Source: Siphonodentalium dalli
Lineage: Eukaryota; Mollusca; Scaphopoda; Gadilida; Siphonodentaliidae
NCBI GenBank assembly: GCA_032622095.1
Contig: CP136065.1
Location: 39,497,503-39,561,502, forward strand
Direction: 5' to 3'
Length of the DNA: 64,000 nucleotides
Under the pieces are notes generated by a model that was given only the letters and a program-made list of their open reading frames with translations, ran no database searches and was not told the DNA's origin. Each line of letters starts with the position of its first letter. Positions within the stretch are counted from its first letter, which is position 1. Both the position numbers and the translations under genes were made by a program. This document shows, in pieces, positions 1-64,000 of the stretch.

Positions 1-1
1 A

Positions 2-476
2 TGGAAGCTCAGAATGCTTTGTGATTGGTATGTCGAAATGAGTGATAACTGGACTAAACGACAAATTTTCAAGTGTGAAAAACTTTCCAGAAATGGTAAA
101 TTGAATCTATGTTTGGAAGATCAGGTAAGCACCAATTGAACATTTGCGATATATGTTTATTTATGAAATGCTGATTTTTCTCCGATTATTTTGACAGAAA
201 CATGCGAATATTTTGTCAATTTCAAAAGCGTTTCTGTGGATATCCGAGTCCGTTATCAGATCTAAAATATTTACACATGAACTTTGTTTAGTTAACCTGG
301 GTGTTGATGTGGGACATGCGGAATACCAACAAATTATTGTTTATGTTTTACCGGTAGTACCACACGCAAAATATTATCAGGAAGTTCTTTATAAACACTC
401 GGGTTTTAACTGTCTGTTTCCAATATATCAATCCTCGACGACACGAATATTATCTGTGATGTCAATTTACGAATAA
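2..476 (+). CDS. possible two-exon fragment of an unidentified gene
   Basis: I do not recognise this protein. An open frame runs from base 2 to 123 and ends at a good splice donor (CAG/GTAAGC). A pyrimidine-rich stretch ending TTTTGACAG closes a 74-base intron at 197. The second open block (198-476) continues in the same phase 0 frame and ends at a stop near 476. The first exon reads like a folded domain (Trp, Tyr and charged residues, with WYVEMSDNWTKRQIF visible). The second is less convincing because AT-rich DNA can stay open for 90 codons by chance. The 5' part would lie outside the window. Matching phase across the intron is the only real support. Confidence 0.25.
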
Positions 477-1607
477 TTCCATAATATCAAATGACGGAAT
501 TATTTAAGATTGATTATGTGATCGAATTGATGTTATTGTACGCATCAAATGAATCAGACTCATTTTACTTGCAATATTTATCTATTGAAACATTATATTA
601 TATGCGAAACACGTACTCCCGCTCGATTTAGGGTAGGTGAGAAGTAGATGTGGGTTATGAGACACACATTTACACAAGCTGGTCAGTGCGCGCGTAATCG
701 GCGTTTATAAAAGAAAATTACCAGACATTTGTACATTAACGTAATTTTTTTAATGAATCCGTGTGAAATATATATTACTGAAATATATCGCCAACATGGG
801 TGCATTGGAACTGTTATGTAGAGTGGGATGTCATAATGACAACAAACTGAATAAAATATTTGATGTTTATTTGAATAACATTTTTTACAGTCATCAACAA
901 CAATTAATTTGTTATTACTATGAATATGGATATGCCACGTACAGCTAATATCACAATTTATCACATAATTAGCCCATAAAACGAGTTTAGTAATTATCGA
1001 TAAGACACACGTGTAATATCAGTGCGTGTGATGACATCACACCATTCTTTAAATGACGTGCGATCGCTGCAGTTTATTATTGTTGTTTTCGATGAATATT
1101 TTGCGTTTATTTGATCATGTGATAAAAGGTATCTCGCACTCGATCTATTTTATACGTAATTTATCAACCTCGTCCACTAAATTTTATTTGAGCCTCGGTA
1201 AAAATCGGTTCAAATCGAATTTAGTAAACTTGGTTGATAAATTCCATATAAAATAGAAACTCATCTGAGATGCTCAATATCTAAAATTAATAAAGTAACA
1301 TGTTTGCGGTTTGTATTTGCCCAATTCTCGGGTCAATTGTTCTGTGTACATGTAACCGTTTACTATTTGATATACATGTATGGAGTCCAAATATTATAAT
1401 GAGAATATTGAACATTAAATTAAAATTTAAAACTTTAGTTGCGTTTTGAACATTAAATTCGAAATTTTAAAGTGATGTGAAACACTCCGGTAGGCTGATC
1501 AAATAGAAATGGAGAATAATCTTGCTGAAAGTAGTTATTTTTACAAATATTATATCCAAATTGACAAAACACACCGTAATTCATATATATTCATTAAATA
1601 CAGTGAC
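477..1607. other. no gene seen
   Basis: AT-rich sequence with short chance ORFs on both strands. I see no domain, splice-supported exon or repeat that I can name. Confidence 0.5.
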
Positions 1608-2389
1608 CACGGATATAAAGGCCATAGACACAGATAAACAAACATGCATATATACTTCAATATATGAAATTGTTTTTTATTATAAAAGATTTGATCTGAC
1701 AATTCTTTATTCATTGACGAAATCAATCCGGGCCAAATATACCCTAAAAATGCATACCGCAAGTAATCCTGCGGCAACTCTTTGATGTCGCGGACTATTC
1801 ACACCTCCCGCTCTGTCCCTGAACAGAGTAGGTGCCTCTCTGCAATGGGATGCAGACCACAGGGTAAACACTGCTGACCACGCTATTAACATGGATGACC
1901 ACGGCATGAACACGACTTCAACACGATTGACCACGGAGTACACTCAGAGTGCATAATATGTCTTTAACTTATGAATTTTTGTAATGTTATATCCAATTTT
2001 TCTGCCATTTGTTAGAACACGATATCGCCGAACAAACTACCGAAACCATTTGCGTACATGTAATATGAACAAACACAAGAAAATATTAATGCCAACTAAA
2101 ATAAAATGCGACAACAAAACATGACACGGATATAAAGGCCATAGACACAGATAAACAAATATATATATACATATATATATATAATTCAATATATGAAATT
2201 GTTTTTTATTATAAAAGATTTTATCTGACAATTCTTTATTCATTGACGAAATCAATCCGGGCCAAATATACCCGAAAAAATCCTACCGCAAGTAATACAG
2301 CGGCAACTCTTTGATGTCGCGGATTATTCACACCTCCCGCACTGTCCCTGAAAAGAGTAGGTGCCGCTCTGCATTGGGGTGCAGACCAC
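1608..2389. repeat. ~255 bp direct duplication (1608-1860 and 2125-2389)
   Basis: Two blocks share most of their sequence in the same order: a CACGGATATAAAGGCC start, a stretch ending in TTTTTTATTATAAAAGAT, the string GACAATTCTTTATTCATTG, and a GC-richer tail with TTTGATGTCGCGGA and TGCAGACCAC. The second copy carries an inserted TA microsatellite near 2160-2185. The antisense ORFs found in both copies are repeat-derived and similar to each other, so I do not call them genes. Confidence 0.8.
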
Positions 2390-2750
2390 GCCGTAAACAC
2401 GGTTGACCACGCTATTAACACGACTTCAACACGGATGACCACGGCGTGCAATCAGATGACCACGGCATGTACACGCCGTGTTCAGACCGTTTTTGAACAC
2501 GCTGGCCATTTTGCCGTAATTGATTACGCTAAGAACACGACTTCAACACGGATGACCACGGTGTGAACTCGGGTGACCACGGCATGTACACGCCGTGTTC
2601 AAACCGTTTTTGAACACGCTGGCCATTTTTCTGAAGTTGACCACGCTAAGACCACGTGCGATTTTTCCGTGTTTTTTCCGTGTTAAAATGTTGGCCACGC
2701 GTGGTTTTGAAAAAAACACGGGCCTTGTACTGTATAAGAGAATGCATGGC
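1856..2750. repeat. degenerate ACCACG/AACACG repeat tract
   Basis: The words GACCACG, AACACG and TTGACCACG recur every 10-25 bases from 1856 to 1945 and again from 2386 to 2700. Within the tract a 56-base block (2458-2513) is repeated almost exactly at 2575-2630; both contain ACACGCCGTGTTC, a short palindrome. The tract looks like an eroded minisatellite with hairpin potential. Confidence 0.7.
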
Positions 2751-3003
2751 ATAATATCTTGTAATAAAATATTGAATAAATATTAAAATTAGGAGCTCCC
2801 TTCTCTTGATCTAATGGTCTAATATTTTATATTCATTTTATTTTAGTAAATGTAATTGGTTTTGGAAAAAAAAATTGAACAAATCTGAAAATTCCCCCCT
2901 CCCAAACCATTGTGGGGACATCCCTTGCGAGAATAGGACATGTGAGATTTATTTGGATGCCTGACTACATTGGCCTAACAATATTTCCTTGACCTTGAAC
3001 CCC

Positions 3004-3040
3004 AGTGCATTCTCTTATATATAAGAGAATGCACTGGCAC
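3004..3040. repeat. short copy of the GCATTCTCTTATATA palindrome
   Basis: An almost perfect palindrome built from GTGCATTCTCTTATATA and its reverse complement. It is the shortest copy of a hairpin module that recurs at 21.5, 39.6, 39.7, 62.1 and 62.3 kb. Half copies lie near 2735 and 22650. Confidence 0.75.
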
Positions 3041-3345
3041 AGGTTCTTTAGGCCACTGTTTTTTTATTAGTTGGTTAGCAGATTTTTTTCTGGAAAAGTT
3101 GGGTCGGTCGGTCGGAAAAAAAAGGAAAACACTCTAATTTCAAATAAAAGGAAAATGGTCTGAAAATAACTTTGTATCATATATATTATCTCACATCTAT
3201 TTTTGGCATCTCAATATACAGCAATATACTTAATCTGACTAGAAAAACAAGGTTGATATATGTTTGTAATCACTTTTAATACTCTTTAAACATAACATAG
3301 CGAAAACAAAAAAACAAAAAAACAAAACTAGATGTTGATTTTAAT

Positions 3346-3503
3346 TGACATTATACAGTATATACATTTTACATACTATATGAATTTAATATAATATAGT
3401 GCCATAGAGGTGTAATATATATGTGAATTTATATTACATCTATGTGGCACTATATTATATCAAATGTGTATAATATGTAAAATATACTCTGCTATAAATG
3501 TCA
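3346..3503. repeat. 158 bp foldback nested in the Harbinger-like element
   Basis: The stretch starts TGACATTATACAGTATAT and ends with its imperfect complement ATATACTCTGCTATAAATGTCA, and the middle folds on TAATATAGTGCCATAGAGGTGTAATAT against ATATTACATCTATGTGGCACTATA. It is a hairpin-type MITE; a target-site duplication is not clear. Confidence 0.65.
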
Positions 3504-3577
3504 AATAAAATCGTCAACTCAACAACCGTGAGCATAATACAAACTTTCCATTTAATAACAAACTATTCAAACAGTTC

Positions 3578-4186
3578 TTATGTGTTTAAAGTATAGAAGA
3601 GAGGTGATATGATTGAAGTCAACAAGATCATATGGGACTTATACATTGTATAAAAAATTTTCACAGACCAAACTAAATTCTTCAATTGAGCTACATACAT
3701 TGGAACTAGAAGACATGCATTTAAATTTAAGCAAGCAATTCTCTCAAATGAGAGTGTAAGACAGCAATGTACTTGTATCCAAATGAACTGAGGGCTGACA
3801 CCGGAACGTCGGGTTCCTCGATTTCGGTGACCCCCCTCAGTAAATTGTTCGGTTAGACCACCAAAGTAGCCACGACGAATCAATGCATCGTCCTCGACAA
3901 ACGAGAACAGCTCTCGAACTGTTATTTCGGGATAAACACATTTCAGCTGTTTTCTTATGGTCTTGTTTTCCGAAATGACAACTGCACACAGATATACTTT
4001 CGCTATTTCGAAAAACGAAAGTAGCCTAGCGTTGTTACTGGAGTGACTTCGAGATCGGCTGCAGCTTCGGTCACAGCCGATAATGGAAATAAGTCTGCGC
4101 ATGTCCATATCCGAGGAATCTCGAACGACTATTTGACCGTGGCTACAGCCGCAACGAATGTCACTTTCAATATCCACTACAAACAT
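3578..4186 (-). CDS. unidentified 202-codon ORF carried by the Harbinger-like element
   Basis: This is the longest ORF of the element and begins with ATG at 4186. I do not recognise the product. The first ~135 residues look coding (balanced charge, DMDMRR, a Ser/Arg-rich patch around residue 45, then KVYLCAVVISENKTIRKQL and VRELFSFVEDDALIRRGYF). The last ~60 residues are hydrophobic and look like run-through into non-coding DNA, so the true end or a splice donor may lie near 3790. It has no zinc-binding or DDE motif. It may be an accessory (Myb-like or structural) ORF of the transposon or a captured exon. Confidence 0.4.
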   Translation of the reverse strand: MFVVDIESDIRCGCSHGQIVVRDSSDMDMRRLISIIGCDRSCSRSRSHSSNNARLLSFFEIAKVYLCAVVISENKTIRKQLKCVYPEITVRELFSFVEDDALIRRGYFGGLTEQFTEGGHRNRGTRRSGVSPQFIWIQVHCCLTLSFERIACLNLNACLLVPMYVAQLKNLVWSVKIFYTMYKSHMILLTSIISPLFYTLNT

Positions 4187-4848
4187 GAATTCTCCGTAAT
4201 TTAATCATCGAATTTGAGGGTCTGGTATCATAAATGATATAGGGTTATCTGTTGATCAGACCCAATGCTGTATATTTTATACTTTAAAGGCATTAATTAT
4301 ATATACGATCGGTTATATGGACGAGGCATATAAAAAGAAAAAAAGCATCGACATTCAGAATTAACTATAACCTCCAACTTTCCAAAAATAGTTTCATAAA
4401 ATTAGATAGATATGTGTTTTCCTAAAGTAACCATCGAACCCAAAGATACAAATCTACACGTATTAACTACAGATTAACTTTTTCATTCAATCAATCATCG
4501 TCCGCCTTTGTCATTTATTTAGTGGCCGCCATGTTTGATTTGATCGGTAGTACGGGAACTCGCAACCAGGATTTTTGTGGAAACGTGATCTCGAAGTACT
4601 CTAGATTACCTAGTAGCGGAAGTGATGCAGAAAACACGAATGCGAAACGTCGCCAAAATTAATCCGTCCCTGCAAACAAACAAGCGATCTTTTTTCATTT
4701 TTTTAATAAAATAAAATTTTGAGTGCGGAAAAAACGGGTTGGCGGCAATAAAAAAAGTTCTAAACACAATTTGATTTTTTTCTAAAAACCGAAAAAAACG
4801 AGTCGGCGGATCCGCGAACCAACTAATAACAAAAAAAAAGTGGCCTTA

Positions 4849-6047
4849 TTGCTGCACCAGCACAGCTCCGGTCATGAAATGGTTAATACTGACTACTAAT
4901 AATAAGCTTGTAAACTGTCAGAGGTACATTTGAATTTGAGATTACACTAAACACATTGGATTAAATTTCATTCATTCAGCTCACTATCAGCCACAAGGCA
5001 TGTGGATATTGAGATATAATGACTGGACAAACAGCCAAGAGAAGTAAGGCCAGTTACACATTGGATGTCAAATAGCTACTACAGCTGGTGTCAAAAGACT
5101 TTTAATGACGTGAACTAAATGAGGATCTGGTCAAGTGTGGGGTGGCAGGGACAGGTGGTGGTAGTGGGGGGGATGGGGTGTGGTGTGTCTAAAAAAAATC
5201 AAAGGTTAAAATGAAAAAAATTATTTTTATTATTTTGTTTTTCATTTTTCATTTTGAAATTAATTTATTTTTATTTAATTGAGCAAGGATTTCAATTAAT
5301 TTTGTTGTTGTTACGAGTTGTACATGGCTCTGCCTCTATTTGGCCTAGTGACCTCATTTGAACAAATGTGAACCCCAGTCACCAAGGACCCTCCATACCA
5401 AATATAAGCTAAAACGGCCCAATGGTTCTCAAGAAGTCATTCTAAAAATAACTATGGATGAATAGAGTTATGGTCCTGGTTTCACAACTAATTGACCTGG
5501 TGACTACATTTGAACAAATCTGAATGTGAGTCACCTAGGGAACATCCACACCAAATATGAACACGTTTGGTCTTATAATTTTGGAGAAGACAATTCTTGA
5601 CAGACAGACAGACAGACGGACAGACAGATGAGGAGTGATGACTATAGCTCCACCGGAGACTTTATCTCAGGTGAGCTAAAAAGCTCTGACAAGGTTGCAT
5701 CGGTGGAAGGACGGACCGACAGACAGACGGACAAGCTGATTCCCATTATACTTCATAACTTTATTAAGGGGGATAAAAAAATTCAGCAGCCAACTCGTGG
5801 ATCCGGTGTCAGGAGACGTAAAATTTGGCGTTCTTGTACATATTAAATTAATGACACGATTGCTTTCATGACTATAACATACAGTACATGTATGGGAAGC
5901 TCTCTGGACATATTGCAGCTGACCTATGGATTGTGAAAATGATGTAATAGAGACATTTTGACAACACTTGTTGCAAATTGATGAATTGTGTGTCTTGAAA
6001 GACATGTATACATCATGTGCCTACATACCACGTTGTTCTCTTGATAT
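4849..6047. repeat. non-coding stretch with a GACA/GACGG microsatellite repeat
   Basis: No gene is visible. From about 5330 to 5770 there is an interspersed repeat with phrases such as CCTAGTGACCTCATTTGAAC, two diverged internal copies (5345-5440, 5490-5560) and a GACAGACAGACGGACAGAC microsatellite at 5599-5630 and 5712-5730. This organisation resembles mollusc tandem/Helitron-like repeats that end in a GACGG-type microsatellite. Confidence 0.5.
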
Positions 6048-7541
6048 TTATAGCTGACCCACGTATGATGTGATAGAGTCATTCGCCGCATTTGAAACCA
6101 TGAAGCACATCCTGGTAGGGTTGACACATATTCCGACGGGATCGGTTACTGATATGACTGAGCGACTACGTTGTCCGTCACGGCTCAGTTCCATTACGTC
6201 ATGACTGGTATAGTTGCAGACGTAAATATTGGCTCCAAACACGCACACACCAATCGGACTAGTTCCGCCGCTCGGTATCGATCTGAGATGTGTCGCAAGA
6301 TTCTGGGACAACACTATCACCTCAAATGCTCGAATATCCGTAACAAACAAGGCGTCGGCCTCCGGTGATACAGCCACGCACCATGGTTTCTGGAAGGCAT
6401 GTGATGACTGAGCAATGACCTTACCACTCGTTGTTATCGCACGCACGCAGCGATCATTGGGACATGCAACGATTAATCTGCCCCCAACAAAAACGATACC
6501 TACACAACTTCCGGATACAGGAAACATTGTTTGATGACTGAGATCTGAGGTTTGAAACACCGATATCTGTTTTGGTTCCTCATGCGTTACGTAGACGCGA
6601 TCATTCAGAGAACAGACACCATATGGCTGGTAATTGAGTGTGACAAACTTAGTTATTATACCGCTTTGAGTTACCACCCGGAGCGTGTTCGGATTGTAGG
6701 ATGCAATAATTAAATCCGATGTCGGAGTATCGTGGAGGAATGTCATGACCGACTGAGTTCCGCCGTAGGAGAAGTCTAATTCCTTTATTAGTTGACTGAT
6801 TGGCTTCTGACAAATACCGATAACACAGGAATCGTTCAAAATTTTCTCTACTGAATCAAAAACACCTTTATTGATGACCGTCTCGTAATCTATCGGGGAC
6901 AAGTCTTCGAAATCGCTGAGTAGAGCCTTTGAATTGGATATAGCTTGATGAAGCTTTATCGAGCGCTTGTTAAGAGCCTTAGCCCTTTTTGGAGCAGATA
7001 CTTCTGAAGTCCCTGTGGCATGTGATTCGACAGGAACGTCCTCTCCTCCTGGGTTTATTGCCGCCCCTTCGCATGAACGTGATTCTGCATCTTGTTCTGG
7101 CGACAGCTCAACTTGTCTCTCTTTCTTCAGTTCGGACAGAACATTTACCACCTTACCCACGCACTGTGCAGCTAACTTGTGCTTTGACATAGTCTCTTTC
7201 ACACGATTGAGCGCATGCTTCTCACAATCATCAACAATCTGGCGAACCAGAGAAAATAAATTCTGTACCTCCATTATCATATCGCTCTCTCTTCCATTCT
7301 GTTTGGTCAGCCAACTGGGAACAGATTCCTGCATATCATGTGCCGCTGAGATTAATTTATCAAGACTCAATTCGTATTCTTTGACATCTGCCGCTAGTTT
7401 TGCTGTTGCCTTCGACAGAATTTTGAGTTGACATTTTGGATATGCAACTGAATGACACGAGTCACAGCATGGTATGAAGTGGGTGCCACAGAATGAGTTA
7501 ATAGGTTTGGAGTGCAGCTCACAAACTTCAGCGGCTGACAT
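6048..7541 (-). CDS. B-box / coiled-coil / NHL-like beta-propeller protein (TRIM-like, no RING)
   Basis: A single-exon ORF of 497 residues from ATG at 7541. Residues 7-37 form a B-box type 2 zinc finger (C7, H10, C18, H21, C26, C29, H30, C37; the usual final His pair is altered). Residues ~40-150 are helical and likely coiled coil. Residues ~150-200 are acidic, Pro/Ser/Lys-rich and probably disordered. Residues ~255-497 carry repeated strand motifs (PYGVCSLNDRVYVTH, CVGIVFVGGRLIVAC, PWCVAVSPEADALFVTD, PIGVCVFGANIYVCN, PVGICVNPTRMCFMV), i.e. a six-bladed NHL/YncE-type propeller. Such proteins are RING-less TRIM relatives, often expanded in bivalves and linked to RNA binding, ubiquitin regulation or innate immunity; that role is inferred. 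A pyrimidine-rich CAG lies just 5' of the ATG, so a 5'-UTR intron is likely. A CRE palindrome lies 257 bases upstream. It is intact, unlike almost every other ORF here. Confidence 0.85.
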   Translation of the reverse strand: MSAAEVCELHSKPINSFCGTHFIPCCDSCHSVAYPKCQLKILSKATAKLAADVKEYELSLDKLISAAHDMQESVPSWLTKQNGRESDMIMEVQNLFSLVRQIVDDCEKHALNRVKETMSKHKLAAQCVGKVVNVLSELKKERQVELSPEQDAESRSCEGAAINPGGEDVPVESHATGTSEVSAPKRAKALNKRSIKLHQAISNSKALLSDFEDLSPIDYETVINKGVFDSVEKILNDSCVIGICQKPISQLIKELDFSYGGTQSVMTFLHDTPTSDLIIASYNPNTLRVVTQSGIITKFVTLNYQPYGVCSLNDRVYVTHEEPKQISVFQTSDLSHQTMFPVSGSCVGIVFVGGRLIVACPNDRCVRAITTSGKVIAQSSHAFQKPWCVAVSPEADALFVTDIRAFEVIVLSQNLATHLRSIPSGGTSPIGVCVFGANIYVCNYTSHDVMELSRDGQRSRSVISVTDPVGICVNPTRMCFMVSNAANDSITSYVGQL

Positions 7542-7542
7542 G

Positions 7543-7551
7543 ACTTACCTG
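7543..7551 (-). promoter_or_regulatory. splice-like CAGGTAAGT directly upstream of the TRIM-like ATG
   Basis: On the minus strand the nine bases before TC-ATG are a perfect 5' splice-site consensus, CAG/GTAAGT. They are preceded by ATTTTATTTTT, so the same CAG can serve as a 3' splice site. As acceptor it would join a UTR exon to the coding exon; as donor it would remove the start codon. Which is used cannot be told from sequence. Confidence 0.45.
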
Positions 7552-7797
7552 AAAAATAAAATTGTTCCACTATTTATCTCTTGTTAGAAGTTACAATTTC
7601 CCCCATAGGGACAGATATTATAATCTCTGTATTGCACATTGAAAGATAGCAACACTACCTAAATGGGAGGCAAATGCATGATGCATCACAAAAATTGATG
7701 AAATTATTCTAATATGTAACCAGTCACACTTGAGGGTAGTCCAAGTCTTTAAAAAAAAAAAGCATCTTGTCATCCCAATATCTTACTCTCTCCTGCC

Positions 7798-7823
7798 AAA
7801 TAAACGTGACGTCACGTTTATTT
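7798..7823. promoter_or_regulatory. 26 bp perfect palindrome centred on a CRE (TGACGTCA)
   Basis: The palindrome AAATAAACGTGAC / GTCACGTTTATTT has no mismatch and contains the full CREB/ATF site at 7807-7814. It lies 257 bases upstream of the TRIM-like start codon, at a plausible promoter distance. Its promoter role is inferred from position; a repeat-derived palindrome is the alternative, since CATCACGATTATT repeat words follow at 7844-7880. Confidence 0.45.
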
Positions 7824-9490
7824 ATTTAAAGAAAAATACGACAGCATCACGATTATTAGGCGCCATCACGATTATTTAAAGTTCTTGCAAAGTCGCGGAA
7901 TTTTCAGTCAAAAAGTTAGAAAAAACGTGCAGCTCACTAAAAAAAATAGAAGTGCACTTGACAAGTTGACAGGAATGTGGGAGAATCTCATTCCTAACAG
8001 GATTTAGGCCTCTAGATCATGATGTCCGTGTATAAACAGACGGATTATCGCAGTTAATTACAACTCATCAAAGCTTATAATCACACAGTGACAACTAATT
8101 ATCGTTGGGACGGAACCGACTTCTACTATCAAAACGGGACTTAATGCTAAAATCACATCACCAGGCAGGCAGGCTTATATTATAAAATAATCAGTGAAAC
8201 TAATCTGAGTGACAACTGATGAACTAATTTAACTTGACGTGGCCGACTTCTCCAAACAATACTGTTATCGTGACCCAATTATGCGCTATCATGAAGACAC
8301 AGAAGCTGTGAGTCGTGTGCACACATGCGTGACTGGTTTTGGCTATAAATGGAAAGTTACGACACCGCAGTAGCTTCTGTGTGTACACAGGAACATGTAT
8401 TTAAATCTATGCAATAAAGCAATACAATAACATGTCCGTGTATTCAAAGCACAGTTTAATTATGAATGCGATGACTTGGCAACAGTTCCACATTATTAAC
8501 CACAACTTACGTTTTATGTCGGATTTAAGTTTTATGTCGGATTTTAAATAGCCGATGTGCGACATAAGAAAGATAACTCTAATTTACATCTCGAGCGAAA
8601 TATTGATGGATGATGCAACCGATATGCCAACTAATTTCCCGCAAGTTCCACCTTTTACTCATTGTCACTGATCATAATGCCGAACTTTATTTATCATAAA
8701 TAATAATAGAAGTTTCCCCACTATATTTGTTTTTCGCATTATAGAACTGGTTGAATTAATGTGGTCCGTTTTATAAGCTCCATTACAGCATTTCAAACCG
8801 CGCGTTCCGTTATTGTTCCGTTTTTGTTTCCAATCTGGAATTTAAAATAATTCTACAGCAGACGAAAATGGGAAAATTAAAATAGTTTTGTTTTTGTTTG
8901 TGGACCTCAAGATGGGTGAACCTCCTTGGCAGCCTCGCTGTGATTTTGAGAAAGCCGTGCATGCTTCCACCCAACCTGGCTACAATCACCACAGTACTTT
9001 ACCTTACTCAGACTGGTACTAGTACTGTTACCAAATTACTTACTGTCATTATTAAAGGAGCCAATGAGAACAACTTGCATGCATGGGAACTTGCCCAACA
9101 ATGCCAAATTAATTAAGGCCTACATTCTGCTTCATTTATAGTAGAAATATGGTAAAATGCCATCATTGTGCGCCATCACTATTATTTGGCACCATCACTA
9201 TTATTAATAACACCCGAAAATGTGCACCATCACTATTATTTGGCCATCACTATTATTAGGCAGGGGAGAGTAGCTGGTTTCAGTGTATGAGAAGCTTGGA
9301 CTAAGTTGAGGGCATATATCACTCACCTCCCCTGAATTTCAAATTAACAGAGGAACGGGATGAATACTGAATACCAGTTAATGTGGTGGCGGGTTAATAC
9401 AGAATACCAGTTAACTCTTTCACTGCCATGCAGCACCACAGACATATCTGCCACTGCCAAGCATACTATACATGTACTATACATGTACAT
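7824..9490. other. no gene; short interspersed CATCAC(T/G)ATTATT repeats
   Basis: No coding region is supported. CATCACGATTATT occurs twice at 7844-7880, and CATCACTATTATT occurs four times at 9174-9260, so a short repeat family is present at both ends. An imperfect inverted repeat with arms ACACAGAAGCT / AGCTTCTGTGTGT lies at about 8293-8385. Two direct copies of TTTTATGTCGGATTT lie at about 8513-8548. Confidence 0.5.
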
Positions 9491-9494
9491 GTAG

Positions 9495-9842
9495 CATATT
9501 GGTCTGGGGATCGAAAACACACCCCAGTCCACCATTGTCACATGACCACAAACAAGATGGCCACCACCCCAAAATATAAGAAAATTTTAGTATTTCTCAA
9601 TAACTTTCGTATTTGCAGAGATATTGTCATGAAAGTTAACTTAAATTGGTATATAAGTAGGTATCAGTATTGTGAATAGAAAATATGTTCTAGTCCGCCA
9701 ATGTCACATCACTTGACCACAATCATGTGACCACAAAACAAGATGGCGACCATCCCGAAATATAAGATAATGTAAGTATATTGCTGCTAAATATACATAT
9801 TGATTGGGTATTTCTCAATAACTTTTGTATCTGTAAAGGTAT
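9495..9842. repeat. left part of a ~190 bp-monomer satellite split by the LTR element
   Basis: Monomers share CACATGACCACAAACAAGATGGCCACCAC, ATATAAG, TATTTCTCAATAACTTTTGTAT and TGCAGAGATATT. Two monomers lie before the LTR retrotransposon. The interrupted monomer continues at 14427 and two more follow to about 14890. The array is short and its copies are diverged. Confidence 0.75.
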
Positions 9843-10053
9843 TGTTAACAGTGGCCTAAATTTGCATGTAACAAATTTACTATTAATCTGGGTACCACGC
9901 ACCACCAGCGTGTATTTCAATTTCGGCTAATTTATGCATGACCTAATGGTTGCATGACTTTCGCGGCTTTCTCTGCAAACGGCACTCCTCACATAACTAT
10001 TCATTGAGTAAGAGATTAAAACTGAATTCTAATAACGACTTGTGTTATTAACA
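9843..10053 (+). repeat. 5' LTR of the Ty3/gypsy element
   Basis: A 211 bp terminal repeat with TG...CA ends and an internal inverted end pair (TGTTAACA / TGTTATTAACA). It should contain the promoter and polyadenylation signals of the element; I can see no clear TATA box in it. Confidence 0.95.
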
Positions 10054-10064
10054 TGGTGGCAGCG
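10054..10064 (+). promoter_or_regulatory. primer-binding site, likely tRNA-Leu
   Basis: TGGTGGCAGCG starts directly after the 5' LTR. It begins with the TGG that pairs to a tRNA CCA end, and the next bases match the complement of a metazoan tRNA-Leu (AAG/UAG type) ending ...CGCTGCCA. The tRNA match is from memory of the human gene. Confidence 0.7.
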
Positions 10065-10127
10065 TTGTCGTTATAACTAAGTACTATAGTTATACACTAT
10101 ACGGACTCATTCCTCACGGATTGTACT

Positions 10128-12848
10128 ATGGCGGAAGCAAGTTTCCGACTGCCTAAACCTTTGTCACTGGACGAGGCGGAATTGGCTGGACAATACATCC
10201 GATGGAGGAGAGAATTGGACGTCTATTTACTGGCCAGTGGTTCTTCGGAAAAATCGGACGCAGTAAAAACGGCCATAATACTACATTGTGCTGGTCCCCA
10301 GATGATGGAAGCTGGAGAACACTTCCAATTCAACACGGCAGCAGACCGGACGAAACCTGGACCAACATTACTAATGATAAAGGACTACTGCACGCCTCAA
10401 CAGAATGTGGTGATGCAATCCTTTCGATTCTGGAACGTTTCCTATAACGCTAGTGACTCCTTCGACACCTTTCTCACGGAACTGCGTTCACGTGTGGCGT
10501 CCTGTGATTTTAATAACATGGCGGACCGAATGATCCGGGATAAAATCGTTTTCACAGTGACTGGAAAGTTACAGGAAACACTCCTCAGAGAAACTGACCT
10601 GACATTGAAAAGGACCATAAAAGTGTGTCGTGCATTCGAACTGTCGACGAAACAGGCGAAGGAAATCAGTGCATCTGGCACCTATGAAGTGAAGAAAATT
10701 ACCAATTCGAAGTTTAACACGAATCAGAAGAAGAAGACACGTGCGACGGATAAACCATCCTGGAAGACAGCACAGAATGTTACTTCAGCGCCAGGCGCAA
10801 AGGAATGCAAATTTTGCGGCCGACGGCACTTGATGGGTAAAGAACATTGCGCTGCATGGGGTCAAACTTGCACGGGCTGCGGGGGTAAGAATCACTTCTA
10901 CAAGAAATGCTACCGCAGGAAGAGGGTTAATGCAGTAGATGACGAAAACCCGGAGGAACAAGATGAACAAGGTGACTGGCTGCAAGCTATCAGTACGAGG
11001 AAACCGCGAGTGCACGCGCTGACGAGTGTTAATGAGTGCGACGTGAGATTCCAGCTAGATAGTGGTGCTGACGTAAATACGATATGTCAAAGATATGTTC
11101 GTAAGGAACAAGTTAAACCGGCCAGTTCGAAATTGTTCATGTGGAACCGATCGGAATTCCATCCAATAGGTGAAACCACCTTAAATGTGGTTAACCCGCG
11201 AACGCGCGAGGAATCGCGTGTGTCATTTACTGTGGTGAGTAATTCGTTAAACTGCTTGTTAGGGTTAAAAACGATCACTGACATGAATCTGATTACAATT
11301 AACGAAGATAACTTTATCAAATCTGTAGACACTGTTTCTGATTTGGGCGATTTGGGCGTGGCTCGTCTATTCGTAGACGAGAACGTACCACCAAAAACAC
11401 TTCCTTGTCGAAGAATACCGACTGCTATACATGACGAAGTGAAAGCCGAGCTGGACAAATTAACTGAGAGAGGCATTTTAATTCCAGTCGATGATCCAAC
11501 CGATTGGGTGAGTCAAATGACGATTGTTCGAAAATCAACAAACAAAATTCGCGTGTGTATTGACCCACAACCGTTGAATTTTGCTCTCAAACGTGAACAC
11601 TATCAGTTACCGACTTTTGCAGATGCACTTCCTAAATTACACAACGCTAAAGTGTTCAGCAAGTTAGATGTTCAAGAAGCTTTTTACCATGTAAAGTTAG
11701 ATGAGCCATCAAGCTTGCTATGTACAATGATAACGCCTTTTGGTAGATTTCGTTGGACTAGATTACCATTTGGGTTAAAGGTCAGTTCAGAACTCTTTGC
11801 AAAACGATTGTACGATGCAGTCGGTGATTTAAATGGAGTAATCGCAGTGGCAGATGATATAATTGTAATTGGGTGCGGCACCACGCGTGCAGAGGCAGAT
11901 TTGGATCACGAGAAAAATCTGTTAGCTTTACAAACGCGATGCCGTGAGAGGGAGGTCCGATTAAATGATTCAAAGTCAGTATTCAAGCAGTCGGAACTTG
12001 TGTTCATGGGACACAAGATAACGAATAAAGGATTAGCTGTTGATGATTCTAAAGTGACCGCCATACGCGAGATGCCAGCACCGACCGATATTCATGGAGT
12101 TAAGCGATTCTGTGGTATGGTGCAATATTTGGCTAGATTCATGCCAAATCTTTCGAGTGATATGGAGGCCATAAGAGCTCTCACTCGGAAAGAGGTAGAG
12201 TTTGTGTGGTCAGATGAATGTGAAACGGCTTTTCGAAATGTGAAGCAGAAAATGTGTAGTTCGCCAGTGCTTGCGTATTTCGATCCGACCAAGGAATTAG
12301 TTCTACAAGTCGACAGTAGCAGCTTCGCAGTAGGCGCGGTGTTAATGCAAGAGGGCCGACCTATCGAATATGCGTCGCGATCGTTGACTTCTGCGGAACG
12401 AAATTGGTCACAAATGGAAAAGGAAATGCTGTCATGTGCTTTCGGACTACAGAGGTTCGACCAATACACATTTGGGAGACGCGTCATCGTCGAGAACGAT
12501 CATAAACCAATCGAGATGATATTGAAGAAACCATTAAGTCAAGCTCCGAAACGTTTACAGAACTTAATGCTGATTCTCTATAAATATGACGTGGAATTTC
12601 GATACCTGCGTGGGAGTAATCTCGTACTCGCAGATGCGCTTAGCCGGGCACCCACCGACAATGGAACATTGAGTGAAACCATGTGTCGTCAGCCGACAAT
12701 ACACAGTGTTCTTGGAATTAGTGACGAGATCCCAGATGCCCGACTTACCGAAATTCGAGCAGCGACCTTGGCTGACACGTCATGTCAAACACTGTTTCGC
12801 ATGATACAGGCAGGCTGGCCTTATTTCGAAGGCGGATGTTCCGGATGA
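10128..12848 (+). CDS. Gag-Pol (Gag, protease, RT, RNase H) of the Ty3/gypsy element
   Basis: A 906-codon ORF starting at ATG 10128, 75 bases after the LTR. Residues 1-220 are Gag. Residues 227-261 hold two zinc-knuckle-like Cys/His clusters (CKFC and CTGC, H256, C261). The aspartic protease active site is DSGAD at 311-315. RT spans ~420-590 with the first catalytic Asp at 514 (KLDV) and the second motif VADD at 574-577, so both metal-binding Asp of the usual YVDD box are kept. RNase H spans ~720-840 with D729, E766 and D791. The protein ends after a run of residues unlike any pol linker because the reading frame changes near 12817-12829. Gag and Pol share one frame with no stop between them, as in several invertebrate gypsy lineages. 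Confidence 0.93.
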   Translation: MAEASFRLPKPLSLDEAELAGQYIRWRRELDVYLLASGSSEKSDAVKTAIILHCAGPQMMEAGEHFQFNTAADRTKPGPTLLMIKDYCTPQQNVVMQSFRFWNVSYNASDSFDTFLTELRSRVASCDFNNMADRMIRDKIVFTVTGKLQETLLRETDLTLKRTIKVCRAFELSTKQAKEISASGTYEVKKITNSKFNTNQKKKTRATDKPSWKTAQNVTSAPGAKECKFCGRRHLMGKEHCAAWGQTCTGCGGKNHFYKKCYRRKRVNAVDDENPEEQDEQGDWLQAISTRKPRVHALTSVNECDVRFQLDSGADVNTICQRYVRKEQVKPASSKLFMWNRSEFHPIGETTLNVVNPRTREESRVSFTVVSNSLNCLLGLKTITDMNLITINEDNFIKSVDTVSDLGDLGVARLFVDENVPPKTLPCRRIPTAIHDEVKAELDKLTERGILIPVDDPTDWVSQMTIVRKSTNKIRVCIDPQPLNFALKREHYQLPTFADALPKLHNAKVFSKLDVQEAFYHVKLDEPSSLLCTMITPFGRFRWTRLPFGLKVSSELFAKRLYDAVGDLNGVIAVADDIIVIGCGTTRAEADLDHEKNLLALQTRCREREVRLNDSKSVFKQSELVFMGHKITNKGLAVDDSKVTAIREMPAPTDIHGVKRFCGMVQYLARFMPNLSSDMEAIRALTRKEVEFVWSDECETAFRNVKQKMCSSPVLAYFDPTKELVLQVDSSSFAVGAVLMQEGRPIEYASRSLTSAERNWSQMEKEMLSCAFGLQRFDQYTFGRRVIVENDHKPIEMILKKPLSQAPKRLQNLMLILYKYDVEFRYLRGSNLVLADALSRAPTDNGTLSETMCRQPTIHSVLGISDEIPDARLTEIRAATLADTSCQTLFRMIQAGWPYFEGGCSG

Positions 12849-12951
12849 AATTACACTGTTCTTTGAAAACAGGGACACACTGACTGCGAATGATGGAATA
12901 ATACTAAATGGAGAATGAGTCTTCATTCCACGTGCACTCAGGCGGGACATA

Positions 12952-13986
12952 TTGAAGAGATTACACACTGCACACATGGGACTAGATAGCATGCTGAGAA
13001 GAGCTCGAACTACGGTGTTTTGGCCTCGGCTCAAGACAGATGTCAAGCAATTAGTCGACGCGTGCGAAGTGTGCCAAGCACTAAAACCGAGTCAACAGAA
13101 ACAGACACTGAACTTACACCCAATAGGAATTAACCCCTGGGATAAGATCGGTGTGGACATTTGTGAAGTAGATCATAAACAATATCTCATTACAGCTGAC
13201 TATTTCAGCAGCTGGATGGAAGCTGATCAACTGAGTTCGATCACGAGTACACAAGTGATCACCAAACTGAAGAAACATTTCGCAGCTTATGGTATTCCCA
13301 AAATGCTTCATAGTGACAATGGGACACAGTTCACATCTGTTGAATTCCAAACTTTTATGCGCGACTGGGGAGTAATCCACATTACGTCGTCCCCCGGTCA
13401 CCAACAGGCAAACGGCAAAGCTGAGGCTTTCGTGAAAATATTTAAAACTCTCGTCAAAAAGACAATACAGGACAAAACTGACCCATATCTGGCTATATTG
13501 GAGTTACGAAACACACCGAGACAAGACACGAACCTGAGTCCTGCTCAGATGATGTTTGGCCGCAGGACCAGATCGATAATACCGATGATCAGTTGCGAAA
13601 GGGAGAGAAATCCAATAGGTGAGACCAGAAGGGAGACTATAAAAAGAAGGGAGACTATAAAACGGTCATTCGATAAACGGGCGACGACCAGACCACGGAT
13701 GCTAGCCGGCCAATCTGTATATTTTCAACAGCCGACAGACGCCAGATGGCGCAAGGGTGTGGTCGTCGAAGTATTAAACGACCGATCACTTCGGGTTAGG
13801 GACGAGCATGGGACCGTCTATCGAAGAAATACAATTATGGTGCGACCCAGCCCCACAAAATATCGACCCGTGATCGAAGGCGGCGTACCACCAGATGAAG
13901 GCGTACGACCAGATGTCGACATACACACACGGCCACAACGAGATCGTAGACCACCTGCGTGGCTCAAAGACTATGAGTGTGGATAA
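12952..13986 (+). CDS. integrase part of the Ty3/gypsy polyprotein, separated by lesions
   Basis: A 344-residue open frame in the +1 register relative to Gag-Pol. Residues 5-41 form the HHCC zinc domain (H5, H8, C38, C41). The catalytic core has D69, D122 and E158, with exactly 35 residues between the last two, so the D,D-35-E triad is intact. The C-terminal ~100 residues are basic, with WRKGVVVEV and RRNTIMVRP typical of a gypsy integrase C-terminal domain. The same frame can be followed upstream to about 12826, interrupted only by TGA at 12916-12918. The listed ATG is internal and not a natural start; integrase would normally be released from the polyprotein. Confidence 0.9.
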   Translation: MKRLHTAHMGLDSMLRRARTTVFWPRLKTDVKQLVDACEVCQALKPSQQKQTLNLHPIGINPWDKIGVDICEVDHKQYLITADYFSSWMEADQLSSITSTQVITKLKKHFAAYGIPKMLHSDNGTQFTSVEFQTFMRDWGVIHITSSPGHQQANGKAEAFVKIFKTLVKKTIQDKTDPYLAILELRNTPRQDTNLSPAQMMFGRRTRSIIPMISCERERNPIGETRRETIKRRETIKRSFDKRATTRPRMLAGQSVYFQQPTDARWRKGVVVEVLNDRSLRVRDEHGTVYRRNTIMVRPSPTKYRPVIEGGVPPDEGVRPDVDIHTRPQRDRRPPAWLKDYECG

Positions 13987-14201
13987 AACATTTCGTTCAT
14001 TCTGATTTGTACGCGAGGATTATATAACAGCATGGGGGTATTAACCATATATACTTATTTCGGTACTCGCGATATTAATATGTAGCAATTAACAATACAG
14101 GGTTTAGAATACTAATTATCGTTCAAATCGGTATTAACACATTAACCCTCCGCGACGTACGCATTTATTCGGTGCTTTTGCTTATTAATTAATTGCTTAC
14201 T

Positions 14202-14215
14202 AAAAGAAGAAGGGA
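14202..14215 (+). promoter_or_regulatory. polypurine tract of the Ty3/gypsy element
   Basis: AAAAGAAGAAGGGA lies immediately before the 3' LTR, the position where plus-strand DNA synthesis is primed. Confidence 0.85.
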
Positions 14216-14426
14216 TGTTAACAGTGGCCTAAATTTGCATGTAACAAATTTACTATTAATCTGGGTACCACGCACCACCAGCGTGTATTTCAATTTCGGC
14301 TAATTTATGCATGACCTAATGGTTGCATGACTTTCGCGGCTTTCTCTGCAAACGGCACTCCTCACATAACTATTCATTGAGTAAGAGATTAAAACTGAAT
14401 TCTAATAACGACTTGTGTTATTAACA
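14216..14426 (+). repeat. 3' LTR of the Ty3/gypsy element
   Basis: The 211 bp copy matches the 5' LTR at every position I compared, and is followed by the GGTAT target duplication. Confidence 0.95.
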
Positions 14427-14890
14427 GGTATGTATGTGGAACTTGGTGCACAGTTAGATATTGGACTTGCAAATTGAAAACACTTCCCAGTCTGCCAGTG
14501 TCATGAGATCGTGACCACATGAGGGTCACGAGAACATGACCACATGATCACAAAACAAGATGGCCACCACACCGAAATATAAGGAAAATGCATTATTTCT
14601 CAATACCTTTTGTATCTGCAGAGATATTTTGACGACATTTGGTATGTAAGTTGGTGTTAGTAACTTAGTATTGAGAACCGAAAACTAGTTAGTATATTTC
14701 TGCTAAATAAATATATTATTGGGTATTTCGCAATAACTTTTGTATATGCAGAGGTATATTCCTGAAACTTGGTATGCAGTATATAGGTATTGGTCTCCGT
14801 GGAATGGAAAACACTTCCCATACCAGGAGGGTCACGTGACCGCGACCACTTAATCACAGAATAAGAATAAGATGGCTGACATCCCTAAAT
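14427..14890. repeat. right part of the satellite split by the LTR element
   Basis: Continues the monomer cut at 9842, then about two further monomers (from about 14520 and 14690) with the same ACAAGATGGCC, AATATAAGG and TATTTCTCAATA words. Confidence 0.75.
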
Positions 14891-15373
14891 ATAAAAAAAA
14901 TAAACCGGGAGTTTCTCGTTACAAAATTGATTAAATCACGTACAGTGTTTTCACAGAATAATATAAAGTTACTTTCCATGGATTGATGTTACAGGACGAA
15001 GGTGTCAGGATTCGACTCAAGTCGCGATCGGCAGTGTATGGGTAATTCGACTCAAGTCCTAATAAGTAACTCACAGTCATCGATTTGTCATTTTTAATTG
15101 ATTAGCATACTTCCAGGGAGGGGGATCATGAACCACAGGGCCAAGTGGCCTTGTATCCGTGTCCATATAACTAGAACAAGCTGAAACCAAATTTTTTAAA
15201 CACAAAAGATATATGGTTCACAAAAATGATCGCAAAAAATAACGGAATTACTGGTGGCTATATTAAAATCAGACACTTTTTCTAGAACATAGCAATGCTA
15301 TTAAATTCAAAAAACAGAATCAATCGGATTAAAAATTAAATGAGGAAAGCATCAAAGCAAAGCTATATGTACA
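14891..15373. other. no gene seen
   Basis: AT-rich spacer between the satellite and a TTAA MITE. It includes a short repeat of ATTCGACTCAAGTC at about 15011 and 15043. Confidence 0.5.
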
Positions 15374-15587
15374 TTAACCCTTTCAGTGCCAAGTCCGATT
15401 TTTGTATCAACCCATATTTCCTTGATCATTTTTCAATTTTATTGATTATAATAATGTGACACATTGATGGAAAAAGCTCTAGGAGCTCTTTCCATCAATG
15501 TATCACATTATTATAATCCAAAAATTTCAAAAATGATCAAGGCAATATGGGTTGATACAAATATCGGATTTGGCACGAAAAGGTTAA
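15374..15587. mobile_element. piggyBac-type TTAA MITE, 'CAGTGCC' family, copy 1
   Basis: The element starts CCCTTTCAGTGCCAAGTCC after TTAA (15374-15377) and ends with a degraded complement before TTAA (15584-15587). Almost the whole ~206 bp folds on itself around AGCTCTAGGAGCT at the centre. TTAA duplications with CCC(T)n ends are the hallmark of piggyBac; a transposase is not present here. Confidence 0.8.
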
Positions 15588-16637
15588 GATTGGTCCATAA
15601 GGCCAAGCTGCCTAAGCGCCAACCTCTCACTGGGTTTAATGTCGCTCTACCAGTTGTTTACACAGTATAGACCCAAAAGCATCAAACGATCGGGTGATTC
15701 CACAATTTTCTGTTTGTGTGGGGGGGGGGGGGGGGGGGGTAAGTCATTTTGTCAGACACTAAAAAAAAAATTATATCCAGGCTTGTAAGGCTGTCACGAT
15801 TAATCGTTAATCGACTATTAGTCAGCCGGCCTGAAAATCGGTTATCATTTGTAATCATCGATTAATAGGTCGTTTTTGGTATTGTATCCTGGCCGGAAAA
15901 ATTAAATGTGTGATCTCGCGTAACGTAACGGCGGCATACATTTCGTAAGTTGTCAATGGTAGCGCGGTCTTATATTTTTCGGCGGGCGATGGGTTACAAG
16001 AACATCTGCACTTGTTGTCGCACGTCTTTGAACTTGACATATGATGACGCGACATATATATCAATACGAAAATCCGGAATACAAATAAAGCGACTTAAAG
16101 GACTTGCAACTGCCCTTTTTCTGAAGACAGAAAAAGCGTTTTGTGGGTTTAATCTCGTGTTTTTATAGCAAAATGTGACTGTTTTGGTCCAAATACAACC
16201 AATATCACAATGAATATTAATTTTTTGTAAATTTTATTACAAAACGGCCATAAAAAGCGACAAATGCCTTTAAAATAGCAATTTTTGCCATTATGAATGT
16301 AGTTAGTTTTCCAAGTTTGCAAGGAAAATGTCCTTTTTTGTGGAAAAGTGCCCTTTTTGGAGGCTTTGCCCCCCTACCCTCAGATGCTTCCGGTGCCCCT
16401 GATTATTTGTCTTTTCAGAGTTATGTTTCTTTAAAGACCAGCTGAATAATACAATTAATTTAGCTCCAAACATATCTAAATATGTCTTAACTCATGCTAA
16501 ATAAGGTTTATAACATGTATCCTTTCCATTTTGTTCACATTTTTACAAAAAAGTACTATTTCCAGACATTTTAATAAAACGGCTTCTTTGTTTACAATAG
16601 TCATTTTTGAATCGGGTGTTTCCGTCGCGACTCGGAA
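15588..16637. other. no gene; G-run and ATTAATCG-rich repeat
   Basis: Contains a 20-base G run at 15720-15739 and a short stretch at 15797-15870 with alternating ATTAATCG and CGATTA words. The rest is AT-rich and without a supported gene. Confidence 0.5.
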
Positions 16638-16934
16638 ATGACGTCACCGAGGGTACCAAGACGGAAGAAATTTTATGCGCCGTTTTTAAAATCACGTATT
16701 TTGAAATCGTCTTTTTTTATTGTTGTTTATTTTTTTGAAGTGCTGCAACCTGTAGCCATAAATGTTCAAGTGGCACAAGAATTAATGCAGCCATTTAACA
16801 ACAGTGGACGGCGTTTGTCCACAACGAGAGTTTGGAATGGGCTGTCACAATACAGCTGCTTGTGTTCCAAGCACTTTGAAGAAGGATCTTTCACAAATAT
16901 TGTGAAATGCAAGCTGGGACATACACAAGTGTGA
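16638..16934 (+). pseudogene. THAP-like zinc-finger fragment
   Basis: The last ~50 residues of a 98-codon ORF resemble the second half of a THAP DNA-binding domain: a Trp (WNGLSQ), then CSKHFEEGSF, the Cys-x2-His plus Phe/Glu pattern of the C2CH finger. The N-terminal Cys pair is absent; the first ~45 residues are low-complexity and probably not part of the domain. THAP domains occur in P-element-type transposases and in host genes. No neighbouring transposase is visible, so this is a fragment of unknown parentage. Confidence 0.4.
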
Positions 16935-17010
16935 TTCACATTGTCAAACAAAATGTTATCTACGTGAATACCGGTACCAATAAACACCCATGCACTCATG
17001 GTCCTTGTGT

Positions 17011-17026
17011 GGGGGGGGGGGGGGGG
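17011..17026 (+). repeat. 16-base G run
   Basis: Uninterrupted guanine tract; its length is likely uncertain in the assembly. Confidence 0.7.
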
Positions 17027-20000
17027 TATCAGTAGTCTAGACTCTAGTAGACCTACGGCTACGTCGCAGTACATGGATCATACATGAGGATTTACTTTCG
17101 GCGATGTGTGAATCGTGACTTGTTCTACTCAAGCGTGAAGACATAAATCGGCACCTTGACAATACAAAATGTCAGCTATGCATGGCAATATGCAAAATTA
17201 AGCATGATTTACAAGGCTACCAATCAACAAATTGAACAATCTGTGTAATATAAGTGACTGTTCTACGTTAATTCTAGTCTAACGTGACGTAAACATCGAT
17301 TAGAACCTGAACTTGAAATGTAATGATTCAATGAAAATCATTAGTAAGTCTACTCACCAGATTGAATGTTTCGAATAATTAAAATCCAATACGAATCAAC
17401 AATGTATTAATCCATTTGTGAAAGCATATATATATTGCCATATAAATGAAATCAGACGAAAAGGTACCGCACTGCATCCACGTATTACGAGCCGTGTCGA
17501 TCATGTCAGTTTGTCACGATTTTTCGCCAATATTTCCACCAACAAAACATAAATTCCTTGTATTCCAATCGAATTGTTCAGAGAAATTCTTGATGGTACT
17601 TCGAATTATATACATGGCTACGAATTTATATGACTACATCAGTCATTAAGCAGTAACCGAGCATTAACAAACTGGTATTTGAACTATAAACACAAACAAA
17701 TATTATGCAGGTGATGTGACCTATACATCTGACCTAACCTCAACGTCATACACGTGCGTGTGCATATCCATACTCGACAATAATGTGTCTAAAGTTGACT
17801 ATGAAACACCTACTATCGTAAAAGATAGATCAATTATGGAATTATGTTACCTTTTAACATGCCTTCAGTCCACTGTATGGGTATTATTTTTAAAATAAGA
17901 ACAGCAATCGCGAGGGACTATTTTGTTAGTGCGAACGTAGCTTGCGTAAAATATCGTTCGATTTGTGATCAAAGCGCAGTACCGTAGTAGGCCTAGTAAG
18001 TACTACGTTCGTCATATGCGCAGGAACGCCCACATTTCCACCGATTGTGGTAGATATAGGCCTATATAGGCCCTATATAGATAGTTGGTACGTGTGGAGA
18101 TTGTGCGTTACTGGTCTTGATTCATTTGAAACAATAAATTGAATAAACATAATACATACTGAAAATAATATATATACGTACGCCTTTTGCGGTTTTTGTT
18201 TTGTTGACAGATTGTCAAAAAATGTGTTTTATATGATAATCTAAAGGCCATGCATGATACTGCATTTAGACTTCAGGTCAGTATCGGTACGTATAGACAG
18301 CAGTTTGGAAATTCTTGATAGTATAAAATGTTTGATGTTTCACACCTAGCATACCTACCATTAGTGACCAGACATTCTCAATGAGAACTTGGGTGTCTAT
18401 ATAAAGCCAGTTGAAAAATTTAAACATAAAGAGCATTTAATTTGAGGATTATAGGGCCTACTAGTAATGGAATATATAGGTCAAGCTTTTGCGGATTTCT
18501 GCTCACTATGTTCATGACTGACTAGATGAAATAATTACATACCAACAAATCTAATACCCAGTATCGTGAATATCAAGTTAAAACATAATTGTTTTATATA
18601 ATATTTAATCATGGAGCGATCTACTTGTGATATGCAGTTTCTGCATAAATGGTGAAAGGATGTGCCCCCCCCCCCCCCACCGCAATTAACTGCTTGACAC
18701 AATATCAGTTGAAAATTATACACCACATACAGGCTGAACTGTCGAACTGTTTTAATTTCAATTCAGTTATTGTTGAGGATTGGGAAATGTGTTGACGTTT
18801 AGACCAACGTACAGCAGCCTATCTTTCTACTTTTGGTCCGAAAGAGGGGAACCGGTGCAAATACATGGTCCATGGATGCGATGATTTATTGTCGGATCGT
18901 CGGTCACCGGTCTCTCGCCGATATATATGTGGAGGATCATTGTCATCAGGCTCGAATGCAGCAAGATCAAAATCATCTTTACAACGTTAGCGCTGACCTG
19001 CCATCGCCATTATGTACAGCCGCACGTTGTCAATGACGCAAAGCAGAACTGTGCATTTGTGTTCCCTCCGTGACGTCATGTCACGTGCTCCTCCAGTAGC
19101 CATGTGCGCGCAGTGCAAAATGAAAACAAATCTTCGGCGACTGTTTCGTTCCTAAGATATAACAAATAATTGCAGGATATTTTGACGGGATTTTTTGCGG
19201 ATTTGTGTTAAGGGGACTTTGATACACACGGGATGATATATCAATACTCAAATTAGGATACAGTTCAGCTGGACTTTAAGTTTGCAAATTTTAAGCCCCA
19301 TGACTTGATAACTTCTCCAATGTCAAACACCCTCTAATAAAAGCACAGGATCGAATGTAGGCTCTGGGTAATTAGCCACAGGAGTGCATGGCCCAACGGC
19401 ACTGTGCACTCGTGACTTGTTTGTTTATGTATTCATGTTCAAGTTTACAGAAAACCTATTTCTAAACATCTGATTTTATTATTCAGATAATGTTCAGCAG
19501 AGATTCCCCTCTGTTACCAGAGGGGACATACTAGTAACAAGATTTATGAGAGAGAAAATGCACAATGTGAGCAGGGATCTCATGAAAGAGGCTTAGGAAG
19601 GAGAAGGAGGAGAGAGAAAAGAAGGCAATAAAAAAATGAACAATTTCCTGTGATTATCACGGGTGGCAATCATTTCATGTATAACAAGCACTCGCAGACG
19701 GCGGTATATCCCCCGCCGAATTGTGCAGTTGGGGAAGTGCATTCTCAATGTTTGCATTCTCAGTATGTGCTAAACAAGAGGTGGGATTTTGTCAAAAAGC
19801 CTGGCTTGCGAACTCATTTTAGGTACTGGTCATGGGAACGAATATAACAGGCTATATGTCAATGATTTTCTCTGTTTTCTCAAAGTTTTTACTCTGTATA
19901 GTACAAAGTATAAGGTTACTGAGTTCAGTGCATTGCAATGAGTCCATATATGTTACATTGTTTGCCGATTGTATGCATCATTGTCTGTCTCTGGTGGGAT

Positions 20001-20939
20001 ATACTGCGAACGATGCACGATAATAGTATTTCTAGTAATGCGAACATGCACTAATTCAATGTATTGGACAGATATATAGATTGGGCCAGAATGTGTTATA
20101 ACCAATCTAATATGGCACTCAACTGATCGTATGCGTGATTCGTATCATACTTATTTTCATTAAATTGAAATTTAAACGAAATAACTATACTGATGACAAT
20201 TATACAAATGTGTACTAATATGACTACTACAATAATATTAGAGTCTTGGATATTGTGATGGCTGATAGTCCTGACAATTACAGTTATATATCTAAGTACA
20301 TGTACAACTACTATTGGATTAATGTGACTGTCTTGTATATGTAATATGTAATGTGGTTTGCATGTTTCTTCGATAATTATAACTGGAAAACAATAGAATA
20401 CTCGATTCGATATCAATCCAAATTGATTAATTGATGCCATGTTACGCTGTTTATAACAAATAGTTCCATACTCGTGCAGTTGCATGTTTGTCGCATTGAT
20501 AGGGTGCTACATAATGTTGGTTAGTGTAGGATAGTAGTTATTAAAAACAATTCAGAACGAAACAAGCAATTTTTATATTTTGAAAATGTTTTCAGAATGC
20601 TTAACATTTTATCATTTGGTTTACAGTAACAAATTTGAAAATGTTTTCAAATGATTGACATATGGTTAATTCTAACAAATTTGAACTTTTTTCAGAATGT
20701 TAAACAATTTAACATTTGTTTTATTCCCAACAATAGATGATAACCACTTGAATGTGTCAATACATCGTTGCTAATTGCTGAAACAAAGTGAAAAGTAGTA
20801 AAGTTGTATGCTGGGTTCCAGAATTTCATTCATAACGATATTTGTTTTTAAAATACGGGCGGCGTTGGCGGTGTATATGCTGTTTAAATATTTACCTCCG
20901 TCAAAAACCGCCATAAACAGAAATAATTAGTTTATTATA
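17027..20939. other. 3.9 kb without a supported gene
   Basis: AT-rich sequence with ORFs under 130 codons on both strands and no recognisable domain. Minor features are a C run at about 18664-18679, a GATGACGT/GTGACGTCATGTCACGTG-like block near 19070-19085 (CRE plus E-box words), and a small hairpin TCCCCTCTGTTACCAGAGGGGA near 19506. The 129-codon minus ORF at 20096-20485 is compositionally skewed and probably chance. Confidence 0.5.
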
Positions 20940-20949
20940 ACTGAAGTAA

Positions 20950-21126
20950 AATAGTGGACCGGACCGGAGAGTACCAGACCAGCGACAAAAAGCGGTCCGG
21001 TCCAGTGACACCCGGTCCGGACTGCGGTCCACCCGTGGACTGCGGACCGGTCCGCATCACTATATACCACCATGGTAACACCACGGTAAACCACAGTATA
21101 CCATCATGGTAACACCATGGTAAACC
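20950..21126. repeat. GGTCCG cluster followed by ACCATGGTAA cluster
   Basis: From 20953 to 21056, CGGTCCG/CGGACCG words occur about ten times in both orientations. Directly after, ACCA(C/T)GGTAA words repeat from 21064 to 21126. Both are short-period self-complementary sequences, so the block can form many alternative hairpins. Confidence 0.65.
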
Positions 21127-21246
21127 AAATCATATGTAAATTAACCATCACCAGATCAAAATCTAGCTAATGCGTGTAACTTCGTGATTGGGTTCAGACA
21201 CACTGAATATTTTAAGTGAGATTGATGACTACATAGAATTTTAGGA

Positions 21247-21356
21247 TTATTGATACTTTTTAGACAATATGCAGCCAACCAATGAGCCAATCACTAAGCC
21301 AACTACTGTGGGCACTGCTGAGGCTGAAACCCCATGTTTCAGATCTGCTACACCAT
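21247..21356 (-). CDS. possible terminal exon with a membrane segment
   Basis: On the minus strand a pyrimidine-rich stretch ending ATCATCAG would open an exon at 21356. It encodes a short hydrophilic part and then AVPTVVGLVIGSLVGCIL, a good single transmembrane helix, followed by a basic tail SKKYQ and a stop. This is the shape of a type I membrane protein C-terminus. No partner exon is identified, so the call rests on the hydrophobic helix and the acceptor alone. Confidence 0.25.
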
Positions 21357-21483
21357 CTGATGATGAGCAAGTCAAAAACATTAAAACACAAGATAAAATT
21401 CTGCGCAGTTGATAATTGTTAAAACAGTATTCCCGTCGAAGATACATTCCAAAATGATAATTTTTGTTATATATGGTCACTAT

Positions 21484-21724
21484 CCCTTTGAGTGCCAGGT
21501 CGATTTTTGTATCAACCCATATACCCTGTGCCAATGAATTCTCTTATATATGCGAGTCGACCATAGGTCGCCTCGCATATATAAGAGAATGCATTGGCCT
21601 AACATTTTTTTTTTTTTAAATTTAAATTTTTTTTTTACAATTTTAATAATTTATTCTTATATTCTTTAACAGACTTATTTTGTAGGTTTAGGGCCGATGA
21701 GATCGGCCCCTGGCACTCAAAGGG
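21484..21724. mobile_element. TTAA MITE carrying the palindromic module
   Basis: The left end CCCTTTGAGTGCCAGG is matched by the right end CCTGGCACTCAAAGGG, followed by TTAA (21725-21728). The left flank reads CTAT instead of TTAA, so that side has mutated. Inside, at about 21526-21598, sits the GCATTCTCTTATATA...TATATAAGAGAATGCATTGG hairpin module shared with the 39.5 and 62.1 kb MITEs. Confidence 0.75.
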
Positions 21725-22198
21725 TTAAATGCTCATGAGACCACCTTTGTGAATGAAAGGGAGTATACCATGCAGTAGTTCATTGTGTAAGTATCTTTTT
21801 AGGGAATATGTATTTTATAATTGAAAATGTTATAATTATTCTTCTGTAAACAATATTCAAGTTGCAACATACATGACCCTACATTGTACAAAACTAAATG
21901 TTTTGATTTTGTTACAAGAGGTAGAGGATGCTTCTGCCAAATGTGGTACAAATATTTGTAATTTTTAAACCCTAATTTCTAAAAACAACATGATATACTT
22001 TGATCCCATGTTCAACCTAATATTTAAAACATTGTGTTCAAACATGTGGCCAGGATATTTGTTAGCCTTCCAGTTATAGTTTCTGTTTGACAGACTGAAT
22101 TCTTGGTGATGACTGAGTTTGTAGGTTTTACCTTAATCTCCTTCAGAATGAACTAATACATTAGATTACAACTCATTGCATGATTTTTCCTTTAACAG

Positions 22199-22450
22199 GC
22201 TCGATGGAAGAAGAACTACTTAATGAAGATATGGGGGGTGGTACGGAAATGCAAGCGACAACAGTGGACGAAGTCAGAAGAGGAAGAGATAAAAAAGTAT
22301 TTCAATTCATATCTGGAAACTAAGACTACTCCTAGGTCGATGGCATGCGAAAAAGGAAAGAAGAATAGCTTGTTGAATGGCGGTGTATTACATAATCGGG
22401 CTAACCATTTAATAATAAAAAAAATTAGTGCCATGAACCATAAAAAGTGA
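22199..22450 (+). CDS. SANT/Myb-like C-terminal exon, probably decayed
   Basis: A pyrimidine-rich TTTTTCCTTTAACAG ends at 22198. The frame from 22223 encodes CKRQQWTKSEEEEIKKYF and later NRANHLIIKKISAMN, i.e. a Trp-Thr-x-x-Glu-Glu start and a closing helix, the pattern of a C-terminal Myb/SANT-like module found in many uncharacterised fish and mollusc proteins linked to transposon-derived genes (from memory). Residues between the two ends, where a CxxC-like pair would be expected, are poorly kept. An overlapping frame from the same acceptor (MEEELLNEDMGGGT) is also open, so a frameshift near 22240 may separate the two halves. Ends with TGA at 22450. Confidence 0.4.
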   Translation, partial: ARWKKNYLMKIWGVVRKCKRQQWTKSEEEEIKKYFNSYLETKTTPRSMACEKGKKNSLLNGGVLHNRANHLIIKKISAMNHKK

Positions 22451-23565
22451 AATACACTTTAGTAAACGAGAGGCCGATCACGATCGGCAAATGTTAACCC
22501 ATCCCTTGGCGATAGTAAATTACTATGATCGGAATCATAAATGAGAGTTTTAGTGTTGAATTATAGAGTATACTGTTATGTCCTATTATAGACAAATGTA
22601 CATAACACAAATTATTGGAATTTATGGGTCACTCGCATTTATATAAGAGATTGCACTGGTACAGCTAAACCACCACAGCCTTGGGTTAAATGTGAAAGGT
22701 GGCCTGGACATGGAATACTTGGGTTAAGAGAGTCCAAGTTAAGTTTAGAATAATAATGTATCAAATTCTACCCACAATATAGTGTACAGATAAGCCAGGT
22801 CACTGCTGACCCATTAATATCAATTATATAGCAGAGCTGTCAACAACTCACAAGAATTGTTTATGTTGAACACTGAATTCTCTATTAAACCAATAACAAT
22901 TATAATGACCTCAGACCATCTGAAGATATCACTCTACAGCACAGATGTCCAGGTCTACTGTTAATACCATGTGATGTTTATTGTTGAATCTTTATTTTAA
23001 ATTAGATACCATAGCTTTCTTTATCAGATTATTTGCACATCAAGTGGCATAAGAGACATCAGAAAATAATATAGTAGTCCGGCCGCCAGGTCACGGATGC
23101 GTGTTTTGGCGTATAAAGTTTTTTTCTCTGCGGATTTGGTAAATTCAGGTATCCGACATCAAGATTTTATCGGCTGGCCATCTGTCAGCCTTGAGCAATT
23201 TATTTTATAGCGCCCTAAAAAGTAGACCCCCACCCCCAAATTTGTAAAACCAGTTACTTGGAATTTGTTGCAAATTCACATGACAAATCTAGTCAAATGT
23301 ATACAAATGTATATATTTTCATGAAGCTAAGACATAATGACACTATTTTGGGCCAAAATTGAAACTCACCATCCAAGATGGCCACCAAAATGGCCGCCGA
23401 AAGTTAAAATATGACATTTTTTCACAAATATCTTCTATATCAGTTCATGCTGTTTGGACCGGGTTGAGTAATATGACTGTATTTTGTATATTAACTGATC
23501 ATTGGAGCAACTAATTATGCAATTATTGGGGTCCTACCGCTTGTGAAGCCACAAGGATCATTCAG
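22451..23565. other. no gene seen
   Basis: AT-rich spacer. A half copy of the palindromic module (TCGCATTTATATAAGAGATTGCACTGG) lies near 22634-22661. A block near 23365-23420 has AAGATGGCC/AATGGCCGCC words like the satellite at 9.5 kb. Confidence 0.5.
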
Positions 23566-23803
23566 ACTCTGCAACGGCGCAATGTCGGGTCAGTTCCGAG
23601 TCGGAATTGTTCGTCGTGCCGATGGACGTTGTAGTTCGTCAGCTTGTCGAACATTTCGGAGTTAAATTCATAGAGTTTACATGCAGCACGCAATCTACAA
23701 ATGATGTCAAACTCGACCACGTCGATGCTTTCAAAATTCTTTTAAAAAAAGATATTTGTTTCACACCTCCAAAAGTGGCAAAACATCCAAGTTCAACTTC
23801 AAG
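23566..23803 (+). CDS. possible internal exon of unknown gene
   Basis: An open block lies between an acceptor-like ATCATTCAG (ends 23565) and a strong donor AAG/GTAGGT (after 23803). The encoded ~79 residues have normal composition (ESELFVVPMDVVVRQL, then KLDHVDAFKILLKKDI) but match no family I know. Confidence 0.22.
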
Positions 23804-23939
23804 GTAGGTTTTCACAGTTTTGCTACTGAACTTTTTTGAACTCATACTCATACTTGATTTGGATATATACGTTCAACTCAAAAGTATAAAGCAATATGGT
23901 ATGATAGAGCTTCTAGACATTTCGTCCCATATTGTCGTA

Positions 23940-24335
23940 TGCGCAGCAGTCGCCATAAATTGGCATAATACGACTGCAACCGCCCACAATAATAATATAT
24001 AAGGGCCGACCCACCACCCCATCCCACAACCGTAGAACGTCTGCAACAGCCCACAAAAATAATATACATAAGCGCCCGCCCACCACCCATAGTGTCTTTA
24101 ATATGCGCCTGCGGCCCCGGGAATATGCGCCGCAACCGCCCACAATAATAATATATATAAGCGCCCGCCTGCCGCCCCATCCCACCACTCACAGTATCTT
24201 ATGCGCCGTAGAGCGTCTGCAACGGTGCACAATAATAATAATAATAATATATATATTAAGCATCCGCCCACCACCCCATCCCACCACCCATAGTGTCGTA
24301 TGCGCCTGCGGCCCCGGGAATATGCGCCGCAATGA
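23940..24335. repeat. minisatellite, ~4 monomers of about 95-110 bp
   Basis: Each monomer has CGCCCACAATAATAATATATA, a C-rich part (GCCCACCACCCCATCCCACCA) and TATGCGCCTGCGGCCCCGGGAATATGCGCCG or CGTAGAACGTCTGCAAC. AATAAT runs vary in number between monomers. The last monomer runs into the first codons of the Cys-module ORF at 24332. Confidence 0.8.
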
Positions 24336-24592
24336 AACGACCTGTACCCTATGATAGTATGGGTGATTCATTCAGTCTGACATTAAATACAGGAATCGGC
24401 TGTATGGACCCGGTGGAAATTCCATATTATTCATGTGATCTCGGCGACGCCACTTGCTGTGTCCAATGTGGGGAGTTTGATGCAGAAGTCAAACATGCGT
24501 TACGGAAATGCTATAAAACAGTAACGCCGATCTGTGCCAAATACACTGCTTCCAGTCTGACCCCAGTGGTCGCAACACCCTACGGGAAGTGA
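24332..24592 (+). CDS. Cys-module protein, copy C (CxxC-x21-CxxY)
   Basis: An ORF of 86 codons whose last ~65 residues align by eye with the proteins at 41143-41529 (+) and 42389-42607 (-). Shared positions include PVEIPYYS/LPYYG, LG, a CxxC pair, a Lys/Leu helix, TV(T/L)P, and VV...PYGK at the end. The first cysteine pair is CVQC; 21 residues later the second pair reads CAKY, so its last cysteine is lost. I do not know the family. The spacing fits a small zinc ribbon. The start codon sits inside the end of a minisatellite, so the real 5' part may be missing. Confidence 0.5.
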   Translation: MKRPVPYDSMGDSFSLTLNTGIGCMDPVEIPYYSCDLGDATCCVQCGEFDAEVKHALRKCYKTVTPICAKYTASSLTPVVATPYGK

Positions 24593-25540
24593 ACGTCACA
24601 ATAATTTATAAATGAAAATTTATTGTCCCATTTTAGCTTTGTTATATCTCCCTGAGATTGTTTTTGTTTTATCTTTATGGGATAAGCAAATTAGCAATAA
24701 TATGGCCTGTAATGTCTAAAATTTCCTTAAATATGACACAGTGAATTGCATCCTAAAAAAAAAAAAAGATAAAAAAAAAAGTGTTTTGCCTACCTACATG
24801 TACCTACCCAATTTTGTTTCAGTCCATTAGCGGAAACAAACGTATAATTTTTTTAGGCCTTACGGAAATTAGGATGTGAGATCAGCATGGTCTTCTCATG
24901 GCATACACCGCCCAGTCACGTGCGTAACAACCTGAGAGTAGCACATGGCTATTCCCTTCAAGCATTTGTCCTGCATGAGAATACCCTAAGATTGTTGAAG
25001 CAACATCACCGCGATTGATAACTGGTACACGTTGTAAAAGTCTTGTTTCCCACAAACGGGTCATTGAAGTTGACGGTGTCATCCGCAGGCATCAAGGAGG
25101 TTAACGTCGACATGCTTTGTCAGGGAAGTTAATGTTATCATCAGCAGCATCAAGGAAGTTAACATTGATATCAAAAGGCATTTTAGCTCAGCTATCCTCA
25201 CTATTTTCTGATGACAGACACTTCAATATCAGTAATTCATTGAGAACAATTTAAGCAGCATTGTAATTGACACTTTCATATGTGTGAAAAGTGCATTTGA
25301 ATATTGTGTGTAGGTTAACTAGAAAAACACAATTTGGTAATGTTTGTGATAAAAGGCCATTATAACATGGATATCGTTACTCACAGGCTGATCTGTTTTA
25401 TACTGGTTGCAAGGATAATTGTATTCGATTTTGGCATGCAAAGATTTATTGAAATTATTATTCATAAAGTGGATTCCATTAATTAGTAATTATTTTTAGT
25501 AATCATGGTAATGAGGTTAGGACAAACAAGATTACCGATA
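24593..25540. other. no gene; possible right end of a GGCC/TTA element
   Basis: At 24830-24860, GGAAACAAACGTATAATTTTTTTAGGCC is followed by TTA. This resembles the termini of the Harbinger-like elements at 51.36 kb (GTTTCC and a poly-T tract before GGCC), but no left partner is found. At 25090-25160 ATCAAGGAGGTTAAC-type words repeat twice. Confidence 0.4.
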
Positions 25541-25759
25541 TTGTAAAGCATTGTTATGTCTAGGAATTGCCATCATAAGTGATAGAAAATTCTTCAAAAA
25601 AAGCTTGTACTCAATATGGTGTAAAACAAGTTATATTAATTTGGTTGAAAAATTCAGGTCATGGACATAAATACAATGTGTAGCGGTTAGTACAAAAATA
25701 TACTGACTGTTTTGTCTAGGAATTGCCATCATAAGTGATGGAAATAGACTGACTCGAAA

Positions 25760-26115
25760 AAGTTGAACAAATTTGGAATTTCTGATGCTCTTTGGGAGAA
25801 AAAGCCACATTATGAAAAAAGTTGCATAAACTTGTCATCGGGAGAGAATCCCATAATTTTACATGATGCTTATGTCCTTGTATATCTATGTATTTATGTG
25901 TCTTATATAAGCCACATTATGAAAAAGTTGCACAAATTTGGAAATTTCTGATGCTATTTGGGAGAAAAAGCCACATTATGAAAAAAGTTGCATAAACTTA
26001 GCATTGGGAGAGAATCCCATAATTTTAATGACGATTATGTCCATGTATATCCATGTATTTATGTGTCTTATATAAGCCACATTATGAAAAAGTTGCACAA
26101 ATTTGGACACATTTG
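25760..26115. repeat. tandem duplication, ~170 bp monomer
   Basis: Two consecutive copies share GATGCT(C/A)TTTGGGAGAAAAAGCCACATTATG, GCATTGGGAGAGAATCCCATAA, and TATGTGTCTTATATAAGCCACATTATG. A related phrase CTAGGAATTGCCATCATAAGTGAT also occurs twice at 25560 and 25718. Short ORFs here are repeat-derived. Confidence 0.8.
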
Positions 26116-26249
26116 AAAAGCCACACACAAATTTGGACACATTTGAAAATAAAACCACGCAGTGTATCATCTGTAAGAACAAAAATAAAAGACTCAATGC
26201 ATTTTAAAAAGACACACAAATTTTAAGACTCACAATGTACCACCCCTAC

Positions 26250-26452
26250 CAAAATTTAGCTACACTAATGTTTTTAGTTAAACTAGATATTAGCTAATAA
26301 TTGTACTAAAAATACACTAAACTGTTAGCTATAATTTAGCTATACTAGATAATAGCTGAGAATTACACTAAAACCCTAGCTAAAACTTTAGTTAATATCT
26401 AGTGTAGCTAGAACTTAGCTAATAATATATGCTAGAACTTAGCTAACATATT
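26250..26452. repeat. TTAGCTA-rich foldback
   Basis: AGCTA, TTAGCTAA and TACACTAA words recur throughout. The ends pair: GCTACACTAATGTTTTTAG near 26262 against ACTTTAGTTAATATCTAGTGTAGC near 26390. The whole block behaves as a long imperfect hairpin built from a 7-8 base word. Confidence 0.7.
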
Positions 26453-26725
26453 TTCACCCCTCTCGGGTGGTAATCCCTGGGGGTGATTGGGGGGGGGGGG
26501 GGGGGGTCAGTGTGTTTATATGGGCTATTTGGGGCAGAACACTCACCCATATGCCATAAAATCGGCCAAAATCATTACTGTTCTCAAAAATGGTCCATAC
26601 CCCATTTTCACCCCCTCAGGGTGGTACTCCCCGGGGGTGATGGGTGGGGTGGTTTGTTTCTAGGGGGTATTTGGGGCGGGCTACCCACCCATCCCATCAA
26701 ATCGGCCAAAAGAGACATTTTTGAG
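26453..26725. repeat. G-rich tandem duplication with an 18-base G run
   Basis: Two copies of a ~130 bp unit (TTTTCACCCC, GGGTGGTA, TATTTGGGGC, ACCCAT, ATCGGCCAAAA) lie at about 26450-26590 and 26600-26715. The first has an uninterrupted G run at 26489-26506. The 95-codon glycine-rich ORF across it is an artefact of the G runs. Confidence 0.75.
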
Positions 26726-27029
26726 AATAAGGAATGGGAAATAAGTTCCAAATGTCATGTTTGTTTTTAAATGTTTGGGAACGCTGCCCACCCTTTTACA
26801 ACATGTGTAGGTAGGTACACTTATAAAGATTTGTCTACACTTATGCCACATTTATTGGACTTTGGTATGTTCAGGTTTTCTGCTCACAGATTCACACTCA
26901 TATATTAAGCTTTGTCCTCTGACATGTGGCTTACTATTAAATAAGAACTTTTTCAATTATGAAATTATTTCGTTTTCGGTTATTTTAATTTTAATATGGT
27001 AATAAACTTAATTAATATTTTGTGCTAAA

Positions 27030-27440
27030 ATAGCTAGAGGTGTGACTGTCCCAATGGGACTAAGGATACCCCCCGCCCCGTGTTTTTAAAATACTAAGAT
27101 GTTTCACATGTCAGTAATCATTTAGTTAAAATAATAACATAACAGTTTCCATTGTAGGTGCACAACAATAACACTAATCTTAAACCTATTGACCAAATAA
27201 ATGTAGGAATAAAAGTTCAGACAAAATTATGCATGTTGCGAAAGTGTTCTAAGTCGAAAAAGGGGAATAACTCCACAAAAAAAAGACATCATATTCACAG
27301 GTGCACAGGTTCCCATGGTACTTAATATCAGTGCCAAGTTTAAAAAGAATTCACTTAAAAATGTAGAAATAAAAGCTGAAACAAAATTATGCATGTTGCA
27401 AACAAATTTCTAAGTTGAAAAAAGATTGCATTTGCATATT
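27030..27440. repeat. second tandem family (GTCCCAATGGGAC), fragment
   Basis: Starts TAGAGGTGTGACTGTCCCAATGGGACTA and continues with phrases shared with 31618-32006 and 34946-35310: CTAAGATGTTTCACATGTCAGTAA, AATGTAGGAATAAAAG, AATAACTCCACAAAA and GTGCACAGGTTCCCATGGTACT. Two monomers of ~170 bp are present. The 5' hairpin and monomer core resemble pearl/Helitron-like elements. Confidence 0.7.
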
Positions 27441-27771
27441 GTGTTTTCGTGTTTTTTTTAACCCATATACAATTTATTAACGGCAATATTTTTTATAACA
27501 ATGAAAATTGGTCCGTTATCGCGTATTTTGAAATCTGCGTATCAAAGCGTCAATGATTGTGTTTCCAACCAGACCTGCATGGTGAGCTATACACAACGGA
27601 TGTTTGCTCCTAGAGACGTTTGAAACACCCGTAGATATCATATTCCACCATGCAGTTGACAACACATTGGAACTTTTTAAAGTTTTGACAGGGAACCTTC
27701 AAGTTATAAAGTCGAAAAATAACGCAGGGGATATTATACGTCACGGTCTCAGTTCCTGCAACACTGAAAAA

Positions 27772-27880
27772 AAAACTTAGTCATAGCCTTAGTCAACCCG
27801 TAACTTAGTTAGTTTTGACTAACGTAGCCAAAAGTAACTAAGTGTGACCTTAGTCACACCTTAGTTACGAAGGTTAATAT
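27772..27880. repeat. TTAGTTAC/GTAACTTAGT word cluster
   Basis: CTTAGTCA, GTAACTTAGTTAG, AAGTAACTAAG and CCTTAGTTAC pair with each other over ~100 bases. It is a second, different short-word foldback like the one at 26.3 kb. Confidence 0.6.
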
Positions 27881-30163
27881 TTTCTTGATTCAGTCATGCC
27901 GTCAAAACTCAATAGTATACTTATCGGCGACATATTATATACGGCAATGACTCCATACAGTATGACTGACATTTAATATGTATATAATATCGCATTCATT
28001 CTGTGTTAATTGGGTCGGTACGTCTATGGACGAGTACGTAAATTTAACGCAAATTATTGTCACGCCATTTTTAATTCGGAAAAATCACTAAAATCAGAGT
28101 GATTTAGACGTGATATTGGCGTCGAAAGAACTAAAAGAGACGACATATTACATAAATAACAACCATGGCGTATTTGGAGAGCGGATAAAACCAGGATAAA
28201 ACAGAAGTTAGGAAAATAATCTGCGAAACTGTTCATCGTGTATTGTTGAACTAATTTATTATTCAGCTGCTTTCAACAAGTGGACAATTTGTCAATAATA
28301 GCTTGAATCTTTATTCTACATGTGAAAGAACGGCGCCTAAAATATTTGCTGCCAAAATTAGATTTGTGCCTGATGACTCCTTCAAGGTTACATGTACAGT
28401 ACACTACATACAGTGTGGTGAACGTTTTTCGCTGTGGCATTGTGGACGACTACCCCAAGTTGAAGTTCATTCCGGCTTGGTTTGGTGATCGAGACTGTTA
28501 CCTGTTCGATTGCGGACAGTTGTTAAAGACGGTCTGATTTCGGTTCCTTTGATAACCGCACAAGTTTAAATTCTGCGAAAAAAAGGCTTATTAATCATTG
28601 ACAATTTCCACTAAATTCATCGAGAGCAGTGATGCATGCCAATTAATCGATGCATCAATGGTCTGACTTCATTTAGATGAAAACAAGGCTGAAGCTTCGA
28701 TGTCAAGCAATAGTGACAATAATAACGACTCAACGAGCAGCTATTAATATTAGAATGGTGAAAATGCAGTTGACAGTACTTGTTCAGAATCTGATTCTTT
28801 CAGAGCACATTGACATGCATGTACAATTACAAGAGAGGATATGCGGCGTGCGCACCAGTGTAATTCACAGAGCTCCAATGTTAACAAAACACCAAAAACA
28901 ATGAAACTGATGCCGTGTAGTGACGGATGATCACATACATGTATCTACAATTCCAACTTAACAATGACCCCGACCAATTCATCTGTGTTCATCATTGTTC
29001 ATTGAAATGTGTGGATATTAGACATTGTCATTATTCGCCATGTTATCGTCAAGTTACCGGCATCACGACAATTTGCCAGGAGTACACTGTTATTGGATGG
29101 ATGTTCTTATCAAACTATCATCGGCTGATTCACTGATACTCCGAGTTATCATAATTATCCGATTCCCGTTGCTAAATATACGGTGACAAGGCACACACAA
29201 ACGCTGGCAACACGTAAATAATTTCATTACCGAAAATACGGTATTTTTAGTTTTGATTCGGTACGGTAAATCGGTATTACGCTGATACCGATACCGCACG
29301 GTAAATACCGAGTACCGCCCATCTCTAGTTGTGTGTGAATTGAGCATATTTTCTCCTAAAGTGGAACGTTAAATGATAAGAATGTCACATCATCTCATGC
29401 GTTGTCAAAGATATGCAGGTGATTGTGAATGTTACAGAACCAACTGGCATTTGAGCCTAGCTCACTCCCGAGTTGTAACATACATCCACAGTATATGCTG
29501 GGGTAACATGCTGGGGAAAAAAATCACCGATCATCAATACCACGAATCTGCGAAAACGGTAAAGCGGTTTAATAGTACGTTTCTAATGACCGGATGTTTG
29601 GCGGTACACGCTTTTTTTTAATAGTACATGTTTGTACTTTATTTGGGCGCTGAATTTATCGATCTCAATTCGCGATATCGTCTTGATGTTTTCACAATGG
29701 CATGAGTTTTGTCCTTAATATTAAAGATTAAAGAAATGTGAACATAATTTACAAGAAATAAAAACACTGAAAGCATTAAATGGGATTATGTTCATGTGGG
29801 ATCATGTGGGTGTGATGAATCATGATACAAGTCAACTCAACTCAAGTATATAACATTTTAAAATGCATGTAATAATCAGACATAGTATCATATGTTAGAC
29901 AAATTGACAAGTTATACATTCAATGTCTTCAATTATCATAAATGTATGCAGTTTGCTGTGTACTGTGTGTAGTTGACTGAGTAAATGAGGCTACCAACCT
30001 TTAGAATCGTGCCAGTGGCAAGAATACCCAGGTATTAGGATGACAGTGGTGCCTGGGCGCCAACTGCCTTCGACTGGGAATGAACTCTCAAACACATAAC
30101 ACTGTTGGTGCCATTCCAGCAACCAATGCCCAGGCAAATTGATTCGGCAATTACAGGCACATT
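27881..30163. other. no firm gene; one small ORF and a CGGTA cluster
   Basis: A 71-codon frame at 28322-28537 ends KFIPAWFGDRDCYLFDCGQ and could be a coding relic, but nothing else supports it. At 29226-29325, CGGTA/TACCG words occur about nine times in both orientations, again a self-complementary cluster. Confidence 0.4.
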
Positions 30164-31343
30164 CAGTCCTTCGATTTTGAGGCGCGCAATTGCGCTTGCG
30201 CGCCTTGGCGCGCGCGGATTTAAAAACCTGCGAGTTATTAAATGCGCACGCCGAAAATTTCAAATGCGCACCTCAGAATTTGCAACCAGTGAACGAGATT
30301 TTAACAAACAACACACCACTGGTCAAACGCCGATAAGACTATCCACCATGTATCTTTCTCAGCAGTGATGACGCTGATTACGAACCTGGTAACTACTAGT
30401 AGTAACATACATTGTGATCGCATTATTACTCGATGAATGAAAACAAACGGCCACCTTCTTGACAATGCGTCATTCAATCTGGGCACCTAATGATATTGAC
30501 CAATGGGACAGTCGGAACACTGAAGAGGAATCAAGCGTCATCATTAAAAATAGGCAGCTAATAATATCGACCAATGAGGACTCGTGTTGCGTCACGTAAT
30601 CGCCACAGTTAATAATATCGGCCAACGATTGAGCAGTATCACGAAATCGGAAACTTATTTATAATAACACGTGATCAGCAGATTCTCCCAGATTAAAAAT
30701 AGAATTGGAAAATCCTCAGAATTCTGCATGCAAACAACTCATTCAGGCGACTTTGTTTCAAATTATTATCTGCGCATTTTTAAATCTAGTTTTTGCAAGG
30801 GACATGCAGTTTTTTTTGTGTGGAAAATTAATAAACGAAGCGGTCCCTAATAATCTCGTACAGGGGGGATTTTTAGCTGAAAATAAATAATCGTACCCGT
30901 ACGCTTATTTGGATCCGAGACTGGTGACGAAACCACGATACTATCAAAGCGAAAGAGGGTTGACTCGTCGGATTCCGGTGAAACTGATTGCGGTAACGAT
31001 TAGGATTCCACTTCCGAGTTTGAAACTTTAAGCGAGTCTGATGGGCATGCGCTCTCAGACGCGGAAGTCGACTAATTACCGTGATCAGATTCATCGGGAT
31101 TGCCGGATTGTTGATGCTATTATCATGTGGACTATTGTACAATATAAACATATGTTTTTTATTTCTGTTTCTGTTGCCACACTTAGAATAATACGTGTGT
31201 ATCATTATACTTGTGTTTGTCTTTATTCAGTAATCATTTCATCGATGTTAATTTGAATTGTGCTCCCTCAAAAAGGCGCGCGCAAATCCCAAAAGCTCCG
31301 AGCGATATACCGCGCACCTACGTTTTCCAAATTCGAAGGACTG
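30164..31343 (+). mobile_element. 1180 bp DNA element, copy 1 (6 bp target duplication CACATT)
   Basis: Begins CAGTCCTTCGATTTTGAGG and ends with the complement CCAAATTCGAAGGACTG, flanked by CACATT on both sides (30158-30163 and 31344-31349). The second copy at 35786-36965 has exactly the same length and differs at only a couple of sites that I noticed (around 30615 and 30632). Next to the left end is a GC palindrome cluster (GGCGCGCAATTGCGC, GGCGCGCGCGG), echoed near the right end (AGGCGCGCGC). Frame 30911-31075 encodes a very acidic Ser/Asp/Glu stretch with one TAG, and SSDDADYEPGN appears near 30362; both look like remains of an acidic transposase N-terminus. Six-base duplications occur in few superfamilies (IS3EU and Dada are known for 6-7), so the superfamily is open. 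Confidence 0.85.
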
Positions 31344-31617
31344 CACATTACACTCGGCAGTTAATTCCATAACTGCACTAAATGTAGTCAAATTGCAGTT
31401 GGATATTCAAAATGCCAGTTCAGCCACATTACCAGTTTACACTGCTGATAACCAGGGTTTGATCCATGTTAACAATACAAATTATGGTTAATGATCCATC
31501 TGAGCTACAGGCCACATCTTTGCCCATCGCGGAGCTTACCCTTTCATCGGTGCTACACATGCTGACCCCAGTCCCCATCCGTAACAGTTCTCATGTGCCG
31601 TTAAAAATTAAACATCA
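31344..31617. other. spacer, nothing seen
   Basis: No gene or named repeat between the 1180 bp element and the tandem family that starts at 31618. Confidence 0.5.
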
Positions 31618-32006
31618 ACTAGAGGTGTGACTGTCCCAATGGGACTACGGATACCCCCCTGTTTTTAAAATACTAAGATGTTTCACATGTCAGTAAACAT
31701 TTAGTTAAAATAATAAAATAACAGTTCCCATTGCAGGTGTACAACCATAACCCTAATCTTAAACCTATTGACCGAAAAATGTAGGAATAAAAGCTTGGAC
31801 AAAATTATGTATGTTGCAAAAAAAATTCTAAGTTGTAAAAGGGGAATAACTCCACCAAAAAATGTCGGACAGACGTCATAATCGCAGGTGCACAGGTTCC
31901 CATGGTACTAAATATCAGTGCCAAGATTAAAAAACATTGACCGAAAAATGTAGGAATAAAAGCTCGGACAAAATTATGAATGTTGCAAAAAAAGTTTCTA
32001 AATAAA
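31618..32006. repeat. second tandem family (GTCCCAATGGGAC), left part before the pearl insertion
   Basis: Same start as at 27030 with the GTCCCAATGGGAC hairpin, followed by two ~170 bp monomers (ATGTAGGAATAAAAGCT, AATAACTCCACCAAAAAATG, TGCACAGGTTCCCATGGTACT). It breaks off in a monomer at 32006 and resumes at 34946. Confidence 0.8.
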
Positions 32007-34945
32007 ATGAAAGTGTCAATGACACTGTAGCTCAACTTGGAAAGGGAATAATTTAATGTATTACAGTCAATGGAGCCATTAGGAATGTGGAAAGTTGAAT
32101 ATCTAATACATGTTTATAGACATGAAGAGAAAAGTAAAATCCAAGATGGCTGCTGGCGGCCTTGTTTTCGGCCGAATGACCCCAAAATGAGTCATTCCCA
32201 TCTACATGTCATCGTTAACATCCATGACAAATTTTATGACGATCAGACTAAAGGTACGACCTGTAGCCCATGCTAAAGAATTTAGTCATACAAAGAGTAA
32301 AATCCAAGATGGCTGCTGGCGGCCATGTTTTTTGGCCGAATGACCCCAAAATTACTCGTTCCCATCTACATGTCAATATTATCATCCAAGACAAATTTCA
32401 TGATGATCAGAAGAACAGTACGACCTGTGGCCCGTGCTAATGGATTAAATTTTTAAATCCAAGATGGCCGCTGGCGGCCATGTTTTTTGTCCGAATGACC
32501 CCAAAATGACTTGTTCCCATCTACATTCCAATTTCAACAACCATGACAAATTTTATGATGATCAGACTAAAGGAACGACCTGTAGCCCATGCTAAAGGAT
32601 TTAGTCATACAATGAGTAAAATCCAAGATGGCTGCTGGCGGCCATGTTTTTCGGCCGAATGACCTCAAAATGACTCGTTCCCATCTACATGTCATTATTA
32701 ACATTCATGACAAATTTCATGATGATAAGACTAAAGGTACAACCTGTAGCCCGTGCTAAAGGATTTAGTCATACAAAGAATAAAATCCAAGATGGCTGCT
32801 GGCGACCAGGTTTTTTGGCCGAATGACCCCAAAATTACTCGTTCCCATCTACATGTCATTGTTAACATCCATGACACATTTTATGATGATCAGACTAAAG
32901 GTACAACCTGCAGCCCGTGCTAAAGAATTTAGTCATACAAAGAGTAAAATCCAAGATGGCTGCTGGCGGTCATGTTTCTTGGCCGAATGACCCCAAAATT
33001 ACTCGTTCCCATCTACATGTCAATATTATCATCCATGACAAATTTCATGATGATCAGAACAGTACAACCAGTGGCCCGTGCTAATGGATTCAATTTTTTT
33101 ATCCAATATGGCCGCTGGTGGCCATGTTTTTTGTCAGAATGACCCCAAAATAACTCGTTCCCATCTACATTCCAATTTCAACAACCATGACAAATTTTAT
33201 GATGATCAGACTAAAGGTACGACCTGTAGCCCATGCTAAAGGATTTAGTCATACAATGAGTAAAATCCAAGATGGCTGCTGGCGGCCATGTTTTTCGGCC
33301 GAAGGACCTCAAAATGACTCGTTCCCATCTACATGTCATTATTAACATTCATGACAAATTTCATGATGATAAGACTAAAGGTACAACCTGTAGCCCGTGC
33401 TAAAGGATTTAGTCATACAAAGAGTAAAATCCAAGATGGCTGCTGGCGACCAGGTTTTTTGGCCGAATGACCCCAAAATTACTCGTTCCCATCTACATGT
33501 CATTGTTAACATCCATGACACATTTTATGATGATCAGACTAAAGGTACGACCTGCAGCCCGTGCTAAAGAATTTAGTCATACAAAGAGTAAAATCCAAGA
33601 TGGCTGCTGGCGGCCATGTTTTTTGGCCGAATGACCCCAAAATTACACGTTCCCATCTACATGTCAATATTATCATCCATGACAAATTTCATGATGATCA
33701 GAAGAACAGTACAACCAGTGGCCCGTGCTAATGGATTCAATTTTTTAATCCAATATGGCCGCTGGCGGCCATGTTTTTTGTCCGAATGACCCCAAAATGA
33801 CTCGTTCCCATCTACATTCCAATTTCAACAACCATGACAAATTTTATGATGATCAGACTAAAGGTACGACCTGTAGCCCGTGCTAAAGGATTTAGTGATA
33901 CAAAGAGTAAAATCCAAGTTGGCTGCTGGCGGCCATGTTTTTTGGCCGAATGACCCCAAAATGACTAGTTCCCATCTACATGTCATTGTTAACATCCATG
34001 ACACATTTTATGATGATCAGACTAAAGGTACGACCTGCAGCCCGTGCTAAAGAATTTAGTCATACAAAGAGTAAAATCCAAGATGGCTGCTGGCGGTCAT
34101 GTTTTTTGGCCAAATGACCCCAAAATTACTCGTTCCCATCTACATGTCAATATTATCATCCATGACAAATTTCATGATCATCAGACAAACAGTACGACCT
34201 GTGGCCCGTGCTAATGGATTAAATTTTTAAATCCAAGATGGCCGCTGGTGGCCATGTTTTTTGTCAGAATGACCCCAAAATAACTCGTTCCCATCTACAT
34301 TCCAATTTCAACAACCATGACAAATTTTATGATGATCAGACTAAAGGTACGACCTGTAGCCCATGCTAAAGGATTTAGTCATACAAAGAGTAAAATCCAA
34401 GATGGCTGCTGGCGGCCATGTTTTTCGGCCGAATGACCTCAAAATGACTCGTTCCCATCTACATGTCATTATTAACATTCATGACACATTTCATGATGAT
34501 CAGACTAAAGGTACAACCTGTAGCCCGTGCTAAAGAATTTAGTCATACAAAGAGTAAAATCCAAGATGGCTGCTGGCGTCCAGGTTTTTTGGCCGAATGA
34601 CCCGAAAATTACTCGTTCCCATCTACATGTCATTGTTAACATCCATGACACATTTTATGATGATCAGACTAAAGGTACGACCTGTAGCCCGTGCTAATGG
34701 ATTGAATTTTGAAATCCAATATGGCCACTGGCGGCCATGTTTTTTTTTCGAATGACCCCAAAATTAATTATTCTGGTCTAAATGTTGATGTCAACAGGCA
34801 CAGCTATGACAAATTTCATAATGATCCGACGAAAGGTACGACCTGTAGCCTGCATTGTTGACGCCTTACGTACACACGCACACACGGACGACGGACGACA
34901 AAGCCATAGCAATAGCTCAAACTTTACAAAGTAAAGTTGAGCTAA
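32007..34945 (+). mobile_element. pearl-like (Helitron-type) element with 17 tandem monomers
   Basis: Starts ATGAAAGTGTCAATGACACTGTAGC, where GTGTCAATGACAC is a 13-base near-palindrome, and ends in an ACACACG/GACGACGGACGAC microsatellite followed by the hairpin TAGCTCAAACTTTACAAAGTAAAGTTGAGCTA. Between them I count 17 copies of an ~160 bp monomer marked by (AAG/AAT)ATGGC(T/C)GCTGGCGG, TGTCCGAATGACCCCAAAA, TCGTTCCCATCTACAT, CATGACAAATTTTATGATGATCAGAC and GACCTGTAGCCCGTGCTAA. This layout (left end, 160 bp tandem core, microsatellite, hairpin) is that of pearl elements of bivalves, now seen as Helitron/Helentron-derived. No RepHel gene is present, so it is non-autonomous. It sits inside a member of the second tandem family. 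Confidence 0.85.
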
Positions 34946-35310
34946 AAAGGGGGATAACTCCACCAAAAAATGTCGGACAGACGTCATAATCGCAAGTGCA
35001 CAAGTTCCCATGGTACTAAATATCTGTGCCACGTTTTAAAAAAATTGACTGAAAAATGTAGGAATAAAAGCTCGGACAAAAGTATACATGTTGTGAAAAT
35101 TTTCTAAGTCGAAAAAGGGGGGATAACTCCACTAAAAAAAAGTCCAACAGACGTCATAATCGCAGGTGCACAGGTTCCCATGGTGGTTGATGTCTGTGCC
35201 AAGTTTCACGGAAATTGATCAAAAAACGACTGAGAAAAACTCCGGACAAATTTGTGTCCACGGACGGACGACGCCGACGGACGGTCGCCGACGGACGTAC
35301 GGACGGACAT
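34946..35310. repeat. second tandem family, right part with ACGG microsatellite
   Basis: Continues the monomer broken at 32006: two more monomers and then GACGGACGACGCCGACGGACGG at the end (35260-35310). The GACGG-type terminal microsatellite supports a pearl-like nature for this family too. Confidence 0.8.
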
Positions 35311-35785
35311 ACCAACAAATGGGTAGATATGTGGCTTCGACCTATGTGGCTAGAAATGGTAATGTGGCTTTAGTTTTTATGTGGCTTCTCAAGTAGCCAT
35401 AAAATTTTAAGTGGCTATCAAGTAGTAGATAGTGATAAAACTCCAGATTATGGATTCATAAAATGTTGGAATTATAGCAGAAGAAGCTGATTAAAACTCA
35501 AAAACTTGCTCACAGCAACTGGGACAGTGGAATAGGAGAAACTGACAGGTCCGTGATTGGGTGGCTAGCCACATAAATGTCTTGTCAGTGTCCGAAATCT
35601 CCTATTGACGGGTCATGGATGTCTAAATCGATGGACTTTTTTTTTCCAAATTTTGAGTGACTACAAAATTAAATAAGCTGATTAGGCCAAATAGATCATT
35701 TTAGAACGTCCATCTGAAAGCTGTTACGTGGCTAGCCACGCAACGGAAGTTATGCACATAAATATCCATTTTACACAATCTTAGC
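35311..35785. repeat. GTGGCTAGCCAC-rich spacer
   Basis: GTGGCT/AGCCAC words occur about nine times, including two perfect GTGGCTAGCCAC palindromes (35560 and 35730). Arms ATAGGAGAAACTGACAGG and CTTGTCAGTGTCCGAAATCTCCTAT flank the first. The second 1180 bp element inserted in the last CTTAGC of this block, and AGCCAC words continue after it at 36966. Confidence 0.6.
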
Positions 35786-36965
35786 CAGTCCTTCGATTTT
35801 GAGGCGCGCAATTGCGCTTGCGCGCCTTGGCGCGCGCGGATTTAAAAACCTGCGAGTTATTAAATGCGCACGCCGAAAATTTCAAATGCGCACCTCAGAA
35901 TTTGCAACCAGTGAACGAGATTTTAACAAACAACACACCACTGGTCAAACGCCGATAAGACTATCCACCATGTATCTTTCTCAGCAGTGATGACGCTGAT
36001 TACGAACCTGGTAACTACTAGTAGTAACATACATTGTGATCGCATTATTACTCGATGAATGAAAACAAACGGCCACCTTCTTGACAATGCGTCATTCAAT
36101 CTGGGCACCTAATGATATTGACCAATGGGACAGTCGGAACACTGAAGAGGAATCAAGCGTCATCATTAAAAATAGGCAGCTAATAATATCGACCAATGAG
36201 GACTCGTGTTGCGTCACGTAATCGCCACAGTTAATACTATCGGCCAACGAATGAGCAGTATCACGAAATCGGAAACTTATTTATAATAACACGTGATCAG
36301 CAGATTCTCCCAGATTAAAAATAGAATTGGAAAATCCTCAGAATTCTGCATGCAAACAACTCATTCAGGCGACTTTGTTTCAAATTATTATCTGCGCATT
36401 TTTAAATCTAGTTTTTGCAAGGGACATGCAGTTTTTTTTGTGTGGAAAATTAATAAACGAAGCGGTCCCTAATAATCTCGTACAGGGGGGATTTTTAGCT
36501 GAAAATAAATAATCGTACCCGTACGCTTATTTGGATCCGAGACTGGTGACGAAACCACGATACTATCAAAGCGAAAGAGGGTTGACTCGTCGGATTCCGG
36601 TGAAACTGATTGCGGTAACGATTAGGATTCCACTTCCGAGTTTGAAACTTTAAGCGAGTCTGATGGGCATGCGCTCTCAGACGCGGAAGTCGACTAATTA
36701 CCGTGATCAGATTCATCGGGATTGCCGGATTGTTGATGCTATTATCATGTGGACTATTGTACAATATAAACATATGTTTTTTATTTCTGTTTCTGTTGCC
36801 ACACTTAGAATAATACGTGTGTATCATTATACTTGTGTTTGTCTTTATTCAGTAATCATTTCATCGATGTTAATTTGAATTGTGCTCCCTCAAAAAGGCG
36901 CGCGCAAATCCCAAAAGCTCCGAGCGATATACCGCGCACCTACGTTTTCCAAATTCGAAGGACTG
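35786..36965 (+). mobile_element. 1180 bp DNA element, copy 2 (6 bp target duplication CTTAGC)
   Basis: Same orientation and the same 1180-base length as copy 1, with CTTAGC on both sides (35780-35785 and 36966-36971). The different target sequence shows that the two copies are separate insertions and not a segmental duplication. The same acidic coding relic and its TAG are present, so that stop was in the parent element. Confidence 0.87.
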
Positions 36966-36971
36966 CTTAGC

Positions 36972-37454
36972 CACATAAGTAGTCATTAGTAAACACAGAC
37001 GAGCTGACTCCAGTATACCCCCCCTAACTTCGTTGCGGGGGGTATAAATATAGGCGAATGGGACCTACATTGGCGTGCAGAACCCAATCCCTATTTTACG
37101 CGTGGGCAGTCAGGTCCATATGCTGGCCGGGCTGCTAGTCATTCATCATGAGTCGCGCAAATTCCTGGAACAAATCACTATGTGCCCGTCTCTTATTGCT
37201 GCACTTTCCATCGTGGTGCATTTTGTAATGGTAATTTATACAGTGCGCTAAGCAGATCACCTTAAACCACTGTATATGGTAATTTAGCCAGTTGGGAACA
37301 ACGTATACAGTCGCCTTAAAGCACCGTATATGTTGCTCTAGCTACATACTTTTTTTTAAATCAAATGAAATTATTATTTACTAAAATTTTGAAGCAGTCC
37401 AAATTCATATGCTCCCATGTAACAATGAGGTTAATTTTTACTTAATTTCCACAG
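36972..37454. other. no gene; C-run/G-run hairpin
   Basis: A stem of TATACCCCCC and GGGGGGTATA lies near 37013-37047. The phrase CAGT(C/-)GCCTTAAA-CACTGTATATG occurs twice at 37250-37345. No coding evidence. Confidence 0.45.
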
Positions 37455-38676
37455 CTTCTGTTGTTGGACGAGGCTACCGAGCACTACGGTATTGGATGAC
37501 ACTAGTGGTCATATAGAATGTGCTTCCTGACAGGATACAGCACAGCAGATAGCTAGTCTGAAACAAGAGTTGGCTGAATTGAAGGAGGGATGCAGGTGAG
37601 ATTAATAGCTTGAAATTAAGTTACCCCACCCCTCACACATAATGCAACTGGGAGTTTTAACACGACCTGTCTAGTTACCTCACCTCTCTTGAAATTTGTG
37701 CAATTAGAAAGTAGTAAATTCACCAGATGATCCTGATGGAAAATATCAGGAAAGATCAGCACTATCAAAAGCCAATACCAAGCAAAGTTCACTAATTGTG
37801 GCATGAACCAGTTTCCCTAATCTGCTAATCACCACCCTTATGGATAATTTCATGAGAAATGGGGTTTTTATTGGCAATTTTTGGACTGGAACATTTAATT
37901 ATTTGAATTCACTAACAGCAGGTTGCATTTAAATTCAGGTTAATATTGTTTCAGACTGAACAACAATAAAGATGCAACTGCTATGATGCACCGGTAGTTG
38001 ACACGTAGGATGTGGAGGATGAAGGCCATGAAGCACAAGTTAGTCCTAACAAAATAATAACTTTGTTTCTGGTAACATGCCCACCCGTTCGCCAGACCGC
38101 CCACCCTAAACTTGCAAAAAACAAAATTTTACTAGATAATTTCCAAAGCTTTCTAAAGAGGCACACCAGTCGTGACCGGAGTCCCCCCAGAAGTTTGCTT
38201 TTATGCAAAACTTTGTAAAGGACCCCAATATATACAAGACTGGAAAGTGCACATGCCGCGCCCATGCAAAACACTGACCAGCCGAGAGGGTGACTTTGAT
38301 GACAGATTGTCCCTATTAAAATTGTGATAACTGATTATAATGGATATACATGTATATTCTGATGAGTATAATAGGAGATGGCCCCATAAATGGCTGGATT
38401 TAGTGTATAGTCCCCCTTTAAACTACCAAACACAACATAATTTCCCCCAATTGATTGGTTTTAAAAATGTGTTTTCAGGTTATATGTCAATGATTACAGA
38501 TGTGTCAGGGGATCCCTAAAGATTAAAAAAAACTATCATTACAAAGACGATGAACTCTTGCTGCTCTACATCAAGAATGGCTCTGGAAGCATTGGAACAG
38601 AGTGAAAAGAAGAAAGTTTCATGGAAAGAAAGAGGCTAGTTTAAGTTGAATAATAATATTATAATGCCCCATGATC

Positions 38677-38854
38677 TTAACCCTTTCAGTGCCAAGTCCG
38701 ATTTTTGTATCAACCCATATTTCCTTGATCATTTTTCAAATTTATTGATTATAATAATGTGATACATTGATGGAAAGAGCAATCAATAAATTTTAAAAAT
38801 GATCAAGGAAATATGGGTTGATACAAAAATCGGACTGGGCACTGAAAGGGTTAA
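38677..38854. mobile_element. piggyBac-type TTAA MITE, 'CAGTGCC' family, copy 2
   Basis: A 170 bp element (38681-38850) flanked by TTAA on both sides. It starts CCCTTTCAGTGCCAAGTCC and ends with GGGCACTGAAAGGG. The left 75 bases match copy 1 at 15.4 kb nearly exactly; the centre is shorter. Confidence 0.87.
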
Positions 38855-39529
38855 TGTATATAATTGAAGCAATTACATGTAAGTATGTTGAAGGTATGTA
38901 TATTGTGTTATTGAGATTCAAATACATGTATCTACCACTGGTAGCTATTTGAATCTCATGAATAATTCAAGCACACACTATATGTAGATATTTTTTATCA
39001 TCCTATAATTATTATTGATTATTGCGATCGATAACATTTTATACTCATCTGAACACTGATCTGAATGCATCAAAAATTAACATTTGGTCAGAATTATCCT
39101 CAAATATCATTTAATGTTGTTTAATTTGAAGCCAACCTGTCAAGTATGGTTTTAAGCTAATGCTTTAACCCTTCCATGACTGGAGCTTCCTGAAAATTTA
39201 GCATAGATAGAATCAAATACTACATAGCTAGATCTAGCAGCTAGATGTATCTACATGTACGTAGGGATTGAAGGTTACACTACACTAAATTTGGGTGGCA
39301 TTTTGAATCATAGGGCAGTAAATTTTGAAATTGTCAATCCAGCTAATCTAGGTTATAGTTAACAAGAGCAATGCCAATCGTAACTCTGGGTAAAATAATG
39401 CAAAAACTTTGAATTATCACAATATCTTGCCATATTTTAAAGTCCACCAATGGCCATAACTCCTGTCATACTCAAGGAACAAAATGGTCAGGGGCATAAT
39501 AACACTGAACCCTATGGAAATGACTTGGC

Positions 39530-39928
39530 TTAACCCTTTACCCAACAGAAGGGCCCTGTGCCAATGCATTCTCTTATATATGCGAGTCGACCATAGGTCG
39601 CCTCGCATATATAAGAGAATGCATTGGCTTAACACATTAAAAATTATAAATTTTTAAAGAATGTAAGAAAAAATGGTAAAAAGTGTTAAAAAAAGAATTT
39701 TTTTAGGCAAATGCATTCTCTTATATATGCGAGGCGACCTATGGTCGACTCGCATATATAAGAGAATGCATTGGCACAGGGCATAACTGTAACTATCACA
39801 ATGTGGTCAAGGAGCCGGTTCCAATGATATCCATATTTGTATGGTTCTATTGAGACAGACCGAAGATATTTTAGGCTGTTGAAGCTTTATTTGGCCGGTT
39901 TTGGCCGGTTTGTTGGGTAAAGGGTTAA
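39530..39928. mobile_element. TTAA MITE with two opposed palindromic modules, intact copy
   Basis: A 391 bp element between TTAA (39530-39533) and TTAA (39925-39928). Terminal repeats are CCCTTTACCCAACA and TGTTGGGTAAAGGG. It contains two copies of the ~73 bp hairpin module, at 39555-39629 and 39712-39783, in opposite orientation. The second is the exact reverse complement of the first, including the outer GCCCTGTGCC / GGCACAGGGC. Each module is itself a near-palindrome. Also includes CCGGTTTTGGCCGG near the right end. The short minus ORFs here come from the repeat. Confidence 0.87.
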
Positions 39929-41142
39929 TTTGCTGTGAGTAATAATTCATATTCCAATGTACGAACCTAGTCTTAATTTCTGAGCAATATGATGCTGCTA
40001 CATGTTTATGAGCAATGAGCAATTACAGAAGCAGGAAAGTCAAATACTACCATCTCGGTACCAACTGCTACCAACACTGTATGGCATGCTCCAAATAGTG
40101 CTAGTGAACACTTGGCAGAATCCTTTACATTTGCAACTTTCACAGACAACAACAGCAGATTAGCGATCATGACAAAGGAAAGAGATGATGCTCTTTCCAG
40201 AGTGAAGGAACTCGAGGTCACTGTGAGGGAGCTGGAGTACAAACTCTTCACTCTACCATGCCAACCATTGCCAGGTAACTAAAATATGGCTGTATATATA
40301 TATATATATATATCTAGGGGAAACTAAGTTAAGCTGGTATAAGTATGGTCATGAAATAAAACAAAAATACTTATTAATCTTAGTCAAAATTAGTCCATAT
40401 CTTGGATCAGACCCATAATGTAACTTGACAGGTCTACGTTTTGGGCTGAGAACTTCAGATGACAAATTTGGTTCCCAATTTTGCGATAAAATGACCCAAA
40501 ACTAAATTAGCATCTGGGGAAACTCAAAACCTGGACATTTCTAATAACTCACTAAAAATTATCAGACTGGACACAAATTGAAACTTCACCGTATTTTGGA
40601 GTCAACAACTCACATGCCAAATTAACTAAAATAAAATTAAAATGAAGAATTTATCTCAATGTATTGTAGTTTAATAGTCTTGTACTAATCTCAATGTATT
40701 GCAGTTAACATTGTGCTACATTTATATTTTTTAATTGTAGCTGTTTCTGGATCAGTTACTCCCAGGAAAATAAGGATACTGCAAAAACATTGTTGAAATA
40801 TTAGATCCCAGTGGCAGCCTCAGGAATGAACAAATTGGCATGACAATGGTATGTACCACAATTTCTTCATGGCTTCTTGGATTAACAATCAGTTGATATT
40901 GAGATGCAAAATTATTGGATAAACCATTTCCTTGCAAATATCGTCTATTCACGAAAAACGGAAGTGCCGCCATTGTTGTTGTAGTAATTTTCGTATTCCC
41001 TCGTCATTGTTCAGCAAACCTCGCCGATTTCTCGAAAGCGGAAACCAGAAAACATGCGATACTTGGGCCGGAATACATGTATGTATTAACTAGCAAATCG
41101 AAAGTAACCGGATATTTTGCCGATTGCACATGGCGATTGAAT

Positions 41143-41529
41143 ATGGCGGAAACACTTCCGTGTGTGGATAGATCCTGCGTTTTAGCTATTAAACTTCACA
41201 AATGCGTTCATATGAATCAGAATAGAAACATCATCACAAGTTTCGACTTCACTTGTGGTGCACCCCTGTGTCCAGATGATCACCAACAAGCTGGCCGAAT
41301 TATCACACGTGAGGGAATTGGGTGGGATTCCCTGATAGAACTGCCATATTATGGTGCTGGTCTCGGTGCAGTGGACACGTGCCCCCATTGTGGGCAGCCA
41401 GGTGGAGAGACCAAAGTGTCTCTCAAAGAATACTACAGAACTGTTTTGCCATTGTGTTGTACCTGTTCTGAGGCAGGATTAACACATGTGGTCTCGAGAT
41501 CGTATGGAAAGAAAATTCCATTATTATAG
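41143..41529 (+). CDS. Cys-module protein, copy A (intact CxxC-x21-CxxC)
   Basis: A 128-codon ORF from ATG 41143. The first ~25 residues (MAETLPC..., VLAIKLHKCVHMNQNRN) match the start of the opposed copy at 42843. Residues ~60-128 carry IITREGIGWDS, ELPYYGAGLG, DTCPHCG, a KVSLKEYY helix, TVLPLCCTC and a C-terminal RSYGKK. CPHC and CCTC are separated by exactly 21 residues, which fits a zinc ribbon. The frame is open upstream to about 40915, so a longer first exon is possible. I cannot name the family; it recurs three times in this window, so it is probably a mobile-element-derived or expanded gene family. Confidence 0.55.
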   Translation: MAETLPCVDRSCVLAIKLHKCVHMNQNRNIITSFDFTCGAPLCPDDHQQAGRIITREGIGWDSLIELPYYGAGLGAVDTCPHCGQPGGETKVSLKEYYRTVLPLCCTCSEAGLTHVVSRSYGKKIPLL

Positions 41530-41975
41530 TTTATCCACATCTCACCGCATCCACCCTGAAAATTATAAGCCTGACGTAACATGAGTCTGTATGTACCCAG
41601 TAGGAGTGTTATGTGCCTGGTAGAACTTACTTTTTTCCTAGTAGAACTATTTCTCATTAAATATTCATTAGTTCTACAGAAAGCCGGACCCGATGAATCA
41701 ACATCTTCTGTGTCGCAATGATCCGAATGCAACAGTCATAGGGTAATCAATGCACATATATTGTTCTTGGTGCTTACTTTGTTTTACAGGTGTGAATTCC
41801 ACCACCGCTTTGCATATTGATTATGTTATGTACGTCACATTGGCGTTAAATTCACCTTCTGAGTTGAAAATTTCGCAAAATTTCTTAGTATTCGAGTCGG
41901 TGGATAAACAAAATATCATAAGGCCAAAGTGAATAATAGGTGTGTTTCCACTCCCATCCATAAAAAAAACAGGGG

Positions 41976-42021
<46 letters not shown>

Positions 42022-42388
42022 GGCTTTTCACTTTATTTTTTCGCGGGGAAATTCAAATATCATATTTGTGCTATCTTTCTAATAATTATGTCATTTATGA
42101 ACTTATTGTGAAGGCTAACAATGTATGTACTGAATTTCAGTGCCTTGTATTTAATCTACATGTGCAAATTGTACATATGTTCATTAATATTCAATAAAAC
42201 AACTAGTTTCAATATTTACAACAGTGTAGAATAACTTTCCACATAATTTATTTAGTACACATGGGCGTTTTTGCTTAATATATTCATATGATATGATTTT
42301 AATAAAATATATGTCATTTTACATATGTAGAATCCCCAGCAATTGGAAGTTTTTAAATAAAACAAAATTGTTTCACGAAGAGATTCTT
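41530..42388. other. no gene; 44-base G run and GGCC/TAA element end
   Basis: ATAAGGCCAAAGTGAATAATAGG at about 41918 looks like the left end of another GGCC-ended repeat, followed by GTGTTTCCACTCCC and the G run. A similar end, in the other orientation, lies at 48455-48503. The uninterrupted G run is 41977-42020. Confidence 0.5.
41977..42020 (+). repeat. 44-base uninterrupted G run
   Basis: The longest homopolymer in the window. Its true length is doubtful because such runs are hard to sequence. It can form G-quadruplexes. Confidence 0.8.
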
Positions 42389-42843
42389 TTAATATTTTCT
42401 GGACGCAGGCCTCAGGCATATGGGATGCAGGCCTGATTTGGTGCACTCCCCATATATGGGGAGAATAGTTTGGTACTGTCCTTTAAGTGACAACTTTATT
42501 TCTCCGCCCACTCCACCACAATGGCAACAGGTGTCCACTGGTCCCAAGGCAGCTCCGTAAAACGCCAACTCGACGGGAGTGCTGCATCTCAGGTCCTCTC
42601 TTGTCATGGAGGGTACCCCAATTGGGGACCCACATGAATAAACTCATCATTGCTTTCGAAATTCGTTTTACAGCTGATTGTAGTGTTTTGGGCGTCAAGG
42701 CCTTTGGGGTGATTCTTTTCATAGACTTGAAAAAAGGTGTTGCAGTGGGGAACCTTTGTCATTTTGTTTCTGCCTTGCGCCATGTGTATGCATTTAAAAA
42801 ACTTAAGTGCCAACACGCTGCTGGCACTTGTTTGGGACGACAT
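42389..42843 (-). pseudogene. Cys-module protein, copy B (CxxC-x21-YxxC, frameshifted)
   Basis: Starts at ATG 42843 with MSSQTSASSVLALKFFKCIHMAQGRN, alike to copy A around VLA-K---KC-HM-Q-RN. After ~79 codons the frame changes near 42604, and the rest reads MTREDL, ELAFYGAALG, DTCCHCG, KLSLKGQY, TILPIYGEC. The first pair CCHC is kept; 21 residues later the pair reads YGEC, so the first cysteine of pair two is lost. It carries ~35 extra residues between the two conserved parts compared with copy A. It lies 860 bases from copy A in opposite orientation. Confidence 0.5.
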
Positions 42844-42883
42844 GTTGACACTATTTCCCGGATGTTGGCAAAATTGTTTTAGA

Positions 42884-43291
42884 TCTTCCGGTAAATATAC
42901 ACTCCGGCTTCCGTACGGTAAATTACCGTAGGCCTATATCATCCGGTTGTTACAGTCCGTTCTTTTCAGACACCGTTGGAAGTTTTGGGACAGATGTATT
43001 CTTTGCGATTGCGTTCGCGTAAATATTGTGTAGCATTATTTTGCCGGTATATTTGGGCATGTCGTTAGTTGACGTACATTAATACTGCGGTCATAAACTC
43101 ATCACCCTAATGCCGCCATGGAGCTTCATTTTACAATGTGTCTGAAAACCACGTGCGCGTTTGTTTTTGTTTACAATCTGTTGCTATATCGGTCACAACA
43201 CGGAATTTTATTGTCAGTGGGTCGATTTAATAACCAAATAAGGAGACAATTTTAGTATGCTTGTTTATGTGAGAGATCTATATATAACAAT
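42884..43291. other. no gene seen
   Basis: Spacer between copy B and the second pearl-like element. Promoter-like only in being upstream of copy B; no TATA or other site is convincing. Confidence 0.4.
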
Positions 43292-45624
43292 ATGAAAGTG
43301 TCAATGACACTGTAGCTCAACTTGGAAAGGGAATAATTTAATGTATTACAGTCAATGGAGCGATTAGGAATGTGGAAAGTTGAATGTCTAATACTAGTTT
43401 ATAGACATGAAGAGAAAAGTAAAATCCAAGATGGCTGCTGGCGGCCATGTTTTAGGCCGAATGACCCCAAATTGAGTCGTTCCCATCTACATGTCATCGT
43501 TAATATCCATGACAAATTTTGTGATGATCAGACTAAAGGTACGACCTGCAGCCCGTGCTAAAGAATTTAGACATACAAAGAGTAAAATCCAAGATGGCTG
43601 CTGGCGGCCATGTTTTTTGGCCGAATGACCCCAAAATGACTAGTTCCCATCGTATACATGTCAATATTAACATTCATGACAAATTTTATGATGATCAGAG
43701 TAAAGGTACGAGCTGTAGCCCGTGCTAAAGAATTTAGTCATACAAAGAGTAAAATCCAAGATGGCTGCTGGCGGCCATGTTTTTTGGCCGAATGACCCCA
43801 AAATTACTCGTTCCCATCTATATGTCAATATTAATATCCATGACAAATTTCATGATGATCAGACGAACAGTACGACATGTGGCCTGTGATAATGGATTAA
43901 ATTTTGAAATCCAAGATGGCCGCTGGCGGCCATGTTTTTTATTCAAATGACCCCAAAATGACTCGTTCCCATCTATATTCCAATTTCAACAGCCATGACA
44001 AATTTTATGATGATCAGACTAAAGGTACGACATGTAGCCCGTGCTAAAGGATTTAGTCATACAAAGAGTAAAATCAAAGATGGCTGCTGGCGGCCATATT
44101 TTTTGGCCGAATGACCCCAAATCGACTCGTTCCGATCTACATGTCATTATTAACATTCATGACAAATTTTATGATGATCAGACTAAAGGTACAACCTGTA
44201 GCCCGTGCTAAAGGATTTAGTCATACAAAGAGTAAAATCCAAGATGGCTGCTGGCGGCCATGTTTTTTGTCCGAGTGACCCCAAAATGACTCGTTCCCAT
44301 CTACATTCCAATTTCAACAGCCATGACAAATTTTATGATGATCAGACTAAAGGTACGACCTGTAGCCCGTGCTAAAGGATTTAGTCATACAAAGAGTAAA
44401 ATCAAAGATGGCTGCAGGCGGCCATGTTTTTTGGCCGAATGACCCCAAAATGACTCGTTCCCATCTACATGTCATTATTAACATTCATGACAAATTTTAT
44501 GATGATCAGACTAAAAGTAGGACCTGTAGCCCGTGCTAAAGGATTTAGTCATACAAAGAGTAAAATCCAAGATGGCTGCTGGCGACCATGTTTTTTGGCC
44601 GAATAACCCCAAAATTACTCGTTCCCATCTGCATGTCATTGTTAATATCCATGACAAATTTTGTGATGATCAGACTAAAGGTACGACCTGCAGCCCGTGC
44701 TAAAGAATTTAGTCATACAAAGAGTAAAATCCAAGATGGCTGCTGGCGGCCATGATTTTTGGCCGAATGACCCCAAAATTACTCGTTCCCATCTACATGT
44801 CAATATTATCATCCATGACAAATTTCATGATGATCAGACGAATAGTACGACCTGTGGCCCGTGCTAATGGATTAAATTTTGAAATCCAAGATGGCCGCTG
44901 GCGGCCATGTTTTTTATCCGAGTGCCCACAAAATGACTCGTTCCCATCTACATTCCAATTTCAACAGCCATGACAAATTTTATGATGATCAGACTAAAGG
45001 TACGACCTGTAGCCCGTGCTAAAGGATTTAGTCATACAAAGAGTAAAATTCAAGATGGCTGCTGGCGGCCATGTTTTTTGGCCGAATGACCCCAAAATGA
45101 CTCGTTCCCATCTACATGTCATTATTAACATTCTTGACAAATTTTATGATGATCAGAATAAAAATACGACCTGTAGCCCGTGCTAAAGAATTTAGTCATA
45201 CAAAGAGTAAAATCCAAGATGGCTGCTGGCGGCCATGTTTTTGGACCGAATGACCCCAAAATTACTCGTTCCCATCTACATGTCAATATTAACATCCATG
45301 ACAAATTTCATGATGATCAGACAAACAGTACGGCCTGTAGCCCATGCTAATGGATTGAATTTTGAAATCAAAGATGGCTGCTGGCGGCCATGTTTTTTTT
45401 CCGTATGACCCCAAAATTAATCATTCTGGTCTAAATGTTGATGTCAACAGCTATGACAAATTTCATAATGATCCGACCAAAGGTACGACCTGTAGCCTGC
45501 ATTGTTGACGCCTTACGTACACACGTACACACGCACACACGCGCACACGCACACACGTACACACGGACGACGGACGACAAAGCCATGGCAATAGCTCAAA
45601 CTTTACAAAGTAAAGTTGAGCTAA
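43292..45624 (+). mobile_element. pearl-like (Helitron-type) element with 13 tandem monomers
   Basis: Same left end (ATGAAAGTGTCAATGACACTG) and right end (microsatellite of ACACACG, then GACGACGGACGAC and the TAGCTCAAACTTTAC hairpin) as the 32 kb copy. I count 13 monomers of ~160 bp. The first ~130 bases after the left end and the last ~200 bases match the 32 kb copy closely; monomer number differs, as expected of tandem cores that expand and contract. Confidence 0.87.
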
Positions 45625-46052
45625 TAAGGCCAAACAAAATTAATGAATTGATTCTCAGGCAATTTTTTTCTTCAAATGAATGAGGGAGGGCGGTTTTTAT
45701 TTTTATTTTTTATTTCCAGCGGCCAGTTCAGACATACAACTGGATCCCCGAAATCAAGACCAGAAGGCTCAATTAATTGTGGAATCATTATAATTGAAAC
45801 TGCGAACCAATAAACAAAACAAAACAACAGACTAGTAGTGAAATAAAACTGGAAAAGTGTATAAAATAAAATATATGCATTGAACAATTTGAAGTATCCT
45901 ACTTCTAAAATAACATCGAGGACATTGTTCCTCTTAAAGCTAAGCAAATGAAAGGACGGAAAATGGAATGATTATATTAAATATAGTGAGGTATTAAACT
46001 GATGTTTGCCATTCACACTGTTTAAATGCGTCTTGGGAAATTGCAGACATGC
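45625..46052. other. no gene seen
   Basis: AT-rich; begins with TAAGGCCAAAC, again a GGCC/TAA-type end directly after the pearl element. Confidence 0.4.
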
Positions 46053-46205
46053 TCATTTTGCCTTGTTTCGTTTAGCTTTCAACTTCTCCTGTTTCTCACT
46101 AGAGAAGTTGCGCTTACGAGATAGCACTGTCTGAAATTTTTCAAGACACGTCTTACACTGTGGATGGCAACCATCAACCTTGTCCAAATTTTTTCGGCCA
46201 TTTGC
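46053..46205 (-). CDS. possible terminal exon with a Cys cluster
   Basis: On the minus strand a frame from about 46205 to a TGA at 46053-46055 encodes KVDGCHPQCKTCLEKF and a basic tail rich in Lys, Arg and Glu. The Cys-x3-Cys-x2-Cys cluster and tail look coding. An overlapping frame upstream (46079-46291) may be the continuation after a frameshift. No family is recognised. Confidence 0.22.
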   Translation of the reverse strand, partial: ANGRKNLDKVDGCHPQCKTCLEKFQTVLSRKRNFSSEKQEKLKAKRNKAK

Positions 46206-46460
46206 CCAATTGTTTTATCGCATTCTATGGACAATACAGCCCATTTTCTGACAATTTTGTCACGAAATATAATTTGGTATTTCAACAACATCGTGTTTTT
46301 TCAAATCACGGAATTTGCCGGTGAAGAAACGGCGCGACTCGTTTGTTTGTGAACTTATAAATAACTGTAAATAATGCAACCTGCTTTAATGAATGACATT
46401 AGTTCGCTTTATTTAATCATGTTTTTTGCGTAAAAACCGAGGCCTATCATCTCCCCAGCA

Positions 46461-46910
46461 GGTTAGAAGGAACTAAATGTTTTTCATAGGCCACAGTGTT
46501 AACGTTTGACCACGCCCACGCTAAATTTTCGAGTTCCGAAGTGCACGATGCATGCGTTCGTAAAGACCAACCCTTTCGGAATCTGTTCGCACATAGGAGT
46601 ACCTTTCGAGCCACGCCTTTTTTAAAAACCAGCATATGTTTTCCACACTACCCCACTTTTTGCACAGAATTTGACAGTCTGACGAAAGCCAATACACAGC
46701 CTCAATATCCCGCCATTGTTTGGACACGAACGCATTTCAGACTAGGAAACGCCCACGTTTTTACATGCTATGGGTATTATATTTCTTGAATTTGTAAAAT
46801 TATTTGACATATTGTACGCCAATCGCGCGCCAGAATTTTTTAAACTCGTATTCGAGATACCCTGTAAAAACAAAAGGGACGTAATTCTACTTATTTAGTT
46901 CCTTCTAACC
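46461..46910 (+). mobile_element. 450 bp MITE, copy 1
   Basis: Starts GGTTAGAAGGAACTAAAT and ends ATTTAGTTCCTTCTAACC, perfect 18-base inverted ends. The interior has no ORF that I believe; the 97- and 68-codon ORFs on the two strands recur in copy 2 because the DNA does. Left flank ends AGCA; right flank starts TTAAG. Confidence 0.8.
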
Positions 46911-47799
46911 TTAAGAGATGTGCAAACATGACCCTATGTAATTCCTACTACCTCTGCGTGAAGCTGTGTCATATCTATGCTAAATAAAACTGATTTTACA
47001 CATTTCTTTGTTCTCGTTCCCCAGCAATCATGGTTATTTTAACCCCACTGTATCTGAAGATGGTTGATCTACTGGGGAAATTTTGGTGGAAATTTGTCCA
47101 TTCGTTGCCAATGATGGGAACGTCCCTTCCTAAATAAAAGAATTAATAGTTGGGAATTGATCAGTACTGTCTGCAGTTCAACATAAAAAATTATGGGTGT
47201 CTCGGGGTCATCTCATGCCGAGATTTGCCATATTTGGGAAAATTCTTAAAATATGTGGAAATTTTGGTAAAATTTGGTAATTAAACTAACAGAAGGTGCC
47301 TTTAATGGGCATGAAGCGCATGTATATAGCGGCATAGACAATACGTGCAAATCATGTTTCAGATGATATGCTTAGTTGACCAAAATTGTCCGGGTTTCTG
47401 AATAAATAGTTAGATTTTTACACCCCACCCCCCTTGCATCAGGAAGATAGGAATTTCCAAGTGGTCGACAAGTTGGCAGCTGCATGGTTAAAAATACTCG
47501 AGACATCAAGTTTATGATGATGGTCAGATGTCACAAATAGATAAAGATATCGATGTGAGGTTATTTCTCTCTTAAAGTGGCACACCAGATACAGAATAAC
47601 GATAAATAAATGAAAATCTCACTAAGGTTATTAGGTGCAAATATTCCCCACTTCCTGAAAAATGGCAATAAAATCCAAATTCTGGCGTAATGTAATGTCT
47701 AACTATGTATGCTTCGCAAATCAGATCACAATTATGTCATTTTTCACCACCTTTGTCCATCATAAGCCGAAATACGAAAAATTCGATTTTTCTGCTTTA
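46911..47799. other. 889 bp between the two MITE copies
   Basis: Single-copy-looking AT-rich DNA without a gene. It would be the inner part of a composite unit if the MITE pair moved together. Confidence 0.5.
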
Positions 47800-48249
47800 G
47801 GTTAGAAGGAACTAAATGTTTTCCATAGGCCACAGTGTTAACGTTTGACCACGCCCACGCTAAATTTTCGAGTTCCGAAGTGCACGATGCATGCGTTCGT
47901 AAAGACCAACCCTTTCGGAATCTGTTCGCACATAGGAGTACCTTTCGAGCCACGCCTTTTTTAAAAACCAGCATATGTTTTCCACTCTACCCCACTTTTT
48001 GCACAGAATTTGACAGTCTGACGAAAGCCAATACACAGCCTCAATATCCCGCCATTGTTTGGACACGAACGCATTTCAGACTAGGAAACGCCCACGTTTT
48101 TACATGCTATGGGTATTATATTTCTTGAATTTGTAAAATTATTTGACATATTATACGCCAATCGCGCGCCAGAATTTTTTAAACTCGTATTCGAGATACC
48201 CTGTAAAAACGAAAGGGACGTAATTCTACTTATTTAGTTCCTTCTAACC
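47800..48249 (+). mobile_element. 450 bp MITE, copy 2
   Basis: Same length, orientation and ends as copy 1, with about four differences seen in 450 bases. Left flank ends CTTTA; right flank starts AGCA. Thus AGCA lies outside both copies, before copy 1 and after copy 2. Confidence 0.8.
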
Positions 48250-48945
48250 AGCAGCGCACTGCCATAACTCGCCGTAGTTCGTTTCGAAGTGGTATTCCTG
48301 TCGTAATTATTACATTACCACGTGCTAAAAGCGTAAACCGGAAATAGCGAATTCCGGCACTTCCGAAAACGGAAATAGTAAATACATCGTATTTTATTTT
48401 TCGGGATTTGGAAAATAAATAAAGTGAGTTTCGTCGGGGGGTTTTGAGGTGGGGCGGGCGGGGGAGTGGAAACATGCCTATTTTTCGCTTTGGCCTAAGT
48501 ATCTTGTGTGGGAAATTGAACAGTAATATGTCCACTCGTAGGATTTGGCCTGTAATATCCGAGCTTCAGCGTGAACATAAACCGTTTAATATCCAACACT
48601 AGACACTTATTCTATATATAATATCATTTAATATCATGCTGTATACATGTCATTGAACTTCTGTAACACCATTAAACTGATTAAAGCTACCATGACATTG
48701 ATTAGTGTGACAATGACTTGCCCAAGCTTTATACGAGTGACACTGGCACACGATTAGAAGGCACGAATACTTAAATACTATTCCCTGTGAAAAATAAAAA
48801 TAAAATACCGCCTGCCCGCCCCTGTTTTTTCCCCCTCATGTTACCCTAAACTCAAGTATTCTTCCTTTTGGCCTTATCAGGGTCTGATTTTTCCTAGTCC
48901 GACTCGGACATGGATTTTCCTGAAGTTTAAGTCAGATTTCCACAG
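48250..48945. repeat. non-coding; two GGCC-type repeat ends
   Basis: At 48440-48503 GGGCGGGCGGGGGAGTGG is followed by AAACATGCCTATTTTTCGCTTTGGCC and TAA. At 48800-48875 CCGCCTGCCCGCCCC is followed by a C/T tract and TTTTGGCC then TTA. Both look like right ends of GGCC/TWA elements related to the 41.9 kb end. No left ends are clear. Confidence 0.5.
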
Positions 48946-49166
48946 AACCAGTGGGAGCACATGTAGACCAGAAATTGGCATCTTACATCAACAATGCTTG
49001 CTCCATTCGGCCAAATATGGACAAAATGGAATCCATTCTCACTTCAAAACCAACACCGGAAAACTGCCAGTTAACTACACCTCCACGAGTTAACAGAGAA
49101 GTATGGAACTTGATTCAAAGTTCAAATCTCAAAACTACAGATGTATACCAGTTACCGCTTTGGTGA
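48946..49166 (+). pseudogene. Gag-like fragment of a DIRS-type retroelement
   Basis: After a pyrimidine-rich TTTCCACAG, ~72 codons stay open to TGA. They read VDQKLASYINNACSI, then RPNMDKMESIL, PENCQLTTPPRVNREVWNLIQ and KTTDVYQL. The pattern P-x-NC-x2-L-x2-P-x-VN-x-E-x-W followed by K-x2-D is that of the ORF1/Gag-like protein of DIRS-type retroelements in invertebrates, as I remember it. No tyrosine recombinase or RT is nearby, so it is a fragment; a host co-opted copy is the alternative. Confidence 0.38.
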
Positions 49167-50154
49167 TTTTACAATTTAAAACACCTCTCTTCCCGGTGTC
49201 TTAATTCCCATGTGGTCTGCAGACTGTCGCGCTCGCTGTATATGTAGTCGCGAGCAGAAATAACAAAATGGACTGGGCAGTATCCCAAACTTCCCCAAAA
49301 CTCACAACTCTGCAATGGTAATATTACACACGGTTTTGAAATGATGAGGGGGGTGCCTGATAACATAGATATATTTTTAATGGCCTAATCAGTAAACAGT
49401 TGCTGGAACAAACAAATACTAGTAGGCCTACATGTAAATAGATCCAAAAATATGGTTCAATATAACTAGTAATGTACTACATAGTAGTATTTATACTATT
49501 TCTTGGTTGGGGTGTTATTTGGATATATTTATTTTTGGCAGAAATTCCAGACATTGGACATAGGACATGGTGTAAATTATAATGTCAGATTGACGCTGAA
49601 ATTAGTGTATGATAGTTCAATTCATTCACTGTAGGATCATACTTGGACATTGAAACGACTATGACATGAAATATCCAAATTTATATTAGTAATCTGAAAA
49701 ATTGATTTGAATGAAATGATAGAGATAATAGTGCACTAGAAATCTCAGTACGAGTGTGACAGTACTCAGGGGAAAACCCGTGTTATCACACTGTACTATT
49801 ATTCCGCCCTGTTAGCAGGCATGTGAGAATTCCGCGGATCCGCGGATTTCCGCTTTTACATAAAAATATAATGTAATCCGCGTTTTCGTAAAAAAAAGTC
49901 GATCCGTAACTACCGATTTCTGTGCGTTCCGCGTTTTTGATTCACCGGCGATCGCCACGCGGATCTGCAACTCGGTCCCCGATAATAGCACTCTTCTGAT
50001 AGGATGATATCTGCCAGTGTTTGCATTGATAACCGATGGTTTTAGCTGTAACGAAACTGGTGGACCTTTGTTTCCCTGTTTATTTTTCGCGGTTCGTTTG
50101 GTCTTTTGAAATCGAACAACTGAGTGATAACAACAAAAGCTAATAATAAGAATT
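49167..50154. other. no gene; probable 5' region of the hAT-like gene
   Basis: Contains CCGCGGATCCGCGG (49832-49845), a perfect 14-base palindrome, with CCGC words repeated to 49945. This block just upstream of the hAT-like coding region may be its subterminal repeat or promoter. A 151-codon minus ORF overlaps exon 1 of the hAT-like gene and is its antisense shadow. Confidence 0.45.
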
Positions 50155-50446
50155 ATGTCTTCCCTGCGGCGCGATATAATAGAAAGACACGATGACTGTA
50201 ACATTGAGGACATCGATAAAGGAATTAAGAATGCGTGGAGGTGGCAATGGCTTGAGTACAAACTCAATGGAACATTTCTGTCTGAAGTTTTTCGAAAAAT
50301 CCGCGACTCTGGTTTGGCTTATTGTATAAAATGCAGAAGAGAAATTGACTATTCGAAAAGAGGCAGGATCGCTTTAGTTGACCATGCTAAAACGACAAAA
50401 CACCAGGAGAATGTGACAAGTGTTGCAAAAAATTTCAGAATGCCAG
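50155..50446 (+). CDS. hAT-like gene, exon 1 (BED-like finger)
   Basis: Starts ATGTCTTCC and encodes 97 codons plus one base. C57, C60, H77 and H83 form a CxxC-x16-HxxxxxH finger within GLAYCIKCRREIDYSKRG and LVDHAKTTKH, as expected for the DNA-binding N-terminus of a hAT-type transposase. Ends in phase 1 at CAG/GTAAGT. Confidence 0.7.
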
Positions 50447-50985
50447 GTAAGTTTTCAATAGTTTGACTTTGAATTATGCACTAGATCATGATAGATCGGT
50501 GGACTCAGTATTTTTTCCTATCTTTCTAATTTTCACTCTTGGATTTGAATCATGCAAATTTATCATATTTTGTAGGTAGGCACTGTTATGTTAATGTCCA
50601 AAATAATCCTTCCATAGCAAAAAATTGGAAAAATATATTGTAACAAAATTTATAATTGAATTATTGGCTGGGGAACTCGCAAATTTCTGCAACAGTAATA
50701 GAAATAAACCTGGCAGGGTGGGTGGGTAAGGGTGCTGGACAGTGGCACCTTCTATGAATCTTCATTAAAAAAAAATTATTTGACAGGGAAGTGGTATCAT
50801 GTGATTATCAACTCTTTACTGGTGTCCAGTACTGGTAGGCCTACAGTATGACGGTAGCTCAAATTCTACTTGTAACTTCCAGGTGGAATGAGTGACAATT
50901 TTAAACTTTTTTTTGTTTATTGCATGCAAATGTTTTAATACAAGAATAGGCCATAGTAAATAAAATGTCACTCTTTACTTTACAG

Positions 50986-51358
50986 GACAGTCAGCTGTTG
51001 AAGTCCAGCCATATGGGTTACATGAAATGTTTCTGAAAACGACAGACAGCAGTGATTCCAACATTGCAGGGCCTCGGACTTTGGCTAAACCACTGACACC
51101 ACTATGTGACAGAGTTGTTGCGGCTGAAGCTACACTTCTCGGGTTCATTGCTGAATATTCTATTTCTTTCTCTGATGTACCCAAGATTATTGAACTTACA
51201 AAAGTTCTTTCGAAGGATAAGAGGGCACTGGAAAAACTTTCAATGGATAGGACTAGTGCGAGTTACAAGATGAAATTTGGACTGGCAAAAGAGAATGTGA
51301 TTTCTGATTTGAAGACCTCATTCTTCTCAATGAATATTGATGAGGCAATTAGTGCTTA
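50986..51358 (+). CDS. hAT-like gene, second exon, first part
   Basis: Opens after TTTACTTTACAG in the matching phase. Encodes GQSAVEVQPYGLHEMF, AEATLLGFIAEYSISFSDVPKII, and SDLKTSFFSMNIDEAIS, the region before the first catalytic Asp block in this family. Reading is lost at the TTA that flanks the inserted GGCC-ended element and resumes at 52521. Confidence 0.7.
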
Positions 51359-52517
51359 GGCCAAAACAAATTATTTATTTGTTTCCTATTACGGTGCCAA
51401 AAAATTCCAGGTAGGTAGGTAGGGATTTTTTTGTTTTGGTAATATTTTTTTATTTTTTTCCCGAACAGTTAAGAAGTACATTAATGCTTACTCTTTATAC
51501 TTGTGTTAAGGCTGTCCATGTATATTGCAAGTAAACAGTTAATGTAGCACAATAATATGATAAGTATTGTCAATGTGAACAAACAAATGCCACCCAGGCA
51601 CTCAATTATGCAGCTCTCTTGTAATTATTCTCTCAGTTTAGATTGTGGTGGCACATCTTTCTCAGAGCACAATATTGACATATCAATAGGCCCAAGACAT
51701 ACACCATAATAGGTCTTTTCTATTACTTTATAATAACATAACTTGTATGATATTAATTCAAACCTCACTTAAATATTTGGTCATACACCTCAGGACCTAA
51801 GACACATATCTCACATGTGCCTCAGACACATTGCACAGGGTGTAAACTGCACTGAAATATAAAGTCCCACACCACACTGAAAATGGTACCACAGGCCACA
51901 CCTTGACTGAGGTACCACACCTCAGCATTCAAATAGGCATATGCATGCTTGTAAGTTTGATACACCCAAACAAACCAGTAGATAATTTCATGTGCTTTTT
52001 AGTGCCCATCCCAGAAGGGTGTTTGATATGGTAGACATGCAGTCATCTTTATACTGTCTGTATACATACTAGTAACTATGCATGAACACTATGAATCCTT
52101 GATTGACTGGGGAGAGGAACTTTAAATTCTGATATAGAAAGTCTTCTACATGCATATTGCTCTCTAACAGATAAGACTTCTTCCCACAAGACATGGGAGT
52201 TGAACAAACAAGATTACCACAGGCAGGTTTTAAAGACTGAAGATTCATTGGTGAGATTGGGATTCATCTGCAAGCACAAATGGACATGTATTTTAATAGA
52301 ATTAAATTGTTTTTGAAAATTCCATCTAAAATTATTGCTGCTTAATGTAAACATAGTATATAGTATATATTTAACGATTTTGATGTGTTTACATGCCAAT
52401 TACATGAATTTTGTTGAGTTTTATTTGGGTTGAAATTTGAAGAAAAAAAGTCCAGGTCGGCCCAATTTCGGCAGGTCGGTCGGGTAACCGGAAACACAGA
52501 TGTTTTTTTTTTTGGCC
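51359..52517. mobile_element. GGCC-ended Harbinger-like element inside the hAT-like exon
   Basis: The left end GGCCAAAACAAATTATTTATTTGTTTCC and the right end, read backwards, GGCC, an A run, CATCTGTGTTTCC share GGCCAAAA...TGTTTCC..TTAC. Subterminal words are GTAGGTAGGTAGGG on the left and GGTCGG...GGTCGGTCGGG on the right. It is flanked by TTA on the left and TAA on the right; one base has changed in one of the duplicated copies. Counting one target copy, the host coding frame continues in register from DEAIS into HKVLAILVSYF. That makes the insertion boundaries firm. It contains no supported gene. Confidence 0.8.
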
Positions 52518-52520
52518 TAA

Positions 52521-53589
52521 CCGACACAAGGTTCTTGCCATCTTAGTATCATACTTCTCTCATCAATTGCAGGAAGTTGTTGTAAATCACATGGCTTCAC
52601 TAATGTGCATAACTGTGAACAGTGCAAACCTTCATAAAAAAATAATGGATGTGTTGATCTCAAATGAAATTCCTGCTAGCAACTTGATGTCTGTGTTGTT
52701 GGACTCTTGTAATGTGATGAGAGGCTCCAAAAGTGGCTTGGAAGTCAGATTACGGGAGGACATTCCGTCATTGCTCAACATAGATGGGGACACTTGCCAC
52801 CATGTGCATATTGCCGCAAAAGCTTTTTGTAAACCATTTGATGGACTGGTGGAAAAGGCACTGAAGGATATATTTCAATGACTTCAAATGGTCATCTGAT
52901 TTGAGGGAGGCTCTGGAGGATGTGTGTGACTTGCTTGGCATTAAATATACTGCACCAGAACGCTATGTGAGTCACAGGTGGCTTTCTGTGTATGATGTTG
53001 CTCAAGATTTTATGAGACTGTTTGATGCTTTGACCGTCTTCTACAGCTCATTTCTTTCTCGAGATGACAGACGACACTATATGCCAAAAGTGATTGAAAT
53101 ATACCACACAAGAAAGATCTCGGAGAAGGCCAGAGACACTCTGAGAAGAATATGTTACAAGTTGTCTTCAAAGAACATGACAGATGATGGTGAAGCTTGG
53201 AAGAACAGAACAAATGAAGCTCAGTTTTTCTAAGAGGAAAGAGTTGAAGCTAACTGTCTATTTCTTCATTTCTGTGCTTCCTCTTCGGAAGAAATATGTT
53301 ATGTTTCAGAGTAAATTACCTCTGGTTCATACAATTAATGACAGGCAGTTGGAACTGATGTCAGACTTCTTATCCTGTTTCATAAAGCCAGAGGCTATCA
53401 AGACTATTAGAAATAAAGGACGCAAACTGAAGCAACTTGATATATCCAAGGAGTGTAACCAGCTTTCTTAAAGGAACATCTGCTTGGGTGTGAAAGTTTC
53501 ATCACTGTATGACACTTCCAAGAATGACACCACTGTCAAAGAGTTTAAAGATAAAGCATTGTTAGCCTACATAAAATGTGCCCAAACTC
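52521..53589 (+). CDS. hAT-like gene, second exon, middle part
   Basis: Resumes with HKVLAILVSYFSHQLQEVVV and continues through VLLDSCNVMRGSKSGLEVRL, DGDTCHHVHIAAKAFCKPF, the LREALEDVCDLLG block, and RYVSHRWLSVYD, to LLAYIKCAQTL at the 8 bp target site. Single-base frame changes are near 52870 and 53228, and TAA interrupts at 53469-53471. The DSCNVM Asp is a candidate catalytic residue. Confidence 0.75.
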
Positions 53590-55817
53590 TAGACCCCGAA
53601 GCCACGACAAATAGTTTTCATGGCTGGCTCAACCGATTTTCGTGGCTGGTTAGCTGGCTAAGCCGGCTCAGTCACGACGTTGGTGGCTGACGAAATATGG
53701 CGGCTCAGATGTTATCGTTCAGCGTATTTTCGTTTCCGAAATGTTCCTAATTCCCTGTTACCGGTTATAGACGCCGTTTTTTTTTGCGTTTGTGGTGAAC
53801 CCGTAGAATTCCAGACCACACGTAATCTTTTGATGTTGGGTTTTTTAACCATTATATGGCGAAAATTCACGAAGGACTGGCATGGATATACTATGTAGTT
53901 TCCCATCTAATCGGTATAAGTAGTTACATTGGGACTTCTGTCGACTTCAGACTGCTATCATCACTGCCATCTTGCGATATATATATGCATGCATCATTGA
54001 ATGTAGACCAAGTCTTCTCGTACTAAAACTAGCTAAGATTTTGGGATGGAGAGATGCTAGTGTTTAGTCCGAGATCGCGCGCATAGCCTTCTTATGACAC
54101 GAGTTACGCCCAGGATCTGTGGCGGGAATCTGTGGTGTATTTTACTCGATTTACCTAACAAAGCAATACATGATGCTATATACGTCGGAAAGAGTGACAT
54201 CTTATGGTCAGAATGGTGTATAATAATCTAACTTTAATGTTAAATTACACATAGAATATTCCGGTTGATTGCCACAAACATCGCTGTTTTTTCTGTTTGT
54301 TTATTTAACTGAAAGCCGAACTCAGGTTCCGAAGAACTTCGGCATTGTCCGGTGTTTGTTCTGAGTATTCTAGTTTCCGTTTCTATATATAGCGCGGGGT
54401 TTTCCGAACAAAATGGAGAAAACCGATCGCCGCAAAGTCCAGTTTCCAATGTGCTTTGAGAACAATTCCCGCACTAAAAACTTAATGACATAATGGAGGA
54501 TCAGAAAGGTAGTTTTGTTGACAATTTTCGCAAGCAACTTGTCAAAATTGGAGCAAATTAGAACTCTTGTGTCTGACTTGCCATGCGTGTGATTTTCATC
54601 CATGTGCATTTTGACTTTTGTGTTGATAAAATAATCGGAGAACCGAATCACAGTTTCGAAATATAGTTCTTCCGTTTTAGTGGGACTTTTCAAACTTAAG
54701 GTTAAAAATTTATACAAATTTTGTTTGATTTTTTGTGTGCTCAACAAGAGCAGTATATTGCTCTGTTCGCTTAGTATATATCTTAATTTCGCTGAAGTCC
54801 ACCAAATGTGGGAAATGTAGCACCATATTATTTATTCTAATGCTCGTTGAGTTTACACTGTTTTAAACTTTGAGAGGGTTGTAATTCCCCGTAATTTATT
54901 TAATGTATTACAATTATATCTTCAATGTTTAATTAATCTATTTATTTTTTATTTATTGACACACATAATTACGATTACAATGGAGAATTCATCGTAATTT
55001 GCGTTAGTCAGTCGAAAATCTACGGAATATTTTCAACGGAAAATGCCGAACACAGTTCGCGAGGTCAACTGAGTTCGCATACTTTTAAAAATTTGTAAAC
55101 ATTGCGGTAAATGTTTCTTTTCGCATTAAATTACCGCTTTCAATTCACAACTGATGTGGGGTTCAAATCAAATAGCATGTCTTCTGCGGAAAATATCTTT
55201 TATTGTCGCAATTGTGATATTTTATTTCATATAATTGTGGTTTTATTTGAGCGGGTCATTAACGCTTAACTCGTGTCATAAGAAGGCTATGCGCGCGATC
55301 TCGGACTAAACAATAGCATCTCTCCATCCCAAAATCTTAGTTAGTTTTAGTACGAGAAGACTTGGACTACATTGAATGATGAACCCGATTGTAATGATAT
55401 ATAATATTTCAAAGTATTTTCTAGTCTTATGTGTATATATTGACAAATGCCAGTGATGTCTGAGACTGGGTGTTGTCGATATAAACAATTTATATTTTAA
55501 CCCTTTCAATACCGAATGGATGCGCCCATTCAGTTATATGAAAGCATGAATTGTGATAGTTTATTCCACATTAAGGGGCCAGGTGTTCTGATAATATAAC
55601 AAGTTATTAACAACCATGCCGTGTACATGCGAGTATGCCAATATTAGGCAATGCGGTTTAGTTCTTTGCGATTCACAGTACAGTTGTGCTTGACATATAA
55701 GCCCATGCACACGGCTCAGCCATTTTACAATTCCGGCGGCGGAGATTTTTAAATGTGGCTGGCATTAGAAATAATATGGCTGGCGGCGGCGGCGTGCGAT
55801 GGTGGCTTCGGGCTCTG
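53590..55817. mobile_element. 2,228 bp hAT-family element with perfect 8 bp target duplication
   Basis: CCAAACTC flanks both sides (53582-53589 and 55818-55825). Ends are TAGACCCCGAAGCCAC and, read from the right, CAGAGCCCGAAGCCAC, 14 of 16 matching. Subterminal GGCTGG/ATGGCTGGC words cluster within 100 bases of both ends, as hAT transposase-binding repeats do. No transposase ORF is present; the longest ORF is 125 codons on the minus strand (54370-54747) and is not recognised. A second, inner pair of ~116 bp inverted repeats lies at 53991-54106 and 55267-55383, so another element may be nested inside. Confidence 0.88.
53991..55383. repeat. inner long inverted repeat (arms 53991-54106 and 55267-55383)
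   Basis: The arms run from ATCATTGAATGTAG through GTCTTCTCGTACTAAAACTA, GATTTTGGGATGGAGAGATGCTA, TTTAGTCCGAGATCGCGCGC to CTTATGACACGAGTTA, with only a few mismatches over ~116 bases. The 1.16 kb between them has no recognised gene. This could be a foldback element inserted within the hAT element, or internal TIR-like structure of it. Confidence 0.75.
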
Positions 55818-55825
55818 CCAAACTC

Positions 55826-56521
55826 TGCAAAGAAAGCTACCATTAAATAACAAACTTCTCCAGTCATTATCTGCCATAGACCCAGTGGGCATTCCAACAC
55901 ACAGAATTTGTTGACCAGATTGGTAACACACATGCCAAATGTGTTAAGTGAAGTCCAGCAAGAGGAATACATGCTTGAAGTGAGACGCTACCAATTTGAC
56001 CCCACCATACCAGAGTATGAGGATGACAGTAGAATTGACCACTGGTGGGCCAAAGTTGGTGAAACAGGAAGATACCCAAATCTAACGAAGACTGTTTATG
56101 CTTGTCTCTCCCGTTTCCATGGACCTCAAGTCAAATCAAGTTTTAATATTATGGGAGATGTCATGGACAAGAAATCGTCAAGAATGCAGGTGTCAACCTA
56201 TAGTGACATACAATGTGTCAAGTACTTTCTGAGGTCACAGAAGAAATCAGCTGTAGATTTCTTTTCATCCAATGATTTTATTCATGATTCTGTTGACCCT
56301 GCATTGACAAAGAATCTCCAATACACTGGAGCTACAAGAAGCACAAACTTGAACTAAAGGTCATGAAGCAGCAGAAAGCAGCTGAGAGTGGTGTTACTAA
56401 ACAAACATGTAATGTTCCATCAAAGAGGAAAGCTAATTATAAATACACCTGTATTGACCCCTTTATACAGCTAGGAAAGTCCCACCTTAATAGTGTTCTG
56501 GGTTCAGATTGGGACCATTAA
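55826..56521 (+). CDS. hAT-like gene, C-terminal dimerisation part
   Basis: Begins right after the duplicated CCAAACTC with KLPLNNKLLQSLSAIDPVGI, then a frame change near 55905. The main frame (to about 56330) gives EVRRYQFDP, DHWWAKVGETGRYPNLTK, CLSRFHGPQVKSSFNIM and a closing helix, typical of the hAT C-terminal domain in this gene type. A further frame change near 56330 joins a basic tail (YKKHKLELKVMKQQK) ending at TAA 56519-56521. Confidence 0.7.
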
Positions 56522-57125
56522 ATCTGGTTATGCTTGAACTATTTGGGTCGGTTAGTGATTACTGATAGCCTCAGTACTCCAATCTTAAGAGATCATGACT
56601 TGACCCAGAGGTGTGATTGATTGGGTATTCACCCTAAAAGCATGCAGTTCCCAGCTGATATCTGAACCCAGGTGGACAAATTAGTTGATACCTGGACATG
56701 ATGTGAACCAGACCTTACAGAGAGAGGCCGGCCTCAAATGTTGGGATGTGCGAAAAGAGATGCATTCTAACTGAATGTGGGGATGTGCGACAAGGTGAGT
56801 AGCACCACTTAGATCACCCGTTCTGTGGAGAGATACCCAAATTCTCCACACAAGTGTAAAGGTGGCAGCGAAGGATGACAAAAAGTCAAAATCGAAAAAA
56901 TGGCATTATGCAGTTTTTCAAAAAATCATAAACATAACATTGAGTTCACTAAAATATGGACTTTACCATGTGTGTAAATACTGGTCTTAATACATGTATA
57001 TACATTGTACAGTTCTTGGATGTTACAGTATTCAGGCTATTGATAAACTGTTATGAACTGCTTTATGTGAAGATAATAGAATACAAGAGCATGTGTATAT
57101 ATATCAAGTGGTAAGTCTTTTAACA
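56522..57125. other. no gene seen
   Basis: Spacer after the hAT-like gene. I looked for a partner of the CCGCGGATCCGCGG block at 49.8 kb and found none. Confidence 0.5.
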
Positions 57126-57128
57126 TTA

Positions 57129-58378
57129 GGCCATACACACTTAATAGTTCGTTTCTCAGGGATCGCCGCGTCCCCCAAAAACCTGCGCCTCCCCCTTATT
57201 TATTGGCACCTATAAAATAATAAATATATAAATACCGCATGTCCCGAACCGCCCCAGACCGATAACTTCGTCTTGAAACTTTACGCAAACTGCAAATCTA
57301 TCCGGACTGCAAATCTATCCGGACTTTACATTCACAAACAAGGGCGGATAATTCTGACGAACTTCCTGTTTAAAATAATAACAAAATGGCGACTTTGGTG
57401 AACATTTGTATCGTGCAGAATGCGTCGGTAGGCAAATGGACAATTATATCAGACAACAGATCAAAAACTGTTCCTCAAATGGCTGATGATTTCATGTCCA
57501 CGAAAGACATTGACGATGATTTTGACCTGGTTGTTTCAAAAACGAAAACGGGGGACTTTGACACAGTTGCAGGAGACATCATGATCATCAATCATCATGT
57601 TTTCTGAAGTCACGCAATTTTTCGGACGATAATTTCAAATTCGAGTGACCAAAGAAGATGTACCAGAGAATAAATCGGGAGAAGTAGTTGATGTATTCTC
57701 GGTGCTGATGACAAGTTGCAAGGAGGTGGTGTTGCCCAGTAAGACAAATGTGAAAAACAAACGTAACAAATTGTGCAATTCATTCATTGACTGGTTGAAA
57801 ACAAAGTGGGCTTCCGTAAGGTTAGCGTTGACAGTGTGGGTCGGCAATATGTGGCTATTGTATGTAATGCACTCTGGTTTGTGGATCAGCACTATTCCAA
57901 ACTTCAAGATTTTTATGAAAGTCTGTGATTAATTAGAAAATAAACCTTTTATTTCATAAATTATTGTTGTGATTTAATATTATCAATTCATGTGTAGTCC
58001 AGTGGAACTCCTTCCAATAAAGCTTGATCTGGCTGGTGGTCACCCTGAGTTACATCAAATTTCACCGATGTAGTTTCCACATCTTCTGCCATGAGTGAAT
58101 AACTCAAACTGTTTCCTCTATACAACTTTATTACAAATCTAGATTATTAAGGGGATATATGATGGTCAGCTTCCCTGCTTCAGTATATTGCCCATATCCA
58201 GTATTATTCCTCATATCCAGTATTATTCCTTAATATGGGACTCCGATAAATATTATATATATAAATACCTGCCTCACCACAAAATTAATTTGAAAAAAAT
58301 AATAAATATAAATAACTACCTCCCTCATCACTTTGAAAAAAAAAATCCCTGAGAACAAACTATTAAGTTTATATGGCC
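57129..58378. mobile_element. GGCC-ended, TTA-flanked Harbinger-like element with cargo gene
   Basis: TTA lies on both sides (57126-57128 and 58379-58381). Left end GGCCATACACACTTAATAGTTCGTTTCTCAGGG; right end read backwards GGCCATATAAACTTAATAGTTTGTTCTCAGGG, so ~32 bp inverted ends with few mismatches. The 1.25 kb element holds a broken coding region (57386 to about 57940). Compared with the 3.05 and 51.36 kb elements, only GGCC and the TTA target are shared; the rest of the ends differ, so these are separate families. Confidence 0.85.
57386..57940 (+). pseudogene. broken cargo gene of the 57.1 kb element
   Basis: Starts MATLVNICIVQNASVGKW and reads 73 codons to a stop at 57607. A second frame from about 57640 gives VPENKSGEVVDVFSVLMTSCKEVVLPSKTNVKNKRNKLCNSFIDWL. 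After about 57805 a third frame is the coding-like one (VGRQYVAIVCNALWFVDQHYSKLQDFYESL) ending near 57940. The three pieces appear to be one protein of ~180 residues broken by two frame changes. I do not know the family. Confidence 0.5.
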
Positions 58379-58381
58379 TTA

Positions 58382-59120
58382 GTTATTCATACATTCTACT
58401 GTATAGAGTATATTGTTGAATATTAATATATTATTAATATTAAGAATTTTGATATGTCAATAATTATATGGAAAAAGCCTGTCAAATCATTCACAGATGC
58501 AAGGAAATGGTCACATATTATATCCAGATTTTAAGAAATCACCCTTCCCCCACCCCCGGCTTCAAAGGCAGGCAGAGGTGTATAGAATATTTTCCTCTTT
58601 TTACATTGGAGCCTGCTCACATGCCTGTAGGCTGTACCATTTTCCGCCCTGTACTATTATTAATTTTGTCCCCATTTTCCGCCCCGTACTATTATTCCGC
58701 CCTGTACTATTTTTTGGCACACAAGAGTAGGAATTTAGTTGACGGCAATATTGGCACGTAGGAATATCTAACATTGAAGCGGTGAACCAGACTATACATT
58801 GCAACAGGTTATCGAAGAATAACTGATATGTGATACTTCAGGGGGTATATTGGCTTAAGTGCATTAGAACGGAAACCCTACATTGACACTTTCATTGGTA
58901 TATTAATGATTTAAAAGTAAAGAGCAAGAGGTAATACACATGGTACATGATCATACATTAACATTTAAATTCATTATTTTCCAACAGAAAAATTATGGAT
59001 TGCTTAATGGATGATTCATTCATCATACAGTATATACAATGAATCTGATGAGAGTACCTCCTTGTTCACCACACATGACATATTTTAATTTATGCTATTT
59101 ATATATTTTGCGGTGTGAAT
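58382..59120. other. no gene seen
   Basis: Spacer. TTTCCGCCC(T/C)GTACTATTATT occurs three times at 58640-58712, matching a phrase at 49788-49808, so a small repeat is present. Confidence 0.5.
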
Positions 59121-60536
59121 ATTGACGGGCGATTGTGTCGATCGATTGTCATCTCAATGGTCACAGATGCTCCCGCATGGTGTCTAATGATGAACTTTAT
59201 TCAGTTCAATGGACACTATGGTTGCAAGCCTTGAAATAGTGTGTCTGTCATTTGCAGAATGAGGTTCCCAGAGGGACCTCATTCTGCAAATGACAAGACA
59301 CCCTATTTCAAGGCTTGTATGGTTGTCCATGTTGTTATGCTCCAGGCATTAAAACAAAAGTGAGTGCGACTGGTTATGCAAGAACTTATCCATTTGATGA
59401 ATCATCACAAACTGGGCATGCTATGCTAAGAACGGAGACATAAACTGATAAAATCGCCAAGTTTTCTGAGAAACATTCTGCCAATTGAATGTAATCGATT
59501 GCTGTCCATACGACCTTCGCACTTCGTGACCCGATCGGCGAGATCATTCGAAGATGTGAAACATTGGAAGGCTTCTGAATTTCGGACATTTCTCCTATTC
59601 TTCTCTTATCCTGTTCTGTTTAGAATTCTACCAGAAAGGTTTTTGGAGCATTGGATGCTTCTTGTACGTTCAATTCAAATTCTCAGTTCCACATGCATTT
59701 CCAAGACTAAATTGGGTTACGTTCAGTTGTCTTTGAAGCTGTTTTGCTTACAGGTTAAGGAGCTTTATCCAGCGAAAACTTGTACATTCAACTTCCATTG
59801 CTTGCTACACCTTGCAGACAAAGTAAGACAGCTTGGCCCTTTGTGGACACAAAGCTGTTTCTATTTTGAAGACTTTAATGGGGAGTTGCGACACTTGTTC
59901 CATGGAACGCAATGTGTAGAAATGCAGATTATGACATCTGTTCTCGGGCAACAAAGGATTCCAAGCCTTGCTATAGATCTTATTTCTGGAAGTAAGGTGC
60001 AGAAGTTTTATATGCAGATGATGAACAGACCTCGGTTATCTTCAAACAGGCAACAGATTGCACCAAATACATTCATATTAGGTGCTGTAAAGGCTGTACA
60101 ATCACTAGATTCTTCTCTCCATCATGCTTTAACACAAATTCTTCAATTTCAAATGCCCTGTCAATCATTCAATCGCATTTTACACAATGGTGTTGTCATA
60201 CATTCTTCTGATTATTCTTTAGTTAACATTCATCAGAGAAACAGTTTTACTGTCAAATATGGTGATAACATGTATGGCCAAATTCAGGTATTTGTTGAAT
60301 ATACAGATGTACGTAGTGAGCAAAAATGTTATTTAGCCATTGTTAAAAATTTGACTGCCATGCAGCGTCCACAACATGCACCTTCATATATGCAGCTGGT
60401 GTCACATACGCATGACGTTGTAGCCATACCTGTAGCTGAGATCACCAATTTGTGTTTTTATATTTGCACAGATGATGCAACTGGCAACAACTGTTATGTG
60501 ATGGAAAGTCTTGATACAGTTGAGTGTGATGCATAA
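59121..60536 (+). pseudogene. EnSpm/CACTA-type transposase, C-terminal half, broken
   Basis: A first part near 59157-59224 encodes MVTDAPAWCLMMNFIQFNGHYGC, the 'DAPA...QFNGxYGC' signature of the tnp2-type transposase domain. It is cut by a 93 bp MITE, then resumes with YGCPCCYAPGIKTKVSATGYARTYPF. A stop (59439 region) and frame changes follow. From 59556 a long frame (to TAA 60536) gives HWKASEFRTFLLFFSYPVLFRILPERF, NFHCLLHLADKVRQLGPLW, and FEDFNGELRHLFHGTQ, the DUF4218-type C-terminal domain found in EnSpm and similar animal elements. About 330 residues are open. The N-terminal half and CACTA-type ends are not in view. Confidence 0.75.
59225..59317. mobile_element. 93 bp palindromic MITE with perfect 8 bp target duplication
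   Basis: TATGGTTG flanks both sides (59217-59224 and 59318-59325). The element is one near-perfect hairpin: CAAGCCTTGAAATAG...TTTGCAGAATGAGGT, a ~10-base loop, then ACCTCATTCTGCAAATGACAAGACACCCTATTTCAAGGCTTG. The host reading frame (FNGHYGC) continues correctly after the second target copy. Eight-base duplications suggest the hAT or P superfamilies. Confidence 0.88.
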
Positions 60537-60630
60537 TGATAAAATACATTAAGTAAATTGTGGGAATATTTTTTAACTTTTTGGCAATTTTTATGGAAAT
60601 GTTAATTTTTTTTCGGATTATATTTTCCAG

Positions 60631-60867
60631 TACTTTAAGGCGGCATACAAGAAATTGGTGGTTAATGGTGACTGTGTTGTTAACACCATGTGGCGAGAAT
60701 ATGGTGAATACAAAATTTTCGGCCAGATGTCTGTTTTAGCAATTCTTCACAATTGCCCAGGTCCGCGCCTCTTTAATAAGGATGTGGCCCACAGGGTGGT
60801 TTACAATAGGCTGCTAGCAAATCCAGACTACATACAGAATACGGATGATAAAAGGCAGCTGAAACAA
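60631..60867 (+). CDS. HECT-like gene, internal exon
   Basis: Bounded by TATATTTTCCAG (acceptor) and CAA/GTGAGA (donor), phase 0 at both ends, 79 codons with no stop. It reads YFKAAYKKLVV, then EYGEYKIFGQMSVLAILHNCPGPRLFNKDVAHRVV. The block 'G-x-M-x-AxAI-HN-PGP-LF' resembles the N-lobe of the HECT E3-ligase-like domains in G2E3-type invertebrate genes (recalled, not searched). The catalytic Cys region would be further downstream. Confidence 0.45.
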
Positions 60868-61863
60868 GTGAGAAATTGATTAATTCTCTATTACCATATG
60901 TGCACAAAAAATAACCACTGACACTGCTCTGTACTTGCCATTCGACCTCGGTTTCAAAGTATGTATGTGGACACTTGCTGTGGCATTAGGGGTGTATACA
61001 TCAGCAGATTGATTTGTGTTGCCATGGCTTGATATCTGTCATCCATGTGTGTGCGCTTTGGAGATGTTCATCAACAATTTCCATTTGCACGTGCTACAGG
61101 TCGTACCTTTGGTCAGATCATTATGAGATTTGTCATGGCTGTTGACATTGACATGTAGATGGGAATGAGTCATTTTGCGGTCATGCGACCACAAAACATG
61201 GCTGCTGGTGGCCATCTTGGATTTCAAAATTAAATCAATCGGCGCGGGCTACAGGTCGTACTATTCGTCTGATCATCATGAAATTTGTCATGGATGTTAA
61301 TATTGAAATGTCATTTTGGGGTCGTTCGGCCAAAAAAAAATGGCCGCCAGCAGCCATCTTGGATTTTACTCTTTGCATGACTAAATCCTTTGGCACAGGT
61401 TAGACATTTCAATTAGCACCTTTCCTATTCCTCCATTTACTGTCAACCATTAAATTATTCCCCTACCAAATTTGAGCTACAGTGTCATTGACACTTTCAT
61501 TTAGTAAGATCAGCTCATTTGGTTGAGGTCATCCTGTAATTCCAGTTGGTCAAAGTTGGGTACAGCATACTAAAAATTCCTAGAAAAGGTGACCACGTGC
61601 TTTATATTGTACTTCTTGATTTTGGAGAGCTATGTACATGTACGCATCTATAATATATGTCAATATTTAACAAATTTGCATTGTTTTCACTAACAAATAA
61701 CATTGTGATTTTAAAACAACATTCAATTGTTTTATTCACTAACAAATATTACATTGTGATTTTAAAACAACATTCACTTTGCAAAGCACATGCATGCACA
61801 TCTGTTTGTATATAAAATCAATTGTTATTAATATTATTATTCATTGGTTAATTTAACTTTCAG
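60868..61863 (+). other. intron of the HECT-like gene, holding a reversed pearl copy
   Basis: Both splice sites are good and phases match on each side. The intron contains a short pearl-like element at 61018-61500 and otherwise AT-rich DNA, including a duplicated ACATTGTGATTTTAAAACAACATTCA at about 61702 and 61751. Confidence 0.45.
61018..61500 (-). mobile_element. pearl-like element, third copy, two monomers, reversed
   Basis: Read on the minus strand, it starts at 61500 with ATGAAAGTGTCAATGACACTGTAGC. Two monomers follow (ATCCAAGATGGCTGCTGGCGG-type and AATCCAAGATGGCCACCAG-type), then the right part, which is eroded to a trace of CCATGGC near 61025. The 5' end is fully kept, while the core is cut down to two monomers, the shortest of the three copies (17, 13, 2). 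Confidence 0.8.
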
Positions 61864-62050
61864 ATGATGGATATTACAACCGAAGATGAGCTAGAAAGAT
61901 TCTTAGAATCTAATTTAGCTGACAAAATTGATGTTGGATTCACAAAACCAAATAAGTTTTGTCAGCTCAAAGACAGGGAGATGATCGTCAAAAGTTATAT
62001 CCAAAGAGAAATGAGCCCGTTCACTGAAGACCTCATATCATATATAGAAG
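61864..62050 (+). CDS. HECT-like gene, next exon
   Basis: Begins after TTTAACTTTCAG in phase 0, exactly matching the phase left by the 60631-60867 exon, and ends in phase 1 at AAG/GTACGT. It encodes MMDITTEDELERFLESNLADKI, GFTKPNKFCQLKDREMIVKSYI and TEDLISYIEG, an all-helical segment that fits the hinge region of a HECT-like domain, ending in the (I)EG that normally precedes a Leu. The rest of the gene is beyond the window or in exons I cannot see. Confidence 0.5.
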
Positions 62051-62063
62051 GTACGTTCTTTTG

Positions 62064-62395
62064 TTAACCCTTTACCCAACAGAACGGCCCTGTGCCAATG
62101 CATTCTCTTATATATGCGAGTCGACCATAGGTCGCCTCGCATATATAAGAGAATGCATTGGCTTAACACATTAAAAATTATAAAATTGTTAAAGAATGTA
62201 AGAAAAAATGGTAAAAAGTGTTAAAAAAAGATTTTTTTTAGACCAATGCATTCTCTTATATATGCGAGGCGACCTATGGTCGACTCGCATATATAAGAGA
62301 ATGCATTGGCACAGGGCATAACTGTAACCATCACAATGTGGGCAATGAGCCGGTTCCAATGATATCCATATTTGTATGGTTTTATTGAGACAGAC
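62064..62395. mobile_element. TTAA MITE with two opposed palindromic modules, 3' truncated copy
   Basis: Starts TTAA (62064-62067) then CCCTTTACCCAACAGAA, and matches the 39.5 kb copy through both hairpin modules (62092-62161 and 62246-62317) and on to GAGACAGACC. At about 62395 the match stops at a G run and unrelated sequence begins, so the right inverted repeat is lost. It lies in the intron after the last HECT-like exon. Confidence 0.83.
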
Positions 62396-64000
62396 CCAGG
62401 GGGGGGTCTGGAAAAAAATTGCACATATAGGGCCCAAAAAGTTTTTTTCCGACCTCGAGGGACCCACCACCCCATTTTTGCAAAAAAAATATTTTTTTCC
62501 TCCAAAATTTTGGGGACCCACCCCCCGTTTCTCATGTTTTTATCAAAATTTCAGAGGTTTTTTTTAGCCGTTCTTCAATAACTGTGTTAACTGCCTTACT
62601 AATTGGTAAACACAGATCATAAAAACGAAAAATATACTGTATTTCCATGTGTTTCCTGGTGTTTTCAGTATCTAACAACACTATTAATTAAGCATTGTGT
62701 AGGTACTAGTACACTATATGTCACAAATTGCCCTAGACCCCATTATAGACTTAATATATCGAGTGTGTTGTGTCTGACAGAGAACACTGGCCAGTGTAAA
62801 TAGTGGTAAACAGGTCAGGGGTTCCACAATTATATGTGCATGATCAAAGAACTCTTTAGTCTTATCCAACGGGATGGGGTGGGGAGGGGAATTGTTTTTT
62901 GGTTAGGTATACACATATATATATGGTTATTATACTGCCCGATATTAGTCGGCGGGTATATAGTTGACGTCTCGAGCCGTCTGTCCGTACAAACATTTTG
63001 AATTTTAACTCAAGAGTCAGTTGTCATATTTGATGCCCTATGGCATGGTGACGGACAAGAAATGGGGGACGAATATGCATACTATTGCGTGTTGTGACCA
63101 CCAATGCCTACCACAGTTATGGGCCCTGTTCGACTTTAAGAAATTCAGTCCATACAAAGTTTTTGCAATATAAGTTAAGTGTCGGTTGTCAAATTTTGAT
63201 GTGGTTTGGTATGGTGATAGACCAGAATGAAGAATTGAATGTCATTTCTCAATGCATCTGAATGCATCACATTATTTCAGTTCATCTATTTGTAATTGAT
63301 GACAGTATTTTAGTTTCGTCTTGTTGGGCAGTAAAGCTCCCAGATGAAGTTCGGAAATTCAATGAGAATAGCGTCACCTTCATTTGGATTGTCTGAGCAG
63401 TAAACAGTAATGTCATTCATCATAACCAATTCAGTTTTATTTGGATAATTGTTGCAAATTAACATTACTTGCAATCATTCAAGATGAGAAATAACCAGAA
63501 GAAATGAATTTTATTAGATGCCAGAACAAGACAGTATTTCAGACATTAGAAATTTATGAGATACCCTTTTCAATTTCATGTTATGCAACAATCAGGTTAA
63601 TTATATCTACTAGTAGTCATCATTGAGTATTCACCATGTAGTATCCAATTTGTGATATAGTTTTTTTGTTTTATTACTTTTATTCAGATAATACAACTGG
63701 GTAATATATTAATTTTGTTACTAAATATTTCTTCCGTTGATCATAAGTTTCCTGAACGTTAATACGGTGGTCCACTATGAAGTGGTCCGGGATACTGTGA
63801 AATCCAGAATGTTGCTAAATCTGAGGCTAAAGAGTCACTTTAGCTGCCTATATAGCCCTATACCAACAAGCATGTTACTAACATGCTTACAAACAACATT
63901 ACATGGTCAGTACTTGTAAATTGTTTGAAAAAAACCCATTTTGGAAAAAATTTACAAGCACCATTTTTTCCGCCTCTGGACCACCCACCCACCCCGACCC
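62396..64000. other. no gene; T/C-rich block and weak repeats
   Basis: 62396-62570 alternates G/C runs and T/A runs (GGACCCACC, CCAAAATTTTGG) and may be an eroded repeat; 63925-64000 has similar CCACCCACCC and AAATTT words. At 62998-63260 two diverged ~160 bp units share AGT(C/G)(A/G)GTTGTCA, TTTGATG and GGCATGGTGA/TGGTATGGTGAT. I see no further exon of the HECT-like gene. Confidence 0.4.

Follow-up and report, generated by a model that had tools for sequence, protein, structure and literature searches.

The main feature of the 64-kb stretch of DNA analysed here (the window) is a 399-bp element of the TTAA type, MITE P, which lies at 39.5 kb and carries within it two hairpin modules in mutually inverted orientation, an arrangement that had been claimed in the initial annotation and that is confirmed by the repeat coordinates, by folding and by a hairpin scan. 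TTAA, the site characteristic of a piggyBac-type MITE, is present at both ends (starting at 39530 and at 39928), and the 26-nt TIRs, which are 88% complementary to one another, show the terminal motif CC[C/T]T given in PMC2872659, as do those of a second element in the window, MITE Q (P reading CCCTTTACCCAACA and Q CCCTTTGAGTGCCAGG). Each module consists of two 33-nt arms and a 3-nt loop, the arms being 97% complementary in the left module (39L) and 94% in the right (39R); the earlier description of a 73-bp near-palindrome is thus right as to its nature but not as to its size, the palindrome proper being 69 bp. The two modules lie in a pair of 80-nt arms separated by 70 nt, and these arms are indeed inverted relative to one another, although at 98% complementarity the inversion is not the exact one that had been stated.

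Both complete elements are short (399 bp for P, 241 bp for Q) and non-coding, in that neither is overlapped by any of the 28 stop-to-stop open reading frames of at least 110 amino acids found in the window; one such frame, on the minus strand at 62189-62539, overlaps a truncated copy of P and extends beyond that copy. Among the 10 of these 28 frames that were scanned with Pfam none contains a piggyBac transposase domain, and the end sequences that would mark a possible autonomous piggyBac-type relative are CCCTTTACCCAACA or CCCTTTGAGTGCC. It was also considered whether the nested unit at 39553-39782 might be a complete MITE in its own right lying inside P, but this was rejected because its flanks (AGAAGG and ATAACT) show no target duplication and because Q has only half of it. 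An assembly artefact is thought unlikely, since the modules recur at three places with different surroundings.

Copies of the module elsewhere in the window are collected with the parts of MITE P in Table 1. The double structure does recur at 62.1 kb, as had been noted, in a second copy of P that has lost its right end and has TTAA at the left only. Likewise, the single module reported at 21.5 kb does lie in a different TTAA-type MITE, namely Q, whose TIRs differ from those of P and whose module is 98.6% identical to 39L (68/69); Q is flanked by TTAA on the right (21725-21728) and on the left by CTAT, taken as a decayed TTAA, so that the intact site is found on one side. The short palindrome at 3.0 kb is, as claimed, outside any recognised TTAA element, the nearest TTAACCC or GGGTTAA being at 9391 in a search for exact motifs, which passes over decayed ends.

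Table 1. Module-bearing elements, their parts and related features in the window (positions from the first nucleotide of the window).
Feature	Position	Strand	Remarks
Half-module relic with inner flank	2722..2788	+	Score 44.0; 0/500 shuffles
Shortened perfect palindrome, 36 bp	3002..3037		CACAGG outer flank, one side
Almost fully palindromic TTAA MITE	15374..15587		Ends resemble left end of Q
MITE Q, different TTAA-type MITE, 241 bp	21484..21724	+	TIR CCCTTTGAGTGCCAGG
Single complete module in MITE Q	21530..21598	+	46 bp from Q left end
Half-module, not palindromic	22627..22664	-	Outer edge 18 bp from GGGTTAA at 22683
Second palindromic TTAA MITE, family of the 15374..15587 element	38677..38854		
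MITE P, complete copy, 399 bp	39530..39928	+	26-nt TIRs, both ends beginning TTAACCCTTTACCCAACA
Left 80-nt arm of nested palindrome (CCCTGTG + module + inner flank)	39553..39632	+	98% complementary to 39703-39782
Left hairpin module (39L), 69 bp, 33-nt arms, loop ATA	39560..39628	+	30 bp from left end
A/T-rich spacer between P modules	39629..39706		Reverse complement resembles inner flank of 21.5-kb module
Right 80-nt arm of nested palindrome	39703..39782	-	98% complementary to 39553-39632
Right hairpin module (39R), inverted, 69 bp	39707..39775	-	153 bp from right end
MITE P, second copy, lacking its right end	62064..62396	+	97.0% over 333 bp to 39530-39861; sequence thereafter differs
Left module of second copy (62L)	62094..62162	+	100% over 69 bp to 39L; 30 bp from end
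Right module of second copy (62R)	62242..62310	-	100% over 68 bp

Two half-modules, at 22.6 kb and at 2.7 kb, were not among the copies listed in the initial annotation. For each of the regions 2690-2800, 22480-22730 and 2960-3060 the match score was reached by none of 500 shuffles. In the case of the 2.7-kb relic, however, the A/T-rich flank part of the match is weak, because a tile at 5171 that is A/T-rich but unrelated also reaches 44.5; when its inner flank was compared separately, 18/500 shuffles reached the score against 39L, 317/500 against 39R and 272/500 against Q. The 22.6-kb half-module stands at nearly the same distance from GGGTTAA (18 bp) as do 39L and 62L (19 bp), and with nine occurrences of GGGTTAA on the plus strand a fit within 2 bp would be expected by chance with a probability of about 0.0007, a figure to be read in the knowledge that the motif was picked after it had been seen. 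A TTAA element at 22.6 kb with its other end at 22494 is possible but weak as a candidate; TTAACCC occurs 12 times on the plus strand. The sample is small, comprising five complete modules carried by three MITE copies in one 64-kb window.

The hairpins are not a matter of chance. A hairpin scan of the window found 10 hairpins with a score of at least 18, six of which belong to the double-hairpin unit, while in all three order-1 resamples of the window there was none with a score of even 15 or more. The computed DNA fold of MITE P has an energy of -131.3 kcal/mol, as against a mean of -39.0 for shuffled sequences (z = -21.4; none of 100 shuffles as good). Two mutually exclusive pairings are available to the 230-bp nested unit, namely arm to arm (-103.0 kcal/mol, computed) or as local hairpins (-79.6 kcal/mol, computed with the base-pair span limited to 80 and with the small hairpins of the spacer included).

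All five complete modules are built in the same order, which is CCCTGTG, an arm, the T of a T/C mismatch, the loop ATA, the C of the mismatch, the other arm and YTAA, and in all five CCCTGTG points to the outside of the MITE. Because the one-sided flank, the loop and the orientation of the mismatch are common to all five, the unit is directional, and it consists of CCCTGTG, the 69-bp quasi-palindrome, and YTAA with an A/T-rich inner flank. CCTGTG is also found at the 3.0-kb palindrome and, in the diverged form GCTGTA, at 22.6 kb. The distance from the module to the nearer end of the MITE is not constant (Table 1), so that the term ‘subterminal’ is hardly apt for the right module of P.

The likeness between P and Q is not confined to the module, but passes it on both sides, with TATRCCCTGTG outside and A/T-rich spacer inside. 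For the inner flanks (the first 75 nt of each), local alignment of Q with P in the orientation of the right arm gave scores reached by only 3/1000 shuffles for the 39.5-kb copy and 0/1000 for that at 62.1 kb, as against 253/1000 and 916/1000 in the orientation of the left arm; global alignment gave a weaker result than local (7/1000 and 30/1000 shuffles reaching the score). A tile of the Q spacer without the module scores 58.5 against P, where no unrelated tile in the window exceeds 44.5. With Q cut at 21655 the spacer alignment has 44 identities, 12 mismatches and 6 gapped columns, and longer alignments open a gap of some 18 bp beyond the module, followed by a shared TTCTTAYATTCTTTAACA, although in this A/T-rich sequence the register varies with the gap costs chosen. 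The P and Q families thus have in common a segment that extends beyond the module, support for its A/T-rich portion being moderate.

This bears directly on the proposal of the initial annotation that the module is an independent mobile or amplified hairpin that entered several MITEs; on this reading it would be like the mitochondrial double-hairpin elements and would have inserted elsewhere as well. In its favour, the module does occur in more than one MITE family, as had been claimed, there being two with different TIRs as well as a shortened form outside any recognised TTAA element, so that the result named in the initial annotation as refuting the proposal, confinement to one MITE family, did not emerge; moreover, the right arms of P are identical to Q at 67 of the 69 positions of the module, the spacer being less alike. 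However, independent entry into the MITEs is not supported, given the continuation of homology past the module on both sides and the constancy of the flank CCCTGTG, the loop and the mismatch at the complete modules, and the target duplication of its own that had been suggested as something to look for is not visible, on inspection of the flanks by eye, at the borders of any of the five complete modules. An independently mobile hairpin is therefore thought unlikely, and the module is probably best regarded as a directional unit of piggyBac-type TTAA MITEs. The mitochondrial double-hairpin and repetitive hairpin elements resemble it in being repeated short hairpins, described as mobile or invading (PMC4478555, PMC2800124), but they are organellar, whereas the present hairpin is tied to transposon ends and has constant flanks.

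Searches of sequence collections yielded little. Six patterns gave no hits in viral_contigs, and in genome_contigs two loci in bacterial MAGs match a 19-mer, with flanks that appear unlike by eye, where 1.9 such matches would be expected by chance (257 billion bases, two strands, 4^19); both collections are unlikely to hold an animal repeat. MITE P had no match among plasmids and phages.

How strongly the module is conserved relative to its surroundings depends on which copies are compared. Between families, the right arms of P differ from Q at 2/69 positions of the module, while the aligned spacer differs at 12/56 and 14/56 positions (8-14 of 52-68 under other gap costs); the module is thus better kept than the spacer, with Fisher p-values of 0.0003 to 0.019 according to the alignment, which are only a guide since alignment columns are not independent where T runs slip. 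Within family P no significant extra conservation of the module was found (2/138 against 8/195 columns differing, p = 0.20). As for the arms, the changes in 39R, 62R and the 21.5-kb module are one-sided. Both arms of the 3.0-kb palindrome (CCAGTG / CACTGG) depart from those of the MITE modules, which may fit copying of one arm from the other by replication template switching, a mechanism set out in PMC8794818; the change may be old, since the 22.6-kb half-module carries the same G.

The contrast between module and spacer is also what would be expected if ectopic gene conversion or recombination within near-identical palindromes had carried the module between MITE families already in existence, the module having neither mobility of its own nor any function in transposition. 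Identity falls at the inner edge of the module, from 67/69 within it to about 75-85% in the aligned spacer, and the left end of Q (about 40-45 bp) is like that of the palindromic family at 15.4 and 38.7 kb and then passes after CAACCCATAT into module sequence, as it would in a recombinant. Yet the inner flank is also related between the families, and the three MITE copies of two families provide no direct sign of conversion tracts, so that this explanation is considered rather unlikely.

A further alternative is that the hairpin is kept for RNA processing, as a source of miRNA or siRNA, for which there is a precedent in the Made1 MITEs that gave rise to hsa-mir-548 (PMC1784062). Made1 is likewise a near-perfect palindrome giving a stable RNA hairpin, and with two TIRs of 37 bp and a further 6 bp it is similar in size to the module, but in Made1 the palindrome makes up the entire MITE, which is related to Hsmar1 (PMC1784062), whereas the present one lies within a larger TTAA MITE. 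As RNA the three complete modules that were folded form very stable hairpins, with energies between -48.4 and -55.5 kcal/mol, and the 3.0-kb form reaches -31.4 kcal/mol; below the curated thresholds Rfam gives 24 matches with E values of up to 1, most of them to miRNA precursor families, the best being to MIR841 (88.3 bits, E = 4.6e-19, threshold 200) and spanning both modules. At the gathering score, however, Rfam gives no match in the whole window, so that membership in a described miRNA family was rejected, and the weak matches fall in many unrelated families, as those of any long hairpin would. In addition, the 22.6-kb half-module folds as RNA no better than shuffled sequences (125/200 as good), and the one-sided arm changes noted above also count against retention for RNA processing, which appears very improbable.

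The closest published precedent found is that of the CMITEs of the coral Acropora. These TTAA MITEs have TIRs of the CCCTTT type that differ among them, together with an internal region of 75 bp, its origin given as unknown, which is more conserved than the TIRs (PMC2872659). The likeness lies in the TTAA target, in TIRs that differ between families and in an internal region better conserved than these (PMC2872659), and the same pattern is found here, the region common to P and Q being better conserved than their differing TIRs. In contrast, the CMITEs are of only about 100 bp, their internal region has another sequence, and no paired inverted 69-bp palindromes are described in the part of PMC2872659 consulted. 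The 60-bp published CMITE consensus folds into short hairpins only, and at E = 0.36 the closest match to it in the window does not indicate homology; given this lack of homology to the internal consensus, the present unit resembles the CMITEs in kind but is not assigned as one. The nested palindrome is then a variant of this precedent, and what is new relative to it is that the palindrome is large and directional and is present twice in inverted orientation. The statement that no element of this form had been described consequently stands for the nested palindrome, which was not found in a TTAA MITE among the matches listed from the full-text literature (repeat databases such as Repbase and most subscription papers being outside this search), but not for TTAA MITEs with a shared internal region, of which the CMITEs are an instance (PMC2872659).

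What the module might do is suggested by the piggyBac and piggyBat transposases, whose cysteine-rich domains bind palindromes near the transposon ends (PMC11707139). The TTAA site and the presence of palindromes near the ends are features in common with those systems (PMC11707139), although the piggyBat palindrome is short (bp 19-30, PMC11707139) and the putative binding site here is 69 bp. Extending palindrome binding to the present module is a guess made by analogy, but the module could perhaps be a binding or folding site used by a transposase, and a single transposase used in common would explain why it is kept above its surroundings in MITEs with different TIRs.

If the module is taken as a directional unit of such MITEs, its history may be pictured in two main steps. 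An ancestral half-sequence near a transposon end would have been duplicated in inverted form by replication template switching, giving the hairpin, and later this hairpin together with its outer flank would have been copied inversely across the spacer, giving the 80-nt arms of P. The hairpin probably predates the arms, since both arms of P carry the T/C mismatch and the ATA loop in mirrored form; the right arm is suggested to be the older and the left probably arose from it later, since the Q spacer resembles the right-arm orientation. The 3.0-kb form could have arisen if the tip of the hairpin was deleted between short ATAT repeats. That inverted duplication may be common for these elements here is suggested by the two palindromic TTAA MITEs at 15.4 and 38.7 kb. 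MITE P can in this respect be seen as a small case of the stepwise building of a palindrome.

A bolder version, which we regard as quite improbable, would make the module a portable palindromic ‘passport’ with a one-sided flank, acquired by MITEs with unrelated TIRs through template switching, conversion or mobility of its own, giving them access to a common TTAA transposase and kept near-perfect by replication template switching. The work on the coral CMITEs left open how MITEs that are alike only in their outermost bases find a transposase, and also why some MITEs share internal regions across families (PMC2872659). The window shows a CMITE-like pattern in another sequence, in which the common part is a directional palindrome, and this leads to a testable suggestion, namely that an internal region shared in this way serves for transposase binding or for folding and is not passenger DNA.

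Several other repeats are present in the window. A direct duplication of 1181 bp (30164-31344 and 35786-36966) is 99.8% identical between its copies, and arrays of a 164-bp tandem repeat, to which a period of about 483 bp can also be fitted, occupy 32130-34850 and 43415-45497, with a short related inverted copy at 61080-61402. An LTR retrotransposon at 9843-14426, with reverse transcriptase, RNase H and integrase domains, which from the domain order we take to be Gypsy-like, is probably a recent insertion, since its two 211-bp direct repeats are 100% identical. Two further direct repeats of 451 bp (46460-46910 and 47799-48249, 99.1% identical and 1339 bp apart from start to start) could be the LTRs of a short element. 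A hAT C-terminal dimerisation region at 55851-56354 (Pfam E = 7.5e-5) is likely the relic of a hAT transposon. Three other long hairpins (3366-3483, 1144-1257 and 59225-59317) are possibly foldback MITEs of other kinds, while a lone TTAACCCTTTCAATACCG end at 55497, followed by the short hairpin GAATGGATGCGCCCATTC, is a possible end of another piggyBac-type element.
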